A stretch of DNA of 64,000 nt from Epidermidibacterium keratini. Its GTDB lineage: Bacteria > Actinomycetota > Actinomycetes > Mycobacteriales > Antricoccaceae. A program made the position numbers and the translations under genes. The notes beneath the pieces were generated by a model that saw nothing but the letters and a program-made list of their open reading frames with translations, made no database searches and had not been told where the DNA came from. Positions 1 to 64,000 of this stretch are shown in pieces. The stretch covers positions 1,674,001-1,738,000 of the forward strand of contig NZ_CP047156.1 of assembly GCF_009834025.1 (NCBI RefSeq). The letters are read 5' to 3'. The first letter of the stretch is position 1. Each line of letters opens with the position of its first letter.

Positions 1-536
1 TTGCCTTGCTCGGCGGCATCGTCGCGGCCCTTGACGGCGATCTTCCCCGTCGGCTCGTCGAGGGTCAGCCGGCTCGGCGCGACGATCGTCCAGTCGAGAT
101 CGCTGGCCTTCAGGTACGCATCTGCCGCTGCCTTCGCATCGGCGTACGCAAAGAACGAATCGTCCTGCGCCACACCGTGTTCAGGCCCGGCGCCGAAATA
201 GGAGACCATCACGTAGCGGCGTACGCCGGCCTGCGATGCGGCGTCCATGGATCGGATCGCCGCGTCGCGATCGACGGCATAGGTGCGCTTCGGATCACCG
301 CCGCCAGCCCCGGCAGACCAGACCACCGCGTCGTACCCGCGCATCAGCTCAGCCAGCTCGTCGGTTGACATGGACTCGACGTCAGCGACCTCCGGCTGCG
401 CCCCTGTCTCGGCGACATCGCTTGTCTGGTCGGGATTTCGGATCAACGATGTGACTTCGTCGCCGGCCTGGACGAGTAGTGGTGCGGTCAGTAGTGCGAC
501 CTTGCCGTGGCCGCCGATCAGCAGGACCTTCGCCAT
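1..536 (-). CDS. NAD(P)H-binding protein, NmrA/atypical-SDR type (3' end outside window)
   Basis: My own reading of the minus strand gives a continuous frame from an ATG at 536 to the window edge (about 178 residues), preceded by a good ribosome site (GAGGAG, about 5 nt upstream). The N-terminus MAKVLLIGGHGKVALL is a Rossmann dinucleotide-binding turn, and later residues (YVMVSYFGAG, then a YADAKAAAD segment with a Tyr-x3-Lys) fit the atypical short-chain dehydrogenase fold of NAD(P)H-binding/NmrA-like proteins. These are usually about 210-220 residues, so only the last 35 or so are missing. Substrate unknown; possibly a redox sensor or an epimerase-like enzyme. Confidence 0.8.
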   Translation of the reverse strand, partial: MAKVLLIGGHGKVALLTAPLLVQAGDEVTSLIRNPDQTSDVAETGAQPEVADVESMSTDELAELMRGYDAVVWSAGAGGGDPKRTYAVDRDAAIRSMDAASQAGVRRYVMVSYFGAGPEHGVAQDDSFFAYADAKAAADAYLKASDLDWTIVAPSRLTLDEPTGKIAVKGRDDAAEQG

Positions 537-681
537 GGACTCCTCCTCGAAATTGAGTGCGTCCTCCAGGCTACGTGCGAGTCGGCATCGGCGTAGCGCC
601 GCGACGCGGTGAGACCGGATGCGCTCCACGAGCCGCTTGTCGCACTCCGGCCGAAGACCGGAGATCGGGCCGCACGCCCGG

Positions 682-2385
682 TCAATCCCGAGGAGTCACA
701 TCCTGCGATCGGCTTTGAACTTGTCGCAAGGGCTTGCGCTCGCTCTCGGGAATCGTGATCGACTCGGCCAAGATGCCTGCGAACGACTCCAACTGATCCA
801 CATCAGTCGAGGACGGTAGATGCCACCGAATGTTCTCGTCACGGGTGATCAGGTCAACAACCGACGGCTTGCCCGATTTCTGTGATGGAGCAGAGCGAAC
901 GTAACGCACGTGAGCGAGTGGAACTTCCCGGTGGATTTGTCCGCGCTCCAGGAACTCCTCGATATCGGCAGTAATGATTCTCCGGTCGGTGACTACCACA
1001 AGCGTTCGCGTCCCATATCTATCCAGCAGCAGCGATAGTTTGTCCATGGCGTCGCCCACCACGCTTGAAAGCGGGCCTTGCCCCTCATTGCGATCCGGCA
1101 TCGCGATCGCACGCAGCGTTTCATCGTCAGCAAGAATCCATCGCAGTATCCGCAGGTGGGCTGTAAGGTCGGTCGACGAGGGCGCACATACGATGCTCGG
1201 CGGTTCGAGTGGTGGCCGTGGCCGAAGCAACGATTCGGCGAGAGGCTCAAGCGCGGCAAGCAGTCGGGCAGCCTCCTCACGCGCCGACTTCGTGTCGCCG
1301 CGCTTGCGTGTTATTGAGTCCGTCCATCCGCCACGCCCCGGCAGCTCCGCGATCATCCGCAACACCAGCGTGAGCGAGCCGACGAGTTCTCTGGCCTCAT
1401 CGAGCGCTGCATTCAGTTCGATGCCCGTGTCCCGCGCGATGACTTCAACGAGTCTTTCCTCTTCCGGATTGTTCTCGCCAGAGGCCCGCGCCATTCCCGC
1501 GTGAAGCGCCTGGTAGCCGGTCCACGCCTTCGCCGACGACAGCAGAGCGTAAGTATCGAAGAGGATGGCCTCGGCATTGGTCTGCAGGTATTCGCGGCGA
1601 CGCCGAGCGTTGTCGGAGTCGATATGGGCAGTATGCCCCCGGACGTGCTGCCGATACAGATCGAGTTGTGCGCGTAGGTCAGGTTCCTTTCCCGCAACGC
1701 TGCCCCACAATGAACTGGGAACCGAGCCGATCTCCTGAGCGCGGAGCACGGCGCGGTCGATCGCTGAGACCAGCCCGGTCAGCTCCGCCCACTGACCGCG
1801 GCGAGCCACAGTAAGGACCTGAGTCGTCAACGCAATGTTCGTCTGGACCAATCTCCCGATCTCAGCCAACTGCAGTTGCATCGCGATCGCCGCTGCCGCT
1901 GAGCCGATCGCTGCTGCCACTGACGCCGTAGTGAGCGCTGACGCCGGCACGAAGCGGGCCTGAGCCAGACCCTTCGAGGTGATCACGGTCCCGAGGTTTG
2001 CCCCATCCTTGACCGCAAGCCTTCCGCCCGCATTGAGCAGGGCCTGTGTTTCGCTGGTTAGCCGGTACAGCCCCTTAGCGCTCTGCGCCGCAACCCCGAG
2101 GTTTCCGGCGATGGACGCTGCGCTCCCGACGACCGCGAGCGCATTGGCCAACTGCAACCGATCGAATTCGGATACGAGCCCTAGGCCGACCAGGTCTGCT
2201 CGCAATTCGTCCGGCACGTCACCGAAGACGACGGCTACCCCGGGCAGGACCTCCGCAAGGAGGGTCGGCGCCGCGGCGCCGTCCAGTTCGGCCCCGGCCT
2301 CCGCGCCCGCAGGTGATCCGATCGACGAGTCTGCCGCCTGGACCGGCGGAACAGCCGTGACATCGGGATTCTCGTGCTCGGCCAT
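682..2385 (-). CDS. Large hypothetical protein with hydrophobic middle and PH-like C-terminal domain
   Basis: 567 residues, ATG start behind AGGAGG. The first 60 residues are low-complexity Ala/Pro/Gly. Residues about 75-195 are Ala-rich and helical and include a hydrophobic stretch near 150-170 (SALTTASVAAAIGSAAAAIA) that could insert into or lie against a membrane. A helical middle follows. Residues about 440-545 look like a bacterial PH (YokE/bPH-type) domain: RYGTRTLVVVTDRRIITAD followed by an edge strand VPLAHVRYVRSA and a final helix. No catalytic motif is visible. Such domains often bind lipids or proteins at the envelope, but the function here is unknown. It stands alone between unrelated genes. 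Confidence 0.75.
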   Translation of the reverse strand: MAEHENPDVTAVPPVQAADSSIGSPAGAEAGAELDGAAAPTLLAEVLPGVAVVFGDVPDELRADLVGLGLVSEFDRLQLANALAVVGSAASIAGNLGVAAQSAKGLYRLTSETQALLNAGGRLAVKDGANLGTVITSKGLAQARFVPASALTTASVAAAIGSAAAAIAMQLQLAEIGRLVQTNIALTTQVLTVARRGQWAELTGLVSAIDRAVLRAQEIGSVPSSLWGSVAGKEPDLRAQLDLYRQHVRGHTAHIDSDNARRRREYLQTNAEAILFDTYALLSSAKAWTGYQALHAGMARASGENNPEEERLVEVIARDTGIELNAALDEARELVGSLTLVLRMIAELPGRGGWTDSITRKRGDTKSAREEAARLLAALEPLAESLLRPRPPLEPPSIVCAPSSTDLTAHLRILRWILADDETLRAIAMPDRNEGQGPLSSVVGDAMDKLSLLLDRYGTRTLVVVTDRRIITADIEEFLERGQIHREVPLAHVRYVRSAPSQKSGKPSVVDLITRDENIRWHLPSSTDVDQLESFAGILAESITIPESERKPLRQVQSRSQDVTPRD

Positions 2386-2520
2386 CGGTTCCTCCTGGTC
2401 GGGTACTCACGAAACGACATTCAACAGCCCGGACCCGGGGTCCGGAGCTCTGCATCCTGACGATCCATCGGCATCCGCTGAGACCCTACAGGTTTATAGA
2501 GGCCATGGATAAGAAACGCG

Positions 2521-2552
2521 CCTCGCGGACCGGGTGAACCGGTACCGCGAGG
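2521..2552 (-). terminator. Hairpin terminator after the TipA-like gene
   Basis: Perfect 8-bp outer arms CCTCGCGG/CCGCGAGG enclose a second paired step ACCGG/CCGGT with a 5-nt loop and one bulged base. Read on the minus strand it lies 19 bp past the stop codon of the MerR gene and is followed by a short T-rich run (TTTCTT), so it is most likely an intrinsic terminator for that gene. Confidence 0.7.
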
Positions 2553-2570
2553 ATGCTTAGCCCATTCGGC

Positions 2571-3299
2571 CTACAGGTTGCGCTCGGCGTACACCTTCAT
2601 CGCGTCACGCACATACTCGGCGTGGCCGTGATAGTTGGAGCCGAAGCGCGGGTCGGCGACATACAGCTCGCCGAGCCCCATCACGTAGTCGCGCGTCGGT
2701 GTGGTCGAGTTGGACAGCCACGCAAGATGTCGCCGTGCGATGTCCTGCGTCTGCTCGCTGTCCGCGGGTACGCCGGCCTCAGCCTGCGCTGCGTAGTCGG
2801 TGGCGATGTCGCGGTGTTCCTGCAGGAACTGCTTCTTCTGCTCGTAACTGAGCGAGCGCCACCAGCGGTCGCCGTCGGCGTACGCCTGGGTGCCCCAACG
2901 CTGCTCGACCTCCTCGCGGTACTGCGTGTGGTCGAAGTCTGCGAATACTTCTTCTGCCATGAGCGGTTTTCCCTCCTCGATTGCGGTGATGGTGCCTTCG
3001 AGCGAGGAGATCTGCGCGCTCAGCCGGTCGCGTTGACCGTGCAGATCACGCAGGTGCCCGCGCAGCGCCTCGGCATCGCTGGTGTGCTCTGCCAGGATCT
3101 GCGCGATCGCGTCGAGTCCGACGCCGTACTGGCGCAGCATCAGGATCCGCAACAGTCGCGGGAGCGCCTGCTCGTCGTACATCCGCATGCCGCCGGGCCC
3201 AGTGCCGGCCGGAACCAGCAGCCCCCGCTCGCCGTAGTGGCGAAGCGTGCGACTGGTCGTCCCGGCCGCCTTGGCCAACTGCTGAATCGACCACTGCAC
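2571..3299 (-). CDS. MerR-family regulator with TipAS ligand-binding domain
   Basis: 242 residues, GTG start with GAGGAG 5-8 nt upstream. Residues 3-70 form a MerR winged helix (WSIQQLAKAAGTTSRTLRHY, then YGERGLLVPAG), followed by a coiled-coil dimerisation helix (about 75-120). The C-terminal half (about 125-240, YREEVEQRWGTQAYADGD and WWRSLSYEQKKQFLQ) matches the TipAS/antibiotic-recognition fold known from Streptomyces TipAL. Family members bind peptide antibiotics or other amphipathic drugs and activate promoters with long spacers, usually including their own. The gene is monocistronic, with a strong dyad 35 bp upstream of the start that is a natural autoregulatory site. The ligand cannot be predicted. 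Confidence 0.88.
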   Translation of the reverse strand: MQWSIQQLAKAAGTTSRTLRHYGERGLLVPAGTGPGGMRMYDEQALPRLLRILMLRQYGVGLDAIAQILAEHTSDAEALRGHLRDLHGQRDRLSAQISSLEGTITAIEEGKPLMAEEVFADFDHTQYREEVEQRWGTQAYADGDRWWRSLSYEQKKQFLQEHRDIATDYAAQAEAGVPADSEQTQDIARRHLAWLSNSTTPTRDYVMGLGELYVADPRFGSNYHGHAEYVRDAMKVYAERNL

Positions 3300-3333
3300 T
3301 TGGCATCATCTCCTCGTTCGCAGACCATGCTGC

Positions 3334-3354
3334 CGGTTGACGTTGCGTCAACCG
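3334..3354. promoter_or_regulatory. Perfect 9-bp inverted repeat upstream of the TipA-like gene (probable MerR operator)
   Basis: CGGTTGACG and CGTCAACCG are exact inverse complements separated by 3 bp, a 21-bp site. MerR proteins bind dyads of this size lying in the promoter spacer, and the arms contain TTGACG, a -35-like hexamer on both strands. Position (35 bp upstream of the GTG) and symmetry support an autoregulatory operator. Binding is inferred. Confidence 0.6.
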
Positions 3355-3368
3355 CAAGGAGTTTTCTT

Positions 3369-3467
3369 TCGGATCGCGCGCTATTTCTCTCGGATCGGCG
3401 GAATTAACGCTCGGATCGGCGGAAATAACGCTCGGATCGGCGGAATTAACGCTCGGATCGGCGGAAA
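3369..3467. repeat. Tandem 21-bp iterons between usp and the TipA-like gene
   Basis: Three full units at 3390-3410, 3411-3431 and 3432-3452 (TCGGATCGGCGGAA(T/A)TAACGC, first and third identical, middle with one change), a truncated unit at 3453-3467, and a diverged one at 3369-3389. The 21-bp period equals two helical turns, so each unit presents the same face. They start 1-5 bp after the usp stop codon and end about 15 bp from the MerR dyad. A plus-strand frame through them reads as repeated RIGGINA peptides, but I regard that as fortuitous. Confidence 0.85.
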
Positions 3468-3471
3468 GGGG

Positions 3472-3912
3472 TTAGGAGGCGTCGCCGTGGTGGCGGGTGA
3501 CGGTCACCGGGCACTCGGAGTGCGAGACCACATACGAGCTGACCGAGCCGAGCACCAGGCCGGCGAAACCGCCGTGCCCACGCGAGCCGACCACCACGAG
3601 ATCGGCGTTCTTGGACTCCTCAACCAGCACGTACGACGGGTGTCCCTGCTCGATCCGCCGCTCCACCTGCGACGCTTCGTCACCGAGCGCAGCGGTCAAC
3701 GCCTCATCGAGAGCACGGGAAGCGTTTTCCTTCCAGTCGATGGCGTCCTCGCCGCCGAAAGCCACGCCGTACGACGCGGGAATCACCCACGAGATGACCG
3801 CGACCAAGCTCCCACCGGTCAGCTTGGCCTGAGCGGACGCCCACTTGAGGGCATCGAGCGACGCCTCCGACCCGTCGACTCCGACGACGATCCGCCCCTT
3901 GCTCTCAGACAT
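3472..3912 (-). CDS. Universal stress protein (UspA family, ATP-binding type)
   Basis: 146 residues, one Usp domain. It starts with ATG behind GGGAGG. The N-terminus (GRIVVGVDGSEASLDAL) supplies the first nucleotide-contacting Asp, and the C-terminal G109-x2-G112-x9-G122-S123 pattern (GSRGHGGFAGLVLGS) is the ATP-binding signature of the MJ0577 class. Usp proteins are cytoplasmic stress or dormancy factors. It sits between katG and the TipA-like regulator; with katG/furA downstream it fits a stress-response neighbourhood, but there is no evidence of co-transcription because a strong terminator separates it from katG. Confidence 0.92.
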   Translation of the reverse strand: MSESKGRIVVGVDGSEASLDALKWASAQAKLTGGSLVAVISWVIPASYGVAFGGEDAIDWKENASRALDEALTAALGDEASQVERRIEQGHPSYVLVEESKNADLVVVGSRGHGGFAGLVLGSVSSYVVSHSECPVTVTRHHGDAS

Positions 3913-4009
3913 ATTCGCTGACCTCCCTGTTGTGGCGTTCCCTTACCTTGAGCCTATGCCCGCCGCGCGCCTCCACCGGTGCTCTTTAGGTCACTGTGTC
4001 CGGGATGCG

Positions 4010-4042
4010 CGAGGGCCCGCAGCGCACGGCTGCGGGCCCTCG
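4010..4042 (-). terminator. Strong hairpin terminator downstream of katG
   Basis: Arms GAGGGCCCGCAG and CTGCGGGCCCTC are perfectly complementary over 12 bp (13 with the flanking C-G) around a 7-nt loop. It lies 18 bp beyond the katG stop codon on the minus strand. There is no long T-run, as is common in actinobacterial terminators. Confidence 0.8.
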
Positions 4043-4059
4043 GCATACTGCCTCACTGC

Positions 4060-6396
<2,337 letters not shown>

Positions 6397-6405
6397 TCAG
6401 GAGGA

Positions 6406-6846
6406 TCAGTGGATGTCGGTCCGAGCAGCGTTGTCCGCTGCGCACATCGGGCAGAGGCCGCGGTAGATGACCTCGGCTTCGGTGATCGTGTAGCCGTGGT
6501 TGTTGGAGGCGTGCAGGCAGGGCGCATCGCCGACGGCGCAGTCGACGTCCTCGATCGCGCCACATTGCTGGCATACCAGGTGGTGGTGGTTGTCGCCGAC
6601 GCGCAGTTCGTAGCGGGCCGCCGAACCGGCGGGCTGAATGCGGCGTACGACGCCGGCATCGGCGAAGGTGTTGAGGCAGTCAAAGACCGCCTGACGTGAG
6701 ACGGCCGGCAACTGGGCGCGCACCGACTCCACGATCGAGGCGCTGTCGGCGTGCGGGTGCGCGTGCACGGCATCCAGCACCGCGGTCCGCGGCTTGGTCA
6801 CCCGCAGCCCGGCGCTACGCAGCGTCTGCTCGAAGTCGTGGGACAC
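6406..6846 (-). CDS. furA: FurA, Fur-family repressor of katG
   Basis: 146 residues from the GTG at 6846; an in-frame ATG at 6864 is possible but lacks a ribosome site. Winged helix near residues 15-75 (LRVTKPRTAVLDAV, VSRQAVFDCLNTF). Metal sites: His cluster DNHHHLV at 85-90, Cys92-x2-Cys95 and Cys132-x2-Cys135. The sequence closely resembles mycobacterial FurA, including the HPHAD and GSAARYE segments. In that family FurA represses furA-katG and is released by oxidants. A consensus-like promoter ends 6 nt before the GTG, so the transcript is probably leaderless, which fixes this start. The much longer frame running to 7596 is antisense to boxB and not real. Confidence 0.93.
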   Translation of the reverse strand: MSHDFEQTLRSAGLRVTKPRTAVLDAVHAHPHADSASIVESVRAQLPAVSRQAVFDCLNTFADAGVVRRIQPAGSAARYELRVGDNHHHLVCQQCGAIEDVDCAVGDAPCLHASNNHGYTITEAEVIYRGLCPMCAADNAARTDIH

Positions 6847-6852
6847 GTGCCC

Positions 6853-6881
6853 ACTCTGTCGCATTTTCTGGACCGGGTCAA
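6853..6881 (-). promoter_or_regulatory. Promoter of furA-katG (leaderless)
   Basis: Minus strand: -35 TTGACC (6881-6876), exactly 17 bp, -10 CAGAGT (6858-6853), then GGGCAC and the GTG start. With initiation 6-7 nt after the -10 the mRNA would begin at or next to the start codon. The call rests on spacing and hexamer match. Confidence 0.6.
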
Positions 6882-6908
6882 ATGAACATCCGGTTCCACC
6901 GCAGATCG
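6872..6908. repeat. Partial copy of the CCACCGCAG palindromic element
   Basis: The right arm (GGTTCCACCGCAGATCG) is intact and identical to the arm at 49591-49607, and the inner stem ACCGG/CCGGT (6872-6876/6890-6894) is present, but the left outer arm CTGCGGTGG is missing. It lies in the shared furA/boxB upstream region and overlaps the furA -35. Confidence 0.55.
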
Positions 6909-6926
6909 TTAATAGTCGACAAAGTA

Positions 6927-6955
6927 TTGGCAGCGGCGACGATGTGATGTAGAAC
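6927..6955 (+). promoter_or_regulatory. Candidate promoter of boxB
   Basis: TTGGCA (6927-6932), 17 bp, TAGAAC (6950-6955), about 85 bp upstream of the boxB ATG. It is back to back with the furA promoter. Hexamers are only fair matches, so this is a candidate. Confidence 0.4.
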
Positions 6956-7041
6956 GTTAGGGAGAGTACGGCGTACTCGCGCCGCCCGTTCGCGGCCGCG
7001 AGGCGACGAGCCTGACGACGCCCTGACGACAGGAGACCACG

Positions 7042-8538
7042 ATGACCACCGACTCGACCCAGCAAGACGCAGACCGCATCGGATCCGCGCCGGCCCCCAC
7101 CGGGCCGATGACGCCGGTCGACTACGACGAGCGCATCCCCAACAACGTCCACCTCGCCTCGGACCGCCGGTTGCAGCGTGCTCTTGAGGGATGGCAGCCG
7201 AAGTTCCTCGACTGGTGGAAGACGCTCGGCCCGGCGCTGCCGACCAAGGACGTCTATCTGCGTACGGCGATCGCCGTCGGGCGCGACGGGTGGGCGCACT
7301 TCGCGCACGTGCCGATGGAGGAGTACCGCTGGGGCATCTTCCTGGCCGAGCCCGACCCCGAGCGCACCATCGCCTTCGGCAAGCACAAGGGCGAGCCGGC
7401 GTGGCAGGAGGTACCCGGCGAGCACCGTGCCGATCTGATGCGGCTGATCGTCGTACAGGGCGACACCGAGCCGGCATCCGTTGAGCAGCAGCGCATCTTG
7501 GGCAACACCGCGCCGAGCATCTACGACCTGCGCAACCTCTTCCAGGTCAACGTCGAAGAGGGTCGCCACCTCTGGGCGATGGTCTATCTGCTGCACGCCT
7601 ACTTCGGGCGCGAGGGCCGCGAGGAGGCCGAGCAGCTACTCAAGCGCAACTCCGGCGACCTCGACGCGCCACGCATCCTCGGCGCCTTCAACGAGGAGAC
7701 GACCGACTGGCTGCAGTTCTTCATGTTCACCTACTTCACCGACAGGGATGGGAAGTACCAGCTCGGCACGCTCAAGGAGAGCTCGTTTGACCCGCTGGCG
7801 CGCACCTGCGAGTTCATGCTCAAGGAAGAGGCGCACCACATGTTCGTCGGGACGACCGGCGTACAGCGCACCGTCGAACGCACCGCCGAGCTGATGGTCG
7901 AGCACGACACGAAGGACGTCTTCCAGCACGGCGCCATCGACCTCGACGTGATCCAGAAGTACCTGAACTTCCAGTACTCGGTCTCGATGGACCTCTTCGG
8001 CTCCGAGCAGTCGACCAACGCCGGCAACTACTTCACCTCCGGACTCAAGGGGCGCTGGCACGAGACGCGCCGCAAGGACGATCACGAACTTCTCAATGAC
8101 ACCAGGGAAATGTCGTACGTCGAGGACGGCGAGATCAAGACCCGCGAGGTTCCGGCGCTCAGCGCGCTCAACCTCGACCTGCGCAACGAATACACCGCCG
8201 ACTGCCAGAACGGCGTACGCCGCTGGAACCAGGCGCTCGAGGACGCCGGTCTCGAGGAGCGGCTGACGCTGCCGCACGAGGGCTTCAACCGCAAGGTCGG
8301 CGTGTACGCCGGACACCATGTCAGCCCGGACGGCCGCGTGCTTACCGACGAGGAGTGGTCGCAGCACGAGGACGAGTGGCTGCCGACCGAGGAAGACCGC
8401 CGCAAGGTCGCCGAGCTGATGGTGCCGGAGTACGAGTACGGCAAGTTCGCCGGCTGGATCGCCCCACCGCTGACCGGGATCAACGATCAGCCGGTCGAGT
8501 TCGACTACGTGCACCTTGCCGAGGAGGGGCTCGCGTAA
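7042..8538 (+). CDS. boxB: Benzoyl-CoA 2,3-epoxidase oxygenase subunit BoxB
   Basis: 498 residues, ATG behind AGGAG. BoxB is the di-iron oxygenase that converts benzoyl-CoA to its 2,3-epoxide using O2 and electrons from a reductase, the first ring-attacking step of the aerobic box pathway. Visible support: full-length similarity to the family (NNVHLASDRRLQRALE start; FFMFTYFTDRDGKYQLG core) and two ExxH-type carboxylate-bridged iron motifs, VEEGRHLW (173-176) and KEEAHHMF (262-266). It is separated from boxC by a regulator block but points the same way. The electron donor is most likely the flavoprotein and ferredoxin encoded at 14802-16174. Confidence 0.95.
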   Translation: MTTDSTQQDADRIGSAPAPTGPMTPVDYDERIPNNVHLASDRRLQRALEGWQPKFLDWWKTLGPALPTKDVYLRTAIAVGRDGWAHFAHVPMEEYRWGIFLAEPDPERTIAFGKHKGEPAWQEVPGEHRADLMRLIVVQGDTEPASVEQQRILGNTAPSIYDLRNLFQVNVEEGRHLWAMVYLLHAYFGREGREEAEQLLKRNSGDLDAPRILGAFNEETTDWLQFFMFTYFTDRDGKYQLGTLKESSFDPLARTCEFMLKEEAHHMFVGTTGVQRTVERTAELMVEHDTKDVFQHGAIDLDVIQKYLNFQYSVSMDLFGSEQSTNAGNYFTSGLKGRWHETRRKDDHELLNDTREMSYVEDGEIKTREVPALSALNLDLRNEYTADCQNGVRRWNQALEDAGLEERLTLPHEGFNRKVGVYAGHHVSPDGRVLTDEEWSQHEDEWLPTEEDRRKVAELMVPEYEYGKFAGWIAPPLTGINDQPVEFDYVHLAEEGLA

Positions 8539-8551
8539 GCGGGCGCATGCC

Positions 8552-9112
8552 ATGAGCGACGGGCAGGGCGGTCTGAGCTGGCGGCGCGAGAGCGCGCCGT
8601 CGTGGAGCGGCGATCTGAAGCGGATCGTCGGCGGCCAGCCCGCCGGCGTCTTCGACGTCGACGGGTACGTCGATGACCAGCCGATGATCGGTGAGTGGTG
8701 GTCGGCGTCTGCCGACGACGGCGCCGTACTCGGCTATGGCTGGCTGGATGCGACCTGGGGCGGCGATGCAGAAGTCTCGCTTGCCGTAGACCCGGCAGCG
8801 CAGACTCGAGGAGTCGGCTCGTTCATCATGAGCAGCCTTGAGCGCGAGGCCGCGGGGCGCGGGTTCAACTACGTCTACAACTCGATCCGCCCGTCACACC
8901 CGTCGGGCTCGGATCTCTACGACTGGCTCGCGGTGCGCGGCTACACCGGAAGCGAGTCCGGCGGACTGCTGCGCAAGCGGGTGACCACCGATGGCGACGT
9001 ACGCCGCACTCCATCGACGTCTGCTGGAGCGCCGGGCCTGCCCGAAGGAAGTCGCGGACCCGGCCATGAGGAGAGCGGCGGGTACGTCGACGTCGACGAA
9101 CACCGCTACTGA
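8552..9112 (+). CDS. GNAT-family N-acetyltransferase
   Basis: 186 residues if started at the ATG at 8552, 13 bp after boxB; there is no good ribosome site, so translation may be coupled to boxB. Residues about 20-145 have a GNAT core: a WWSASADDGAVLGYGWLDATW strand pair, then SLAVDPAAQTRGVGSFIM with the acetyl-CoA pyrophosphate loop (QTRGVGS, 84-90) and a helix. The last 35 residues are Gly/Pro/Ser-rich and probably disordered. It may acetylate a small molecule or protein, and co-transcription with boxB suggests a link to benzoate use, but the substrate is unknown. Its last 7 bp overlap the convergent DUF6194 gene. Confidence 0.75.
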   Translation: MSDGQGGLSWRRESAPSWSGDLKRIVGGQPAGVFDVDGYVDDQPMIGEWWSASADDGAVLGYGWLDATWGGDAEVSLAVDPAAQTRGVGSFIMSSLEREAAGRGFNYVYNSIRPSHPSGSDLYDWLAVRGYTGSESGGLLRKRVTTDGDVRRTPSTSAGAPGLPEGSRGPGHEESGGYVDVDEHRY

Positions 9113-9594
9113 CCCGGCTCGTAATCCGGCGCGGACTGCGCTCGGCGTTCCGCGCGACTTCGTGCATCGTGGTGCGCCTGGCGCAGTAGGCGCTGAGCGA
9201 CGGCCTGTGTTCGTGGGCCTGCGTTGACGATCGAGACCCACCCCTGCGCGCGGTACACGGGGTGCGGAAGGAGTACGTCTGTCGCAGCGAAGTCCCATGC
9301 TCGCCCGTCAGATCGAGGGCTCTCGCCGATCAGCCGGGCGAACGCTTCAGTGCCCACGTGGATGTTCAGCCGCCACCGATCGGGCCGGTCGAGATCAGAC
9401 AGGGCGTCGTCGGGATAGTTCTTGGTCACGATGGTGGCGAAGGGCTGCTCTCTCTGCGGCACCTGGCCATCGGGTGCGTAGTAGTAGAAGCGATCACCCC
9501 ACGCGATCGGCGGAAACGCGCTGCCCTCCTCCGGCGCCAGCTCAAGTACGCCATCGAACTGTCGGATTGTCTCGATAAGTCGGTCCATACTCAT
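9106..9594 (-). CDS. DUF6194-type protein
   Basis: 162 residues. The sequence WGDRFYYYAPDGQVPQREQ, then PFATIVTKNYPDD and a C-terminal HPVYRAQGWVSIVNAG, has the pattern of the actinobacterial DUF6194 family of small cytoplasmic proteins, in my recollection of that family. No active-site motif is assigned. It is transcribed against the preceding GNAT gene (3' ends overlap by 7 bp) and divergently from the two-MerR regulator, with only 39 bp between starts, so the two may share control. Confidence 0.7.
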   Translation of the reverse strand: MSMDRLIETIRQFDGVLELAPEEGSAFPPIAWGDRFYYYAPDGQVPQREQPFATIVTKNYPDDALSDLDRPDRWRLNIHVGTEAFARLIGESPRSDGRAWDFAATDVLLPHPVYRAQGWVSIVNAGPRTQAVAQRLLRQAHHDARSRAERRAQSAPDYEPGQ

Positions 9595-9633
9595 GGTTCA
9601 AGTGTGTGGTTGAAGTGCCTATGGAGGGTCTTG

Positions 9634-10374
9634 ATGAGGCGATGCGGCGAGCTGGGACCCATGACGACCGCTGCGGTCTCGGCGGAGGCTGGGTACTCCG
9701 TGCAGCAGGTGCGGGATTTGGAACGTCTCGGCGTGATCGCTCCGGCTGCCAGATCGGCAAACGGCTACCGGCAGTTCTCCACCGAACACGTGCGCGACCT
9801 GCACGCCTACCGGGGCCTCGCGTTCGCGGTAGGCCCGGTCGAAGCACGGCGGGCGATGCGGGAGATTCGGCTGCTATCCCCTGCTCGCGGAGCCGCGTTG
9901 ATCGGCGGTTTCCACTCCGCGCTCAACAGCGAGCGCGAGCAGGCGCTCCTGGCGCGACACGCGCTTGATTCCATCGGCGCCGAGGCCGAGACCGACGCCA
10001 GACCCGCCGAGGGCGACGCCATGACGATCACTGAACTCTCCCAGGCGCTCGGCCTCAGGACGTCAACTCTCCGATTCTGGGAGACAGTCGGCCTGCTCGA
10101 GCCCGAGAGGAAAGCCACCAGGGCAGGCACCGCACGAAGCTACCCGGTCTCTGCTATTCGCGACGCTCGCATCGCCGCTGCCCTCCGCGCTGGCGGCTAC
10201 CGCATTCCCGACGTGCACAAGGCGATCACGGCGCTGCGCGAGCTCAGCGACGTCAGGGTCTCGCTCGTCGCACTGGAACGACGACTGGACGACATCGCCG
10301 AGCGCACCCTTGCCCTGCTCCGGGCAGGGACCGTACTGGCGCAGATCATCGACCCGAAGCCTGATGTCGCCTAG
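9634..10374 (+). CDS. MerR-type regulator with two winged-helix domains
   Basis: 246 residues from the ATG at 9634, chosen for GGAGGG 5 nt upstream; longer upstream frames overlap the divergent gene. Residues about 12-75 form one MerR-like HTH (SAEAGYSVQQVRDLERLGVI), and residues about 130-200 form a second (TITELSQALGLRTSTLRFWE, then ETVGLLEPERKATRAG), followed by a helix. Two MerR heads in one chain is unusual, since normal MerR proteins dimerise to get two. No effector domain is visible, so it may work as a pseudo-dimer. Its stop TAG shares the CTAG at 10371-10374 with the convergent PaaX-type gene. Confidence 0.75.
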   Translation: MRRCGELGPMTTAAVSAEAGYSVQQVRDLERLGVIAPAARSANGYRQFSTEHVRDLHAYRGLAFAVGPVEARRAMREIRLLSPARGAALIGGFHSALNSEREQALLARHALDSIGAEAETDARPAEGDAMTITELSQALGLRTSTLRFWETVGLLEPERKATRAGTARSYPVSAIRDARIAAALRAGGYRIPDVHKAITALRELSDVRVSLVALERRLDDIAERTLALLRAGTVLAQIIDPKPDVA

Positions 10375-11246
10375 CGCGACGCGGCGGCGGCGGCCGCCAG
10401 ACGCTCCCACTCCGACTGCGCTGCGGCGTGCCAGCGCTCACGGCACTCATGGAATGTCGCGGCAGCACGCTCGCCGGGCCACCCAGACGGCAGCAGCTCC
10501 AGCGGGATCTCCGGGTCCAGGAACGGAAACCCACGCCACGCCTGGATGAGCTCGACCTGCGTGGCGAACGCCTCGCGGCCGGAGTCCGGCGTACGCCGAG
10601 CGAAGTCGTCGATAAACCGCTCGTACCGCTGCGCGACATCACTGAGGTCCCACGCGGCCGACAGCAGCCGGGCCGGATCGGTCTGTTCGTCCGCGGTGCC
10701 GACCCAGGCGAAGGCGCGGTCGGCGAGCCCGAGCTCGTCGAGTACATCGCGAGCCGGGCCACTCTTGGAGGCATCCGGGACGATCCACAAACCCGGCGCC
10801 GGCGAGCCCATGCCAAGCCAGGTCAGCCGGGTGCGCAGCTGGTGGCGCAACCGCCGCTGCGACTCGGGGATCGCGACATTGAGCACGAGCCATCGGCCAT
10901 CCCACCCGTGCGGGTTGCGCAGGAACGTATAGATGCGCTCGGTGCCCTCGGCTATGAGCCGCGAACCGGCCTCGGTCAGCGACCACTCGACCTTGCGCCC
11001 ATGCCGCTCGGCCTCGACCAGGCCTTCGGCGCCCATGCGGGCCAGCGCCTGACGGGCCGACTTCGTCTCGACCCCCAGCGTGCCCAGCGCTTCGACGAGG
11101 GCACCGGTCCAGGCGCGACCTTCACGCGGGTAGACGAACTCGCCGAGCACGGTTAGCAGCAACGAGCGCGCGCTCGTTGCCGCACTGCCGGCGTCAGCCG
11201 CCGCGCGCACCTGCGCCTGCGTACGCCGTGTGTCGGTCGTGCTCAC
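10371..11246 (-). CDS. PaaX-family transcriptional repressor
   Basis: 291 residues from the GTG at 11246, selected because AAGGAG lies 7 nt upstream. The N-terminus (about 25-100: SLLLTVLGEFVYPREGRAW, SARQALARMGAEGLVEAE) is the PaaX winged helix; the middle (IYTFLRNPHGWDGRWLVLN) and C-terminus (AQRYERFIDDF, IQAWRGFPFLDPEIP) match the PaaX central and C-terminal domains. PaaX of the phenylacetate pathway is an aryl-CoA responsive repressor. Lying between boxB and boxC, it is the best candidate for a benzoyl-CoA-sensing regulator of this cluster; this is inference. It is divergent from boxC with 248 bp between starts. Confidence 0.88.
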   Translation of the reverse strand: MSTTDTRRTQAQVRAAADAGSAATSARSLLLTVLGEFVYPREGRAWTGALVEALGTLGVETKSARQALARMGAEGLVEAERHGRKVEWSLTEAGSRLIAEGTERIYTFLRNPHGWDGRWLVLNVAIPESQRRLRHQLRTRLTWLGMGSPAPGLWIVPDASKSGPARDVLDELGLADRAFAWVGTADEQTDPARLLSAAWDLSDVAQRYERFIDDFARRTPDSGREAFATQVELIQAWRGFPFLDPEIPLELLPSGWPGERAAATFHECRERWHAAAQSEWERLAAAAAASR

Positions 11247-11330
11247 GTGCTCGCTCCTTCGGTTGGTACGTCGAGACATTCTCGCAGCAAGGGGCTTTCG
11301 GGCTGCGGAGGTGGTTTGGTGACCACGTCG

Positions 11331-11380
11331 CGGTGGTCGAGCAGGCGCGAGGCACGAGCGCCGGTTGTCGAGACCCCCGA
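11331..11380. repeat. Dispersed GGTGGTCGAG...GGTTGTCGAGACC element (copy 1)
   Basis: CGGTGGTCGAGCAGGCGCGAGGC, then ACGAGCGCCGGTTGTCGAGAC, in the PaaX/boxC intergenic region. The same words recur at 17541, 20312, 20791, 27989 and 63722. Confidence 0.7.
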
Positions 11381-11394
11381 TCTACTACAACGTC

Positions 11395-11422
11395 TTGACG
11401 ATCTGACGGTAGTACGTAGACT
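11395..11422 (+). promoter_or_regulatory. Candidate promoter of the boxC operon
   Basis: TTGACG (11395-11400), 16 bp, TAGACT (11417-11422), about 72 bp before the boxC ATG. Flanking words CTACTACAACGTC and GACGGTAGTACGTAG form an imperfect inverted repeat around it, a plausible PaaX operator. Confidence 0.5.
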
Positions 11423-11494
11423 ATTGCACAACGTGAGAGCCCGTCCCTGGGATCGACCGCGATCTGCCCACGACCTTCGTTAGGGGTCAGCCCG

Positions 11495-13219
11495 ATGAAC
11501 CAAGCCAGCTCCCTCACCGCCGACACCGACGTCGATCCGGCCGAGACCGCGACCGTGCCGACCGTCGACTTCGCGACTAGCCCCCAGCAGTACAAGCACT
11601 GGAAACTGGACGTGGACGGCGACATCGCAACCGCGACCCTCACCGTCGACGAGAACGGCGGCATCGTGCCGGGCTACGAGCTGAAGATGAACTCCTACGA
11701 CCTCGGCGTCGACATCGAGCTCTATGACCTGGTGCAGCGGCTGCGCTTCGAGCACCCCAACGTCAAGGCCGTGGTGATGACCGGCGGACTGGACCGGATG
11801 TTCTGCGCCGGCGCGAATATCCGGATGCTCGCGCAGTCCTCGCACAACTGGAAGGTGAACTTCTGCAAGTTCACCAACGAGACACGCAACGCGATCGAAG
11901 ACGCAACCTCCGACTCGCATCAGACCTGGATCGCGGCGCTGAACGGTACGGCGGCCGGTGGCGGCTATGAGCTCGCGCTGGCCTGCGACGACATCGTCCT
12001 GATCGACGACGGCTCGTCGACGGTGTCACTGCCCGAGGTCCCGCTGCTCGGCGTACTGCCCGGCACCGGAGGGCTCACCCGTGTCGTCGACAAGCGGCAC
12101 GTGCGTAAGGACCGCGCAGACCTCTTCGCGACCAAGTCCGAGGGATACCGCGGAGCGACCGCGATGGACTGGGGCCTGATCGACGCGACGTTCCCGCGTA
12201 AGGCGTGGGATGAGCAGATCGGAAACCGGGCCCGTGCCGCGGCTGACAAGTCGCAAAGATTGCAAGCGCAGCAGGGCATCGAGCTCACTCCCCTCGAGCA
12301 CACGATCGACGGCGACACCCTCACCTACCCCTACCTCACCGCGACGATCGACCGCGCCGCCCGCCGCGTCGACATCACGATCGAGGGCCCCACCGACGCG
12401 GCTCCAGCGGACGACGACGCGATCCTCGCGCAAGGCGTCGACTACTGGCCGATGGCACTCACCCGCGCTCTCGACCACGCGATCTTGCACCTGCGCACCA
12501 ACGAGATCGACCTCGGCACCTGGGTTTTCCGCACCAAGGGCGACCGCGAGAAGGTCCTGGAGTACGACGCCCAGCTCGGCCAGTACGCCGCGACAAACTG
12601 GTTTGTGCACGAGGTCAGCTCCTACCTGCGCCGCACCCTCAAGCGGCTCGACGTGACCAGCCGCAGCCTCATCTCGGTGATCGAGCCGGGGAGCTGCTTT
12701 GCCGGCATACTTGCCGAAATCGCCCTCGCGACCGACCGGCAGTACATGCTCGAGGGCGTCTATGAAGACGTCGACCCGGATGCCGACCCGGCGCTCATCG
12801 AGCTCACCGAGTCCAACGACGGGCCCTACCCGATGGGCAACGGGCTCACCCGGCTCGAGTCGCGCTTCTACGGTCACGACGACGCGCTGAAGGCCGCCCG
12901 CGCGACGATCGGTACGCCGCTGGATGCGCGTGCGGCCGACGATGCCGGGCTCGTCACGATGGCGCTCGATGACATCGACTTCGAAGAAGAGCTGCGGATC
13001 GTGCTCGAAGAGCGCGCCTCGCTCTCTCCCGACGCGCTGACCGGCATGGAAGCCAACCACCGGTTCGTCGGCCCGGAGACCCTGGAGACCAAGATCTTCG
13101 GCCGGCTGACCGCCTGGCAGAACTGGATCTTCATCAGGCCCAACGCCTCCGGACCTGACGGCGCGCTGCGACGATACGGATCTGGCCGCCGCGGCGCCTA
13201 CGACTACAAGCGGGTGTAA
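11495..13219 (+). CDS. boxC: 2,3-epoxybenzoyl-CoA dihydrolase BoxC
   Basis: 574 residues, ATG with AGGGG upstream. BoxC is a crotonase-superfamily enzyme that opens the epoxide ring of 2,3-epoxybenzoyl-CoA hydrolytically and releases formate, giving 3,4-dehydroadipyl-CoA semialdehyde. Oxyanion-hole segments are visible: FCAGANIRML (103-112) and GTAAGGGYEL (151-160). The protein is about twice the length of a normal crotonase, with a second, degenerate half (about 330-560), as expected for BoxC. First gene of an operon with the ligase, reductase, ferredoxin, amidohydrolase and a small protein. No boxD aldehyde dehydrogenase is present in this window, so the next step must be encoded elsewhere. 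Confidence 0.96.
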   Translation: MNQASSLTADTDVDPAETATVPTVDFATSPQQYKHWKLDVDGDIATATLTVDENGGIVPGYELKMNSYDLGVDIELYDLVQRLRFEHPNVKAVVMTGGLDRMFCAGANIRMLAQSSHNWKVNFCKFTNETRNAIEDATSDSHQTWIAALNGTAAGGGYELALACDDIVLIDDGSSTVSLPEVPLLGVLPGTGGLTRVVDKRHVRKDRADLFATKSEGYRGATAMDWGLIDATFPRKAWDEQIGNRARAAADKSQRLQAQQGIELTPLEHTIDGDTLTYPYLTATIDRAARRVDITIEGPTDAAPADDDAILAQGVDYWPMALTRALDHAILHLRTNEIDLGTWVFRTKGDREKVLEYDAQLGQYAATNWFVHEVSSYLRRTLKRLDVTSRSLISVIEPGSCFAGILAEIALATDRQYMLEGVYEDVDPDADPALIELTESNDGPYPMGNGLTRLESRFYGHDDALKAARATIGTPLDARAADDAGLVTMALDDIDFEEELRIVLEERASLSPDALTGMEANHRFVGPETLETKIFGRLTAWQNWIFIRPNASGPDGALRRYGSGRRGAYDYKRV

Positions 13220-13225
13220 GCGGCC

Positions 13226-14809
13226 ATGGGGTTCAACGCCGCCGACTACCTGATCACCCGCAACGTCGAAGCAGGCCGCGGCTCGACGACCGCGGTGCGC
13301 GGCTCGGAGGAGCTGTCCTACGCCGAGCTCGACCAGCGCGTGGGTGAGGTCGCGGCGGCGTACCGCGCCCTTGGGCTGCGTCGTGACGACCGCGTGCTGA
13401 TGGTGATGTCCGACGATATCCCCATGCTCACGGCGATCTTAGGCGCTTTCCGTGCTGGTGTCGTCGCTGTGCCGGTCTCGACGATGCTGACCGGCGGCGA
13501 GCTCGGCACCATCCTCGCCGACTCAGGCGCGCGGGTCATCATCTCGACGCCGGAGTTCGACGATGCGGTCGCCACAGCCATCACCGCCGCGCCCGAAGTC
13601 GAGGTCGCAATCCGCGTCGGCGGCCCCGCTGATCCGAGCGCGACGGCTCGTGCGCTCGGTTGGGACGAGTTCCTGGCCGCGGGCGCAGGGGGCGACACCG
13701 CGAGCGCGCCGACCAGCGACGACTCGTGGGCGCTGTGGCTCTACACCTCTGGCACAACGGGTACGCCGAAGGCCGCGATGCACCGCCACGCCAACATCCG
13801 CCACGTCTGCCAGACGTACGGCGAGCGGGTGCTCGGCATCACCGAAGACGATGTCTGCCTTTCGGTCGCGAAGATGTTCTTTGCCTACGGCATAGGCAAT
13901 TCTGTCTTCTTCCCGTTCTCGGTCGGCGCGACGAGCGTGCTCGTCCCGCAGCGTCCGACACCGGACGGCATCGCCGATGCGGTGCGCACTCACCAGCCCA
14001 CGCTCTTCTACGGCGTACCCACGTTCTTCGCCGCACTGCTCGCCGCAGACCTGCCCGAGGACACGTTCGCGAGCGTGCGGATGGGTACCAGCGCGGGTGA
14101 GCCGCTGCCGGCCCCGCTGCAGCAGCGCTTCAAGGAGCGGTTCGGCGTCGACATCCTCGACGGCATCGGGTCGACCGAAGCGCTGCACATCTTCCTGTCC
14201 AACCAGCCCGGCGACATCCAGCCCGGCACGACCGGCGTCGCAGTGCCCGGGTACGCCGTGGAGATCCGCGACGAGGCAGGCAATCCCGTCACCGCAGGCA
14301 CTCCGGGAGCGCTGTTCGTGCGGGGCGAGTCGATCGCACTCGGCTACTGGCGCCGCACCGACGCCTCCCGGCAGATGTTCCAGGGCGAGTGGCTCTCGAC
14401 CGGCGACACCTACGTGCAGACCGACGACGGCTACTACCAGTGCCTGGGCCGCAACAGCGACATGATCAAAGCGGGCGGCATCTGGGTCAGCCCGGCCGAG
14501 GTCGAGTCCCGCCTGCTTGCTCACCCGAGCGTCGAACAGGCTGCGGTAGTAGGAATCGAGGACTCCGAGGGCCTGGTCAAGCCGGTGGCCGCAGTCACCG
14601 CCACCGGCGTCACCGAGCAAGAGCTGATCGACTGGTGCCGCGACGGCATGGCCCACTTCAAGGCACCGCGCGCCATCCACTTCGTGGACGACCTCCCCAA
14701 AACCGCCACCGGCAAGCTGCAGCGGTTCAAAGTACGCGAGCAGTTCGCCGAAACTCCGGCGCCTTTGACGTCGTCGCAGCCACCGGCGGAGGTGGGCGAA
14801 AGTGCCTGA
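13226..14809 (+). CDS. Benzoate-CoA ligase family protein
   Basis: 527 residues, ATG 7 bp after the boxC stop. Adenylate-forming enzyme that activates benzoate or a close analogue to its CoA thioester with ATP. Motifs: P-loop LYTSGTTGTPKAAMHRH (about 172-188), substrate-pocket segment DDVCLSVAKMFFAYGIGNS typical of benzoate-CoA ligases, GRNSDMIKAGG (hinge), and catalytic Lys in KTATGKLQ (about 495). Placement directly after boxC makes it the entry enzyme of the pathway. The fluoro-, amino- or hydroxybenzoate range is unknown. Its 3' end overlaps the next gene by 8 bp. Confidence 0.93.
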   Translation: MGFNAADYLITRNVEAGRGSTTAVRGSEELSYAELDQRVGEVAAAYRALGLRRDDRVLMVMSDDIPMLTAILGAFRAGVVAVPVSTMLTGGELGTILADSGARVIISTPEFDDAVATAITAAPEVEVAIRVGGPADPSATARALGWDEFLAAGAGGDTASAPTSDDSWALWLYTSGTTGTPKAAMHRHANIRHVCQTYGERVLGITEDDVCLSVAKMFFAYGIGNSVFFPFSVGATSVLVPQRPTPDGIADAVRTHQPTLFYGVPTFFAALLAADLPEDTFASVRMGTSAGEPLPAPLQQRFKERFGVDILDGIGSTEALHIFLSNQPGDIQPGTTGVAVPGYAVEIRDEAGNPVTAGTPGALFVRGESIALGYWRRTDASRQMFQGEWLSTGDTYVQTDDGYYQCLGRNSDMIKAGGIWVSPAEVESRLLAHPSVEQAAVVGIEDSEGLVKPVAAVTATGVTEQELIDWCRDGMAHFKAPRAIHFVDDLPKTATGKLQRFKVREQFAETPAPLTSSQPPAEVGESA

Positions 14810-15818
14810 GCAGTACGACGTTCTCATCGTGGGCGGCGGCCCGGTCGGCCTGTTCGGCGCCTACTACGCCGGAGTCCGCGGGCTCAAGGTCGCGGTCATC
14901 GACAGCCTCAGCCAGCTCGGCGGCCAGGTCACCGCGATGTACCCCGAGAAGCAGATCTACGACATCGCAGGCTTTCCGCACGTCTCCGGCCGCGAGCTCG
15001 TCGCCAACCTGGTCGCGCAGGCCGGACAGTACGAACCGGCGTACATGCTCGGTGAGGAGGCGCAGGACATCGCGCTCGGCGACGGCGCCCCTCACGTCAT
15101 CACCACCAGCAGCGGCCGGCAGATTCACGCGGGATCGGTCATCGTGACCGGCGGCATCGGCACCTTCACACCGCGCCCTTTGCCTGCAGGAGAGGACTTC
15201 CTGGGTCGCGGGCTCGAATACTTCGTGCCCAGCATCGCGCCGTACGCCGGCCAGGACGTCGTCATCGTCGGCGGCGGAGACTCCGCGATCGACTGGTGCC
15301 TGATGCTCGCGCCGGTCGCCGCGTCGGTGACCCTGGTGCACCGCCGCGAGCAGTTCCGCGCGCACGCGGCCAGCCTCGAGCAGGTGCGCAGCTCGGACAC
15401 CCGGATCATCATCAACGCCCAGGTCGCGTCCCTGCACGGCGAGGCGACGCTGCAGCGCGCCGTACTCGACGTCAAGGGCGAGGACCCGCAGGAGCTCGAC
15501 TGCCAACAGGTCGTGGCGGCGCTCGGCTTCACCGCCAACCTCGGCCCGCTCCGTGAGTGGGGCCTGGAGCTGCACGACAACCGCCACCTGGTCGTCGACT
15601 CCGCGATGCGCACCAACCTTCCCGGGGTGTTTGCCGCGGGCGATATCACCGACTATGAAGGAAAAGTGCGGCTCATCGCGGTCGGCTTCGGCGAGGTCGC
15701 GACGGCCGTCAACAACGCCGCGGTCTACCTCGACCCGGACGCGCAGCTGTTCCCTGGACACTCGACCGACACGCCACACGAGGTGGCGCCCGTCCCCGCC
15801 GGCGCAGTAGCCGGCTAG
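14802..15818 (+). CDS. Thioredoxin-reductase-like ferredoxin-NAD(P)+ reductase
   Basis: 338 residues from a GTG that overlaps the ligase stop. FAD-binding GGGPVGLFG (11-19), NAD(P)-binding IVGGGDSAIDW (about 152-162) and C-terminal FAD contact VFAAGDIT (about 272-279) give the two-dinucleotide thioredoxin-reductase fold. The CxxC redox pair of true thioredoxin reductases is absent, as in TrxR-like ferredoxin-NADP+ reductases. Next to the ferredoxin gene (26-bp gap), it is the probable first half of the electron supply to BoxB, replacing the reductase part of canonical BoxA. Confidence 0.88.
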   Translation: MPEQYDVLIVGGGPVGLFGAYYAGVRGLKVAVIDSLSQLGGQVTAMYPEKQIYDIAGFPHVSGRELVANLVAQAGQYEPAYMLGEEAQDIALGDGAPHVITTSSGRQIHAGSVIVTGGIGTFTPRPLPAGEDFLGRGLEYFVPSIAPYAGQDVVIVGGGDSAIDWCLMLAPVAASVTLVHRREQFRAHAASLEQVRSSDTRIIINAQVASLHGEATLQRAVLDVKGEDPQELDCQQVVAALGFTANLGPLREWGLELHDNRHLVVDSAMRTNLPGVFAAGDITDYEGKVRLIAVGFGEVATAVNNAAVYLDPDAQLFPGHSTDTPHEVAPVPAGAVAG

Positions 15819-15844
15819 GGCGCGGCGACGAGAGGAGCGAGGCA

Positions 15845-16174
15845 ATGCCGTACATCATCGGGGCCGCGTGCATCGACACGACCGACAAGTCGTGCATCGA
15901 GGAATGCCCCGTCGACTGCATCTACGAGGGCGATCGCAAGCTCTACATCAACCCGAAGGAGTGCATCGACTGCGGCGCGTGCGAGCCGGTCTGTCCCGTC
16001 GAGGCGATCAGCCAGGACCGAGCAGCGCCCGACGAGGACGAGGAGCACATCGAGGACAACCGGGCGTTCTTCACCGAGGTGCTGCCCGGACGCGACGAGC
16101 CGCTCGGCGCGCCTGGCGGCTCGCACAAGACCGGCGCGATCGGTGTCGACACGCCTCTGGTTTCTGGGTTGTAG
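15845..16174 (+). CDS. 7Fe-type ferredoxin (FdxA-like)
   Basis: 109 residues, ATG behind AGGAG. Cys9, Cys17, Cys21, Cys25 and Cys40-x2-Cys43-x2-Cys46-x3-Cys50 give the [3Fe-4S]/[4Fe-4S] pattern of actinobacterial FdxA (CIEECPVDCIYEG and CIDCGACEPVCPV). An acidic tail follows (residues about 58-75, DEDEEHIEDN). Soluble one-electron carrier. Its position between the flavoprotein and the end of the box operon suggests that it passes electrons from the reductase to the BoxB di-iron site. In BoxA of Azoarcus/Thauera the ferredoxin and reductase domains are one polypeptide. Confidence 0.92.
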   Translation: MPYIIGAACIDTTDKSCIEECPVDCIYEGDRKLYINPKECIDCGACEPVCPVEAISQDRAAPDEDEEHIEDNRAFFTEVLPGRDEPLGAPGGSHKTGAIGVDTPLVSGL

Positions 16175-16185
16175 GAGGGTACGCC

Positions 16186-17064
16186 GTGCTCGATGGCCAC
16201 CTGCTCGTCGACGCGCACGTGCACGTGCCGGTGCTCGGCACGCTCGCACCGGCGTGGATCGAGTGGGCGCGCCAGTTCGGTCCGGACGGCATCCTCGAGC
16301 GGATCTGGGGCGAGGACGGCGTACCCGACCCGGCGGCGCTCGACGAGCTCTTCGCATCGCAAGGCGTCGACGCGGCGCTGCTGCTGTGCGAATACAGCCC
16401 CAAGGCCACCGGCATGCAGCTGTTCGACGACCTGCTGCCGATCGTCGAGACAAACCCACGCCGCTTCTACCCCATCGCCAACGTCAACCCGCACCTGCAC
16501 TTCCCGATCGCCCGCGAGCTCAACCGGCAGCTCGACCACGGTGCCTGCGCGCTGAAGCTGCATCCGGTGCACGGCGGGTTCCGCTGCGATGATCGCCAGC
16601 TCTATCCGGCCTACCAGGTGCTCGCCGAGGGCGGCGTACCACTGGTCGTGCACTGCGGCACCTCGACGTTCCCCGGATCGATGAACGAGCTGGCCAGCCC
16701 GGAGTTCTTGCTGCCGGTCGCGCGCGACTTCCCCGAGCTCGACATCGTGCTCGCCCACGGAGGACGCGGCTGGTGGTACGACGCCGCCGCCTTCATGGCG
16801 CTCTCGCACGAGCATGTCTGGATCGAGCTCTCCGGTCTCCCACCGAAGAAACTTCCCGACTATTACTCACGTTTTGACCTGGGCCGGCTCGCCCGCAAGT
16901 GGATCTTTGCCACCGACTGGCCCGGCGTACCCGGCACCGACCGCAACGCGCAGGCCGTCATCGACCTCGGCCTCCCCGACGACGTCGTGCCCGGCGTACT
17001 CGGCCAGCACGCACTGGCGGTGTACGCCGGACTGAACCCTCTGACTGGAGGCAGCAATGAGTAA
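16186..17064 (+). CDS. Amidohydrolase-2 family metal-dependent hydrolase or decarboxylase
   Basis: 292 residues from the GTG at 16186 (GGAGGG 6 nt upstream); longer in-frame starts lie inside the ferredoxin gene and lack a site. TIM-barrel amidohydrolase 2 features: metal pair D9-A-H11-V-H13, KLHPVHGGF (about 124), VVHCGTS (about 152) and terminal metal Asp in FATDWPG (about 243). Members hydrolyse cyclic compounds or decarboxylate aromatic acids. Sitting inside the box operon, it could convert a benzoate precursor or hydrolyse a pathway by-product; this is inference. The last 8 bp overlap the next gene. Confidence 0.85.
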   Translation: MLDGHLLVDAHVHVPVLGTLAPAWIEWARQFGPDGILERIWGEDGVPDPAALDELFASQGVDAALLLCEYSPKATGMQLFDDLLPIVETNPRRFYPIANVNPHLHFPIARELNRQLDHGACALKLHPVHGGFRCDDRQLYPAYQVLAEGGVPLVVHCGTSTFPGSMNELASPEFLLPVARDFPELDIVLAHGGRGWWYDAAAFMALSHEHVWIELSGLPPKKLPDYYSRFDLGRLARKWIFATDWPGVPGTDRNAQAVIDLGLPDDVVPGVLGQHALAVYAGLNPLTGGSNE

Positions 17065-17506
17065 CGACCAGCACCCGCTTGGGCGGCCGGTGAGCGAACT
17101 GAGCGATGAGGAGCTCGAGACGCAGGGCAAGAACGCCCACGACACCCGCAACTGGGTGTTCTTGCACGGCACGGCCGAGCAGTTCGCCACGCACACCGAG
17201 CGGATGCTCGCGCTGGAGCAGGAGTACCTGCGCCGTCACCCCAAGCGCACGTGGCAGGGCGTCGAGAGCTCGTCCGATGCTGGCGAGGAGGTCGAGCAGG
17301 TGCCCGACCCGGTGCGCGCCGTACTCCGCGCCGTCGCCGACACCGCCGACGGTCGGATGAACCGGCTCGAGGTGCACCAACTCGCCCGGCGGTTCGGCGT
17401 ACCCCGACCGCTGCTTGCCGGGCTCTACACCGGCGACGACCCGCTGCTGGCGACCGACCGACAGGACCGAGTCATCACCGACGCCGGCCGCGCCTACCTC
17501 CGCTAG
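17057..17506 (+). CDS. Small hypothetical protein, DUF6158-like N-terminus
   Basis: 149 residues, ATG overlapping the amidohydrolase stop by 8 bp, so translationally coupled. The N-terminal part (VSELSDEELETQGKNAHDTR, then NWVFLHGTAEQFATHTERML and ALEQEYLRRHP) has the spacing I recall for DUF6158 proteins. The C-terminal part (about 75-149, VRAVLRAVADTADGRMNRLE and FGVPRPLLAGLYTGDDPLL) looks like a separate small helical domain. No catalytic motif. Last gene of the box operon; role unknown. Confidence 0.65.
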   Translation: MSNDQHPLGRPVSELSDEELETQGKNAHDTRNWVFLHGTAEQFATHTERMLALEQEYLRRHPKRTWQGVESSSDAGEEVEQVPDPVRAVLRAVADTADGRMNRLEVHQLARRFGVPRPLLAGLYTGDDPLLATDRQDRVITDAGRAYLR

Positions 17507-17540
17507 CCCAAAGTCGCCGGCGTTTATCGGCGACCCCCGA

Positions 17541-17563
17541 GCGGTTGTCGAGACCTCGACCAC
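17541..17563. repeat. Short copy of the GTCGAGACC dispersed element (copy 2)
   Basis: GCGGTTGTCGAGACC followed by TCGACCAC, in the 134-bp gap after the box operon. It corresponds to one end of the longer copies. Confidence 0.5.
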
Positions 17564-17640
17564 GTGTCAACACCTAAGACGAATCTGTGATTTTGCCTCG
17601 CGGACGTGCGAGCCTGAGGAGGCACTCGCAGAATCGATAG

Positions 17641-19032
17641 GTGATGCAGTATCAACCTCGTAACGATTGGCTAGCGCGCGCCCGCGACAAGATCCGGGCC
17701 GCGGGACCCCCCACCCTCCCGGTGACCGGCGACGCGATCGACGACGTCCGCTCCCGGCGGGTGCTCGATCTCGCGACCCGGATCGGTGAGCGCACGCTCG
17801 CCTCCGGCGCCTCGGCCAACGACGTCACCGTCAGCATCCTGCGCGTCACCGATGCCTACGGCCTGCGTCCGGTGAGCGTCGACGTCACCTACACGTCGAT
17901 CAACGTCTCCTACCATCGCGGTGATGACCACGAGCCGCTGACGATGCTGCGGGTGGTCCGCAAACGGGTCACCGACTTCACCGCACTGCAGAGCCTGCTC
18001 GAGCTGATCGACGCGATCAGCAAGGGCGAGAGCCTCGACTCGGCGCGCGAACGCTACGCAACGATCACCCACACGCCTCGCCCCTACCGCGACCTCATCG
18101 TCACCCTCGCCAACGGCTTGTTGACGATCGGCGTGTGCATGCTGATGGGCGCCGGTCTGCTCATCGGTGCCATCGCCTTCGTCGCGGCAGCGCTCGTCTC
18201 GGTGGTCCAGCGCCTGCTCGGTCGCTGGGCGGTGCCGTCGTTCTTCTCCCAGGCCGCCGGCGGCCTCGTCGTCACGGCGACCGCGATGGGAGTGACCGCT
18301 CTCGCCGCCAACGACGTGTGGCGGTTCGCCGAGATGCGACCCTCGATCATCGTCTCGGCCGGCATCGTGCTGATGCTGTCCGGGATGTCGGTCGTCGGCT
18401 CCGCGCAAGATGCAATCGACGGCTTCTACCTCACCGCCGCCGGCCGCGTCTTCGAGGTGATGATCCTGACGATGGGCATCATCGCCGGCATCTTGCTGGG
18501 CCTCTCGATCGGACAGCGAGCGGGGTACGCCGTACTCGTCACCTCGGCCCAGCAGCCGTTCGGGACGGTGGCACAGCAGCTCATCGGCGTGGCGATCATC
18601 GCCACTATGTATGGCATCGGCAACTACGCCGGGTTCCGCACGGTGCTCGGCTGTCTGGCGATGGGCGTCGTCGGTTGGGGCGCTTACCTGCTCGCGCTGC
18701 ACGTCGGGCTCGGCCAGGCGACCGCGTCGGGGTTCGGCGCGCTCGTCGGCAGCTTCCTGTCGATGCTGGTCGCCCGACGCCTTCGCCTGCCGGCGCTCGC
18801 GCTGACCACAGCCTGCATCGTGCCGCTCGTACCCGGCTCGCTGGTCTTCCGCGGCCTGCTGGAGGTCGTCGAGGCCGAGGGCGCGGCGACCGGCATGATC
18901 ACCGGTGCCGCAACGCTGGTCGGTGCGGCGGGCGTCGGGCTGGCGCTGGCCGCCGGAACCTCGCTGGGCGCCTTCATGGGCCGCCCGGTGCGTGACACCC
19001 TCACCCGCGCCGTCCGCCTGCGCCGCCGGTGA
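17641..19032 (+). CDS. thrE: Threonine/serine exporter (ThrE family)
   Basis: 463 residues, GTG at 17641 immediately followed by ATG; either may be used. The N-terminal soluble domain (about 25-150: VLDLATRIGERTLASGASAN, then SVDVTYTSINVSYHRG) is the ThrE cytoplasmic domain. From about 155 on there are roughly ten hydrophobic segments (LIVTLANGLLTIGVCMLMGA to GAATLVGAAGVGLALAAG). ThrE proteins export threonine and serine using the proton gradient. Directly followed by ilvA in the same direction (28-bp gap), consistent with joint control of threonine overflow. Confidence 0.9.
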   Translation: MMQYQPRNDWLARARDKIRAAGPPTLPVTGDAIDDVRSRRVLDLATRIGERTLASGASANDVTVSILRVTDAYGLRPVSVDVTYTSINVSYHRGDDHEPLTMLRVVRKRVTDFTALQSLLELIDAISKGESLDSARERYATITHTPRPYRDLIVTLANGLLTIGVCMLMGAGLLIGAIAFVAAALVSVVQRLLGRWAVPSFFSQAAGGLVVTATAMGVTALAANDVWRFAEMRPSIIVSAGIVLMLSGMSVVGSAQDAIDGFYLTAAGRVFEVMILTMGIIAGILLGLSIGQRAGYAVLVTSAQQPFGTVAQQLIGVAIIATMYGIGNYAGFRTVLGCLAMGVVGWGAYLLALHVGLGQATASGFGALVGSFLSMLVARRLRLPALALTTACIVPLVPGSLVFRGLLEVVEAEGAATGMITGAATLVGAAGVGLALAAGTSLGAFMGRPVRDTLTRAVRLRRR

Positions 19033-19048
19033 GATCCAGTAGGTCCGA

Positions 19049-19060
19049 TAGCCTCGCCTA
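19049..19060 (+). promoter_or_regulatory. Candidate -10 for a leaderless ilvA transcript
   Basis: TAGCCT (TANNNT) at 19049-19054 is followed by six bases and the GTG at 19061, the spacing seen before furA, arsR and the gene at 36888. No clear -35 is visible, so ilvA may also be read through from thrE. Confidence 0.35.
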
Positions 19061-20302
19061 GTGAGTCTCAACCCCGCCGACATCGCCTACGCCGCAGCGG
19101 GACTGCGCCCGGTGGTACGCCGTACCCCCATCGGGCGCAGCCAGCGGCTCAGCGACGCCGCGGGTGTGCCGGTGCTGCTCAAGCGCGAAGACATCCAGCT
19201 CTGCCGCTCCTACAAGGTGCGCGGCGCCTACCACCTGATCTCCGGACTCGATGCCGACCAGCGCGCCGCCGGGGTCGTGTGCGCGAGCGCGGGCAACCAC
19301 GCGCAGGGCGTGGCGTTTGCCTGCCGCCGGCTCGGCATCCGCGGCACGATCTACCTGCCGACCAACACTCCTCTGCAGAAGCGCCGCCGCATCGCCCAGA
19401 TCGGCGGCGACGCCGTCACGCTGCGGTTCGTGGGCCGCACCTACGACGGCGCGAGCGCGGCCGCGCTGGCTGATGCCGAGCAGACCGGCGCGACCTACGT
19501 GCACCCGTTCGATGACGAGCGAACCATCGCCGGACAGGGCACTGTCGGGCTGGAGATCCTCGAGCAAGCCGAGGAGATCGACACGCTGATCGTGCCGGTC
19601 GGCGGCGGCGGGCTGCTCGCCGGCATCGCGACCTGGGTGAAGGCACAGCGCCCGGACGTACGCCTTGTAGGCGTCGAACCCGCCGGCGCTGCGAGCCTGC
19701 GCGCGGCACTCGACACCGGCCATCCCGTGCCGCTCGATGACGTTGACACGTTTGTCGACGGCGCCGCCGTGGGACAGGTCGGTGCGGCGCCGTTCGGCGT
19801 TCTGCGCGAGCACGTCGATGAGGTCATCAGCGTGCCCGAGGGCGCGGTCTGCACCGAGATGCTCGAACTCTATCAGACCGAAGGCATCATCGCCGAGCCC
19901 GCCGGGGCGCTGGCGAGTACGGCGCTGCGGGGCTTCCTTGAGCGTCCGCCTGCGGGGCCAGTCGTGTGTGTCGTCTCCGGCGGCAACAACGACGTCAGCC
20001 GGTACGCCGACATCCTCGAACGCTCGCTGCTGCACGAAGGGCTGCGGCACTACTTCCTCGTGACGTTCCCGCAGGAACCCGGAGCGCTGCGCGGGTTTTT
20101 GACCGGCGTACTCGCCGAGGGCGAGGACATCGTGCTGTTTGAGTACGTGAAGAAGAGCAACCGCGAGACAGGCCCGGCGCTCGTCGGCATCGAACTGGAT
20201 GACGCGGCCAAGCTCGGCGGGCTGCTGGAACGGGTGGCCGAAAGCCCCCTGCAGATCGAACGCGTCCCACCCGGCTCACCCCTCTTCTCCTTCCTGCTCT
20301 AA
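19061..20302 (+). CDS. ilvA: Threonine ammonia-lyase (threonine dehydratase)
   Basis: 413 residues, GTG start. PLP enzyme deaminating threonine to 2-oxobutanoate, either for isoleucine synthesis or threonine degradation. Schiff-base Lys52 in RSYKVRGAY, Asn loop CASAGNHAQGVAFACR (about 74-89), glycine-rich phosphate loop PVGGGGLLAGI (about 180-190). The C-terminal region (about 330-413, HYFLVTFPQEPGALRGF and SPLFSFLL) is a single ACT-like regulatory domain, as in the shorter actinobacterial IlvA. Adjacent to thrE. Confidence 0.95.
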   Translation: MSLNPADIAYAAAGLRPVVRRTPIGRSQRLSDAAGVPVLLKREDIQLCRSYKVRGAYHLISGLDADQRAAGVVCASAGNHAQGVAFACRRLGIRGTIYLPTNTPLQKRRRIAQIGGDAVTLRFVGRTYDGASAAALADAEQTGATYVHPFDDERTIAGQGTVGLEILEQAEEIDTLIVPVGGGGLLAGIATWVKAQRPDVRLVGVEPAGAASLRAALDTGHPVPLDDVDTFVDGAAVGQVGAAPFGVLREHVDEVISVPEGAVCTEMLELYQTEGIIAEPAGALASTALRGFLERPPAGPVVCVVSGGNNDVSRYADILERSLLHEGLRHYFLVTFPQEPGALRGFLTGVLAEGEDIVLFEYVKKSNRETGPALVGIELDDAAKLGGLLERVAESPLQIERVPPGSPLFSFLL

Positions 20303-20311
20303 GGCCCGCTG

Positions 20312-20333
20312 GTCGAGACCCCATGATCTCGAC
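20312..20333. terminator. Hairpin between convergent ilvA and the GIY-YIG gene
   Basis: GTCGAGA (20312-20318) and TCTCGAC (20327-20333) pair across an 8-nt loop in the 44-bp gap between the two convergent stops. It is part of the dispersed GTCGAGA repeat and could serve as a bidirectional terminator. Confidence 0.45.
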
Positions 20334-20419
20334 AACCGCTCAGTCGCTAACGCTCCCTCGCTGGTTCTCCTGAGCAGGCGCGAGGGACGAGCGCCGTACG
20401 TCGAAGGGCTCGATCACCG
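20327..20419. repeat. Dispersed repeat copy 3 (long form)
   Basis: About 93 bp from TCTCGACAACCGCTC to GGGCTCGATCACCG, nearly identical to 63722-63812. It overlaps the 3' end of the GIY-YIG gene and encodes its last 24 or so residues. Confidence 0.75.
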
Positions 20420-20730
20420 GGAGCTGCTCGAACACCGAGAGCGGCGGACCAGTTGCGACCTTGAGCCTTTCGTGAGAGCTCGCCGAACTCACCGGCGATA
20501 AGCGCATCTCGTTTGGCGCGACTCCAGCCCTGGACCTGCTTCTCGCGCGCGAACGCCGCACCCACATCGTCGTACTCCTCGGCATAGAGCAGCGTGACGG
20601 GTCGTCGCCTGCGGGTATAGGCGGCTCCGAAACCGTTGTTGTGCTCCCATACCCGCTTCTCCAACGAGCGCGTGCTGCCGACGTACGTCGTCCCATCACT
20701 GCACTCGAGGATGTACATGTACGCCGTCAT
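20347..20730 (-). CDS. GIY-YIG nuclease-superfamily protein (UPF0213-like)
   Basis: 127 residues. Residues 3-80 contain a compact GIY-YIG domain: MYILECSDGTTYVGST, then LEKRVWEHNNG with the catalytic Arg and a His, then LLYAEEYDDVGAAFAREKQ carrying the metal-binding Glu, and VQGWSRAKRDALIAG. UPF0213 members are typically 80-100 residues. Here an extra tail from about residue 104 (RALRRTALVPRACSGEPARER) is encoded by the dispersed repeat, so the original stop was probably lost. The function of stand-alone bacterial GIY-YIG proteins of this class is unclear. Confidence 0.8.
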   Translation of the reverse strand: MTAYMYILECSDGTTYVGSTRSLEKRVWEHNNGFGAAYTRRRRPVTLLYAEEYDDVGAAFAREKQVQGWSRAKRDALIAGEFGELSRKAQGRNWSAALGVRAAPGDRALRRTALVPRACSGEPARER

Positions 20731-20790
20731 CGCTGAAGTCTCGCGTATCGCAGGAAGAGCGCGCTCGCGTTATCCACAGCCGTCGCGTTC

Positions 20791-20910
20791 GGGGTCTCGA
20801 CAACCGCTCAGGCCCCTGGGGGCCTTCGCTGCTCGACCACCGATAGGGGCCATTGCGGTGGTCGAGCAGGCGCGAGCCGCTAGGCGAGCGCCGGTTGTCG
20901 AGCCCCCGGG
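20791..20910. repeat. Dispersed repeat copy 4 (two inverted halves)
   Basis: GGGGTCTCGACAACCGCTCA at one end and CGCCGGTTGTCGAGCCCCC at the other are near-inverse complements, with CTGCTCGACCACCG and CGGTGGTCGAGCAGG as a second, inner inverted pair. The whole 120-bp block is a nested inverted repeat in the gap between the GIY-YIG start and the gntR 3' end. Confidence 0.75.
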
Positions 20911-20916
20911 TGCGGG

Positions 20917-21648
20917 TTAGTTGCGGCGGACGAGTTTGAAGAGGTAGGAGCCTTCCACGAAGTAGGTCTTGGAGTAGCCGACCAGCACGTTGTTGCGGTC
21001 GTACTGCAACTGATCGAGCAGCAAGAACAGCCGGTGCTTCTCCGACTCGTCGCCCCACGCGACATTGGTCGACTCGACCGCGTGCACGTTGGCCAACCCG
21101 AGGGCAGGGTGCAGGCCGAGGCGCGTCTTGAAGTAGGTGAAGACCGATCCGGTCATCTCCTCCGGGTCGAAGTCCGGCGGGAAGATCGACATCGGAATCA
21201 GATCGTAGGAGTAGCAGACGATCGCGTTGTCGGCGAAGATCCGTCGGCGCAGCTCGAGTACGTCGGTGCCGGCCGGCACCTGCATCCGCTCCGCCTCGTC
21301 CGGGGTCACCGCCCGAATCGTCCGACGACTGTATTCCTGGTGGGGACGCTTGCCGCTCGCGAGGATCGCGTCGGTGATCGATCCCATCTTCTCCAGACCG
21401 TCCCCGACGGACGCCTGAGTCCGCACAAAGGTGCCCGAGCCCTGTCGAGCAGAGACCAGACCGAGTACGTCGAGCTCCTTGATCGCGCTCCGCACGGTGG
21501 CTCGCGAGACGCCAAACCGCTCGCCAAGCTCGGTTTCGGTCGGCAGCTTCGATCCGGGCGCCAGTGTCCCACTGAGGATTTCGGATTTGATGGTCTGCAC
21601 GATGCGGTCGGAGAGAAACGTCTTCGGCGCCCGGGTCATGGGGAACAT
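20917..21648 (-). CDS. GntR-family regulator, HutC/UTRA type
   Basis: 243 residues from the ATG at 21648 (240 from the ATG at 21639). The N-terminal GntR winged helix (about 10-75: LSDRIVQTIKSEILSGTLAP, LGERFGVSRATVRSAIKELD, GLVSARQGSGTFV) is followed by a UTRA ligand domain (about 95-240: VPAGTDVLELRRRIFADN, LLLDQLQYDRNNVLVGYSKT, YFVEGSYLFKLVRRN). Divergent from mtnA with 129 bp between starts and an 11-bp perfect dyad TTGTC-T-GACAA 17 bp from its own start. It is therefore the probable repressor of the methylthioribose operon, sensing the sugar or its phosphate. Confidence 0.9.
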   Translation of the reverse strand: MFPMTRAPKTFLSDRIVQTIKSEILSGTLAPGSKLPTETELGERFGVSRATVRSAIKELDVLGLVSARQGSGTFVRTQASVGDGLEKMGSITDAILASGKRPHQEYSRRTIRAVTPDEAERMQVPAGTDVLELRRRIFADNAIVCYSYDLIPMSIFPPDFDPEEMTGSVFTYFKTRLGLHPALGLANVHAVESTNVAWGDESEKHRLFLLLDQLQYDRNNVLVGYSKTYFVEGSYLFKLVRRN

Positions 21649-21664
21649 CTTGACCCATTCGGAT

Positions 21665-21675
21665 TTGTCTGACAA
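21665..21675. promoter_or_regulatory. Candidate GntR operator TTGTC-T-GACAA
   Basis: Perfect 5+1+5 palindrome in the gntR/mtnA divergent region. Size and symmetry fit HutC-subfamily GntR operators. Binding is inferred. Confidence 0.55.
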
Positions 21676-21777
21676 CCTGACCTGCAACCAGTGCCTGTTC
21701 ACCTGGGGTTCACCAACGGATCGACGGCGGATCGTGGCGGACGGGCTCAGCTCACGACAGAGGGACACCAGGCACCC

Positions 21778-22890
21778 GTGATTCGCCCTATCGACTGGGT
21801 TAGCGATGACAGCGCCGACAGCGAGGCCGCCGGCCCCGGGCATATTCGGCTGCTCGACCAGACGGCCTTGCCGACTGCGGAGAAGGTGCTGGAAATCCGC
21901 ACGGTCGACGATCTCGTCGATGCGATCTCACGGCTGGCGGTGCGCGGCGCCCCGGCGCTCGGCGTCGCCGGTGCCCTCGGCGTCGCGCTGGCGGCGTACT
22001 CCCTGCCAGCCGATGACGTCCCCGCCGCGGCCCAGAAGGTGCGCGACGCTCGCCCGACCGCGGTCAACCTGGCCTGGGCGGTCGATCAGGCGGTCGCGGC
22101 GCTGCCGCAGGGCCCGGACGCCGTACTCGCCCTAGCCCGGCAGATCCGCGACGACGACATCGCCTCCTCGCAGGCGATCGCGCGGCGCGGCGCCGACGAG
22201 CTCTACACGACCCTCGGTCCCGACGCCCAGCGCGACGGACTTGGCCTGATGACGATCTGCAACACCGGCTCGCTGGCGGCCGTCGAGCGCGGTACGGCGC
22301 TCGCGGTCATCGAGGAGGTTCTGCACGATGGGCACCTCCAGCGCGCCTACCCCCTCGAGACTCGCCCCCTCCTGCAGGGTTCACGCCTGACGGCGTGGGA
22401 GCTGCAGCAGATGGGCGCGCCGTTCGACCTCCTTGTCGATTCGGCGGCGGCATCGACGATGCGTCGGGGGATCGTCGATGCCGTCCTCACGGGGGCCGAC
22501 CGGATCGCCGCCAACGGCGATACCGCCAACAAGATCGGCACCCTGGCGCTCGCGATCGCGGCAAAGTACGCCGGAATCCCGTTCTACATCGTGGCTCCCG
22601 AGTCCACGATCGACGTCCAGACCGCGACCGGCGAGGACATCGAGATCGAAGACCGCGGCAGCGCCGAAGTCACCGCGATACAAGGGGTTCAGACGGCACC
22701 GCAGAGTACGACGGCGCTCAACCCCGCGTTCGATGTCACCCCGGCCGAGCTGATCACCGGCATCATCACCGATCGTCGCGTCATCCATCCCGCCGCCGGC
22801 GAACGACCCGACGACGCCCTAGAGTCCCCCAACCACCGAGGCGAGCCCGCCGAGGCCGCAGAAGCCGTTCACGAAGGAGCCAAGACATGA
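21778..22890 (+). CDS. mtnA: S-methyl-5-thioribose-1-phosphate isomerase
   Basis: 370 residues from the GTG at 21778 (IRPIDW is the usual MtnA N-terminus). Converts 5-methylthioribose-1-phosphate to methylthioribulose-1-phosphate. The family signature RGAPALGVAGALGVALA is near residue 55-75; catalytic Cys161 (TICNTGSLAA) and Asp241 (TGADRIAANGDTANKIGT) fall at almost the same numbers as Cys160/Asp240 of the Bacillus enzyme. The 30-residue acidic tail after AGERPD is extra. It is the first gene of an operon whose last gene is mtnK, which argues for genuine MTR-1-P specificity and against a related sugar isomerase. Confidence 0.93.
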   Translation: MIRPIDWVSDDSADSEAAGPGHIRLLDQTALPTAEKVLEIRTVDDLVDAISRLAVRGAPALGVAGALGVALAAYSLPADDVPAAAQKVRDARPTAVNLAWAVDQAVAALPQGPDAVLALARQIRDDDIASSQAIARRGADELYTTLGPDAQRDGLGLMTICNTGSLAAVERGTALAVIEEVLHDGHLQRAYPLETRPLLQGSRLTAWELQQMGAPFDLLVDSAAASTMRRGIVDAVLTGADRIAANGDTANKIGTLALAIAAKYAGIPFYIVAPESTIDVQTATGEDIEIEDRGSAEVTAIQGVQTAPQSTTALNPAFDVTPAELITGIITDRRVIHPAAGERPDDALESPNHRGEPAEAAEAVHEGAKT

Positions 22891-23987
22891 GCTTCAAACG
22901 CGTAACCATCGCGGCGATCGCCGCAATGTCGCTGGTGTTGACCGGATGCTCGCAGGGCGAGTCCGACTCCGGAGGGGGATCTGGCTCCAGCCCGGCGGCC
23001 GAGGCCGAAAACGACTTCACCCTCCCGGACGCTGCTCCCGACGGTTTCAAGGACGGGCTTCGCGTAGCGATGGTGCGCCAGTCGGGCATCGGCGACTACT
23101 TCGAGCAGTGGGGCAACGGCGCCACCGCGCAGATGGAGGCAGCCGGCGTCACCGTCGAGAACTACGACGCGCGCGGCGACAACGCCAAGCAGGTCCAGAT
23201 GCTCACCGATGCGATCAACTCCGAGCCCGACGCGCTGATCGTCGGCTGGGGGCTCGCGGACTCGGTCAACCCGAAGATCGACGAGGCGATCGAGAAGGGC
23301 ATCCCGGTCGTGGTGTACGACGCCGCGGTGACCAACTCCGACGCGCTCTATCTCTCGCAGGACGACGAGGCGATCGCCACCCTCATCCTCGACGAGCTCA
23401 AGACCCAGAACCCCGACGGCGGCAAGATCGGCTACGTCAACGTCTCGGGCATCGCGCCGCTGGACTCGCGTGACAAGGTCTACCAGCAGTTCCTCAAGGA
23501 CAACCCGACCTTCAGCGAGGCAGCGAAGTTCGGCAAGTACACCGAGTCGGTCGCCAACGACACCGCCGCCGAAGCGGTCGCGACGTTCCAGGCAAACCCG
23601 GACATCAACATCGTCTTCGCGGCGTACGACGAGCTCGCCAAGGGCGCGCTCATCGGACTGCGTCAGGTCGGCATGGCCGACAAGGTCAAGATGTACGGCG
23701 TCGACATCTCCACCGCCGACATCCAGCTGATGACCGAGCCTGGATCGCCGTGGGTCGCGACCGCCGCAACTGACCCTGCCAACGTGGGCAAGATCGTCGC
23801 CAGGGCCGCTATCGCCGCAGCATCCGGTGTCGACCTCCCGTCGAAGATGACCATCCCGGCCGCGCTGATCACCCAGCAGATGTTGCTCGATAACGGCGTG
23901 ACCAACATGGACCAGCTGCGCGCTGCGCTTCCCGACCTCGCCACCCCGGAATACCTCGGGGCCTCGTGGATTCCCACCTCCGCATAG
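22887..23987 (+). CDS. Sugar-type ABC substrate-binding lipoprotein (probable methylthioribose binder)
   Basis: 366 residues; ATG overlaps the mtnA stop (ATGA) and has GAAGGAG upstream. Signal peptide with lipobox LVLTG-C21, then a Gly/Ser linker. The mature part is a type-1 periplasmic binding fold of the RbsB class (RVAMVRQSGIGDYFEQWGNG; DALIVGWGLADSVNPKIDEA; NIVFAAYDELAKGALIGLRQ). Encoded between mtnA and the ATPase/permease/mtnK genes, so the natural ligand is inferred to be methylthioribose or a related 5-substituted ribose. A GC-rich hairpin follows the gene, as often after binding-protein genes that need high expression. Confidence 0.9.
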   Translation: MSFKRVTIAAIAAMSLVLTGCSQGESDSGGGSGSSPAAEAENDFTLPDAAPDGFKDGLRVAMVRQSGIGDYFEQWGNGATAQMEAAGVTVENYDARGDNAKQVQMLTDAINSEPDALIVGWGLADSVNPKIDEAIEKGIPVVVYDAAVTNSDALYLSQDDEAIATLILDELKTQNPDGGKIGYVNVSGIAPLDSRDKVYQQFLKDNPTFSEAAKFGKYTESVANDTAAEAVATFQANPDINIVFAAYDELAKGALIGLRQVGMADKVKMYGVDISTADIQLMTEPGSPWVATAATDPANVGKIVARAAIAAASGVDLPSKMTIPAALITQQMLLDNGVTNMDQLRAALPDLATPEYLGASWIPTSA

Positions 23988-24030
23988 GCAATTAGACCGA
24001 ACCACTCGCCCGGCACTAGTCCCGTCGGCA

Positions 24031-24062
24031 TGCCCGGCCGGGGCCCACGCCTCGGCCGGGCA
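24031..24062 (+). terminator. Hairpin after the binding-protein gene (partial terminator or mRNA stabiliser)
   Basis: TGCCCGGCCG and CGGCCGGGCA pair perfectly over 10 bp around a 12-nt loop, 44 bp past the lipoprotein stop and 51 bp before the ATPase start. Probably lowers expression of the downstream transporter genes relative to the binding protein. Confidence 0.6.
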
Positions 24063-24112
24063 CTTCGGTTCACCGGCGGTACCGTCAGCGACGGACCTTG
24101 AGGAGGAGTGCG

Positions 24113-25678
24113 ATGTCTACCGTCCTGGAGCTGCGAGACGTCTCGAAGAGCTTCGGGCCCAACCGGGTGCTGCGCGGAGTCAGCCTGGCCATCGACCGCG
24201 GCGAGGTCTACGCGCTGATGGGCGCCAACGGCGCCGGCAAGTCGACCCTGATCAAGGTGCTGGCCGGCGTACACCAGGCCGACTCAGGGCAGGTCTTCAT
24301 CGGCGGCGGACCGGTTGCCATCGCCGACCCGCTCGCTGCTCAACGCCACGGGATCGCGACCGTGCATCAAAACCCCAACGACGGCGTCGTACTCGATATG
24401 ACCGTCGCCGAGAACCTCGCCCTCGACACGTTCACCGACGGGCGCTCGGGGCTGGTGTTTAACCGGGCCAAGACCGACCGGCACGCGCACGAGGTCGCCG
24501 AGGTACTCGGCATGGACCTCTCGCGCAGCATGCTGCGCCGTCCCGTGCGCGACCTCGGAGTCTCCGAGCGCCAGCTGCTCGTGCTCGCTCGTGCACTGTC
24601 ACGACGCCCCGAGATCCTCATCCTCGACGAGCCGACGTCGGCGCTCTCGTCGGAAGAAGCCGACCGACTCTTCGACCTCGTGCACCAGCTCGCCGACGAC
24701 GGCAATACGGTGCTCTTCGTCAGTCACAAGCTTGCCGAGCTCGACAAGATCTCCAACCATCTCGGCGTTCTTCGCGACGGCGCGATGCAGGGCGAGTTCG
24801 TCAAGGAGGCCGGCGCGAGCTTCGACTGGCCCGGCGTACTGCGCGCCCTTTTTGACCGCGCCCCGGCCGAGCTGCGGCACGCCGAGCAACGCGGCGGACG
24901 CGAGGTCCTGCAGGTGAGCGGAGCCCAGGTGTACGCCGACTCGCAGCCGCTGGACCTGACGATCCGCGACGGAGAAGTCACTGCATTGCTCGGGCTGCTC
25001 GGCAGCGGCAAGACCGAGCTGCTGGAGTGGATCTTCGGCGCCGGCGGGGACCTTCGCGGCACGGTCACCCTCGACGGCGAGCCCTACTCCCCCACGCACC
25101 CAGGCGAGGCGATCGAACGCGGCGTCTACTTGGTGCCGGAGTCGCGCCACGAGCAGGCGATCGTGCCCGACTGGAGCATCACCGAGCTGATGACGCTGCC
25201 GTTTGCCAAGCAGTTTTCCTCCGGCCCGCTGATGAACCGGCGCAAGGAACGCACTGCGGCGCAAGGAATGATCGAGCGCATCGGGGTCGTCACCCGCAGT
25301 CCAGACGCACCGATCGAGACGCTGTCCGGCGGCAACCAGCAGAAGGTCGTCATCGGTCGCTGGCTGCTCGGTACGCCGAAGGCGCTGCTGCTCGACGAGC
25401 CGTTCCGCGGCGTCGACATCAACGCCCGGCACGACATCGGTGAGTCGGTGCGCGAGCTGACCGACCGCGCCGCCGTACTCGTCGCCACCTCTGACATCGA
25501 CGAGGCGCTGGAGATCGCCGACCGGATCGTCGTGATCAGCCAGGGCAACATCGTGGGCGACTTCCGGCTGGCAGAGGCAAGCCGCGATGCGATCTTCGAG
25601 GCCATGAGCCACCGCCCGAGTGCGATCCTGAGCGACGACGCCGCCGCACTACCGACCGAACCCGGAGAGAGCGCATGA
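24113..25678 (+). CDS. Sugar-type ABC transporter ATPase (two nucleotide-binding domains)
   Basis: 521 residues; the ATG at 24113 has AGGAGGAG upstream. RbsA/MglA architecture. Domain 1 has Walker A GANGAGKST (37-45), a signature loop LGVSERQLLVLARAL and Walker B ILILDEPTSAL. Domain 2 (from about 265) has GLLGSGKTE (about 295), the ABC signature LSGGNQQK (about 404) and ALLLDEPFRGVD. Couples ATP hydrolysis to import by the neighbouring permease. Overlaps the permease start by 4 bp (ATGA). Confidence 0.94.
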   Translation: MSTVLELRDVSKSFGPNRVLRGVSLAIDRGEVYALMGANGAGKSTLIKVLAGVHQADSGQVFIGGGPVAIADPLAAQRHGIATVHQNPNDGVVLDMTVAENLALDTFTDGRSGLVFNRAKTDRHAHEVAEVLGMDLSRSMLRRPVRDLGVSERQLLVLARALSRRPEILILDEPTSALSSEEADRLFDLVHQLADDGNTVLFVSHKLAELDKISNHLGVLRDGAMQGEFVKEAGASFDWPGVLRALFDRAPAELRHAEQRGGREVLQVSGAQVYADSQPLDLTIRDGEVTALLGLLGSGKTELLEWIFGAGGDLRGTVTLDGEPYSPTHPGEAIERGVYLVPESRHEQAIVPDWSITELMTLPFAKQFSSGPLMNRRKERTAAQGMIERIGVVTRSPDAPIETLSGGNQQKVVIGRWLLGTPKALLLDEPFRGVDINARHDIGESVRELTDRAAVLVATSDIDEALEIADRIVVISQGNIVGDFRLAEASRDAIFEAMSHRPSAILSDDAAALPTEPGESA

Positions 25679-26772
25679 CCGACCAGACCGCCACGAGTGC
25701 CGCACCGAAGGGCTCGGTCGTCGACTTCATCGTCAAGTACGGCGTACTGATCGTCTTCGCCGTGCTGCTGGTGACCTTCTGGTTCACCGCACCTGGGTTT
25801 GCCTCGGGCAGCTCGCTGATCTCAATCGTGCAGGCGCAAGCGGCGGCGGGAATCGCCGCGCTCGGCATGACGCTCACGGCGATCGTGGGCGACCTCGACC
25901 TGTCTGTCGGCGCGACCGCCGGGCTGTCGGTGACGGTCGCGGCGATGACGATGATCCAGTTCAACCTGACCGGCGGTACGGCGATCATCTTCTGCTTGAT
26001 CGCCGGACTTATCGTCGGCGGGATCAACGCGCTGCTGATTGTCGCGTTGAAGATTCCGCCGCTGCTGGCGACGCTCGGCATGATGTTTACCGTCGCCGGC
26101 CTGAAGCGCTGGCTGGTGCAGGGCCAGACGCTCTCCAGCGGCATGACGCTTCCCGACGGCACGCAGGCGCGCGGCCGCTTCACCGAGAACTTCAACGCCA
26201 TCGACGGCTCGACCTTCCTCGGGCTGCCGATCTCGGTGTGGATCTTCGCGATCATCGGGCTTGCCGTGTGGGTGTTCTTGCAGAAGACCCGCTTCGGGCG
26301 AGTGCACTACGCCGTCGGCGGCAATCCGGAGGCAGCGCGGCTGGCCGGTGCGCGGGTCAACCGCTACCGCGCCGGCGCCTACATCGCCTCCGGCGTACTC
26401 GCCTCGATCGCGGGAATCATCCTGGCCTCGCGCATCCGGCAGGGCGATATCAGCGCCGGTGACTCCTCGCTGCTGGACGCGGTCGCGATCACCCTCATCG
26501 GGTTCGCCGTACTCGGGGCCAAACGACCCAACGCGTTTGGCACGATCGTCGGCGCGCTATTCCTCGGCACGGTGCTGCAGGGGCTGACACAGCTCGGACT
26601 GAAGTACTACACCCAAGATTTGATCAAGGGCGGCGTACTGCTCTTTGCACTGCTGATGTCGTTTTCGTTGCGTCGACGCGCGCGCAAGCCGGCCGCCGCT
26701 GCCGCCGCCGAGGAGCCACCGCCTGATAGTCGACCGGGCCTGTCAGCCGACGCCGCGGAGGGTGCACGGTGA
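25675..26772 (+). CDS. Sugar-type ABC transporter permease
   Basis: 365 residues, RbsC type. Eight to ten hydrophobic spans (YGVLIVFAVLLVTFWF at 21-37 through DLIKGGVLLFALLMSF near 335). The cytoplasmic EAA-like loop is seen as YAVGGNPEAARLAGARVNRY (about 219-238). The C-terminus is Ala/Pro-rich and cytoplasmic. Forms the membrane channel of the importer with the preceding ATPase; one permease gene implies a homodimer. Overlaps mtnK by 4 bp (GTGA). Confidence 0.93.
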   Translation: MTDQTATSAAPKGSVVDFIVKYGVLIVFAVLLVTFWFTAPGFASGSSLISIVQAQAAAGIAALGMTLTAIVGDLDLSVGATAGLSVTVAAMTMIQFNLTGGTAIIFCLIAGLIVGGINALLIVALKIPPLLATLGMMFTVAGLKRWLVQGQTLSSGMTLPDGTQARGRFTENFNAIDGSTFLGLPISVWIFAIIGLAVWVFLQKTRFGRVHYAVGGNPEAARLAGARVNRYRAGAYIASGVLASIAGIILASRIRQGDISAGDSSLLDAVAITLIGFAVLGAKRPNAFGTIVGALFLGTVLQGLTQLGLKYYTQDLIKGGVLLFALLMSFSLRRRARKPAAAAAAEEPPPDSRPGLSADAAEGAR

Positions 26773-27965
26773 GCGAGTCCATTTTGAGCATCGAGTCGGT
26801 GTCGGAGTACGTCGGATCGCGACCCGCGCTGAGCTCGCTAGTCGACGCGAAATCCCTTACGGTGCAGGAAGTCGGCGACGGAAACCTCAACCAGGTGTTC
26901 ATCTGCACCGACTCCTCGGGCGCTCGACTGGTGCTCAAGCAGGCGCTGCCCTACGTGCGCCTTGTCGGACCCGACTGGCCGATGAGCGAGGACCGCGCGG
27001 CCCGCGAGGCACACACGATCACCGAGCACAGCCGGCTGAGCGCGGCTAACGTGTGCGCGCTGATCGAGTACGACGCCGACCGATACGTGCTCGCCCTCGA
27101 AGACCTGACCGACCACGACGTGCTGCGCACTCGACTGAATGCCGGCGGACCGTTTGGCGATGTTTTCGAGCAGATGGGCCGCTATGTCGCCGATGTTGCC
27201 TTTGGTACGTCGTGGCTCGGACTGGGTGAGGAACAGTTCCGGCTGGCGGCGGCGGCGGCCGTGAACTCCGAGCTGTGCAAGCTCACCGAGGATGTCGTCT
27301 TCACCGAGCCCTACCTGGGCGCCGATCGCAACTCGTGGCGTCCGCAGATCGACTCGTTGGTGCGCTCGCTTCAGGCTGATTCTGAGTGGGTCGGCGCGGC
27401 GATGACGATGAAGCGACGGTTTCTGACCCGGCAAGAAGCGCTGCTGCACGGCGATCTGCACACTGGCTCGATCTTTATCCGCGGCTCTGCAGCTCCGGTC
27501 TCGGCAAAGGCGTTTGACTCTGAGTTCGCCTTCTACGGACCGGTCGGTTATGACCTCGGGCTGCTGTGGGCCAACATCGTGGCCGCCGCGAGCCGGGCCG
27601 CCGTACTCGACGAACCTGACCGCGCCGCATCGCTGCTATCGCATATCGCGACGAGCTGGTCGGCGTTCGAGTCGCGGATGCGCGATCTGTGGCCGGAGCG
27701 TTGGGAACCCTCGGCGTACCCCGACGTGATGCTGAGCCAAAGGCTCACCGACATTCTCGACGATAGCTGGGGTTTCGCCGGTTGCGAGGCGAGCCGGCGG
27801 ATCATCGGGCTGGCCAAGCTCAGCGACATCGAGACGTTAGATGACGAGCAGTACGCGCGCGCTGCGTCCGCCGTACTGCGCATCGGCCGTACGGCGCTCG
27901 TCTCGCGAGGCACCCTGCCAATCGATGAACACATCGACGCCATGCACACCGAACTCCGCCTCTAA
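26769..27965 (+). CDS. mtnK: S-methyl-5-thioribose kinase
   Basis: 398 residues, GTG start overlapping the permease stop. Protein-kinase-like fold of the MtnK/choline-kinase group: nucleotide loop VGDGNLNQVFIC (about 36-47), Lys in LVLKQALPYVR, catalytic HGDLHTGSIF (about 227-236) and metal-binding FDSEFAFYGPVGYDLG (about 247-262). Phosphorylates methylthioribose at C1, producing the substrate of MtnA, so import, phosphorylation and isomerisation are encoded together. The rest of methionine salvage (mtnB-E) or a methylthioribulose-phosphate aldolase is not in the window. Confidence 0.94.
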   Translation: MSESILSIESVSEYVGSRPALSSLVDAKSLTVQEVGDGNLNQVFICTDSSGARLVLKQALPYVRLVGPDWPMSEDRAAREAHTITEHSRLSAANVCALIEYDADRYVLALEDLTDHDVLRTRLNAGGPFGDVFEQMGRYVADVAFGTSWLGLGEEQFRLAAAAAVNSELCKLTEDVVFTEPYLGADRNSWRPQIDSLVRSLQADSEWVGAAMTMKRRFLTRQEALLHGDLHTGSIFIRGSAAPVSAKAFDSEFAFYGPVGYDLGLLWANIVAAASRAAVLDEPDRAASLLSHIATSWSAFESRMRDLWPERWEPSAYPDVMLSQRLTDILDDSWGFAGCEASRRIIGLAKLSDIETLDDEQYARAASAVLRIGRTALVSRGTLPIDEHIDAMHTELRL

Positions 27966-27988
27966 CTCCACTGCTCGAGCGGGCCCTT

Positions 27989-28120
27989 TCGGTGGCCGAG
28001 CAGGTGGTCGAGTCTCCCTTTTCGGTGGTCGAGCAGTGAGCGAGCGCCAAGGCGAGACCCGCCCGCGGTGGCTCGAGCCCGCGATCGGTGGTCGAACCCC
28101 AGTTCCGGTGGTTGAGCAAC
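27989..28120. repeat. Cluster of six GGTGG(T/C)CGAG-type words (dispersed repeat copy 5)
   Basis: The 316-bp gap 27966-28281 has no gene. It holds six spaced copies of (C)GGTGGTCGAGCA or near variants, at about 27991, 28003, 28023, 28066, 28086 and 28106, all in the same direction. The other half of the gap (28141-28281) shows nothing I recognise apart from the region upstream of the next gene. Confidence 0.75.
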
Positions 28121-28281
28121 GAGTGAGCGTTAGCGAGTGAGTGTCCGTCGAAACCACGCCCGCCGGCCGAAAGACCACCGCAGTCGAGTCATTCATAACG
28201 ATGCGGTAACGCCGGACGCCACTCCCGCACCACCAACCACAACCACCCCACGTGTAGCAGTTTCGGCCGGTTTGCGTCGCA

Positions 28282-29889
28282 GTGATGTCGGTGGCGACTG
28301 ATCTAATCGAACACATGAACGAACAGGCAGTGGAGCGTAGCGCGGTGACCGCGCTCGCCGCTGCCCGCCGCTCACTCGCTCCCGCGATCAGCGCAGTGAT
28401 CGACGAGCTCGCCACCGAAGCTCTCTCGGACCGCGAGCTGATCGCCACGCTGAAGCTCGGCGGGCAGCTCGCCCGGCTGTCGGATGCACTGCTGGTGGCG
28501 GCGATCGAGCAGGTGCACGAGCGCAACAATGCGCCTCGCGATGAACGGTTGACGACACGGCTGGGTGCGAAGGATGCTGCTGAGCTGGTCCGCGCCGCCA
28601 CCCTATGCAGTGGCAAGGCCGCGCGCACACTCATGAGCGCCGCGAAGGTCACCGGTCGCGAACGGTGCCTGACCACCGGACAGCTACTGCCCGGACGGTT
28701 CCCGCAGCTGGCTGCTGCGCTGCGTGAGGGCGTGATCAGCGCCGCGACGTTCCTGGCCGCGACCAAACCCCTCAACGACGCCGCCTCGCGGATATCCAGC
28801 GAGAACCTTGCCGAGGCCGACGAGATCCTCGCCGGGTACGCACGCGGCCACGCCGACACCACCACCGACGCCGAAGAGAACGACGGCAACGGGGTCGACG
28901 GCGATGTCGATGGGATCAACGGCGACGCGGATGAGCAGCAGGCTGCCTCCGAGGGGGTTCCGCCGTTGGATGCCGACGACCTAGCAGTCCTCGCGCAGCG
29001 GCTGACCGCCTACGCCGACCCTGATGGTGCCGAGCCGACCGAGGAACGTGCACTCGCCAAACGGGGCCTGAGTCTCGGTAAACCCAAAGACGGACTGGTG
29101 CCGATCAACGGGCACCTGATGCCCGAGACCGCCAGCCAGCTCGAACGCCTCCTCAGCGCGATCATCAACCCCCGCAGCACCAAAGCCGACACCAACCTCG
29201 ACCAAGACGCGGCCGCGGCCGGCAGCGACGAGCCCGCAGCCAGTTCGCTCAGCGCGGCCGAAACTGCCACCACCGAAGAAGCTGCCGAAGCAGAGCAGCC
29301 ACCCCCGCCGGATGAGCGAACCAGCCCGCAGAAACGCCACGACGCCCTCGCCGCCATCCTCAACCTCGCCGCCGGAGCGGCAGACGCCCCGGCCCTCGGC
29401 GGGGCGCCACCCACGCTGGTGGTCACGATCAGCGCTGAGGACTTCGAGAACCAGTCCGGCTGGGCACACCTCGACGGGCTCGATGTGCGCACCTCCTGGC
29501 ACGCCGCCCAACGCATCGCGTGCATCGGGGTGATTCAGCGCGTCATCCACGTTGCGACCGGACGCATCATCGGCATCCACACCACCGGGCGCATCTTCAA
29601 CGCAGCCCAGCGCCGCGCGATCATCGCCCGCGACCGCGAATGCATCATCCCCGGCTGCCACACCCCAGCAGCCTGGTGCGAAATCCACCACGTCCACGAC
29701 TGGGCCCTCGGCGGTGCAACGCACACCGACAACGGCGTGCTGTTGTGCTGGTTCCACCACCGCACGCTCGGCACCAACGGCTGGCACATCCGCATGACCA
29801 ACGGCCTGCCGCAAGTCAAAGGACCCCAATGGTGGGACCCCCACAGGCGCTGGCACCAAGTCCACACCACCCTCGCCAGAGCAGGGTGA
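28282..29889 (+). CDS. DUF222/HNH endonuclease-domain protein (13E12 type)
   Basis: 535 residues from the GTG at 28282; an internal ATG at 28315 is an alternative start. Residues about 30-340 form the DUF222 helical region (ALSDRELIATLKLGGQLARL; RTLMSAAKVTGRERCLTTGQ; ALREGVISAATFLAATKPL), interrupted by an acidic Asp/Gly-rich insert (about 192-220) and a second Ala/Glu-rich one (about 305-350). The C-terminal HNH motif is intact: Cys454-x4-Cys, then CEIHHVHDWALGG and LLCWFHHRTLG. Such proteins are multicopy in actinobacteria, of unsettled role and suspected mobility. There is no inverted repeat or target duplication to mark this copy as mobile. Confidence 0.9.
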   Translation: MMSVATDLIEHMNEQAVERSAVTALAAARRSLAPAISAVIDELATEALSDRELIATLKLGGQLARLSDALLVAAIEQVHERNNAPRDERLTTRLGAKDAAELVRAATLCSGKAARTLMSAAKVTGRERCLTTGQLLPGRFPQLAAALREGVISAATFLAATKPLNDAASRISSENLAEADEILAGYARGHADTTTDAEENDGNGVDGDVDGINGDADEQQAASEGVPPLDADDLAVLAQRLTAYADPDGAEPTEERALAKRGLSLGKPKDGLVPINGHLMPETASQLERLLSAIINPRSTKADTNLDQDAAAAGSDEPAASSLSAAETATTEEAAEAEQPPPPDERTSPQKRHDALAAILNLAAGAADAPALGGAPPTLVVTISAEDFENQSGWAHLDGLDVRTSWHAAQRIACIGVIQRVIHVATGRIIGIHTTGRIFNAAQRRAIIARDRECIIPGCHTPAAWCEIHHVHDWALGGATHTDNGVLLCWFHHRTLGTNGWHIRMTNGLPQVKGPQWWDPHRRWHQVHTTLARAG

Positions 29890-29904
29890 GAGAAACCAGC
29901 CAGG

Positions 29905-31506
29905 TCAGTCGGTAGGTTTGGCCTCGGCGTACTCCTCGCGCAAGACCGGCTTGGTGACCTTGCCGCTGGCGTTTCGCGGCAATGCCTCGACGAAGTGCAC
30001 GGCCTTCGGCTGCTTGTACTTCGCGAGCCGCTCGCTAGTCCACGCCAGCAGCTCGTCTTCGTCGAGGTCGGTGCCGGGGTTGGGTGCGACAACAACCACC
30101 GGGACCTCGCCCCACTTCTCGTGTGGGCGACCGATGACAGCGGCCTCCATCACGCCGGGGTGTGACTGGACCGCGGCCTCGACCTCGGCGCAGTAGATGT
30201 TCTCGCCGCCGGAGATGAGCATGTCTTTGAGCCGGTCGACGACGTAGATGAACCCTTCCTCGTCCTCACGCACGAGGTCACCGGAGTGGAACCACCCGCC
30301 CTCGAACGCGTCGCGGGTGGCTTCGGGGCGATTCCAGTAGCCGAGCATCATGGTCGGCCCGCGATAGACGATCTCGCCGACCTCACCCTGGGCAACGTCG
30401 TTCATCGCCGGATCAACGACTCGGGTCTCGACCATTGGCAGCGGCTTGCCCACCGACCCGATCTTGCGGATCGCATCCTCAGCATCGAGGCTCAGCGTCA
30501 CCGGGCTCATCTCGGTCTGGCCAAACACCGCGATGTTGTCGGCGTCCGGGAACCGCTCGGCCATCGCTCGCAGGATCGCTTCGGTCGTCGGCGCAGCGCC
30601 CCACGAGATCCGCCGCAGCGTGGTGATCGGCGGGTCGAGCGGCGGCTGGGCAGTGACCGCCTGCCACTGGGTCGGCACCAAGAAGCACTGCGTGATCCCC
30701 TGGTCGCGAATCAGCTCGAGCGTCGCTTGCGGGTCAAACGCACCAAGGGTCTGAATGTGCGTGCGCGCCCCACCTCGGAACATCGGCAGCAGACCGCCGA
30801 TCCCAGCGATGTGAAACAGCGGTACGCCGCACAGGTTGACATCGTCCGGACGTGCCGCGCCGAAGGCCTGGGCGAGGTTGTTGCACTGCTGGATCAGGTT
30901 GGCGTAGCTGAGCATCGCGCCCTTGGGCCGCCCCGTCGTACCCGAGGTGTACATGATCAGGCACAGCTCGTTGTCCTCAACGTGCACGTAGGCGTGCTCG
31001 TCCGAGCCGCCCGCGATGAAGTCCTCAAACGAGACAACCCCGTCGTCGGCGCCGTCCATCGATCCCACCCGCACGCGCAACGCCAAGCGCTCGGCGACCG
31101 TCGGCTCAAGGTTGTCCAGCGGTGCGTCCACGACGACGGCCTTCGCGCCGCTGTCTTCGAGCAGGAACGTCAGCTCGGCCGGGGCCAAACGGAAGTTCAG
31201 CGGTACGCCGACCGCGCCAGCGCGCCACGTGCCCCAGAACGCCACGACGTACTCAAGGTGGTTGAGGCAGACGTAGGCGACGCGGTCCCCGCGCTCGATC
31301 CCGGCCGCAGTCAAGGCGTTGGCAAAGCGGGTCGCCCGCTCGTCGAGCTGAGCCCACGTCAGCGACGCGCCACTGTCGCTGGTGAACGCGACCTTGTCCG
31401 GATAGCTGCGCGCCAGCCGAGTCAGATGCGCGCTGAACGCCTGGCTCCGAGCTTGCTGAATGTCGGGAGTCTCGGCGATCGATCCGGGATAAAGCGGCTG
31501 GCCCAT
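29905..31506 (-). CDS. Acyl-CoA synthetase (AMP-dependent, fatty-acid-CoA ligase type)
   Basis: 533 residues from the ATG at 31506, chosen because GGAG lies 6 nt upstream; an ATG at 31545 (546 residues) is possible. Adenylation motifs: LIMYTSGTTGRPKGAM, GQTEMSP, GYWNRPEATRDAF, GGWFHSGDLV, DRLKDMLISGGENIY and the terminal Lys in NASGKVTK. Activates a carboxylic acid to its CoA ester; chain-length range unknown. A TGACA-N4-TGTCA dyad lies 53 bp upstream of the start, shared with other acyl-CoA genes in the window, so it is probably under the TetR regulator encoded at 51204. Divergent from the M3 peptidase. Confidence 0.9.
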   Translation of the reverse strand: MGQPLYPGSIAETPDIQQARSQAFSAHLTRLARSYPDKVAFTSDSGASLTWAQLDERATRFANALTAAGIERGDRVAYVCLNHLEYVVAFWGTWRAGAVGVPLNFRLAPAELTFLLEDSGAKAVVVDAPLDNLEPTVAERLALRVRVGSMDGADDGVVSFEDFIAGGSDEHAYVHVEDNELCLIMYTSGTTGRPKGAMLSYANLIQQCNNLAQAFGAARPDDVNLCGVPLFHIAGIGGLLPMFRGGARTHIQTLGAFDPQATLELIRDQGITQCFLVPTQWQAVTAQPPLDPPITTLRRISWGAAPTTEAILRAMAERFPDADNIAVFGQTEMSPVTLSLDAEDAIRKIGSVGKPLPMVETRVVDPAMNDVAQGEVGEIVYRGPTMMLGYWNRPEATRDAFEGGWFHSGDLVREDEEGFIYVVDRLKDMLISGGENIYCAEVEAAVQSHPGVMEAAVIGRPHEKWGEVPVVVVAPNPGTDLDEDELLAWTSERLAKYKQPKAVHFVEALPRNASGKVTKPVLREEYAEAKPTD

Positions 31507-31558
31507 GCAGGTCTCCATCATGTGCGGTCCGACGTACTGCACCATTCCTACCTGGAGT

Positions 31559-31572
31559 TGACACGTTTGTCA
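31559..31572. promoter_or_regulatory. TGACA-N4-TGTCA dyad, site 1
   Basis: TGACA-CGTT-TGTCA, a perfect 5+4+5 inverted repeat (context GTTGACACGTTTGTCACC) between the acyl-CoA synthetase and the M3 peptidase. Same symmetry as the sites at 43038, 45335 and 51880. Confidence 0.65.
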
Positions 31573-31585
31573 CCTTTTCGTCGCG

Positions 31586-31612
31586 ACCTGCGGTGCCAGG
31601 CCAGCGCCTGGC
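31586..31612. repeat. Truncated copy of the ACCTGCGGTGG palindromic element
   Basis: The left arm ACCTGCGGTG (31586-31595) runs straight into a small hairpin GCCAGG/CCTGGC; the right arm CCACCGCAGGT is absent. It lies just upstream of the M3 peptidase. Confidence 0.45.
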
Positions 31613-31629
31613 CCGGCTACCGTGGCGCC

Positions 31630-33558
31630 ATGGCCACCACGCAACTACAGCCCATGACCTTGCCCGCGCCCGCCGATGCCGAGTCCTGGCTCGATGCGAA
31701 GGCGGCCGAGGGTCTCGCCGCCGCCGGGGATATTGCAACTCGCCTCAAGACGACCGAGCAGCTCAGCGCTCTTGAGGCACTCGAGCTGTGGAACGACATG
31801 TCGCTGGCGACCTCCGATGTCGCGGCACTGGCCAGCACGTTTAGCGAGATGCATCCGATCGAGGCGGTGCGTGACCGCGGCGAGCAGGCAATTCAGGACA
31901 TCTCGAAGTTCTGGACCGAGCTGAGCCTGGACGCCGAGATGTACGCCGTCTTCGAGCGGCTGTCAGCCGACGGTGTGGACGAGCAGGCCGATCGGCTGCT
32001 GGAGAAGATCCTGCTCGACTTCCGGCGCTCCGGCGTCGACAAGGACGACACCACCCGCGCGCGGCTGCAGGAGATCTCCGAGCGGATGGTCAAGGTCGGC
32101 CAGGAGTTCGCCAAGAACACCCGCGACGACGTACGCAGCATCCAGCTCACCGCGCAGCAGTTCGACGGGCTGCCGCAGGACTGGATCGACACGCACGACG
32201 CCGCAGCCGACGGCCGGATCACCGTCACCACCGACTATCCCGATCTCATCCCGTTCATGACGTTCGGGCGCGATGCCGCCGCTCGCCGGGAGCTGCGCAT
32301 CGCCTCGCTCAACCGCGGCTGGCCGGTCAACGATCCGCTGTTGCAGGAGCTCTTCGCGCTACGCCGCGAGTACGCCGGAATCGTCGGTTACGACACCTGG
32401 GCCGACTACAACGCCGAGACGAAGATGATCGGTACTGGCCCGGCGATCGCCGAGTTCATCGACAAGATCGCCGCTGCAGCAGCGGAATCCGGCGAGCGCG
32501 ACCGCGCCGTACTCATCGAGCGGATGCGCCAGGACCGCCCCGATGCCGAGACGATCGACGGCGCCGACGTGCCCTACTACTCCGAGCTGGTGCGCAAGGA
32601 GAGCTTCGACGTCGATGCCCAGCAGGTCCGCACCTACTTCGACTTCGCCAAGGTCCGCGCCGGACTTCTCGAGGTCACCGGGCAGCTCTTCGGCCTGACC
32701 TACCGCCCCGCCGATGACGCCGTGGTGTGGCACGAGGACGTCACGGCGTACGACGTCTACGACCGCGACAGCGATGAGCGCATCGGGCGGATCTATCTCG
32801 ACCTGCACCCGCGTGATGGCAAGTTCAAGCACGCCGCGCAGTTCACGATGGCCTCGGGAATTACCGATCGCCAGCTGCCCGAAGGCACCCTCGCGTGCAA
32901 CTTCGGGCGCGGGCTGATGGAGCACTCCGACGTCGTCACGCTGTTTCACGAGTTCGGGCATCTCGTGCACCACATCGTGGCCGGACGTACGCCGTGGCAG
33001 CGGTTTTCCGGTGTCGCGACCGAGTGGGACTTCGTCGAGGCCCCGAGCCAGATGCTCGAGGAGTGGGCGTGGGACGCCGACGTACTGCGCACCTTCGCCA
33101 CCAACGCCGACGGCGAGCCGATCCCGGCCGAGCTCGTGGAGAAGATGCGTCGCGCCGACGACTTTGGCAAGGGGTACGACGCACGCACACAGATGTTCTA
33201 CGCGTCGATGTCCTACGACTTCCACGTGCGCGAGGTGCCCGACCTGACCGAGCGCACCCGCGAGCTGCAGACGAAGTACAGCCTCTTCCCCTACATCGAA
33301 GGCACCCACATGCCCGCGTCGTTCGGGCACCTCGACGGCTACTCGTCGGGCTACTACACCTACATGTGGTCGCTGGTCATCGCCAAAGACATGTTCTCGG
33401 CGTTCGACCCCGAAAACCTGCTCGAGCCGGGCGTCGCTCGCCGCTACCGCGACGCCGTTCTCGCTCCCGGCGGCACCAAAGACGCCGCTGACCTCGTCGA
33501 GGACTTCCTCGGCCGGCCCTACTCCTTTGAGGCGTTTGCGGCCTGGCTCGATCGGTAG
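31630..33558 (+). CDS. M3-family oligopeptidase
   Basis: 642 residues from the ATG at 31630; the much longer open frame upstream is antisense to the acyl-CoA synthetase. Zinc metallopeptidase of the thimet/oligopeptidase F clan: HEXXH as LFHEFGHLVHH (His440-Glu-Phe-Gly-His444), followed about 28 residues later by FVEAPSQMLEEWAW, where the third ligand Glu sits. The C-terminal helical domain includes PASFGHLDGYSSGYYTYMW, the substrate Tyr/His loop. Cytoplasmic (no signal peptide); degrades short peptides. A TACCGT hexamer 6 nt before the ATG suggests a leaderless mRNA. Its last 40 bp are antisense to the end of the AraC gene. Confidence 0.94.
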   Translation: MATTQLQPMTLPAPADAESWLDAKAAEGLAAAGDIATRLKTTEQLSALEALELWNDMSLATSDVAALASTFSEMHPIEAVRDRGEQAIQDISKFWTELSLDAEMYAVFERLSADGVDEQADRLLEKILLDFRRSGVDKDDTTRARLQEISERMVKVGQEFAKNTRDDVRSIQLTAQQFDGLPQDWIDTHDAAADGRITVTTDYPDLIPFMTFGRDAAARRELRIASLNRGWPVNDPLLQELFALRREYAGIVGYDTWADYNAETKMIGTGPAIAEFIDKIAAAAAESGERDRAVLIERMRQDRPDAETIDGADVPYYSELVRKESFDVDAQQVRTYFDFAKVRAGLLEVTGQLFGLTYRPADDAVVWHEDVTAYDVYDRDSDERIGRIYLDLHPRDGKFKHAAQFTMASGITDRQLPEGTLACNFGRGLMEHSDVVTLFHEFGHLVHHIVAGRTPWQRFSGVATEWDFVEAPSQMLEEWAWDADVLRTFATNADGEPIPAELVEKMRRADDFGKGYDARTQMFYASMSYDFHVREVPDLTERTRELQTKYSLFPYIEGTHMPASFGHLDGYSSGYYTYMWSLVIAKDMFSAFDPENLLEPGVARRYRDAVLAPGGTKDAADLVEDFLGRPYSFEAFAAWLDR

Positions 33559-34316
33559 CCGGGCGCCGGCGCGAGGGCGAGCGCCGGCAGCGCGGCGGTG
33601 ATCGGCGTCGCCCAGGCAAACGCCTCGTGCAGCGTCACGGCCACCTGCACGAAGCCGCCCGGTGCGACGTCTATCGGGCTCGGGTGGCCCCCGACGTACG
33701 CCGTGCTCGGAAGCACCTGCGCCAACGGGTCATCCGGGTGCGGCCGGGAGTTGCACAGCAGGAAGTAGCGGCCGGGTTGTACGTCGACCAGCTCGAACTC
33801 GGCCTCACCGTGCACGAGCGCGCCGATGAGCGGAAGGCCGCGAGGGGCACGCTGCTCGAACAACCCGACGTAAGTCGCCGCGCGGGGCCCGATGGCCGGG
33901 GCAATGTCCGGCCGATAGCGCACTCGACCACGGATGACCCCGCCGCCGTGGACGCGAGACCCTGGTTGGCCTGGCCGTACGCCGCGGTCGGCGACCACAT
34001 CAGGAAGCCGGCGAAACTCGGTCGGGCTTACCCCTACTTCCGCGGCGAACCTGCGCGAAAACGTGCCGATCGAGGTGAAGCCGACCTCGTGGCAGATCTC
34101 CAGCACGCTCGCGTCCGTGGTGACCAGCAGCGTCTTGGCACGCTGGAAGCGCCGAGCCGCGAGGTACTGCACCGGGCTGACCCCGACGAACTCGGCGAAG
34201 CGACGGCTGAGATGAAAAGGGCTGTAGCCGACATGATCGGCCAGATCGTGCAACGTGATCTGCTCAGCGTGGAAGTCGGTCAAAAACCGCGCCGCTGAGA
34301 TCAACGGCTCGCTCAT
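33519..34316 (-). CDS. AraC-family regulator with effector-type C-terminus
   Basis: 265 residues from the ATG at 34316 (GGAGGGG upstream; earlier starts are unlikely). Residues about 5-105 are a two-HTH AraC domain at the N-terminus (FHAEQITLHDLADHVGYSPF; LEICHEVGFTSIGTFSRRFA; EVGVSPTEFRRLP). The rest (about 135-265: GPRAATYVGLFEQRAPRGLP, GALVHGEAEFELVDVQPGRY, ALAPAPGYRSS) has no motif I can name firmly; it may bind a small ligand. Convergent with the M3 peptidase (40-bp overlap), divergent from an acyl-CoA synthetase, with a palindromic element between the starts. Confidence 0.88.
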   Translation of the reverse strand: MSEPLISAARFLTDFHAEQITLHDLADHVGYSPFHLSRRFAEFVGVSPVQYLAARRFQRAKTLLVTTDASVLEICHEVGFTSIGTFSRRFAAEVGVSPTEFRRLPDVVADRGVRPGQPGSRVHGGGVIRGRVRYRPDIAPAIGPRAATYVGLFEQRAPRGLPLIGALVHGEAEFELVDVQPGRYFLLCNSRPHPDDPLAQVLPSTAYVGGHPSPIDVAPGGFVQVAVTLHEAFAWATPITAALPALALAPAPGYRSSQAANASKE

Positions 34317-34379
34317 CGCCCCTCCACTGGTTGACGTGCTGCTTGCCTCCATCCTGCCGTGGCGCGCCCACATATCTCG

Positions 34380-34438
34380 ACCTGCGGTGGGTCCGGACAC
34401 GCTGTTTCGCAGATAGCGTGTCGGGAACCACCGCACGT
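34380..34438. repeat. Palindromic ACCTGCGGTGG element (full copy A)
   Basis: Outer arms ACCTGCGGTGG (34380-34390) and CCACCGCA-CGT (34428-34438), inner arms CCGGACACGCT (34393-34403) and AGCGTGTCGGG (34415-34425) with one mismatch, 11-nt loop. It fills the araC/acyl-CoA synthetase divergent gap and ends 18 bp before the synthetase start. Confidence 0.85.
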
Positions 34439-34456
34439 GCCGCCTTTGGAGGGTTC

Positions 34457-35998
34457 ATGACCGAGCCGCCGCGCACCCCAGCCGACGCACAGTCCCCGTT
34501 TGACCTCATCCGCCACTGGGCGCAGACCGACCACCCCTTCGCGTCCTACGAGCTGCCCGATGGTTCGCGGCTCGATGTGTCGTACGCCGAGCAGCTCGAC
34601 CGGTCGATGCGCACCGCCGGCGTACTCGCCAAGAACGGCGTCTCCACAGGTGATCGCGTGCACGTGCACCTGCCCAACGGCCCGCAGTTCCTCGATGTCT
34701 GGTGTGGCGCCGACGCGATCGGCGCGATCATCGTGCCGACCAACCCGCTCGCATCATCCGGCGAGCTCGAGCACTTTCTCGGCGACTCCGGCGCCGTCGT
34801 CAGCGTCGTCGCCGACGACCTCGTCGACGTGGTGCGCGCGGCGCTGCCGGACGACGTCGTACTGATCTCGTCGTCCGAGCTCGAGTCAGCTCGTCCAACC
34901 ACGTCCCCCGCTGAACCGGTCGCCCAGGACCGGTCAGCGCTGGCCGCGATTCTCTACACATCCGGGACGACCAGCCTGCCCAAGGGCGTGATGGTCACCA
35001 ACGCCAACTACCTCGCCGTCGGACGGGCGTGCGCCGAGCACTACCGCGTCACCCAGGAGGATCGCTGGCTGATCGTGCTGCCCTTCTTCCACGGCAACGC
35101 GCAGTACTACTGCACCATGTCGGCGCTCGTCGCGGGTGCCTCGATCGCAGTTATGTCTAGCTTCTCGGCCTCCAACTGGGGCCGACAGGCGCGGGAGTAC
35201 GGCGCAACGCTGGCCAGTCTTTTCGGTGCGCCGATCCGGATGATCCTCGCTCAGCCCGAAAACGACGACGACGCCGACAACGCCCTGCGGACGGTGATGT
35301 TTGCCCAGGGCGTCTCGTCGTCGCAGTACGCCGATTTCGAGCGGCGGTTCGGCACGATGCTGATCCACGGCTACGGCATGACCGAGACCGTCATTCCGCC
35401 GACGCTGAACCCGCTCAGCGACGATCGTCGCCCGGACAGCATGGGCAACGCGCTGCCGGGAATGCGGCTGCGGATCGTCGGTGAAGACGGCACCGACGTC
35501 GCGCCGGGCGAGCCGGGCGATCTGCTGGTGTACGGCGAGATGGGCGAGGGGATCGCCGCCGGCTACTGGCAGCGACCCGACGCGACAGCCGAGACGTTCG
35601 CCGGCAACTGGCTGCACACCGGCGACGTCGTACGCCTCGATCCCGACGGTTTTTACTACTTCGTCGATCGTTCCAAGGACATGATCAAGCGCGCCGGGGA
35701 GAACGTCGCTGCGGCCGAGGTCGAGGCGGTCATCAACGAGCACCCGGCCGTCTTCGAGTCGGCCGCCGTCGGCGCGCCGGATGAGATGCGCGACGAGATG
35801 ATCGTGGTGTACGTCGTCCTCAACTCGGGCGCCCAATTCGATGCCGACGACCTCACTGCATGGTCGCGCGAGCGGTTGTCGAAGTTCCGCGTGCCCAGCC
35901 GGTTCATCGAGGCTGACGAGCTGCCGCGCACCAGCGTCGGCAAGATCCGCAAGAATGTGCTTCGCGACGAGCTGCGCGGCGACTCGACAAGCTCCTAG
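34457..35998 (+). CDS. Acyl-CoA synthetase (AMP-dependent)
   Basis: 513 residues from the ATG at 34457 (GGAGGG 3-8 nt upstream). Motifs: AAILYTSGTTSLPKGVM, HGYGMTETVIP, GYWQRPDATAETF, NWLHTGDVVRL, DRSKDMIKRAGENV and terminal Lys in TSVGKIRKN. The acceptor pocket segment (LPFFHGNAQYYCTMSALVAG) resembles the CaiC-like ligases and not long-chain enzymes. Monocistronic. Its TAG stop shares the CTAG at 35995-35998 with the convergent thioesterase. Substrate unknown. Confidence 0.9.
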   Translation: MTEPPRTPADAQSPFDLIRHWAQTDHPFASYELPDGSRLDVSYAEQLDRSMRTAGVLAKNGVSTGDRVHVHLPNGPQFLDVWCGADAIGAIIVPTNPLASSGELEHFLGDSGAVVSVVADDLVDVVRAALPDDVVLISSSELESARPTTSPAEPVAQDRSALAAILYTSGTTSLPKGVMVTNANYLAVGRACAEHYRVTQEDRWLIVLPFFHGNAQYYCTMSALVAGASIAVMSSFSASNWGRQAREYGATLASLFGAPIRMILAQPENDDDADNALRTVMFAQGVSSSQYADFERRFGTMLIHGYGMTETVIPPTLNPLSDDRRPDSMGNALPGMRLRIVGEDGTDVAPGEPGDLLVYGEMGEGIAAGYWQRPDATAETFAGNWLHTGDVVRLDPDGFYYFVDRSKDMIKRAGENVAAAEVEAVINEHPAVFESAAVGAPDEMRDEMIVVYVVLNSGAQFDADDLTAWSRERLSKFRVPSRFIEADELPRTSVGKIRKNVLRDELRGDSTSS

Positions 35999-36408
35999 CG
36001 GCCGCGCAGCACCAGCTGGGTCTGCGTCGTCTTGGTGACCGGTTTGTCGCCAGCGCTGACGAGCGTCTCGACCACGATGGTGGTGCCACCGACGTGCATC
36101 GGCGTACTCGTCGCAGTCACCGTGCCTTCCTTTGCGGCGCCGAGGAAGTTGGTCTTGGACTCGATGGTCGTCGTACCCTGCGCACCCTCGGGCAGGTTGA
36201 GATAGGCAAACAGCCCACCCGCGGCGTCGGCCAGGGCCATGAGCGTGCCTCCGTGCAGTACGCCGAACGACGTGCACAGCTCCGGTGCCCAGTCGAGCTC
36301 CAACACGACCTGCTGCGGCTCGGCTTGGGCGACGCGCATGCCGAGCGTGTCGCACAGCGGCATCATCTTGCGGGCGAACTCGGTCGGGTCGCCATCGATG
36401 GTCGGCAT
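35995..36408 (-). CDS. PaaI-type hot-dog thioesterase
   Basis: 137 residues, single hot-dog fold. ELCTSFGVLHGGTLMALADA (about 43-62) carries the HGG and the Asp of the central helix; later strands (TTIESKTNFLGAAKEGTVTA; TTQTQLVLRGR) complete the sheet. Hydrolyses acyl- or aryl-CoA esters, possibly to rescue CoA from dead-end intermediates made by the many ligases nearby. Ends on the shared CTAG with the preceding acyl-CoA synthetase; no hairpin between them. Confidence 0.9.
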   Translation of the reverse strand: MPTIDGDPTEFARKMMPLCDTLGMRVAQAEPQQVVLELDWAPELCTSFGVLHGGTLMALADAAGGLFAYLNLPEGAQGTTTIESKTNFLGAAKEGTVTATSTPMHVGGTTIVVETLVSAGDKPVTKTTQTQLVLRGR

Positions 36409-36428
36409 GCGCGTCTCCCTCTCGCTCG

Positions 36429-36779
36429 TTATCCGGGCACCTTATCGAGAAAACCTCGCACGTCGGCGATCTTTCCGCTGTCGTCAACGACGAGTACGTC
36501 GAATCCGACGACCACCGGCTCGTCGCCCTCAGGCCCAAGGCCCCACTGGAACCGCGCCTGTCGATGGTGCGCGTCGACGTTGCCGACCTGGGAGAACACG
36601 AAGCCGGGGAACTGCTCGCGGGCGCCGTCGATGAGCGCACTCATGCCGTCGTGCCCGCTGACTTCGGCCATGGGATCGGCGTAGGTGACTGCGGGTGACC
36701 AGTGCTGGCCGAGCAGGCTGCGTTGCTGCTCGCCGGTGGCGTTCCACGTCGCGAGGTAGGAATCAACGATGTCGTTCAT
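36429..36779 (-). CDS. SnoaL-like/NTF2-fold protein
   Basis: 116 residues. The pattern DSYLATWNATGEQQRSLLGQ, then HWSPAVTYADPMAEVSG, HDGMSALIDGAREQFPGF and a final strand GFDVLVVDDSGKIADVRGFL is the SnoaL-like/NTF2 alpha+beta cone. Could be a small hydrolase/isomerase or a ligand-binding protein; no active-site residue assigned. Upstream of and probably co-transcribed with the thioesterase (20-bp gap). Confidence 0.82.
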   Translation of the reverse strand: MNDIVDSYLATWNATGEQQRSLLGQHWSPAVTYADPMAEVSGHDGMSALIDGAREQFPGFVFSQVGNVDAHHRQARFQWGLGPEGDEPVVVGFDVLVVDDSGKIADVRGFLDKVPG

Positions 36780-36875
36780 GGCTCTCTCCTTGGGCTTTGG
36801 TGTGCGTGACGTCCCTACGATCGCGCCCGCAATGCGCCAAAGCCATAACCGCTGAAGTCATGCGTGCTGAGCGTC

Positions 36876-36887
36876 TAGAGTCGGCAC
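36876..36887 (+). promoter_or_regulatory. -10 element of a leaderless transcript for the 36888 SDR gene
   Basis: TAGAGT (36876-36881), then CGGCAC and ATG at 36888: the same six-base spacing as furA and arsR. No Shine-Dalgarno sequence is present, in agreement with leaderless initiation. Confidence 0.5.
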
Positions 36888-37649
36888 ATGACTACACCTC
36901 AGGTCGTGGACCTCTCTGGCAAGCGGGCCCTCGTCACCGGCGGCGGCTCGGGAATCGGCAAGGCCGCGGCGGAACGCCTGGCGGCCGCGGGCGCGCACGT
37001 GACGGTGGTCGACCTCGATCCGGAACGTGCGGGCGAAGTTGCCGCAGCGATCGGCGGTACGGCGGTCCCCATGGACCTCACCGACCTCGATCTCATCGAC
37101 GAGCTTGACCCGCAGATCGACGTACTGGTCAACAATGCAGGCGTCCAGGTCGTGTCGCCGATCGAGGAGTTCCCGGTCGACAAGTTCCACCTGATCCTCA
37201 CGCTGATGCTGGAGGCTCCGTTCCGGCTGATTCGTCGCGCTCTGCCGCACATGTACGCCGGCGAGTGGGGCCGGGTCATCAACATCTCCTCGGTGCACGG
37301 GCTCCGGGCCTCGCCGTTCAAGTCTGCCTATGTGTCAGCGAAGCACGGCCTCGAAGGCCTCTCGAAGGTGACCGCGCTGGAAGGCGCGTCGCACGGCGTG
37401 ACCTCGAACTGCATTAACCCGGCATACGTGCGCACCCCGCTCGTCGAAGGCCAGCTCGCCGACCAGGCCAAGACACAGGGCATCTCCGAGGACGAGGTCA
37501 TCGAGAAGATCATGTTGCAGCGGGCGGCGATCAAGCGGCTCATCGAGCCGTCCGAAGTCGGCGAGCTGGTCGCCTACCTCTGCAGCCCCGCGGGCTCGTT
37601 TATCACCGGTTCGTCGATGACGATGGACGGCGGCTGGACCGCCCACTGA
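36888..37649 (+). CDS. 3-hydroxybutyrate dehydrogenase-like SDR
   Basis: 253 residues. Classical short-chain dehydrogenase: TGGGSGIG (17-24), NNAG (82-85), Ser135, Tyr148-x3-Lys152. The segment VHGLRASPFKSAYVSAKHG and the later YVRTPLVEGQLADQAK are characteristic of D-3-hydroxybutyrate dehydrogenases, which interconvert 3-hydroxybutyrate and acetoacetate with NAD. That would serve ketone-body or PHB turnover and fits the surrounding acyl-CoA metabolism. Monocistronic with its own leaderless-type promoter. Confidence 0.87.
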   Translation: MTTPQVVDLSGKRALVTGGGSGIGKAAAERLAAAGAHVTVVDLDPERAGEVAAAIGGTAVPMDLTDLDLIDELDPQIDVLVNNAGVQVVSPIEEFPVDKFHLILTLMLEAPFRLIRRALPHMYAGEWGRVINISSVHGLRASPFKSAYVSAKHGLEGLSKVTALEGASHGVTSNCINPAYVRTPLVEGQLADQAKTQGISEDEVIEKIMLQRAAIKRLIEPSEVGELVAYLCSPAGSFITGSSMTMDGGWTAH

Positions 37650-37723
37650 CCGTTCCCTCATCCCGCGCGGACGCGGTATGGCAAGGTCAGGCGCATATCC
37701 GCCAGGCGAAAGGTCCGAGACGT

Positions 37724-38734
37724 ATGCGCATGCGTGGGCATCCCGCTCCCCGACTCCGGCTCGCTTGTTACGGCATCTGCTTGGTACTCGCGCTCACAGG
37801 GTGCGGAGGAACGCCCTCGGCGCAACCGTCTGGCACGGCTAGCTCGAGCGCTGCACCGGCCACGTGCGAGGACGGCACTGCTCCGGCATACGCAGGCCCC
37901 GTCTCGACGTGGGGAAGCATGGTCTCGGCCGCCGACCTCACCACCACCATCAACACGCCGATAGTCGACGGCGGCACGCTTCGGATGAGCGCAGTACTCA
38001 GTGTCAAGGGATCAACCCCGACCTACGTCTCGCCGGGTCGTGACCTGGTGTTGGTTGATGAGAATGGTGGTGCCTGTGCACCGGTTACGAGCGCTGGCAC
38101 CACCGGCGGCCCGATCCCCGTCACGGGAAGCACGGCGGCCGACGTCGAGTTCCACGTTCCCGAGGGTGCAGATCCGTCGACATACTCGCTGTTTGTCATC
38201 GACGAGACCGGAATGGCGGTCGCCCGCTACAGCGCTGGGTCGCCCGAGCCGACGACGCGACCGGCCAACCAATGCCCGGGGGTCACGATTGACGACCCGT
38301 CAGTAGCCGTTCCGAAGCTCACGCGCGTCACGGAGGCGCCCATCGGCTCGCCGGCTGCCGTGACGGTGGAAGATCAGGAGCTCGGCGCGATCCTGGTCGC
38401 CGCCCCGGCACCCACTGCTGCGGCGAAATCACGCGCCGATGCGCCTGGACCGCTGATATCGACAACGTTCGAAGTCGTTAACGACCCCGAACTCGACATC
38501 TATGTCAGCGTCGACGCCTTTCAGCTCATCGACGACGAGAACAACCTATGCCCGCTCTGGTCAGCAGCGGGACAGGATCCCGAGTTCGTGCAGACCCCGT
38601 CGCAGGAGAACGGGCAGGTCTCGCTTGAGTTCATCGCATCGGCCGTCCAGGTGCCCGACGGGGCGCGGGTCGTGCTGAACAGCGGTTACACCGAACCCGC
38701 AACCAAGGAACAGCTCACCATCATCTGGTCCTAG
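37724..38734 (+). CDS. Hypothetical secreted lipoprotein
   Basis: 336 residues. Signal peptide with a lipobox, LALTG-C27, followed by a Gly/Ser/Ala/Thr-rich linker (28-47). The mature protein reads as two similar beta-rich parts: about 60-175 (TLRMSAVLSVKGSTPTYVSP, DLVLVDENGGACAP) and about 200-336 (ISTTFEVVNDPELDIYVSVD, FQLIDDENNLCPLW), each with a Cys after a VDENGG/IDDENN turn. This suggests a duplicated immunoglobulin-like domain anchored outside the membrane. Family not recognised; no neighbour explains it. Confidence 0.75.
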   Translation: MRMRGHPAPRLRLACYGICLVLALTGCGGTPSAQPSGTASSSAAPATCEDGTAPAYAGPVSTWGSMVSAADLTTTINTPIVDGGTLRMSAVLSVKGSTPTYVSPGRDLVLVDENGGACAPVTSAGTTGGPIPVTGSTAADVEFHVPEGADPSTYSLFVIDETGMAVARYSAGSPEPTTRPANQCPGVTIDDPSVAVPKLTRVTEAPIGSPAAVTVEDQELGAILVAAPAPTAAAKSRADAPGPLISTTFEVVNDPELDIYVSVDAFQLIDDENNLCPLWSAAGQDPEFVQTPSQENGQVSLEFIASAVQVPDGARVVLNSGYTEPATKEQLTIIWS

Positions 38735-38743
38735 GCCCGCGCG

Positions 38744-39883
38744 CTAGTCGCCGTGCGGCGAGCCACCGCGGACGTCGTCGAGTACGTCGGCGGTGTCCTG
38801 GCCGATCAGCGGCGCCGGAGTCGGCTCCGGGATGTCGGTGCCATTGAACCGAGCCGCCACCGGAGTGACGCGATAGCGTCCGGCGGCCGGGTGCTCGGCG
38901 AGCGGGAGTTCGTCGACAAGGTCCTGGATGGTCGTCACCGGGGTCGCTGGAATGCTTGCAGCGCGGCAAAACTCCAGCCATTCCGCAGTAGTACGCGTCG
39001 CCATCACTCGGCGTACATCGCGGTAGAGCGAATCGGAGTTGGCCAACGACGCCCGCCGGTTCTCCCAGCGGGAGCGGTCGGCAAACTCCGGCCAGCCGAC
39101 TTCGGCAAACAGCGCGTCGTAGTGCTTGGGCTGGTAGGGCAGCAGGTGGATCATCCCGTCCTTCGTCGGATGCGGGCGGCGCTCCTTGGTCATGATCCGC
39201 TGATAACCAGCCGGGCCCTGCGGGGGCTCGCCGATTGCCCGCGAGCCGTGCTCGACGAGCAGGAACGAGCTGGTTGCTCGCGTCATCGCCAACTCGATGT
39301 GGGCACCCTCGCCAGTGCGCTCGCGCTGAAACAGCGCAGCCGAAACCGCCTGCGCCATAAACAATCCGCCGACCTTGTCGGCAAAGATCGTCGGCAGCAG
39401 ATACGCCTCGTCGTACACCTGACGGGTCAGGTCAGCGACCCCGCTAGCGGCCTGGATGACGTCGTCGTACGCCGGCGCATCGCGCATCTCAGAATCCAGC
39501 GGATAGCCCTGACCCTGGCAGTAGATGACGTCGGGTCGCACCGCGCGAATGTGCTCGTAGCTCACCCCGAGCTTCTCGAGGGCCTGAGGGCGCATCGTCG
39601 CAACGACCACGTCACAGGTCGCCGCGATCTCCAACGCCGCAGCCTGCCCATCGGCGGTCTTCAAGTCGAGCGAGACGGATTTCTTGTTGCGCAGCAGGTT
39701 CATCGCCACACCGGACAGCTCGTCGTGCGGCCCGCCGCCCATCACCCGGTTGGTGTCACCGTGGGCGTCTTCGATGATGATGACCTCGGCCCCCTGGTCA
39801 GCGAGGATCTGCGTCGCATACGGACCCATCACCACCCGAGTCAGGTCGAGCACGCGTACGCCGTCTAACGGACCGCGGTTCAT
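38744..39883 (-). CDS. CaiB/BaiF (family III) CoA-transferase
   Basis: 379 residues, ATG with AAGGGG upstream. Family III motifs: VRVLDLTRVVMGPYATQILA (9-28), GAEVIIIE, LNLK-type SVSLDLKT, and the catalytic Asp140 in APAYDDVIQAASG; the C-terminal EWLEFCRAASIPATPV helps form the interlocked dimer. Moves CoA between organic acids, or racemises alpha-methylacyl-CoA. Follows two acyl-CoA ligase genes in the same direction (32-bp gap), so likely the third gene of the operon headed by the TGACA dyad at 43038. Confidence 0.9.
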   Translation of the reverse strand: MNRGPLDGVRVLDLTRVVMGPYATQILADQGAEVIIIEDAHGDTNRVMGGGPHDELSGVAMNLLRNKKSVSLDLKTADGQAAALEIAATCDVVVATMRPQALEKLGVSYEHIRAVRPDVIYCQGQGYPLDSEMRDAPAYDDVIQAASGVADLTRQVYDEAYLLPTIFADKVGGLFMAQAVSAALFQRERTGEGAHIELAMTRATSSFLLVEHGSRAIGEPPQGPAGYQRIMTKERRPHPTKDGMIHLLPYQPKHYDALFAEVGWPEFADRSRWENRRASLANSDSLYRDVRRVMATRTTAEWLEFCRAASIPATPVTTIQDLVDELPLAEHPAAGRYRVTPVAARFNGTDIPEPTPAPLIGQDTADVLDDVRGGSPHGD

Positions 39884-39915
39884 TCGATCCCCTTTCTCAC
39901 TGGTGTTGTGGCCCG

Positions 39916-41460
39916 CTAGCTGCGTTCTTTCAGCTGCGCCTTAGCGATCTTTCCGGCCGGCGTCATCGGCAGCTCGTCGACGAACACGATCTGGCGCGGC
40001 ACCTTGTAGTCGGCGAGCTCACCGCGGCAGAACTCGATCAGCTCATCTTCGCTGACCGTCGCGTTCGGCGTACGAATCACGAAGTAGCGTCCGATTTCGC
40101 CCATCACCGGGTCCGGAATCCCAATGCCGGCAGCCATCGAGACCTGCGGATGGCTCACCAGCAGGTTCTCCACCTCGACCGGATAGACGTTGTAGCCGCC
40201 CTGGACGAACATCTCCTTGCTGCGTCCGCGCAGCGCGATGTGCCCGTCTTCGGTCATCACCACCAGGTCGCCGGTGTTGAGCCAGCCGTCGTCGCCGAAC
40301 GCCTCTGCCGTCTGCTCGGGCAGCTGCCAGTAGCCATCGGCAATCGACGGCCCACGGAGCTGAAGCTGCCCGATTTCGCCTGGTACGACGTCGATCCCGG
40401 CTGGGTCGACGACGCGTGCCTCGATCCCAGCGAGGGGTACGCCGACGTACTCCGAGACCTTGTCGACCCCGTCGTCGCGCGCCGACATCACCGCCGCGCC
40501 AGAGCTTTCGGACAGTCCGTAGAGGTTCACCAGGCGTACGCCGCCAAACCCGGCGTCGATGTCGCGACACAACGTCGGGTCAGCGTTCGAGCCGCCAATG
40601 GTTCCCTGGATGACGCTGGAGACATTGCGTTGGGAGAAGTCCGGCACGTCGAGCATGAGCCGCCACATCGTCGGTACGCCGCCGAACCGCGTCGCGCCGT
40701 ACTTCTCGATCGCATCCAACGCCGACGTGGGAGTGAAGGCCGGCATCATCGTCAGCCCGCCACCGGTCACCAGCGAGGCGGTCAGCGAGCAGGTCATTCC
40801 GCCGACGTGGTTGAGCGGCATCAGGCTCACCATGTGGTCGTCAGGACCGTGCTCGGTGTGCTCGGCCTGTGCTCGCGCGGAGGCGAGCAGGCTCGCGTGG
40901 GTGAGGACGGCGCCCTTCGGCTGGCCGGTCGTTCCCGACGTGTAGAGGATCGCCGCCGGGCTCGCCGGATCAAGCGCGACCGGCGTGAAGTCGTCGGGAT
41001 CGCCTAGCAGGTCGGCAAAGCGCTGACCTTCCTCGCCCCCACCCAGGAAGAAGTAATGCGTCACCGACGGTGCGTCGAAGGTGCGGTAGAAGTCGATGAA
41101 GTCAAAGCCGTCGGCCTCGGCCGCACTCACCACGACCCGCGCGCCAGACTGCGCGAGCATGTAGTCGAGCTCGCGCTGCCGGTAGCGCACGTTGAGCGTC
41201 ACGACCGGGTAGCCCGCACGTGCGGCGCCGAAGAAGAACGCCAGCCACTCCACACTGTTGGGCGCCGCAATAGCCACCCGCTCCCCCGGCTCCAGACCAA
41301 GCTGCTGCAGCCCCGCGGCAACCGCGCGCGAGCGGCGATCCATCTCGGCATACGACACCTCGGTCATCGGCCCGTCTTCGGAGTCGGCACGCGCAAACAG
41401 CTTGTCGCCGTACGCCGCGGCCTGTTCTGTGAGTACGTCGTGGTAGGTCTGCGCGCTCAT
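39916..41460 (-). CDS. Acyl-CoA synthetase (AMP-dependent)
   Basis: 514 residues. Motifs AAILYTSGTTGQPKGAV, LYGLSESSGA, GYWQLPEQTAEAF, DGWLNTGDLVV, GRSKEMFVQGGYNVYP and the C-terminal Lys in TPAGKIAKAQ. The ATG overlaps the stop of the preceding ligase (41457-41460, ATGA), so the two ligases are translationally coupled. This second ligase differs in the acceptor region (SLMPLNHVGGMTCSLTASLV), which suggests a related but different acid. Substrate unknown. Confidence 0.9.
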   Translation of the reverse strand: MSAQTYHDVLTEQAAAYGDKLFARADSEDGPMTEVSYAEMDRRSRAVAAGLQQLGLEPGERVAIAAPNSVEWLAFFFGAARAGYPVVTLNVRYRQRELDYMLAQSGARVVVSAAEADGFDFIDFYRTFDAPSVTHYFFLGGGEEGQRFADLLGDPDDFTPVALDPASPAAILYTSGTTGQPKGAVLTHASLLASARAQAEHTEHGPDDHMVSLMPLNHVGGMTCSLTASLVTGGGLTMMPAFTPTSALDAIEKYGATRFGGVPTMWRLMLDVPDFSQRNVSSVIQGTIGGSNADPTLCRDIDAGFGGVRLVNLYGLSESSGAAVMSARDDGVDKVSEYVGVPLAGIEARVVDPAGIDVVPGEIGQLQLRGPSIADGYWQLPEQTAEAFGDDGWLNTGDLVVMTEDGHIALRGRSKEMFVQGGYNVYPVEVENLLVSHPQVSMAAGIGIPDPVMGEIGRYFVIRTPNATVSEDELIEFCRGELADYKVPRQIVFVDELPMTPAGKIAKAQLKERS

Positions 41461-43031
41461 CGCGACACCGCCTCTCCCTGACCGGCGAACCGTTCTCGCA
41501 AGGTCCGCTTCAGGATCTTGCCCGTCGCGTTGCGCGGCAGCTCATCGATGAACTCCACCGCCCTCGGGCTCTTGTAGTGCGCGAGCCGTTCGCGGGCGTA
41601 GTCGATCACCTCATCGCCGCTCAGCTGGGCGTTCGGCTTCGGGACGACAACCGCGACCACACTCTCGCCCCACTTCTCATCGGGTACGCCGATCACCGCC
41701 ACGTCGAGGATCGACTCGTGACGGTGCAGCACCTGCTCGACCTCGATCGGATACACGTTTTCGCCACCGGAGATGATCATGTCCTTCTTGCGGTCGACCA
41801 GCGTGTAGAAGCCGTCCTCATCGACCCTGGCGAGGTCACCGGAGTGAAACCACCCGCCACGTAGGGCTTCTTGCGTCGCCTCGGGCATCTCGAAGTAGCC
41901 GGCGAAGATGTTGTCGCCGCGCATCACCAGCTCGCCGATCTCCCCGACAGCCACGTCTTCGTCGAGCTCGTTGACCACCCGTGCGTCGGTCAGCAACGCC
42001 GGCTGGCCCACAGATCCGCGCCGCTCTACCGTGTCCTCCGGGCTGATCACCAGCGCACCCGCGCACGTCTCGGTCATCCCGAAGCCCTCAAAGAACATCC
42101 AGCCCTTGTTTTGGAAGAACTCGATCACCGTGAGCGGTGAGGGCGCGCCGCCGGCCATCCCAAACCGCATCGCCGACACGTCGTAGGAGTCGAAGTTCGG
42201 GACCGCCGTGATCGCCGCCCACATCGCCGGCACGAGGAACTGGACCGTCGCGCGGTTGTCGGCCATCGACTTCAGCGCGCCGGCGGGATCGAACGCCGGG
42301 AGTACGACGACCTTGCCGCCGAGGAATAGCAGCGGGAACGTGTGCACGTTGAGCCCGCCGACGTGAAAGAGCGGGCACGGCGTGGTGGTGACGTCGAGCT
42401 TGGAGATGCCCGGCGCCATGCCCATGATGTTGTAGTTGTTTGCCTCGATGTTGGCGTGCGTCAGCATCGCGCCCTTGGGCCGGCCGGTGGTGCCCGAGGT
42501 GTACATGATCATGCCGATGTCGGACTTCTCGACGTCGCGCTCGTCGTCTTCCGGTGACCCGGCGGCCATCAGCTCCTCGAAGTCGCGGACCTCGGTGCCC
42601 TCGATCGCCGGGAGCGGCGCGCCGCGCAGCTCGGTGATGATCGTCAGCGGGATGTCGACCCGCTCATCGGCGTACGCCGCCGCGACAAGCTCGGTCAGGT
42701 TTGCCGAAGCGATCACCGCCTTGGGCCGGCAGTCGCTGGCGATGAAGGCGACCTCGGGGCCGGCGAGCCGGAAGTTGACCGGGACGCTGATCGCGCCGAC
42801 CTTGGCAATCGCAAAAAGCGCCTCGAGGAACTCGATCGAGTTCGTCGACAGCACAATGACGCGGTCGCCACCGCCGATCCCGGCGTCCTCAAGCGAGCGG
42901 GCGAGCCTGTTGCTGCGCGCATTGAGGTCGGCATACGTCAGCTGCTGACCGGTGTCCTCACGCACCAACGCCGTACGGCGCGGGTTGATCGTGGCCTGCT
43001 TGTAGTTCCACTTGCCGATCCCGTTGTCCAT
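41457..43031 (-). CDS. Acyl-CoA synthetase (long-chain/FadD-like)
   Basis: 524 residues from the ATG at 43031; longer starts would run through the operator. Motifs GMIMYTSGTTGRPKGAM, GFGMTETCAGALV, GYFEMPEATQEAL, GGWFHSGDLARV, DRKKDMIISGGENVYP and Lys in NATGKILKR. The operator dyad at 43038-43051 lies only 6 bp upstream of the start codon, with no ribosome site, so the mRNA may be nearly leaderless. First gene of a three-gene operon (ligase, ligase, CoA-transferase). Confidence 0.9.
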   Translation of the reverse strand: MDNGIGKWNYKQATINPRRTALVREDTGQQLTYADLNARSNRLARSLEDAGIGGGDRVIVLSTNSIEFLEALFAIAKVGAISVPVNFRLAGPEVAFIASDCRPKAVIASANLTELVAAAYADERVDIPLTIITELRGAPLPAIEGTEVRDFEELMAAGSPEDDERDVEKSDIGMIMYTSGTTGRPKGAMLTHANIEANNYNIMGMAPGISKLDVTTTPCPLFHVGGLNVHTFPLLFLGGKVVVLPAFDPAGALKSMADNRATVQFLVPAMWAAITAVPNFDSYDVSAMRFGMAGGAPSPLTVIEFFQNKGWMFFEGFGMTETCAGALVISPEDTVERRGSVGQPALLTDARVVNELDEDVAVGEIGELVMRGDNIFAGYFEMPEATQEALRGGWFHSGDLARVDEDGFYTLVDRKKDMIISGGENVYPIEVEQVLHRHESILDVAVIGVPDEKWGESVVAVVVPKPNAQLSGDEVIDYARERLAHYKSPRAVEFIDELPRNATGKILKRTLRERFAGQGEAVSR

Positions 43032-43037
43032 GGGAGT

Positions 43038-43051
43038 TGACACTATTGTCA
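43038..43051. promoter_or_regulatory. TGACA-N4-TGTCA dyad, site 2
   Basis: TGACA-CTAT-TGTCA, perfect arms, between the FadD-like ligase and the divergent DyP peroxidase (context GTTGACACTATTGTCACG). Almost identical in context to site 1. Confidence 0.65.
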
Positions 43052-43125
43052 CGTCTGCGTTTGCGCTAGATGCGGGTCCGACTCCGGGGTGGGCAATCGC
43101 CCGGCTACCTGCAAGGATCGGGGCC

Positions 43126-44133
43126 ATGGTCCCTCAGACGATCGTCGAAGCGCCCGCCGTAGCCGCCACCTTCATGGTGCTGACCGTGCCCGAAGGCAAA
43201 CAAACCCAAGCGACCGAGGTCATCGGCAATCTGCCGTCGATCTTCCGCAGCGTGGAGTTCCGCGAACCTGAGAAGTCGCTCAACCTCGTCGTGGGGATCG
43301 GCTCGGACTTCTACGACCGCGTCTACGAGGGGCCGCGGCCGGCTCATCTGCACCCGTTCGAGGAGCTCAAGGGTGATCGGCATACCGCTCCCTCGACGCC
43401 GGGCGACCTGCTGCTGCACATTCGCGCCGTACGCCGCGACGTCATCTTCGAGCTCGCTGACCTGATCCTTCGCGAGTTCGGCGATGCGGTGGAGATCGCC
43501 GACAGCACCGACGGCTTCCGCTATTTCGATGACCGCGACCTGCTGGGCTTCGTCGACGGCAGTGAAAACCCGCGAGGGCAGTTCGCCGACGATGCCGTGC
43601 TCGTCGGCGATGCCGACCCGCACTTTGCCGGCAGCAGCTACGTCATCGTGCAGAAGTACCTGCACGACCTGGACGCGTGGCGCGCGCAGAGCGTCGAGGC
43701 TCAGGAGGACGCGATCGGGCGCACCAAGCTGGAAAACATCGAGTTTCCCGACGACAAGAAGGCGGCCGACTCGCACGTCAAGCTCAACACCATCCACGCG
43801 CCCGACGGTCGGCAGCTGAAGATCGTGCGCGACAACATGCCGTTCTCGGAGTTCAGCCCTAACGTCAAGGGCACCTACTTCATCGGGTACGCCGCCGATC
43901 CGGGCGTCACCGAGCAGATGCTGCGCCACATGTTCATCGGCAACCCGCCCGGCACCACCGACCGGATCCTGGACTTCTCGACGGCGAAGACCGGCTGTCT
44001 GTTCTTCGTGCCCACCCAGGACTTCCTGGACAACCAGCCCCTCAAGGGCAGCGGTGCGGGCTCCGGCGACTCGGGCACCAAGGCGACGACCGAAAAACCC
44101 GCGCAGGCGGCAAAGGCCGGCGACGCATCGTAG
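43126..44133 (+). CDS. DyP-type haem peroxidase
   Basis: 335 residues from the ATG at 43126 (AAGGA upstream). The signature GFVDGSENPRG gives Asp144; Arg235 and Asn237 (IVRDNMPF) complete the distal site and His217 (DSHVKL) is the proximal ligand. These spacings match those of Rhodococcus DypB (Asp153/His226/Arg244/Asn246). No Tat or Sec signal, so a cytoplasmic B-type enzyme oxidising dyes, phenols or porphyrins with H2O2. The 28-residue tail is Gly/Ser/Lys/Ala-rich and has no recognisable encapsulin-targeting peptide. Divergent from the FadD-like ligase. Confidence 0.93.
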   Translation: MVPQTIVEAPAVAATFMVLTVPEGKQTQATEVIGNLPSIFRSVEFREPEKSLNLVVGIGSDFYDRVYEGPRPAHLHPFEELKGDRHTAPSTPGDLLLHIRAVRRDVIFELADLILREFGDAVEIADSTDGFRYFDDRDLLGFVDGSENPRGQFADDAVLVGDADPHFAGSSYVIVQKYLHDLDAWRAQSVEAQEDAIGRTKLENIEFPDDKKAADSHVKLNTIHAPDGRQLKIVRDNMPFSEFSPNVKGTYFIGYAADPGVTEQMLRHMFIGNPPGTTDRILDFSTAKTGCLFFVPTQDFLDNQPLKGSGAGSGDSGTKATTEKPAQAAKAGDAS

Positions 44134-44164
44134 GGCCGGCGACCTGGCTTGCAGCCCGCGCCCG

Positions 44165-45310
44165 CTACGGGGTGAAGCCGTCGATGCGGCTGAGCACCTG
44201 CAGCATCGTCTCGTCGCTGCCGCCGCCGATCGAGCCGAGGCGCGTGTCGCGCACGTAGCGGGCCACCCAGAAGTCCTCCATGTAGCCCATGCCACCGTGG
44301 AACTGCATGCACCAGTCCCCGATCTCGCGGGCCAGCCGGGCCCCTTGCAGCTTGCTGATCGTGGCGTCGCGGGTGGTGTCCTCGCCGTTCATGAACTTCT
44401 CGGCCATGACGTAGGCGTGGGTGCGCACCAGCTCAAGCTGCGCCGATAGCTCGCTGAGCTTGAAGGCGATGTACTGGTTGGCGATCAGCGGCTTGCCGTT
44501 GACCACGCGGTCCTTGAGGTAGTCGCGCGTGCGATCGAGCGCACCCTGCATCGAGTTGAGCTTGCCGTAGGAGGCAAACATCCGCTCAACGACGAACTGC
44601 TGCATCTGCTGCTGGAACCCGCGCCCGACCTCACCGATCGTGTTGGAGACCGGAACGCGCACGTCGTCGAAGGTCAGCAGCGCGGTGTCTGAGCTGCGCA
44701 TGCCGTACTTGTCGAGCTTCTTGGCGACATCGAGGCCGGGGGTATCCCGCTCAACGATGATCTGCGACATCCCGCGATAGCCGCCCTCGTCGGAGGTTCG
44801 CGCAAGCAGGCACAGCCAGTCCGACTGCGTGCCGGAGGTGATGAATGTCTTGGAGCCGTTGATGACCCAGTCATCACCGTCGCGCACGGCACGCGTCTTC
44901 AGCGCCGCGACGTCTGAACCGGCATCGGGCTCGGTGACGGCGATCGAGGTGACCATCTCCCCGGCGATCGCCGGAGCGAGATACTTCTGCTTCAGCTCGT
45001 GCGATCCATAGCGATGCAGCGACGGCGTCGCCATCATCATCTGTACGCCGAACGCCATGGGTACGCCGCCGCAGCCCATCCGGCCGAGCTCCTCGGAGGC
45101 GATCATCGCAAAGAGGTGGTCGCCGCCCATGCCGCCGTACTCCGGGTCGTACTCGACCCCGAGAATGCCTAGCGCACCGGCCTTCTTGAAGATCTCGTGC
45201 GCCGGGAAGATGCCCTCGCGTTCCCAGTCATCGACGTACGGCGCGCACTCTTTGTCGACGAACTTGCGCACCGACTCGCGAAACGCCTCGTGCTCCGGGG
45301 TGAACTTCAC
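44165..45310 (-). CDS. Acyl-CoA dehydrogenase
   Basis: 381 residues, GTG start with AGGAG 5 nt upstream. FAD enzyme that introduces the alpha-beta double bond in acyl-CoA. Motifs: AITEPDAGSDVAALKTRA-type flavin segment (seen as IAVTEPDAGSDVAALKT), WVINGSKTFITSGTQSDWL, YGMRSSDTALLTFDDVRVP, and a C-terminal MQFHGGMGYMEDFWVARYVR region ahead of GGSDETMLQVLSR. Closest in pattern to short/branched-chain dehydrogenases. A TGACA/TGTCA-type dyad overlaps its -35, placing it in the same proposed regulon as the ligases and the carboxylase. Confidence 0.93.
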   Translation of the reverse strand: MKFTPEHEAFRESVRKFVDKECAPYVDDWEREGIFPAHEIFKKAGALGILGVEYDPEYGGMGGDHLFAMIASEELGRMGCGGVPMAFGVQMMMATPSLHRYGSHELKQKYLAPAIAGEMVTSIAVTEPDAGSDVAALKTRAVRDGDDWVINGSKTFITSGTQSDWLCLLARTSDEGGYRGMSQIIVERDTPGLDVAKKLDKYGMRSSDTALLTFDDVRVPVSNTIGEVGRGFQQQMQQFVVERMFASYGKLNSMQGALDRTRDYLKDRVVNGKPLIANQYIAFKLSELSAQLELVRTHAYVMAEKFMNGEDTTRDATISKLQGARLAREIGDWCMQFHGGMGYMEDFWVARYVRDTRLGSIGGGSDETMLQVLSRIDGFTP

Positions 45311-45320
45311 GGCGACTCCT

Positions 45321-45349
45321 CATAGCCAACAACATGACTCTCATGTCAA
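45321..45349 (-). promoter_or_regulatory. Promoter with TGACA-type dyad, site 3 (acyl-CoA dehydrogenase)
   Basis: Minus strand: -35 TTGACA (45349-45344), 17 bp, -10 GCTATG (45326-45321). The dyad 45335-45348 reads TGACT-CTCA-TGTCA on the plus strand, one arm base off perfect, and overlaps the -35, as at 51879. Confidence 0.5.
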
Positions 45350-45380
45350 GTTAGCACGGAGGGTCGCCGTGAAGGACCGC

Positions 45381-46772
45381 CTAGGAGTGGGTCATGTCGA
45401 TCGGCACGACCCACTCGTCGAACTGCTCAGCGGTCAGGTAGCCGAGATCCAGCGCCGCCTCGCGCAGGCTGGTGCCGTCCTTGTGCGCCTTCTTAGCGAT
45501 CGCGGCGGCCTTGTCGTAGCCGATGTGCGGGTTGAGCGCGGTGACCTGCATGAGGTTGGTCGAGAGGTTCTGCTCGATCCGCTCGCGGTTGGGCTCGATG
45601 CCGACGGCAGCGTGGTCGTTGAACGACACGCACGCGTCGGAGATCAGCCGGATCGACTCGAGTACGGCGTGGGCCATGACCGGCTTGAAGACGTTGAGCT
45701 CGAAGTTTCCTTGCGTGCCAGCAAAACCGACCGTGGCATCGTTGCCGAAGACGCGGGTGCAGACCATCGTCATGGCTTCGCTCTGCGTCGGGTTGACCTT
45801 GCCCGGCATGATGCTCGAACCCGGCTCGTTTTCCGGGATCAGCAGCTCGCCGATGCCGTTGCGCGGACCGGAGGCCAGCCAGCGGACGTCGTTGGCCATC
45901 TTCATCAGCGCGCCGGACAGCGTGCGCAGCGTCGCGCTGAGCGTGACGAGCTCGTCGTGCGCGGCGAGCGCGGCAAACTTGTTTTTCGCGGAGGTGAACT
46001 CCACGCCGGTCTGCTCGGCGATCTTGGCGGCGGCGAGGTCACCAAACTTCGGGTGTGCGTTGAGTCCGGTCCCGACCGCCGTACCGCCGATCGCCAAGCG
46101 GTGCAGGCTGCCCTCTGCGTGGTGTACGTCGGCCATGGCGTGGTCGATCTGGGCGACCCAGCCGCCGATCTGCTGACCGAGCGTGATGGGCGTGGCGTCC
46201 TGCAGATGGGTGCGCCCGACCTTGACGATGTCGGCGTACTCCTTGGCCTTGGCATCGAGGGTGTCGCGCAGCTTGGCCACCGAGTCGTAAAGACGCTCGC
46301 GCAGCTCCAGCACGATCGCGATGTGCATTGCCGTCGGGAACGTGTCGTTGCTGGACTGCCCGCGGTTGACGTGGTCGTTGGGGTGCACCGGCTTCTTCGA
46401 GCCGCGCTCGCCGCCGGCGATCTCGATCGCGCGGTTGGAGATGACCTCGTTGGAGTTCATGTTGCTCTGCGTGCCGCTGCCGGTCTGGAAGACCACGAGC
46501 GGAAACTCGGCATCGAGCTCGCCGGAGATGACCTCGTCGGCGGCCTGGACGATCAGCGCGGCGACGTCCTCGGGCAGCTCACCGAGCTCGCCGTTGGCCT
46601 GTGCGGCGGCCTTCTTCAGGATGCCCAGTGACCGGATGATCGGACGGCCCCATACGAAGGTGTCACGACCGATGTCGAAGTTGTGCAGACTCCGCTCGGT
46701 CTGCGCGCCCCAGTAGTGGTCGGCGTCGACCTCGATCTCACCCATGCTGTCGGTTTCGATGCGCTTGCTCAT
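45381..46772 (-). CDS. fumC: Class II fumarate hydratase
   Basis: 463 residues, homotetrameric TCA-cycle enzyme interconverting fumarate and malate. Signature loop [17 protein letters not shown] (about 318-334); other conserved blocks [19 protein letters not shown] and [20 protein letters not shown], the latter with the catalytic His and the A-site contacts. Full length. The acyl-CoA dehydrogenase follows in the same direction but has its own promoter. No regulatory site is evident in the 5' region apart from a palindromic repeat 48 bp upstream. Confidence 0.97.
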
Positions 46773-46819
46773 GCCTCAAACGGTACGACGCCGTCGTACC
46801 CGCCCTGCGCTCGGGAGCG

Positions 46820-46878
46820 ACCTGCGGTGGGCCCGTCACGCGATCGGGGGGTTCAGCGTGACGGGCGCCACCGCAGGC
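46820..46878. repeat. Palindromic ACCTGCGGTGG element (full copy B)
   Basis: Outer arms ACCTGCGGTGG (46820-46830) and CCACCGCAGGC (46868-46878); inner arms CCCGTCACGC (46832-46841) and GCGTGACGGG (46856-46865), perfectly paired, 14-nt loop. It lies between the arsM stop and fumC, where it could end arsM transcription. Confidence 0.88.
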
Positions 46879-46901
46879 CCGGTTGGGGTGGTGCTGCGGG
46901 A

Positions 46902-47621
46902 CTAGCCAGGAAGATTGGCGTTGATGAGGGCGGCTTCGGCGTACTCGTGCACCTGGTGAGTCGGCGTGATCGAGATATCGGTGAAGCCAGCCTCGGTGAG
47001 GTAGCGCTCGAACTGCTCGCGGGTGAGGGCACCGGCGATGCAACCAGTCCATTTCTGCATGTCCTCGCGCACCGCCTCGGGCATGGCGTCGGCGGCGATG
47101 ACGTCGCTGAAGGCGATGCGTCCGCCGGGCTTGAGCACGCGCGCGGCCTCGGCGAGTACGACGCGCTTGTCGGCGGCGAGGTTGATGACGCAGTTCGACA
47201 GCGCGATGTCGACGGAGTCGTCGGGCAGCGGGATGTCTTCGAGGTAACCCTTGACGAACTCGACGTTGTCGACGCCCGCCGCGGCAGCGTTGGCACGCGC
47301 CTGCGCGAGCATCTCGTCGGTCATGTCCAGGCCGTAGACCTTGCCGGTCGCTCCGACGCGGCGAGCCGAGATCAGCGCATCGCCGCCGGCTCCCGAGCCG
47401 AGATCGAGCACCGTCTCACCCTCGGCAAGCTGCGCGACCTGGGTGGGTACGCCGCATCCCAGTGACGCCTCGACTGCGGGGCTCGCGTCGTCGACCCCGT
47501 CGTACAACGCGGCGCCGAAGACGTCGTCGCGCGTCAGGTCACCGCTGCCGCAGCACGACTGGCTCATCTGTTGTGCGGCCGCGGCGTACCGCTCGCGCAC
47601 CGTCTCGCGAATGTCGCTCAT
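46902..47621 (-). CDS. arsM: Arsenite S-adenosylmethionine methyltransferase
   Basis: 239 residues from the ATG at 47621 (GAGGAGA upstream), which overlaps the arsC stop by 4 bp. SAM-binding motif [15 protein letters not shown] (71-84). Candidate As(III)-binding cysteines: Cys23-Cys24 (SCCGSG), Cys56 (LGCGVP), Cys144 (SNCVINL) and Cys194 (WTGCIAG), the set expected for ArsM. Methylates arsenite to mono- and dimethyl species that are volatile or exported. Last gene of the ars operon; the long frame extending to 48134 is not real. Confidence 0.93.
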
Positions 47622-48055
47622 ACGTTCTCTCCTCGTTTCGTTGTCAGGTCGGTGGCGAGGTCGCGGACTCGCGCGGCGATGTCGTCTCGGATCAAGCGCA
47701 TCCGCTGCATGCCGCCGATTCCGCGCTCGGCTGGTTCGTCGGTCTCCCAGCGCTCGATACCCGCGGTCATCCCGTCGACCGGCTCGAGCTGCGCTTCCCG
47801 GCCGAGTACGACGACGCGGTCTGCGATGCGCATCAGCTCGGGGTCGACCGGTTTCGGCGTGCCGCCGGACATGTCGGCGCCGACCTCGCCGACGGCCGCC
47901 GCCGACTGTCCGTTGATCGCGCTGCCCGGTGCAGTGCCCGCTGAGACGGCCGTGATGGCATCGCCCGCGATCTCGCGCAGCAGCGCCTCGGCCATCTGCG
48001 ACTTTCCGGCATTGCTCTTGCAGACGAACAGCACAAGCGGAGGGTCGTCGGTCAT
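47618..48055 (-). CDS. arsC: Arsenate reductase, low-MW phosphatase type
   Basis: 145 residues from the ATG at 48055, overlapping the acr3 stop by 4 bp. P-loop [20 protein letters not shown] with nucleophile Cys12 (C-x5-R class, here CKSNAGKS, with Lys at the usual Arg position), as in actinobacterial arsenate-mycothiol transferases. The tail [20 protein letters not shown] forms the last helix. Converts arsenate to arsenite for export or methylation; mycothiol as co-reductant is inferred from the lineage. Only one conserved Cys besides none in a CxxC pair, so the thioredoxin-type relay is unlikely. Confidence 0.88.
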
Positions 48056-49155
48056 GGCTGCTCCTTGAGTCCGGCGCGCTCGGGAGTGCGCGTGCGGCGG
48101 CGCAACCAGAGGCTGACGTAGACGAGGCCGACAAGTGCGGGGACCTCGATCAGCGGACCGACGACGCCCGCGAGCGCCTGTCCGCTTGTCGCCCCGAAGG
48201 TGCCGATCGCCACCGCGATAGCCAGTTCGAAATTGTTTCCGGCGGCCGTGAATGCCGTGGTCGCGGATCGCTCGTAGGTCATCCGCAGCGCCCGGGAGGC
48301 GGCGTACGCCATGCCCCACATCAGTGCGAAGTAGAGCAGCAGCGGTATGGCGATTCGCGCGACATCGCCTGGGCGGCTGGTGATCTGGCGTCCCTGCAGA
48401 GCAAAGAGGATGACGATCGTGAACAGCAGACCGTAGAGCGCAAACGGTGAGACGCGCGGCAGGAAGGTGCCTTCGTACCACCCGCGACCGCGCCGGCGTT
48501 CCAGCAGCGTGCGCGACAGGTAGCCGGCGAGCAGCGGAATGCCCAGGAAGATCAGTACCGACGTGGCGATCTGGCCCATCGATACGTCGAGGTCACCCGT
48601 GGGCAGCCCGAGCCAGCCGGGCAGGACCGCGAGGTAGAACCAGCCGAGTACGGCGAACATGACGACTTGGAAGATCGAGTTGAGTGCCACCAGGAACGCC
48701 GCCGCGTCCCGGTCGCCGCAGGCGAGGTCGTTCCAGATGACGACCATCGCGATGCACCTCGCGAGGCCGACGATGATCAGTCCGGTGCGGTACTCCGGCA
48801 GGTCGGGCAGGGTGAGCCAGGCGAGGGCGAACATCAGTGCCGGACCGACGAGCCAGTTGAGCGTGAGGCTCAGCGCCATCAGCCGCCGGTCGCGAGCGAT
48901 CTCGCCCATCCGGTCATAGCGCACCTTGGCCAGCGGCGGATACATCATCACGAGCAGCCCGATGGCGATCGGTAGCGAGATCCCGTCCACCTCGAGCACC
49001 GTGAGGGCCTCGGACAGGCCGGGGACTGCACGCCCGGCCACTAACCCCAGCACCATCGCAGCGCCGATCCAGACCGGCAGGTAGCGGTCCAGGAACGACA
49101 GCCGCGTGGTCGGGGCGGCCGCCGCCACCGAGTGCGGCGTCCTCGTTTGGGTCAT
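48052..49155 (-). CDS. acr3: ACR3-family arsenite efflux permease
   Basis: 367 residues with ten hydrophobic spans. The ACR3 hallmark [19 protein letters not shown] (130-148) holds the conserved Cys134, essential for arsenite transport in studied members, and is followed by [20 protein letters not shown]. Another conserved span is [20 protein letters not shown] near residue 310. Exports arsenite using the proton gradient. Both ends overlap the flanking ars genes by 4 bp. Confidence 0.95.
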
Positions 49156-49511
49156 GTCGCCACGCTGGCCTCGAGCGCGCCGACATCGAGCAGGCGGGCC
49201 AGGGCATCGACGGAATGCGGGAGGCTTCGGTAGTAGATCCAGGTGCCGCGGCGCTCGCCTTCGATCAGACCGGCCTCGCGCAGCACCTTCAGGTGGTGGG
49301 AGATCGTCGGCGCGGTCAGCTCGAAGGCCCCGGTGAGGTCGCAGACACAGATCGCATCGGCGGCGCTGGCGATCATGCTGTAGAGCCGAAGCCGCACCGG
49401 GTCACCGAGCGCCTTGAAGATGCGCGCCGCGGTCTCGGCCTGCTCAGCCGACAGCGCCGACGTCGCTACTACGGGGCAGCAGTCGTCGTACCCGCCCGGC
49501 TGATTAGACAC
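49152..49511 (-). CDS. arsR: ArsR-family arsenic-responsive repressor
   Basis: 119 residues, GTG start. Winged helix (about 28-100: IFKALGDPVRLRLYSMI; LTAPTISHHLKVLREAGLIE; GERRGTWIYYRSLP). Cys55 and Cys57 in ICVCDL form the classical As(III)-binding site at the recognition region; the extra pair Cys11-Cys12 in the N-terminal tail (DDCCPVV) may be a third ligand. Derepresses the operon when arsenite binds. Promoter and start codon lie 6 nt apart (see 49518-49546). Confidence 0.95.
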   Translation of the reverse strand: MSNQPGGYDDCCPVVATSALSAEQAETAARIFKALGDPVRLRLYSMIASAADAICVCDLTGAFELTAPTISHHLKVLREAGLIEGERRGTWIYYRSLPHSVDALARLLDVGALEASVAT

Positions 49512-49517
49512 GCCTCT

Positions 49518-49546
49518 AATTAAGCAGACATCGAATCAAGCCGCAA
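49518..49546 (-). promoter_or_regulatory. Leaderless promoter of the ars operon
   Basis: Minus strand: TTGCGG (49546-49541), 17 bp, TTAATT (49523-49518), then AGAGGC and the GTG. The spacer contains CTTGATTCGATG, a plausible half of an ArsR site. The -35 abuts the palindromic element at 49546. Confidence 0.55.
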
Positions 49547-49604
49547 CCTGCGGTGGTTCCCGTAACGCTATTGGCCGATTAGCGTTACAGGTTCCACCGC
49601 AGAT
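49546..49604. repeat. Palindromic ACCTGCGGTGG element (full copy C)
   Basis: Outer arms ACCTGCGGTGG (49546-49556) and CCACCGCAGAT (49594-49604); inner arms CCCGTAACGCTA (49559-49570) and TAGCGTTACAGG (49580-49591), one mismatch, 9-nt loop. It fills the gap between the divergent arsR promoter and the acyl-CoA synthetase gene, ending 17 bp before its ATG. Confidence 0.88.
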
Positions 49605-49620
49605 CGCCCAGGGAGCGCCG

Positions 49621-51207
49621 ATGAAGCCCGACGTGTCCGACGTGTCCGCCCTCGACCTCAACCTCGCCGGACGCAGCGTCGTCGGCGACATGCTCACCCG
49701 CAGCGCCGAGCAGTTTCCCCACCGGATCGCGATCAAGGACCCGACCGGCGAGGTCAGCTATGCAGAGCTGGAGCGTACGGCGAACGCGATCGGGCGCGGG
49801 CTGCTCGGGCTTGGCGTGCAGCGTCAGGAGCCGGTCGGTTTCATCATGGGCAACTCGTGGAAGTTCATGGCCACCTACTACGGCTGCGCCAAGGCCGCGC
49901 TGATCTCGCTGCCCATCAACCTCGCGCAGGCCCCGGATGAGATCCGCTTCTGCCTCGCCGACGCCGAGGTCGGCACCATCGTGATCGACGCCGACTTCGT
50001 GCCGATTCTCGAGCAGATCATCGCCGAGCTGCCGCAGGTCACCCGGATCGTCGTACGCGGCGACGACCCCGCACAGATCGGCGGCATCGACACCGTCTCG
50101 TGGGACGAGCTCGCCGCCGGCGACGGCAGCCCGCTCGACGACGTGATCGTCGACGAGCGCGACATCCTGCAGTGCCTATATTCCAGCGGTACGACGTCGC
50201 GTCCCAAGGGCGTGCTGACCAGCCACCTGTCGGTCGTCATCGCCTGCCTCACCACTGCGATCACCGCCGGCCACAAGTGGGGCAACCAGTACTCGACCTT
50301 CGGCGTGATCGTGCCGATGTTTCACACGACGGCGCTCAACGTCCTGACGATGCCGACCCTCACCACCGGCGGGACCGTCGTCGCGCTGCCCGGCTTCGAG
50401 CCCGATGCGTTCATCGACGCGCTGGAAAACGACGGCATCACGCACATCATGCTGCTGCCGCACATGTACGAGCTGCTGCTGCAGCACCCACGCACCCAGG
50501 GCAAGACGTACGACGACGTCGAGTTTTGCATGTATGCGATGGCCCAGATGCCCGACGAGCGGATCAAGCGGATCAAAGCGCTCTTCCCGAACGGGCACGC
50601 GCTGCTCGGCTCGGGCATGACCGAGTGCGTACCGCCGACCGTCTTCCAGTTTCCCGAGCACGAGTTCACCGCGACCGCGTCGTGGGGCCCGCCGGTCTGC
50701 ACCGTCGACACGCGGATCGCCGACCCCGAGGGCAACATCCTGCCGCGGGGGCAGGTCGGCGAGATCGTCTACCGCGGCGCGCAGGTCATGGCCGGCTACT
50801 GGAACCGCGCCGAGACCAACGCCGAGGTGTTCCGCGGCGGCTGGCTGCGCACCGGCGACATCGGCTACAAGGACGACGAGGGCGTCATCTGGTTTACCGA
50901 CCGCAGCAAGGACATGATCAAGTCCGGCGGCGAAAACGTCTCCTCGATGGAGGTCGAGCGCACCCTGCTCGAGCACCCGCACATCGTCGACGTGGGCGTG
51001 ATCGGCGTACCGGATGACCGCTGGGGCGAGGCCGTGACCGCGTTCGTGGTCACCGACGGCTCGCCGGTCACCGAGGACGACGTGATCACGCATGCCAAGG
51101 AGCTGCTTGGCGGGTTCAAGGTGCCTAAGCGCGTCGAGTTTGTCGACGCCCTACCGAAGACGGCGACCGGCAAGGTGCAGAAGCACGAGCTGCGAAATCT
51201 CGCCTAG
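49621..51207 (+). CDS. Acyl-CoA synthetase (CaiC/crotonobetaine-ligase-like)
   Basis: 528 residues, ATG with GGGAG upstream. Motifs: QCLYSSGTTSRPKGVL, MTECVPPT, GYWNRAETNAEVF, GGWLRTGDIGY, DRSKDMIKSGGENVSSMEVE and Lys in TATGKVQKH. The pocket region VPMFHTTALNVLTMPTLTTG resembles ligases for small or polar acids. Convergent with the TetR gene and ending on a shared CTAG (51204-51207). By position it could activate the acid later carboxylated by the 51947-55502 enzyme. Confidence 0.9.
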   Translation: MKPDVSDVSALDLNLAGRSVVGDMLTRSAEQFPHRIAIKDPTGEVSYAELERTANAIGRGLLGLGVQRQEPVGFIMGNSWKFMATYYGCAKAALISLPINLAQAPDEIRFCLADAEVGTIVIDADFVPILEQIIAELPQVTRIVVRGDDPAQIGGIDTVSWDELAAGDGSPLDDVIVDERDILQCLYSSGTTSRPKGVLTSHLSVVIACLTTAITAGHKWGNQYSTFGVIVPMFHTTALNVLTMPTLTTGGTVVALPGFEPDAFIDALENDGITHIMLLPHMYELLLQHPRTQGKTYDDVEFCMYAMAQMPDERIKRIKALFPNGHALLGSGMTECVPPTVFQFPEHEFTATASWGPPVCTVDTRIADPEGNILPRGQVGEIVYRGAQVMAGYWNRAETNAEVFRGGWLRTGDIGYKDDEGVIWFTDRSKDMIKSGGENVSSMEVERTLLEHPHIVDVGVIGVPDDRWGEAVTAFVVTDGSPVTEDDVITHAKELLGGFKVPKRVEFVDALPKTATGKVQKHELRNLA

Positions 51208-51833
51208 CCCTGCAGGCCGATGCCGCGAGCCCAGATGCTGGTGAGCACGGGTACGGCGGCCTCGATCTCCTCCGGCGTTCGCCGCGGCACCCAGACCTGC
51301 GCGAACCGCTCGATCATCCCGCCGAGCACGTCCGCGGCGATCTCGGCGTCGATCTTCGGGTCGGCCTCACCGGAGGCCTGCAGGCGTCGGATGCCGGCCG
51401 CGTTGCGGTCGACGAAGCGCTTGCGGATCTCGTAGTTCATCGCGCCGGTGAAGTCGTCGTACGCCGAGACCTCGGCCATCACCGACATCATCCGCGCGTT
51501 GCGAGCGTAGGCCTCGACGTACTTGCGGTTGGCGATCTCGATCCGCTCGACCGGGTCGATCGTGCCCGAGCCCGATCGTGAGGTCTCGAACATCTCGTCG
51601 GTGACATCCTGCACCACCTCGCGGAAGATCTCGTCCTTGCTCTCGAAGTAGGTGTAGAAGGAGCCGTACGACGCGCCGGCGCGCTTGGCGATGTCGGCGA
51701 TGCGCGCGTCCTTGAAGCCGGCGTCCTCGAAGACTGCGCGGGCCGCGGAGACGATCGCCGCACGCTTGCGCCGGCCGCGCTCAGTCGTCGGCGCGGCGGC
51801 ATCGGCCGACTGGTCGGGCGTCGTCGCGGTCAT
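51204..51833 (-). CDS. TetR/AcrR-family regulator of the acyl-CoA regulon
   Basis: 209 residues. N-terminal HTH (about 20-68: RKRAAIVSAARAVFEDAGFK, IADIAKRAGASYGSFYTYFE), followed by a helical ligand domain (about 75-205). Divergent from the carboxylase operon with a perfect TGACA-N4-TGTCA dyad between the starts that overlaps the carboxylase -35. The same dyad occurs at 31559, 43038 and (one mismatch) 45335, all before acyl-CoA genes. I infer that this protein binds all four and is released by an acyl-CoA. Confidence 0.9.
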   Translation of the reverse strand: MTATTPDQSADAAAPTTERGRRKRAAIVSAARAVFEDAGFKDARIADIAKRAGASYGSFYTYFESKDEIFREVVQDVTDEMFETSRSGSGTIDPVERIEIANRKYVEAYARNARMMSVMAEVSAYDDFTGAMNYEIRKRFVDRNAAGIRRLQASGEADPKIDAEIAADVLGGMIERFAQVWVPRRTPEEIEAAVPVLTSIWARGIGLQG

Positions 51834-51878
51834 CGCGCACCCCTTTCTGCCTGGTCGTCGTTTGAGAATATCGGAAAC

Positions 51879-51907
51879 TTGACAAGGTTGTCATGTTTGG
51901 TGAGACT
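51879..51907 (+). promoter_or_regulatory. Carboxylase promoter with TGACA-N4-TGTCA dyad, site 4
   Basis: -35 TTGACA (51879-51884), 17 bp, -10 GAGACT (51902-51907). The dyad TGACA-AGGT-TGTCA (51880-51893) starts in the -35 and covers half of the spacer, so bound regulator would block RNA polymerase. Only 46 bp from the TetR start, so autoregulation is likely. Confidence 0.65.
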
Positions 51908-51946
51908 GCGAGTCGTCACTAGCGCCCAGTGCGAGAGGAGGCGTGG

Positions 51947-53539
<1,593 letters not shown>

Positions 53540-53546
53540 GCGCAAA

Positions 53547-55502
<1,956 letters not shown>

Positions 55503-55504
55503 AG

Positions 55505-57265
55505 ATGCGAACTTTGCGGGTGGCCAACTGCAGCGGGTTCTTCGGAGACCGCCTCAGCGCGGCGAAGGAGATGGTCACCGGCGGTGACATCGACGTCCTG
55601 ACCGGCGACTGGCTGGCCGAGCTGACCATGATCATCCTGCGGCGCCAGATGGCCAAGAACCCGGAGACCGGGTACGCCGGAACCTTCGTCAAGCAGCTCG
55701 AGGACGTGCTCGGCACCTGCCTGGAGAAGGGGATCAAGATCGTCTCCAACGCCGGCGGGCTCAACCCCGGCGGAGCCGCGCGGGCCGTCGAGAAGCTGGC
55801 CGGGCAGCTGGGCCTGCCGGTGCGGGTCGGCGTCGTGACCGGTGACGACATCCTGGCCCGGGTGCCCGAGCTAATCGAGCGCGGCGCGCTCACCCAGCTC
55901 GACACCGGCGAGCCGATCGACCTCGACGGTCGCACCCCGCTCGCCGCCAACGCCTACCTCGGCGGCTGGGGCATCACCGAATGCCTGAACCGGGGAGCCG
56001 ACGTCGTGGTGACCGGACGGGTCACCGACGCGGCAGTTGTCGTCGGGCCGGCCGCGTGGGCTTTCGACTGGGGCCGCGAGGACTTCGACAAACTCGCCGG
56101 CGCGGTCGTCGCCGGGCACGTCATCGAGTGTGGCGGGCAGGCGACCGGCGGCAACTTCTCCTTCTATGACGAGGTTTCCGGCATCGAGCGCGTCGGCTTC
56201 CCGCTCGCGGAGATCCGCGAAGACGGATCCAGCGTCATCACCAAGCATCGCGGCACCGGGGGCACAGTCAGCATCGACACCGTCAAGGCGCAGCTGCTCT
56301 ACGAGGTCGGCGGACCGCAGTACGCCAACCCGGACGTGACCGCCCTGCTGGACTCGATCTCACTGAGCAGCGACGGCGATGACCGCGTCGAGATCTCCGG
56401 CGTACGCGGCCAGGCGCCACCGCCGGGGCTGAAGGTCTCGATGGCCGTCGAGGGCGGCTATCGCAACCAGATGCTGCTCTGCCTGACCGGTGATGACCCC
56501 GAGGGCAAGGCCGACGTCGCGCTCCGCACGATCTGGGAGATGATCCCGGGCGGGCGTGAGGCGTTTGACCGGGTCGACGTTGAGCTGATCGGCCGTCCGG
56601 TCAGTGATCCGGAGAGCTTCGGCGCCGCGACGACACTGCTGCGGGTAGCGGTCGCCGGCAGCGACCAGAAGCTGGTGGGTCGCGCCTTCTCCGGCGCGGT
56701 CGTGCAGACCGGGCTGTCGAGCTACCCCGGCTTCTACGCCACCTCGCCACCGGGCAGCGGTACGGCGTACGAGACCTACATCCCTGCCGTCGTACCCGCC
56801 GACGAGGTGACCATGACGGCCGAGGTTGACGGCGAGACGATCGAGGTGCCCAACACCGGCTCGTCGGTGAGCGCGCCGCTCGATGCGCCGTCGTACGCCG
56901 ATGCTCCCGGCGCCGAGCTGCCCTGCGAGGCGATGCGCAAGGTCCCGCTCGGTGAGCTCGCTGGCGCGCGCTCGGGCGACAAGGGTGGTCACGCCAACCT
57001 CGGACTATGGGCTCGCAGCCAGGAGAACTTCGACTACCTGGACGGCGTACTGACCGTCGCGAAGCTTCGTGAGCTGATCCCCGGCACCCGCGAGCTGAAG
57101 ATCCAGCGGCACCGGCTGCCGAACCTGTGGGCGATCAACTTCGTCATCGAAGGGTTCCTCGGCGACGGGGTCTCGTCGTCGCTGCGCCTGGACGCGCAGG
57201 CCAAAGGTCTCGCCGAGTTTGCCCGCGCCCGGCACATCGACGTCCCGATGTCGCTGATGCGCTAG
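55505..57265 (+). CDS. AtuA-family protein (acyclic terpene utilisation type) with fused C-terminal domain
   Basis: 586 residues. Residues 1 to about 355 belong to the AtuA/DUF1446 family (ANCSGFFGDRLSAAKEMVTG; LTGDWLAELTMIILRRQMAK; IVSNAGGLNPGGAARAVEKL; VVVTGRVTDAAVVVGPAAWA; HVIECGGQATGGNFSFY). Residues about 475-586 (LGELAGARSGDKGGHANLGL, FVIEGFLGDGVSSSLRLDAQ) are the C-terminal AtuA-like domain that is a separate gene in some organisms. AtuA accompanies geranyl-CoA carboxylase in Pseudomonas; its reaction is not established. Third gene of the carboxylase operon. Confidence 0.92.
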   Translation: MRTLRVANCSGFFGDRLSAAKEMVTGGDIDVLTGDWLAELTMIILRRQMAKNPETGYAGTFVKQLEDVLGTCLEKGIKIVSNAGGLNPGGAARAVEKLAGQLGLPVRVGVVTGDDILARVPELIERGALTQLDTGEPIDLDGRTPLAANAYLGGWGITECLNRGADVVVTGRVTDAAVVVGPAAWAFDWGREDFDKLAGAVVAGHVIECGGQATGGNFSFYDEVSGIERVGFPLAEIREDGSSVITKHRGTGGTVSIDTVKAQLLYEVGGPQYANPDVTALLDSISLSSDGDDRVEISGVRGQAPPPGLKVSMAVEGGYRNQMLLCLTGDDPEGKADVALRTIWEMIPGGREAFDRVDVELIGRPVSDPESFGAATTLLRVAVAGSDQKLVGRAFSGAVVQTGLSSYPGFYATSPPGSGTAYETYIPAVVPADEVTMTAEVDGETIEVPNTGSSVSAPLDAPSYADAPGAELPCEAMRKVPLGELAGARSGDKGGHANLGLWARSQENFDYLDGVLTVAKLRELIPGTRELKIQRHRLPNLWAINFVIEGFLGDGVSSSLRLDAQAKGLAEFARARHIDVPMSLMR

Positions 57266-57357
57266 GCGCCGAGGTGGTTGCGCTGCGGCGGCAGAGTTGA
57301 GAGGTTGTGAGGACGGCGTCAGTCCCGGACGCCCGCCCCCACACGTGAGGTGCCCAC

Positions 57358-58881
57358 ATGGACTCGCAAACCGTCATCTTGCTCGTCGCGATCGTCTATC
57401 TGCTGATGATGCTCGCGGTCGGCGCCTGGGCCAACACCAAGATGAAGTCCTCCAAGGACTTCCTGGTAGCTGGACAGTCGCTCGGCTTCTTCGTCATGGC
57501 GATCGCGTCCTTCTCCTCCATCCAAAGCGGCTGGGGAATGGTCGGCTCGACCGGTACGACGTCCGCGTGGGGCGTCGGCGCCGTCGTGAGCGTCGCCGTC
57601 GTACCGCTCGGCTTCGCGCTCGCCTGGTTCCTACTCGGCGGGCGGCTGCGGCGAATCGCGCAGAAGCATGAGGTCTACAGCATCCCGGACATCGTGCGGG
57701 TGCGTTACAACAGCCGAGCCGCCCACATCTGGATGTCCATCGCGATGATTCTCGGCGCGATCGGCTACATGACCGCGCAGATCGTCGCGGCTGGCGTCAT
57801 CACCAGCCTGCTGCTGGGCATCCCCTTCATGACGGCCACTTGGATCGGCGGGCTGATCGTCGCGGCGTACACCATGGCCGGCGGCATGCTCGCCGCCGTC
57901 TGGACCGATCTGATCCAGGGCCTGGTGATGATCGGCATGTCGATCGCCATCTTCTTCATTGCGCTGTCGACCAGCGGCGGCTGGACCAACATGCTCGACA
58001 CGCTGGCCGGCGAGAGCACGAAGTTCGTCGCGCTCGAGGGCATCCAGCCTGCGGTGTGGATCGTCGCCAACGCGATCCTGTTGTGTTTCGGCATCATCGC
58101 CCAGCCGCAACTGATCCATAAGTTCCTGATGCTGAAGTCGGCCAAGGAGCTGAAGTGGGGCGCGACCGTCGCCGGCATCGGCTACGCGACAACCACTCTC
58201 TTCTCGCTCGGCGTCGGCCTCGCGATGCGCTCGGCCATCATCGAGGGTCGCGCAAACGAGCCCGACATCCTCGACGACACCGCCAACAGCTTCCTGTCGC
58301 AGTTCACCTCACCGGTGATCGCCGGCCTCGCCCTCGTGGCCCTGCTCGCGGCGATCATGTCCAGCGCATCGAGCTTCATCACGATCGGCGCCTCGGCGTT
58401 GACCCGCGACCTGATCGGGGCCCTGCGCGGCGGCACCTTGCGCCGCGAACTCACCTGGAACCGGCTCGCCAGCCTCGGTGTCGTGATGGCGTCGATCCTG
58501 ATCGGGCTCTATCTCAACCAGATCATCTACCTGCTCGGCGCGATCGGGTGGGCGGCGTTCGCGGCGGCGATCTTCGGGCCCGTCGTACTCGGCGTCTACT
58601 GGCGGCGCGGCACCGGCATCGCGGCGCTCGTCTCGGTCATCGTCGGACTCGCCCTCAACATCCTGCTGACGATCCTGACCTCGCAGGGCTTCTGGACTCC
58701 CCCGCCCACGTTCTTCGCCGGCCCGCTCGTGGTCACCGTCGGCGTACTCGTCTACGTCGCACTGTCCTACCTCACGTCGTCGCGGGCCGACCAGGAGCGC
58801 TTCGATGACCTCTACCCCGTCGATGAGGACGAGGCGGTCGTCGCCGGGAGTACGCCGCACCACGCGGAAGGAGCGCGCTAA
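57358..58881 (+). CDS. Sodium:solute symporter (SSS family)
   Basis: 507 residues with about 13 membrane spans, from TVILLVAIVYLLMMLAVGAW (5-24) to LVVTVGVLVYVALSYL near 470. SSS features: SKDFLVAGQSLGFFVMAIAS after TM1, GWGMVGSTGTTSAWGVG with the sodium-site Ser/Thr region, KHEVYSIPDIVRVRYNSRA, and the long span with SSASSFITIGASALTRDLIG. Likely imports an organic acid or amino-acid-like solute with Na+. It follows the AtuA gene by 92 bp and is followed by an overlapping small membrane protein, so it may be the uptake system for the pathway substrate. Confidence 0.92.
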   Translation: MDSQTVILLVAIVYLLMMLAVGAWANTKMKSSKDFLVAGQSLGFFVMAIASFSSIQSGWGMVGSTGTTSAWGVGAVVSVAVVPLGFALAWFLLGGRLRRIAQKHEVYSIPDIVRVRYNSRAAHIWMSIAMILGAIGYMTAQIVAAGVITSLLLGIPFMTATWIGGLIVAAYTMAGGMLAAVWTDLIQGLVMIGMSIAIFFIALSTSGGWTNMLDTLAGESTKFVALEGIQPAVWIVANAILLCFGIIAQPQLIHKFLMLKSAKELKWGATVAGIGYATTTLFSLGVGLAMRSAIIEGRANEPDILDDTANSFLSQFTSPVIAGLALVALLAAIMSSASSFITIGASALTRDLIGALRGGTLRRELTWNRLASLGVVMASILIGLYLNQIIYLLGAIGWAAFAAAIFGPVVLGVYWRRGTGIAALVSVIVGLALNILLTILTSQGFWTPPPTFFAGPLVVTVGVLVYVALSYLTSSRADQERFDDLYPVDEDEAVVAGSTPHHAEGAR

Positions 58882-59306
58882 TGCCCGCCCACAGCGAAGG
58901 ACAGGCCCGCGTCGACCGGATCGTGCTGGCCTTCACCGGGCTGCTCACCCTGACGATGGTCGGCATGCTCATCAACAGCCCCGGGCTCACCATGGTGCCG
59001 ATCCCGCTCATGGTCGCGTTGCTGACGTTGCTGGCCACCCTGCGTCCGGGCAATCACTGGCCCGCCCGCAATGTGCTGCTAGCCCAGGGAATCTTCCACC
59101 TGTGCTCGTTGGCGATCTGGCTGGTTGCGTGGCTCGCGGTCGGCAACAACGAGGTGACCATCGCCGGGATGACGACCAGCATGGGCATGCTCGTGGTCAT
59201 CGGCTGGCCGTTCTACACCATCACCAGCAGCCTGCTGTATGCCTACTGCTCGACGTACTCGAAGGCAATCGCCCAGGTCACCGCCGATGCCCCGGATCGA
59301 AACTGA
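58881..59306 (+). CDS. Small membrane protein, probable symporter partner
   Basis: 141 residues; its ATG overlaps the last base of the symporter stop codon (TAATG), indicating coupled translation. Four hydrophobic spans at about 12-30, 37-52, 66-86 and 95-118 (IVLAFTGLLTLTMVGMLI; LTMVPIPLMVALLTLLA; GIFHLCSLAIWLVAWLAVG; GMLVVIGWPFYTITSSLLYA). No known domain recognised. Small membrane partners accompany some SSS transporters, and that is the most economical reading. Confidence 0.75.
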   Translation: MPAHSEGQARVDRIVLAFTGLLTLTMVGMLINSPGLTMVPIPLMVALLTLLATLRPGNHWPARNVLLAQGIFHLCSLAIWLVAWLAVGNNEVTIAGMTTSMGMLVVIGWPFYTITSSLLYAYCSTYSKAIAQVTADAPDRN

Positions 59307-59401
59307 GTACGCCGAACTGATTGCGCGCAGTGCCATCAAGGGCGTTAGATGTTCCTGACCGGTAGCGACACGCCGGGCTGGAGAAAAATTCTGCGGGCAT
59401 C

Positions 59402-59429
59402 GGGAACCGCGCGGCGAGAAGCCACCGTC
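59402..59429 (+). promoter_or_regulatory. Possible ECF-sigma promoter upstream of the repeat protein gene
   Basis: GGGAAC-like box (GGGAACC at 59402-59408) and CGTC (59426-59429), 17-19 bp apart, resembling SigE/SigH-type promoters. About 70 bp of leader would precede the AGGAG and ATG at 59502. Weak evidence, from motif resemblance only. Confidence 0.25.
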
Positions 59430-59501
59430 AAGAGTTCGCACAACATGAAACGGCCTACAGCCGCTAACACACGAACTCACAACTTCCTATGAGGAGCAAT
59501 C

Positions 59502-60179
59502 ATGGATTACTACGACGTCGATGGAAACGGTGTTGCCGACTCGGTTGGTTATGACACCAACGGAGATGGCGTGAACGACGTGTACGAGGTCGACACCAAC
59601 GGCGACCAGTACGCCGACACCACCGTCACCGACTACAACCAGGACGGCTACGCCGACGGTTACTCCTCGGCCGACCCGTCGGCCCCCGGCGACAGCACCT
59701 ACTACGCAGGTGGCGAGACCACCGCTGGCGGCGGCACCACCTACGACAGCGACGGCGACGGCGTTGCCGACCAGGTCGGCTACGACACCAACGGCGACGG
59801 CATCGATGACGTCTACAACATCGACACCGACGGCGACCAGTACACCGACACCACCGTCACCGACTACAACCAGGACGGCTACGCCGACGACGGCTCGGCC
59901 ACTGTCTACTCCAACCAGTACGAGACCGCGACCGACAGCACCTACGGCTCGTCCGGCGCCACGACCGACTCGGGCTCGGCATCGGCCTCGTCGGCCAGCT
60001 CGGCCTCGTCCTCGGACACCACCTACTACGACTCCGACTACGACGGTGTGGCTGACTCGGTCGGCTACGACACCAACGGCGACGGCATCGACGATGTCTA
60101 CGTGATCGACACCGACGGCGACCAGTACGCGGACACCACGGTCACCGACTACAACCAGGACGGCTACGCCGACTCCTAA
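59502..60179 (+). CDS. Asp-rich protein of three 49-residue EF-hand-like repeats, no signal peptide
   Basis: 225 residues, ATG behind GAGGAG. Three nearly identical 49-residue units at residues 4-52, 81-129 and 176-224. Each carries four Asp loops: D-x-D-G-x-G-V-A-D, D-T-N-G-D-G-(V/I)-(N/D)-D, D-T-(N/D)-G-D-Q-Y-(A/T)-D and D-Y-N-Q-D-G-Y-A-D, i.e. 12 possible Ca2+ loops of the dockerin/thrombospondin-3 kind. Linkers are Gly/Thr/Ser-rich (53-80, 130-175). There is no signal peptide, transmembrane segment, sorting motif or Cys, and the protein is strongly acidic. It ends at a very strong terminator. I recognise no family; calcium binding is inferred from the loops. Confidence 0.85.
   Translation: MDYYDVDGNGVADSVGYDTNGDGVNDVYEVDTNGDQYADTTVTDYNQDGYADGYSSADPSAPGDSTYYAGGETTAGGGTTYDSDGDGVADQVGYDTNGDGIDDVYNIDTDGDQYTDTTVTDYNQDGYADDGSATVYSNQYETATDSTYGSSGATTDSGSASASSASSASSSDTTYYDSDYDGVADSVGYDTNGDGIDDVYVIDTDGDQYADTTVTDYNQDGYADS
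59511..60173. repeat. Three 147-bp coding repeats of the Asp-rich gene
   Basis: Units at 59511-59657, 59742-59888 and 60027-60173 are closely similar at the DNA level (for instance GACACCACCGTCACCGACTA occurs in units 1 and 2, with one change in unit 3). Spacers of 84 and 138 bp differ in sequence and length. Confidence 0.85.
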
Positions 60180-60190
60180 ACAAGCACCGC

Positions 60191-60239
60191 ACAACGGCGG
60201 GCCGAGACGACCAGATCGTCTCGGCCCGCTGTGCGTTGT
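60191..60239 (+). terminator. Very stable terminator after the Asp-rich repeat gene
   Basis: GCGGGCCGAGACGA (60197-60210) and TCGTCTCGGCCCGC (60216-60229) pair perfectly over 14 bp with a 5-nt loop; ACAACG (60191-60196) and CGTTGT (60234-60239) extend it beyond a small internal loop. Because it is symmetric it can also end the convergent gene at 60270. Confidence 0.9.
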
Positions 60240-60269
60240 GCGGCGTACTGGCGGGGTACGCCGAGCCGG

Positions 60270-61064
60270 TTAGGCGGCCGGCGGGAACTGGCCGGGGCGC
60301 CGCCCGCTGCCGGGCTTGCCGGCAAACGCCTGCGCGACCTCGAGGAACTCCTCGGCAAGCGGTCCGTCCGCTTCCAACGCGGTATCGGCGCGGTGGCGAC
60401 GCTGCGTCATCAGCAGCGCCATATCGAGCGCGCTGCCGCGGATCACGTCGGTCTCGGACTCGCCGAAGACCCAGGTGCCTCCGGACGGCGCGATCACCTC
60501 GATGCGGACGTCGGCATCGGGCACCGGCAGGTCGCGGTTGGCGTAGGCAAAGCCGCGGGCGCGGTAGCCGATGTGGAGCACGTGCCGCAGCCGGTCGGTC
60601 GGTTCGCGGCGTACGCCGAACGTATCGGCGATGTCCTGCCCGTGCGCCCAGTGCTCCATGATGCGGGCGGTGCAGGCGGACGCGACGCTCATCGGCGGTC
60701 CGTACCACTGGGTCCGAAGGCCCGCCGGAGCGCCGGTCATCGCGTCGTACATCGGCTGGCGCCCCGAGCGCCACAGCGCGAAGAGGTCGTCCGGGCGCAT
60801 CTGCACCAGCGGCCCGGCAACCGTGGTGGTGTAGTCCGGGTCGGCCTTGGCGACCTTCAGCGACTCCGCGAACGCGTCCGGGTCGACGATCGACTCGGTG
60901 ACCGCGCCGTCGAAGAACGCCAGGTGCGCCACCTGGTGCGCGACGGTCCAGCCCTCGGCGGGCGTATCTGCGCCCCAGTCCTCGTCCGAGCGCCCGGACA
61001 GCAGCTCGTCGACCGACTCCTGCTCGGCTTTCAGATCGGATACAAGCGCTGCGATATCGGCCAT
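60270..61064 (-). CDS. TIGR03084-family metal-binding protein (maleylpyruvate isomerase-like, DinB fold)
   Basis: 264 residues from the ATG at 61064; longer frames cross the divergent crotonase. The N-terminal four-helix DinB/MDMPI domain has the candidate metal ligands in WTVAHQVAHLAFFDG (His43 or so and His47) and in RIMEHWAHGQDIADTFG (about 134-150), with a C-terminal sheet domain (ADVRIEVIAPSGGTWVFG). Proteins of this fold in actinobacteria include mycothiol-dependent isomerases. In my recollection TIGR03084 genes recur near AtuA and acyl-CoA genes. Divergent from the crotonase across a 53-bp palindrome. Confidence 0.85.
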   Translation of the reverse strand: MADIAALVSDLKAEQESVDELLSGRSDEDWGADTPAEGWTVAHQVAHLAFFDGAVTESIVDPDAFAESLKVAKADPDYTTTVAGPLVQMRPDDLFALWRSGRQPMYDAMTGAPAGLRTQWYGPPMSVASACTARIMEHWAHGQDIADTFGVRREPTDRLRHVLHIGYRARGFAYANRDLPVPDADVRIEVIAPSGGTWVFGESETDVIRGSALDMALLMTQRRHRADTALEADGPLAEEFLEVAQAFAGKPGSGRRPGQFPPAA

Positions 61065-61081
61065 ACGGCGACTCCCGGGGC

Positions 61082-61134
61082 GGTGGTGGACATTGCTTCG
61101 ATACTCGCGAAGTATCGAGGCGAAGTCCACCACC
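61082..61134. promoter_or_regulatory. 53-bp nested palindrome in the TIGR03084/crotonase divergent promoter
   Basis: Outer arms GGTGGTGGAC (61082-61091) and GTCCACCACC (61125-61134) pair over 10 bp; inner arms CTTCG/CGAAG and CGATACT (61099-61105)/AGTATCG (61111-61117) also pair around CGCGA. It starts 18 bp from one start codon and ends 22 bp from the other, so it is well placed as an operator or a divergent-terminator-like structure. Confidence 0.7.
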
Positions 61135-61155
61135 ATCTGACTGCTAGGAGAACTC

Positions 61156-61914
61156 ATGCCCGAGCTCGTGCACCTCGAGGTCATCAACGGCGTCGCGACC
61201 ATCACCCTCGACTCGCAGGAAAACCGCAACGCGCTGTCCGAGCAGCTGATGAACGAGCTCATCGGACATCTGCAGACGTGCGAAAAGGATCCCGCCGTAC
61301 GCGTCGTCGTCATCACCCATGCCGGGCCGGTCTTCTGCTCCGGCGCAGACCTCAAGGCGGCATCGAGCGGCGGGATGAACACCGGCGCGCTGATGGTCAG
61401 CATGCTGCGCGCGATCGCGGCACTGCCCAAGCCGGTCATCGTCAAGGCCGCCGGCGCCGTGCGCGCGGGCGGGCTCGGCATCGTCGGCGCCGCCGACATC
61501 GCGCTGACGACCGAGGATCAGACGTTTGCCTTCACCGAGGCGCGGCTCGGGCTGGCGGCCGCGATCATCTCGCTGACCACCCTGCCGCGGATGGACGAGC
61601 GTACGGCGACCCGGTGGTATCTGACCGGCGAGACGTTTGACGGCAAGGCCGCCGCCGCGGCTGGCCTGGTCAGCGCCGCCGTACCCGCCAATCGGCTGGA
61701 TCTGGCGATGGCCGAGACGGTCGCCGGGCTGCTTCAGGCCTCGCCGCAGGGGCTGGCCGAGACCAAGGCGCTGCTGTCGCGCGGGCTGGTGCGTCACATC
61801 GACGAGTACGGCGAGCAGATGGTCGAGCTGTCGCAGCGGCTGTTTCGCAGCGAGGAGGCGCTCGAGGGCATGCGCGCGTTCAAGGAGAAGCGCAAGCCCT
61901 CCTGGACTGCGTAG
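61156..61914 (+). CDS. Enoyl-CoA hydratase-family protein, methylglutaconyl/isohexenylglutaconyl-hydratase-like
   Basis: 252 residues, ATG with AGGAG upstream. Crotonase fold with oxyanion loops VFCSGADLK (about 56-64) and VRAGGLGIVGAADIAL (about 103-118). The first catalytic Glu of mitochondrial ECH (in GGGCELA) is replaced here (GGLGIVG), while the second is kept (FTEARLG, about 130-136). This GGxG arrangement with one Glu is what I recall for LiuC/AtuE-type glutaconyl-CoA hydratases. Given the AtuA gene and the carboxylase nearby, hydration of a carboxylated branched enoyl-CoA is a reasonable inference. Confidence 0.85.
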   Translation: MPELVHLEVINGVATITLDSQENRNALSEQLMNELIGHLQTCEKDPAVRVVVITHAGPVFCSGADLKAASSGGMNTGALMVSMLRAIAALPKPVIVKAAGAVRAGGLGIVGAADIALTTEDQTFAFTEARLGLAAAIISLTTLPRMDERTATRWYLTGETFDGKAAAAAGLVSAAVPANRLDLAMAETVAGLLQASPQGLAETKALLSRGLVRHIDEYGEQMVELSQRLFRSEEALEGMRAFKEKRKPSWTA

Positions 61915-62814
61915 CTACGGCCGCCCGGCGTGCGGTACGTCGACGGTGGTCGCCACGATCCGCGCCTCCCGGGCCGCCGCGCGGTCCTTCGCGTCGTAGT
62001 CCGGCGCGACGCAGATAAACAGCGTCTTGCCGTCGTCGCCGCCGAGCGCGCAGGCAAATGCGGTCTCCTCGCCGACGTCGACCTGGTCGAGGATCTCGCC
62101 GCCCTCCGCGACCCGGATCGCGCGGCTGCCGAGCGTGTCGGCGACCCAGAGCGCGCCCTCGGCATCGAGCGTGCAGCCGTCAGGGTGGATCACGCTCGCT
62201 GCCACGATCTCGTCGATGTCGGTCGACTCCAGCGTCGGGCCAAACGACGCCCAGTCACGGCGCTCGCCCAATGCTCCGTCGGCGCCGATCGAGAACGCCG
62301 AGATGCGGTTGCCGAAAGTCTCGGCCACGATCAGCGTCGCGTCGTCGGGGGTGATCACCGAGCCGTTCGGGAAGTGCAGGCCCGAGGCGGCCGAGCTCAC
62401 CGAGCCGTCGGTCTGCACCAGCGCGATGTCGGCCGTCGCGTAGTCGCCCTCGGCGGTCATGATGTCCCAGCCGAAGTTGCCGACGTACGCCCGGCCCTTC
62501 GCATCGACCACCATGTCGTTGGCATAGCCGGTCGCGATGCTCGACAGGTCGGCGTACTCCTGCAGCGACGCGCCGTCGAAGCTCAGCACCTTCTGGTCGA
62601 TCATCGACACCACCAGCAGCGTGCCGTCGGGCAGCCAGCCGAGCCCAGAGGGCTGGTTAGGCACCGTGACGATGTCTTCGATCTGCCCGGTCGCATCGAT
62701 CGCGACGACCCGATGGGTATAGAAGTCCGATGCCCACAGCCGCCCGTCGCGCCACCGCGGACCCTCCAAGAACGAGAACCCGTCGACCAGCACCTTCAAC
62801 TCGCGACCTGACAT
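61915..62814 (-). CDS. SMP-30/gluconolactonase-family protein
   Basis: 299 residues, six-bladed beta-propeller of the SMP-30/LRE type. Blades and metal-site residues: FSFLEGPRWRDGRLWASDFY (Glu near 17), LSSIATGYANDMVVDAKGRA (Asn-Asp near 105) and ASVIHPDGCTLDAEGALWVA (Asp near 212). Lactonase or other hydrolase; cytoplasmic. It is convergent with the crotonase, with the stops adjacent (61914/61915). Its link to the pathway is unclear; a lactone-opening step would fit. Confidence 0.9.
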   Translation of the reverse strand: MSGRELKVLVDGFSFLEGPRWRDGRLWASDFYTHRVVAIDATGQIEDIVTVPNQPSGLGWLPDGTLLVVSMIDQKVLSFDGASLQEYADLSSIATGYANDMVVDAKGRAYVGNFGWDIMTAEGDYATADIALVQTDGSVSSAASGLHFPNGSVITPDDATLIVAETFGNRISAFSIGADGALGERRDWASFGPTLESTDIDEIVAASVIHPDGCTLDAEGALWVADTLGSRAIRVAEGGEILDQVDVGEETAFACALGGDDGKTLFICVAPDYDAKDRAAAREARIVATTVDVPHAGRP

Positions 62815-62886
62815 CGCCCACCCTCACTATCGATTCGGTTACCGCGCCTAACCCTGCCAAATGCCGGCGAGTACGTCGAGCAGTGG

Positions 62887-63660
62887 TCAGTGCGCGCCGT
62901 ACGCGCTGCCGCCGTCGACCTTGATGATCGTGCCGGTGGTGTAGGACGAGGCGTCGCTGGCCAGGTAGAGCGCGGCGCCGACGATCTCGCCCGGCTCGCC
63001 GCCGCGCTGCAGCGGGATGTCGTCGCGAGCGCGCTCGGCGAACGCCTCGAGGTCCCACGCCTTGGAGATGTCGGTCAAGAACGGCCCGGGCATCAGCCCG
63101 TTGACCCGCACGGTCGGCGAGAACTCCCGCGCGAGCCCCAGCGTCATCGCGTTGAGGCCGGCCTTGGCCATCGCGTAGGGCACGATGTCGCCGCGCGGCG
63201 CCACCGACGCGGTGCTGGAGACGTTGATGATCGCGCCCCCGCCGGCCTCGACCATCCGGGTGCCGACCAGCGAGCTCAGCCGGAACGGGCCCTTGAGGTT
63301 GACGCCGAGCACCTTGTCGAACAACTCCTCGCTCACCTCGGCGACCGACGGATACAGCGGTGACATGCCGGCGTTGTTGACGAGTACGTCGATGCGTCCG
63401 AACCGCTCGTAGGTCTGCTCTGCCAGGCGCGTGCACTGCTCCCAGTCGCCAACATGTGCTGCGATTCCTAGCGTCTCGGCGCCGGTGGCTTCGGCGATCT
63501 CGCGCGACGCCTGCTCGACCGAGTCGGCCTTGCGGCTGGCGATGACGACGCGAGCACCCTGTTCGGCGTACGCCTCGGCGATCTGCCGGCCGAGCCCCCG
63601 GCTGCCGCCGGTGATCAGCGCGACCTTGTCATCGAGACGAAAAGAAGGAGTAGCGGGCAT
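62887..63660 (-). CDS. SDR-family oxidoreductase
   Basis: 257 residues, ATG with GGAGG upstream. Classical SDR: TGGSRGLG (18-24), NNAG (95-98), Ser148-149, Tyr162-x3-Lys166 (PYAMAKAGL), C-terminal TGTIIKVDGGSAYG. Closest in style to gluconate 5-dehydrogenase/3-oxoacyl-ACP reductase-like SDRs. Acts on a small alcohol or ketone; substrate unknown. Upstream of the SMP-30 gene in the same direction (72-bp gap), so the two may be co-transcribed. Confidence 0.9.
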   Translation of the reverse strand: MPATPSFRLDDKVALITGGSRGLGRQIAEAYAEQGARVVIASRKADSVEQASREIAEATGAETLGIAAHVGDWEQCTRLAEQTYERFGRIDVLVNNAGMSPLYPSVAEVSEELFDKVLGVNLKGPFRLSSLVGTRMVEAGGGAIINVSSTASVAPRGDIVPYAMAKAGLNAMTLGLAREFSPTVRVNGLMPGPFLTDISKAWDLEAFAERARDDIPLQRGGEPGEIVGAALYLASDASSYTTGTIIKVDGGSAYGAH

Positions 63661-63721
63661 CGGGGCCTCCAGTATGACGGGATTACCCGACCCTACCCAG
63701 TGAGCACAGCTGAGCCCGTGA

Positions 63722-63812
63722 TCTCGACAACCGCTCGGTCGCTAACGCTCCCTCGCTGCTTGTCCTGAGCAGGAGCGAGGAACGAGCTCCGTGTCGAAGG
63801 GCTCGATCACCG
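63722..63812. repeat. Dispersed repeat copy 6 (long form)
   Basis: About 91 bp from TCTCGACAACCGCTCGG to GGGCTCGATCACCG, nearly identical to the copy at 20327-20419. It lies between the SDR start and the 3' end of the LuxR-type gene. Confidence 0.75.
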
Positions 63813-63844
63813 ATATTGGGGGCGCCTCGCTCACCGATGTGGGG

Positions 63845-64000
63845 TTAGAGCCAGCCGGAGCGGCGGGCGATGGCCGCTGCCTCGGTGCGGCTGCCGGCGC
63901 CGGTCTTGGCGAGAATGTTGCTGACATGCACGCTCGCGGTCTTCGCGCTGATGAACAACGTCGCCGCGATCTGCTTGTTGGTCTTGCCCTCATCGACCAG
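63845..64000 (-). CDS. LuxR-family response regulator, C-terminal HTH (5' part outside window)
   Basis: Read by me on the minus strand: the frame from the window edge to the TAA at 63845-63847 gives 51 residues beginning LVDEGKTNKQIAATLFISAK, then TASVHVSNILAKTGAGSRTE and ending AAAIARRSGWL. This is the LuxR/FixJ recognition helix and the last helix of the domain. The rest of the gene, probably a receiver domain or an ATPase module, is not in the window. Confidence 0.88.
   Translation of the reverse strand: MVDEGKTNKQIAATLFISAKTASVHVSNILAKTGAGSRTEAAAIARRSGWL

What the first reader, a model, noticed from the sequence alone, without database searches (positions are those of the whole stretch)
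51204..61914. AtuA-centred carboxylation pathway with its own sodium symporter
A TetR gene, biotin carboxylase subunits, an AtuA-family protein, an SSS transporter with a small partner, a TIGR03084 protein and a glutaconyl-hydratase-like crotonase lie together, with regulon-linked ligases and a dehydrogenase elsewhere in the window. AtuA has no established reaction. The logic is activation, desaturation, carboxylation, hydration of a branched acid, as in leucine or geraniol breakdown, but no HMG-CoA-lyase-like gene is visible. The transporter suggests a polar, charged substrate and not a terpene alcohol.
Basis: partly seen in the sequence, partly recalled or inferred. Interest (0 to 1): 0.66.

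Follow-up and report, generated by a model that had tools for sequence, protein, structure and literature searches.

The report
Acetate-lyase route for branched acids
An actinobacterium carries a widely conserved gene set that breaks down methyl-branched acids by adding CO2 and water and then cutting the chain; the poorly understood protein AtuA is very probably the cutting enzyme, while the neighbouring sodium symporter looks like a local bystander.

Summary
The gene list is right. The cluster is an actinobacterial version of the acyclic-terpene-utilisation (Atu) logic: ligase, acyl-CoA dehydrogenase, gamma-carboxylase, hydratase, AtuA. Its carboxylase is neither propionyl- nor methylcrotonyl-CoA carboxylase: it has the open pocket that defines geranyl-CoA carboxylase (Gly for Phe, no 3-residue insertion). 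Of 71 AtuA-linked beta subunits none has Phe; 30 of 30 leucine-type ones do. The same genome has a separate MCC operon and an HMG-CoA lyase. The 'missing' lyase is most probably AtuA itself: its AlphaFold model matches solved citramalate lyase CmlA (Z 31, 409 residues), and its C-terminal domain matches CmlB. The literature reports that AtuA-like ThnQS cleaves a 3-hydroxy-3-alkylglutaryl-CoA analogue. Two relatives hold the AtuA cluster but neither leucine-type carboxylase nor HMG-CoA lyase; four more lack the lyase. A palindromic operator with two exact copies in 4.02 Mb links TetR/carboxylase with the acyl-CoA dehydrogenase at 44165-45310 and is conserved in relatives. The symporter and its partner occur at 0 of 110 other AtuA loci, so the inferred polar imported substrate is not supported. 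New variant of a known kind; AtuA-as-lyase is directly testable.

The parts
51204..51833 (-). TetR-family repressor of the pathway (68-71% identical orthologues beside the same carboxylase in three relatives)
51876..51897 (+). palindromic operator AACTTGACAAGGTTGTCATGTT between TetR and the carboxylase, overlapping a TTGACA -35-like hexamer
   Evidence: conserved in G002, G003, G004
51929..53539 (+). gamma-carboxylase carboxyltransferase beta subunit; Gly164 at the GCC Gly162 / MCC Phe191 position, no 3-residue insertion (likely true start ATG 51947)
53547..55502 (+). carboxylase alpha subunit: biotin carboxylase, MCC-type BT domain, BCCP
55505..57265 (+). AtuA, proposed acetate-releasing 3-hydroxy-3-alkylglutaryl-CoA lyase; N-domain = CmlA fold, C-terminal domain (about 56921-57262) = CmlB fold
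61156..61914 (+). crotonase, proposed 3-alkylglutaconyl-CoA hydratase
   Evidence: conserved in 84 of 110 AtuA loci
60270..61064 (-). TIGR03084 protein, DinB/MDMPI-type metal site (His52, Glu142, His146 invariant); role unknown
49621..51207 (+). acyl-CoA ligase, proposed activation step; 85-86% orthologue beside TetR in G002 and G004
44165..45310 (-). acyl-CoA dehydrogenase, proposed desaturation step; regulon member
45331..45352 (-). second copy of the TetR operator, 20 bases upstream of the dehydrogenase: AACTTGACATGAGAGTCATGTT
41457..43127 (-). acyl-CoA ligase; a gene of this family directly follows the dehydrogenase orthologue in G004, possible further activation enzyme
57358..58881 (+). 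SSS sodium/solute symporter, neighbour only: not conserved with AtuA
58881..59306 (+). small membrane partner of the symporter, travels with it (57% orthologue next to SSS in G003), not with AtuA

Best explanation
The cluster encodes a TetR-repressed catabolic route for 3-methyl-branched (beta-blocked) acyl-CoAs larger than 3-methylcrotonyl-CoA. An acyl-CoA ligase (49621-51207) activates the acid, the regulon dehydrogenase (44165-45310) makes the alpha,beta-unsaturated acyl-CoA, the open-pocket biotin carboxylase (51929-55502) carboxylates the gamma-methyl carbon, the crotonase (61156-61914) hydrates the 3-alkylglutaconyl-CoA to a tertiary 3-hydroxy-3-alkylglutaryl-CoA, and AtuA (55505-57265) cleaves this to acetate and a 3-oxoacyl-CoA that enters thiolysis. 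Shown by sequence and structure: gene content, carboxylase lineage and pocket type, shared operator, fold of AtuA. Inferred: the order of steps, the exact substrate, and the AtuA reaction in this organism.
For: Carboxylase: N-terminal helix and gamma-carboxylase lineage, ungapped at the pocket with GCC, Gly where MCC has Phe (criteria and mutants in PMC4673880); 71 AtuA-linked beta subunits have Gly 63, Ser 5, Ala 3, Phe 0, against Phe plus insertion in 30 of 30 leucine-type paralogues. A separate MCC operon is at 1.55 Mb. AtuA: model pLDDT 89; Foldseek best hit 9evf_A citramalate lyase-ADP-pyruvate E 8.5e-20, VIA Z 31.0 over 409 residues with the next row at 9.1; C-domain on 9evf_B; weak profile match to the same chain, E 0.0034. 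[quoted passage not shown] Genomics: of 110 AtuA loci 79 have CTbeta, 84 crotonase, 86 dehydrogenase, 0 HMG-CoA lyase; G005 and G196 have the AtuA cluster, one gamma-type CTbeta and no HMG-CoA lyase, and G051, G089, G108, G173 also lack the lyase. Regulon.
Against: The fold match to CmlA is at 15-16% identity, so substrate and even reaction could differ. The ThnQS result is cited in the review as unpublished. LiuE (HMG-CoA lyase) of P. aeruginosa was published as serving both leucine and acyclic-terpene catabolism (title of the work cited in PMC12016498), and this genome has an HMG-CoA lyase. Fifteen of 88 long AtuA loci have no CTbeta nearby, so AtuA also acts elsewhere. No gene names the substrate.
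Confidence: 0.72

Rival explanations
1. HMG-CoA lyase encoded elsewhere (958 kb) cleaves the 3-hydroxy-3-alkylglutaryl-CoA, as proposed for LiuE in P. aeruginosa, and AtuA has another, accessory role.
For: A bona fide HMG-CoA lyase is in the genome (NF004283, 321 bits against a cut-off of 246); LiuE is described as involved in acyclic terpene catabolism (work cited in PMC12016498).
Against: Six genomes with an AtuA-CTbeta cluster have no HMG-CoA lyase match at 1e-20, three of them single-contig assemblies; no HMG-CoA lyase at any of 110 AtuA loci; AtuA has a lyase fold.
Confidence: 0.15
2. One reading: the pathway serves a polar, charged acid imported by its own SSS symporter.
For: SSS and partner are directly downstream of AtuA on the same strand, 92 bases away.
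Against: 0 of 110 other AtuA loci carry either gene. G003 has both a complete AtuA cluster and the 82% SSS orthologue on a different contig, next to its small partner. The carboxylase pocket is of the large hydrophobic GCC type. No shared operator in front of SSS was found.
Confidence: 0.08
3. The carboxylase is an ordinary leucine MCC or propionyl-CoA carboxylase and the cluster a duplicate of leucine catabolism.
For: Overall similarity to MCC beta (539 bits) is as high as to GCC beta (517 bits).
Against: Pocket residue and insertion are GCC-type; the genome has a separate MCC-type paralogue, 48% identical, with Phe and insertion in its own operon with a dehydrogenase; the PCC-type paralogues are only 28-32% identical.
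Confidence: 0.03

Closest known systems
Acyclic terpene utilisation (Atu) pathway of Pseudomonas (atuABCDEFGH, atuR)
   Same: AtuA, two-subunit GCC-type carboxylase, crotonase, dehydrogenase, acyl-CoA ligase, TetR regulator next to the operon
   Different: beta subunit forms its own GCC-pocket subfamily; dehydrogenase placed 7 kb away but under the same operator; extra TIGR03084; no terpene alcohol oxidation genes identified; substrate unknown
Citramalate lyase CmlAB (PDB 9erq, 9evf)
   Same: whole-length fold of the AtuA N-domain (Z 31); C-terminal domain corresponds to the 105-residue B subunit; shared AGG, GR..D and EC sequence motifs
   Different: 15-16% identity; two separate subunits there, one fused chain here; substrate there is a free C5 diacid, here probably a CoA ester
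ThnQS, AtuA-like lyase of anaerobic naphthalene degradation
   Same: family name and proposed chemistry: cleavage next to a tertiary hydroxyl carbon of a 3-hydroxyglutaryl-CoA-type compound, giving a 3-oxoacyl-CoA
   Different: cyclic substrate in a sulfate reducer; two genes; no carboxylase step
Leucine/isovalerate (Liu) pathway with MCC and HMG-CoA lyase
   Same: same reaction logic of gamma-carboxylation, hydration, lysis
   Different: closed Phe pocket, TIM-barrel lyase, found in a different operon of this very genome

Membership tests
Geranyl-CoA-carboxylase-type (GCC) beta subunit | Gly in place of MCC Phe191 in the pocket | tested here: met
   Gly164, aligned without gaps to 5ikl
Geranyl-CoA-carboxylase-type (GCC) beta subunit | absence of the 3-residue MCC insertion before that residue | tested here: met
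Geranyl-CoA-carboxylase-type (GCC) beta subunit | activity with geranyl-CoA | not testable with these tools
   needs an assay
Methylcrotonyl-CoA carboxylase | Phe and 3-residue insertion in beta subunit | tested here: not met
   the genome's own MCC paralogue meets it
Propionyl-CoA carboxylase | no extended N-terminal helix; PCC lineage | tested here: not met
   query residues 9-40 align with MCC/GCC N-terminus; PCC hits 220-237 bits against 517-539
AtuA family (PF07287 + PF23544) | both domains above gathering score | tested here: met
   525.7 against 22.8 and 65.0 against 27 bits
Citramalate-lyase (CmlAB) fold family | fold match over the whole N-domain, well above unrelated rows | tested here: met
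   Z 31.0, 409 aligned, next 9.1; C-domain to 9evf_B, prob 1.00
Citramalate-lyase (CmlAB) fold family | conserved ADP and substrate contacts | not tested
   coordinates of 9evf not available to the scripts
Atu pathway | AtuA, GCC-type carboxylase, crotonase and dehydrogenase encoded and regulated together | tested here: met
Atu pathway | growth on acyclic terpenoids | not testable with these tools
   needs culture
Symporter-coupled Atu cluster | SSS and small partner conserved with AtuA in other genomes | tested here: not met
   0 of 110 loci; orthologues elsewhere

The most novel reading that the evidence does not exclude
AtuA is a fused CmlA-CmlB, nucleotide-using lyase: it activates the free carboxylate installed by the carboxylase (as suggested by the ADP-pyruvate complex of the solved relative), breaks the C-C bond next to the tertiary hydroxyl and releases acetate. 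It would be a third kind of 3-hydroxyglutaryl-CoA lyase, unrelated to the TIM-barrel HMG-CoA lyase, used across actinobacteria, sulfate reducers and other phyla for branched acids. TIGR03084 would act as the metal- and thiol-dependent cis/trans isomerase that supplies the cis-enoyl-CoA needed by GCC-type carboxylases.
Probability: 0.25. Interest if true: 0.75.

Novelty: new variant of a known kind. Interest (0 to 1): 0.5.

Why it matters
Which enzyme performs the lyase step of acyclic-terpene and related branched-acid degradation has been contested between AtuA and LiuE. The combination found here (fold match to a solved citramalate lyase, strict pairing of AtuA with open-pocket carboxylases, and genomes with the AtuA cluster but no HMG-CoA lyase) points to AtuA and names genomes in which it can be tested cleanly. 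It also gives a simple rule for annotation: a gamma-carboxylase next to AtuA is not MCC.

Tried and rejected
Single-protein scan of genome contigs with AtuA gave no relatives because its patterns were too specific; the alignment-based scan worked. TIGR03084 has no PDB sequence relative at E up to 1. Paper searches for TIGR03084 and DUF4387/CmlA gave nothing usable; no paper on 9erq/9evf is in the library. Ordinary MCC and PCC identities were considered and rejected. G051 alone was not taken as proof that HMG-CoA lyase is dispensable, because it holds several other HMGL-like proteins; G005 has only two, which by sequence and context look like 2-isopropylmalate synthase and a citramalate-synthase-like protein (these two were not run against family models). 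G146 was left out because no carboxylase was seen at its AtuA locus. The promoter/terminator scan was near the chance level.
Full report
What is there. The window lies at 1674001-1738000 of a single-contig 4.02 Mb genome. From 49.6 to 61.9 kb: acyl-CoA ligase, divergent TetR, carboxyltransferase beta, biotin carboxylase-BT-BCCP alpha, AtuA with its C-terminal ferredoxin-like domain, SSS symporter, small membrane protein, an Asp-repeat protein, TIGR03084 (reverse strand) and a crotonase. An acyl-CoA dehydrogenase lies at 44165-45310 with further ligases beside it.

Not an ordinary carboxylase. Jurado and colleagues (PMC4673880) separate geranyl-CoA carboxylase (GCC) from methylcrotonyl-CoA carboxylase (MCC) by a pocket Gly against Phe and a 3-residue insertion before it, and both from propionyl-CoA carboxylase by an N-terminal helix. 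The window beta subunit aligns over the N-terminal helix with both, carries Gly164 at the diagnostic position and lacks the insertion. I extended the test. Of 71 AtuA-linked beta subunits, 63 have Gly, 5 Ser, 3 Ala and none Phe (67 without the insertion, 4 with it); of 30 leucine-type paralogues from the same set of relatives, 30 have Phe plus insertion. The two groups are also separated by overall identity: 74-100% against 46-52% to this genome's MCC. The genome's own MCC, at 1.55 Mb in an operon with TetR, alpha subunit and dehydrogenase, has the MCC signature DREHFGRIF. The pathway carboxylase is therefore a GCC-type, open-pocket enzyme; its true substrate is not shown.

AtuA is most likely the missing lyase. 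A profile of 14 AtuA proteins has a weak PDB match to 9erq/9evf, named 'AtuA family protein, citramalate lyase subunit A' (E 0.0034). The AlphaFold model (32 sequences, pLDDT 89, pTM 0.89) gives 9evf_A as the outstanding fold match: Foldseek E 8.5e-20, VIA-align Z 31.0 over 409 residues with the next entry at 9.1. The separate 105-residue B subunit of that complex also matches (TM 0.69 on the target, probability 1.00), as expected if AtuA is a fusion of the two subunits. In the profile alignment the shared positions include AGG, GR..D and EC, which are invariant or nearly so in 32 AtuA sequences. [quoted passage not shown] The chemistry fits exactly the product of gamma-carboxylation and hydration: a free carboxymethyl arm next to a tertiary hydroxyl carbon.

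Is HMG-CoA lyase needed? This genome has one, isolated at 958 kb. In 110 AtuA loci none lies nearby. Six genomes with AtuA next to this carboxylase have no HMG-CoA lyase match at 1e-20 (G005, G051, G089, G108, G173, G196). G005 (one contig, 99% complete) and G196 (draft, 96%) also have only one gamma-type beta subunit, the AtuA-linked one. So the route exists without the Liu pathway. The sample is moderate and drafts can miss genes.

Conservation. In 110 AtuA loci (80 from named genomes closest to this AtuA, the rest from relatives), 79 carry the beta subunit, 84 a crotonase, 86 an acyl-CoA dehydrogenase and 26 TIGR03084. Among the 88 loci of at least 14 kb, TIGR03084 is at 22 of 73 with and 0 of 15 without the carboxylase. 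The set spans Mycobacterium, Nocardia, Streptosporangium, Acidimicrobiia, Desulfobacterales and others. Because the 80 are the best matches to this AtuA, the counts describe this subfamily and not all AtuA proteins.

Regulon. A palindrome, AACTTGACAAGGTTGTCATGTT, lies between TetR and the carboxylase, and AACTTGACATGAGAGTCATGTT precedes the dehydrogenase. Chance expectation in the window is 0.01 at up to 3 mismatches; in the whole genome these are the only two exact copies. The site is conserved beside TetR in G002, G003 and G004 and precedes the 80-81% dehydrogenase orthologue in G003 and G004. In G196 a 60% relative of the dehydrogenase sits inside the AtuA cluster itself. A related palindrome (AAGTTGATRCCANYGTCAACTT) precedes TIGR03084 in G002 and G003. 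That TetR binds these sites is inferred.

The symporter. Neither the symporter nor its small partner occurs at any of the 110 other AtuA loci. Their orthologues form a pair in G003, on another contig than that genome's AtuA cluster; G001 also has the symporter away from AtuA. The pair is a local neighbour, so the argument for a polar, charged substrate loses its basis. The open hydrophobic pocket argues for a larger branched acyl chain, including terpenoid acids, but does not prove one.

How it most likely works. Ligase: acid to acyl-CoA (inferred). Dehydrogenase: alpha,beta-desaturation (inferred; regulon shown by sequence). Carboxylase: carboxylation of the gamma carbon (lineage and pocket shown). 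Crotonase: hydration (family shown). AtuA: cleavage to acetate and 3-oxoacyl-CoA (fold shown, reaction inferred). Thiolase: from elsewhere in the genome (assumed). TIGR03084 keeps an invariant His52, Glu142, His146 set, consistent with the DinB/maleylpyruvate-isomerase metal site; a cis/trans isomerase role is speculation, and its presence in Desulfobacterales, which as far as I know lack mycothiol, argues against a strictly mycothiol-dependent one.

Verdict.

Noticed in passing
window 7042-15818: Aerobic benzoyl-CoA epoxidation cluster: BoxB (766 bits), BoxC (863 bits) and a benzoate-CoA ligase; separate from the AtuA regulon.
   Followed up: partly
window 59502-60179: 225-residue protein made of repeated DTNGDGxxDxxY / DYNQDGYAD acidic calcium-binding-like units between the symporter pair and TIGR03084; only a sub-threshold CHU_C match.
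   Followed up: no
G000 561403-563142 (locus L009): Second AtuA paralogue (about 42% identical) directly next to an amidase-like gene and without carboxylase: AtuA proteins in another context.
   Followed up: partly
G000 858433-858454 (locus L144 about 6434): Operator-like palindrome with one mismatch (AACTTGACACTCGAGTCAAGTT) in front of a crotonase and two pimeloyl-CoA-dehydrogenase-like genes: possible third regulon member.
   Followed up: partly
window 61098-61118 and 49563-49587: Two further palindromes, TCGATACTCGCGAAGTATCGA between TIGR03084 and the crotonase and TAACGCTATTGGCCGATTAGCGTTA before the ligase; not the TetR motif.
   Followed up: no
L015:15298-16149, L017:14802-15794: Conserved protein of about 285 residues beside TetR in three relatives, absent at that place in the window; the G003 copy has no Pfam match.
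   Followed up: no
L055, L064, L066, L100: Desulfobacterales and Dehalococcoidia AtuA clusters carry a beta subunit that keeps the 3-residue insertion but has Gly instead of Phe: an intermediate pocket type.
   Followed up: partly

Follow-up and report, generated by a model that had tools for sequence, protein, structure and literature searches.

A leaderless calcium-type loop repeat protein of Epidermidibacterium keratini and a promoter-like element shared with mycobacterial homologues

Thrombospondin type-3 (TSP3) repeats and other Dx[DN]xDG proteins contain tandem loops of the D-x-[DN]-x-[DN]-G type, 13 residues apart. TSP3 proteins are secreted or held at the surface and carry a signal peptide. 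Calcium-loop motifs of this kind are mostly extracellular, and the EF-hand and the calcium blade are the only contexts in which they are numerous inside cells, as far as the available part of one source indicates (PMC3123361). An affinity for calcium of about 100 uM is given for loop-like and charge-dense disordered segments in the accessible portion of a second source (PMC8391695). Among the papers listed in literature searches, none on the repeat family described below was found beyond one dealing with Rv3906c, a protein of 169 aa linked to pcnA, for which calcium sites were predicted in silico, as stated in the section of that paper at hand (PMC6114228).

In this article, a gene is described from the window, a stretch of 64,000 nucleotides of Epidermidibacterium keratini (contig NZ_CP047156.1, positions 1,674,001 to 1,738,000, forward strand). 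Its product shares tandem loops at 13-residue steps with TSP3 proteins but differs from them in having no export signal and no cysteine, hence no disulphides. The reading that we favour, tentatively and at somewhat short of even confidence, is that of a cytoplasmic calcium-type loop ladder whose synthesis an ECF sigma factor would switch on when needed.

Anatomy of the gene and its product

The features of the locus, with the evidence for each in brackets, are as follows:

59383-59389, + strand: A-tract 5' of the promoter-like element, with A-rich sequence at the same place in five orthologues (upstream alignment; function putative)
59403-59429, + strand: ECF-type promoter-like element GGAACC-N17-CGTC, 99 nt 5' of the ATG (upstream alignment, family counts)
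59432-59478, + strand: inverted repeat GAGTTCG...CGAACTC in the putative leader, weak (folding score, z -2.3)
59490-59492, + strand: in-frame TGA shutting the frame 5' of the ORF (sequence; open frame of 228 aa)
59492-59496, + strand: ribosome binding site AGGAG, immediately 5' of the ATG (sequence)
59502-60179, + strand: leaderless Asp-rich calcium-loop repeat protein, 225 aa (ORF, translation, orthologue alignment)
59511-59657, + strand: repeat unit 1, residues 4-52, four loops (loop pattern, unit comparison)
59742-59888, + strand: repeat unit 2, residues 81-129, four loops (loop pattern, unit comparison)
60027-60173, + strand: repeat unit 3, residues 176-224, four loops (loop pattern, unit comparison)
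60184-60246, + strand: very stable hairpin without a U-run, probable terminator common with the convergent gene (-49.9 kcal/mol, z -9.0)

The three 49-residue units with four Asp-rich loops each, proposed in the initial annotation, are real: the pattern D-x-[DN]-x-[DN]-[GQ]-x-x-D recurs at 13-residue spacing, four times per unit and 12 times in total, and it is followed strictly by 11 of the 12 loops, the exception being DSDYDGVAD with Tyr at position 4. The loops contain the D-x-[DN]-x-D-G motif and the trailing acidic ligand of Dx[DN]xDG calcium-loop proteins, some of them as N or Q variants. That the units make up nearly the whole protein was an overstatement, as they account for 147 of the 225 residues (65%), and the remainder consists of linkers rich in Ser, Thr and Gly (residues 53-80 and 130-175).

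The composition of the protein is extreme, with 49 Asp and 3 Glu, a single Met, and no Lys, Arg, His, Leu, Phe, Trp or Cys, giving a calculated pI of 4.05 and a net charge of about -52. A total of 52 acidic residues against zero basic ones would suit a polyanion that works by charge, mimicking nucleic acid or decoying basic proteins, with the calcium-like loops being incidental, and the linkers, which are Ser-rich and variable in the orthologue comparison, are compatible with such a role. We nevertheless consider it distinctly unlikely, as the 13-residue spacing is strict and the Asp, Asn and Gly positions of the loops are conserved across families, which favours metal loops over mere charge.

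The absence of an export signal, which had been presented as unexpected for repeats of this kind, is confirmed. The TGA four codons 5' of the ATG closes the frame and so rules out a hidden upstream start that would add a signal peptide; no hydrophobic stretch was found in the protein, the highest 15-residue Kyte-Doolittle mean being -0.08. The claimed ribosome site was likewise found, as was the stand-alone arrangement with a leader: the gene forms a hairpin-flanked single-gene unit with its own promoter-like element. With regard to the exceptionally strong terminator, the stability of the hairpin is as described, but it lacks a U-run and hence is not a canonical intrinsic terminator. Strong hairpins lie 3' of all five orthologues (z -5.0 to -10.4), their sequences being unrelated. 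An Rfam scan of the leader returned no family at or near the gathering score.

Searches of Pfam and NCBIfam with the 225-aa protein gave no family above cut-off. TSP3 was not among its Pfam matches up to E 1, nor was the RTX repeat model among them, and the EF-hand model had no match to the protein, with sub-threshold matches only in the relatives at loci L029 and L040. DUF6802 (PF20615), on which a literature search found no paper, did not match the window protein at E 1, and its likeness to relatives is weak and sub-threshold (17.6, 14.4 and 20.6 bits; cut-off 27). The CHU_C type IX domain (PF13585) was rejected at 25.3 bits against a cut-off of 27, a score that is probably driven by composition, and the single match in a search of solved structures, at E 0.94, is meaningless. 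AlphaFold2 supported no fold, with a pLDDT of 38.6 for the five orthologues and 52.1 for one unit alone.

The repeat family and the age of its units

An orthologue is present in all five genomes of the GTDB family, which span three genera, with the other four at 68-80% identity; all five are leaderless, and the position of the start is conserved. Five paralogues were found in three of these genomes: two in E. keratini itself, as a tandem pair at 838-840 kb, two in G003, as a pair behind the orthologue, and one in G004. The E. keratini pair (L006:5909-7581, about 837.9-839.6 kb of the genome) consists of leaderless genes, each preceded by its own GGAACY-N17-CGTC. Matches were also obtained in 45 of 298 genomes of the order and 30 of 394 genomes of the class at the limits used, counts that include many weak, short matches and do not amount to a census. 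Searches of phages and of viral contigs gave no relative of the protein, and two pattern scans of the contigs of named genomes gave 15 and 127 pattern matches with no relative among them. The MSEY-type homologues at L086, L084, L085, L089 and L093 (family f15) have a common C-terminal tail, FQSQTGQV[FI].

The loci examined yielded 55 ORFs in which three or more loops keep the 13-residue register; removal of a truncated duplicate (L010, 3163-3636) left 54 distinct repeat ORFs. A signal peptide is absent from 53 of the 54, as judged by a hydropathy scan and reading of the sequence rather than by a trained predictor; the one Sec-like signal is in L040, and a hydrophobic stretch at L073 precedes the probable true start. 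To judge from these sequences, leaderlessness is thus the rule in the repeat family and no quirk of the window gene. In genus g34 the repeat protein comes with a Sec-like signal peptide (L147:8800-9540, L148:9399-10121 and L149:9516-10514), a natural contrast to the leaderless ones; the L040 relatives in L147 and L148 stand outside the count of 54.

The signal-bearing relatives in L040 and L147-L149 count against a cytoplasmic location and lend some weight to its main rival, in which the protein would leave the cell independently of Sec and Tat, by type VII (ESX) secretion or in membrane vesicles, and would fold outside at millimolar calcium, in the manner of RTX proteins, which fold after type I export. 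Such export is a real possibility, if on the unlikely side. EccB-bearing ESX loci occur in all five family genomes, in keeping with it. Type VII substrates are marked by a WxG hairpin or a C-terminal YxxxD/E, and against an ESX route neither the WxG helical hairpin nor the C-terminal motif is seen in the 225-aa sequence, read by eye. The genome of E. keratini contains two EccB genes (2408560-2409972 and 2829990-2831216), probably marking two ESX-type secretion loci.

Recent expansion or gene conversion had been suggested from the DNA similarity between the units, which is 84-88% in the window gene. The comparison across genomes argues otherwise. Units at the same position in different genomes share 81.2% amino acid identity (30 pairs), against 75.9% for different units within one gene (15 pairs) and 73.0% for different units of different genomes (60 pairs), and the three-unit layout is identical in all five orthologues. 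The numbers of identical codons between units (31/40, 29/41 and 38/45) compare with 30.6, 30.9 and 34.8 expected from codon usage, so the similarity at the DNA level is that predicted by protein identity and codon bias. As the units group by position across genomes and the codon counts lie at expectation, the triplication is, on this sequence comparison, older than the split of the three genera. There is one contrary hint: in the unit tree, unit 3 of the window gene clusters near unit 1, which, without any codon-level excess, may reflect some older homogenisation.

The shared element and its candidate sigma factor

In the aligned upstream regions of the five orthologues, GGAACC occurs about 99-135 nt before the start and is followed at near-fixed spacing by C[GA]TC. 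The exact form GGAACY-N17-CGTC has 17 sites in the whole genome (4,018,808 bases, one contig), against 16 for the reversed control, and three of the 17 precede the three repeat genes of the genome, correctly oriented and at a distance of 92-107 nt from the called start. The pattern CTTGAGGAACC-N-CRTCAA gave 0 matches in the same genome. The looser form GGAAC-N16-19-C[GA]TC lies 5' of 10 of 10 family repeat genes versus 3 of 149 other ORFs in the family loci (0 of 149 for a narrower GGAAC pattern), and 5' of 20 of 21 mycobacterial homologues versus 2 of 195 other ORFs in the mycobacterial loci, the genes compared being related and thus not independent events. It was found in none of the 15 MSEY-like homologues and in two of the remaining eight, and its lack in 15 of 15 and 6 of 8, respectively, tells against the favoured reading.

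The pcnA-adjacent mycobacterial homologue, which we take to be Rv3906c by its length, its pcnA neighbour and the gene order (near sigM), resembles the window protein in being a leaderless, Asp-rich ladder of 13-residue loops (about 165 aa) behind the same promoter-like element. The mycobacterial proteins differ in lacking the three 49-residue units and in carrying Lys, Arg and His, and their element is located about 35 nt before the start, a distance that suggests a leaderless mRNA. The position of their GGAAC is kept, though the overlapping end of pcnA reads through it in differing frames. In favour of export, Rv3906c is predicted to be secreted by LocTree3, as reported in the available part of the source (PMC6114228).

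GGAAC and CGTC at promoter spacing, which we take to be the SigM consensus, occur here in a genome that has a sigM orthologue, a combination expected of a SigM-type ECF regulon. The orthologue (L043:1468-2040) scores 280.6 bits with NCBIfam NF007225 against a curated cut-off of 190 and shares 52.6% identity with a mycobacterial SigM; on one side it is followed by a gene in the anti-sigma position and then trxB, and on the other by a gene matching a mycobacterial MurJ-containing protein. The consensus given for SigH and SigE of Corynebacterium, GGAAC with GTT in the part of the source consulted (PMC10012870), would suit the element less well than that of SigM.

Control by SigM would suit the ESX route of export as well, because SigM has a known link to ESX-4: in M. 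tuberculosis it controls esx-4 and esxE/esxF (PMC8092274, PMC8593097), and overproduction of sigM raises esxT/esxU and esxE/esxF transcripts (PMC8593097), according to the portions of these papers available. Against that route, both eccB loci of the genome are free of consensus sites, all 17 being elsewhere.

The sigma factor may differ between lineages. The orthologue in genus g3 has the variant GGAACC-N16-CATC, and the same CATC variant (GGAAC-N-CATC) precedes the repeat genes on Rhodococcus and Prescottella plasmids; ECF sigma genes lie near these plasmid genes and, in at least one genome, near the g3 orthologue. At L029 (genus g3), the ORF directly 5' of the orthologue carries sigma-70 regions 2 and 4, and the sequence 5' of the orthologues in L027 and L028 resembles that of L029, the ORF picked in L027 being without a Pfam match. 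In genus g3 the repeat gene also has CopC-CopD and PCuAC genes in its vicinity, and in at least one genome an ECF sigma gene adjoins it, a setting that would fit the homeostasis of a metal other than calcium, such as copper or manganese. That role is very improbable, given that the repeat protein has neither Cys nor His and only a single Met, and that the metal-gene neighbourhood was seen in g3 only.

Neighbouring genes and the proposed role

Convergent with the repeat gene in the window is a gene for a TIGR03084-type metal-binding protein (60270-61499, - strand), whose called start is probably too early, the TIGR03084 match beginning at residue 151. In the Mycobacterium-type loci L033-L035, too, the repeat gene converges with a homologue of this gene (41-43% identity), and at L034 both the TIGR03084-type gene and MurJ are near the repeat gene; such a neighbour was not seen beside the repeat gene in the other four family genomes.

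Plasmids of Rhodococcus and Prescottella, for which 17 records matched and three were read, encode a leaderless protein with repeats of the same type, which aligns with roughly half of the query at 38-40% identity. Their repeat gene belongs to a cluster of several genes with a peptidase, unlike the single gene of the window: it is followed by genes for a leaderless C39-like peptidase, a small acidic protein and an ECF sigma factor, and in both larger plasmid stretches read by dynamin, GTPase and Hsp70 genes. G265 (L137) has the same gene set, its Hsp70, dynamin and GTPase genes included; in G042 (L138) the repeats are fused to a C39-like peptidase domain in one protein, beside a dynamin gene, and in G371 (L097) genes for dynamin, a GTPase and Hsp70 adjoin a 269-aa repeat gene. 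When the L097 protein served as query for a further search of plasmids, nothing matched. C39-like peptidase genes near Hsp70 and/or dynamin genes were noted at L137, L138, L139 and L140.

A general linkage of this kind was rejected, as only one of the 20 loci L082-L101 (L097) has it, and, of the C39-like loci, those of the top four matches have dynamin and/or Hsp70 genes nearby and none of the six mycobacterial ones read does. The linkage to dynamin and Hsp70 genuinely exists in some lineages, though most lack it. Its relevance for the window gene is a matter of analogy. Two observations count against the favoured reading: a row of Hsp70-like, GTPase and dynamin-like genes in E. keratini (L106:8329-15285, about 1.62-1.63 Mb), resembling the genes near repeat genes on Rhodococcus plasmids, contains no repeat gene, and a C39-type peptidase (PF13529) was not found in this genome, nor did the Rhodococcus C39-like protein as query match any of the five family genomes.

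We infer cation binding, folding on binding, promoter activity, the identity of the sigma factor, location and physiological role along the following lines. Each 13-residue step would comprise one D-x-[DN]-x-[DN]-[GQ]-x-x-D loop and a short strand-like segment, with four steps per unit. Without a divalent cation the chain, at a charge of about -52 and with no basic residue, would be extended, and calcium or a similar ion filling the loops would drive folding unit by unit. The gene and its two paralogues would be turned on together from promoters of the ECF type, with the SigM orthologue as the most likely sigma factor. The most likely job would be the uptake, buffering or sensing of a rise in cytoplasmic divalent cations during envelope or late-growth stress; in doing so the protein may cooperate, in a calcium-dependent manner, with membrane or chaperone machinery, by analogy with the lineages in which dynamin, Hsp70 and C39-like peptidase genes adjoin.

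A cytoplasmic, ECF-controlled ladder is supported by the closed frame, the leaderless orthologues and wider family, the shared element, the SigM orthologue and the neighbourhoods with C39-like peptidase and sigma genes. The mostly extracellular occurrence of such motifs counts against it, as does an affinity of about 100 uM, since simple loops would then be mostly empty at nanomolar cytosolic calcium. Overall, the sequences hint at a calcium-handling job within the cell or at export by an unusual route. A wider proposal, speculative and rather unlikely, is that the leaderless calcium-loop family, including Rv3906c, is a core target of a SigM-type sigma factor activated by contact or in late growth across the Mycobacteriales, and an intracellular calcium-dependent effector.

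To our knowledge, few calcium-handling proteins are known inside bacteria. If the wider proposal is true, the family would be a stress-induced bacterial calcium responder with neither EF-hands nor export, which in some lineages would act together with dynamin/Hsp70 membrane machinery. Among the new findings the most useful is the shared promoter-like element, through which the genes of E. keratini appear connected with those of mycobacteria and with control of the SigM type. Calcium loops in a widespread leaderless family with this ECF-type element would be tied to the sigma factor by which mycobacteria control ESX-4. The uncharacterised Rv3906c would gain a candidate regulator and a candidate role, both of which are testable.
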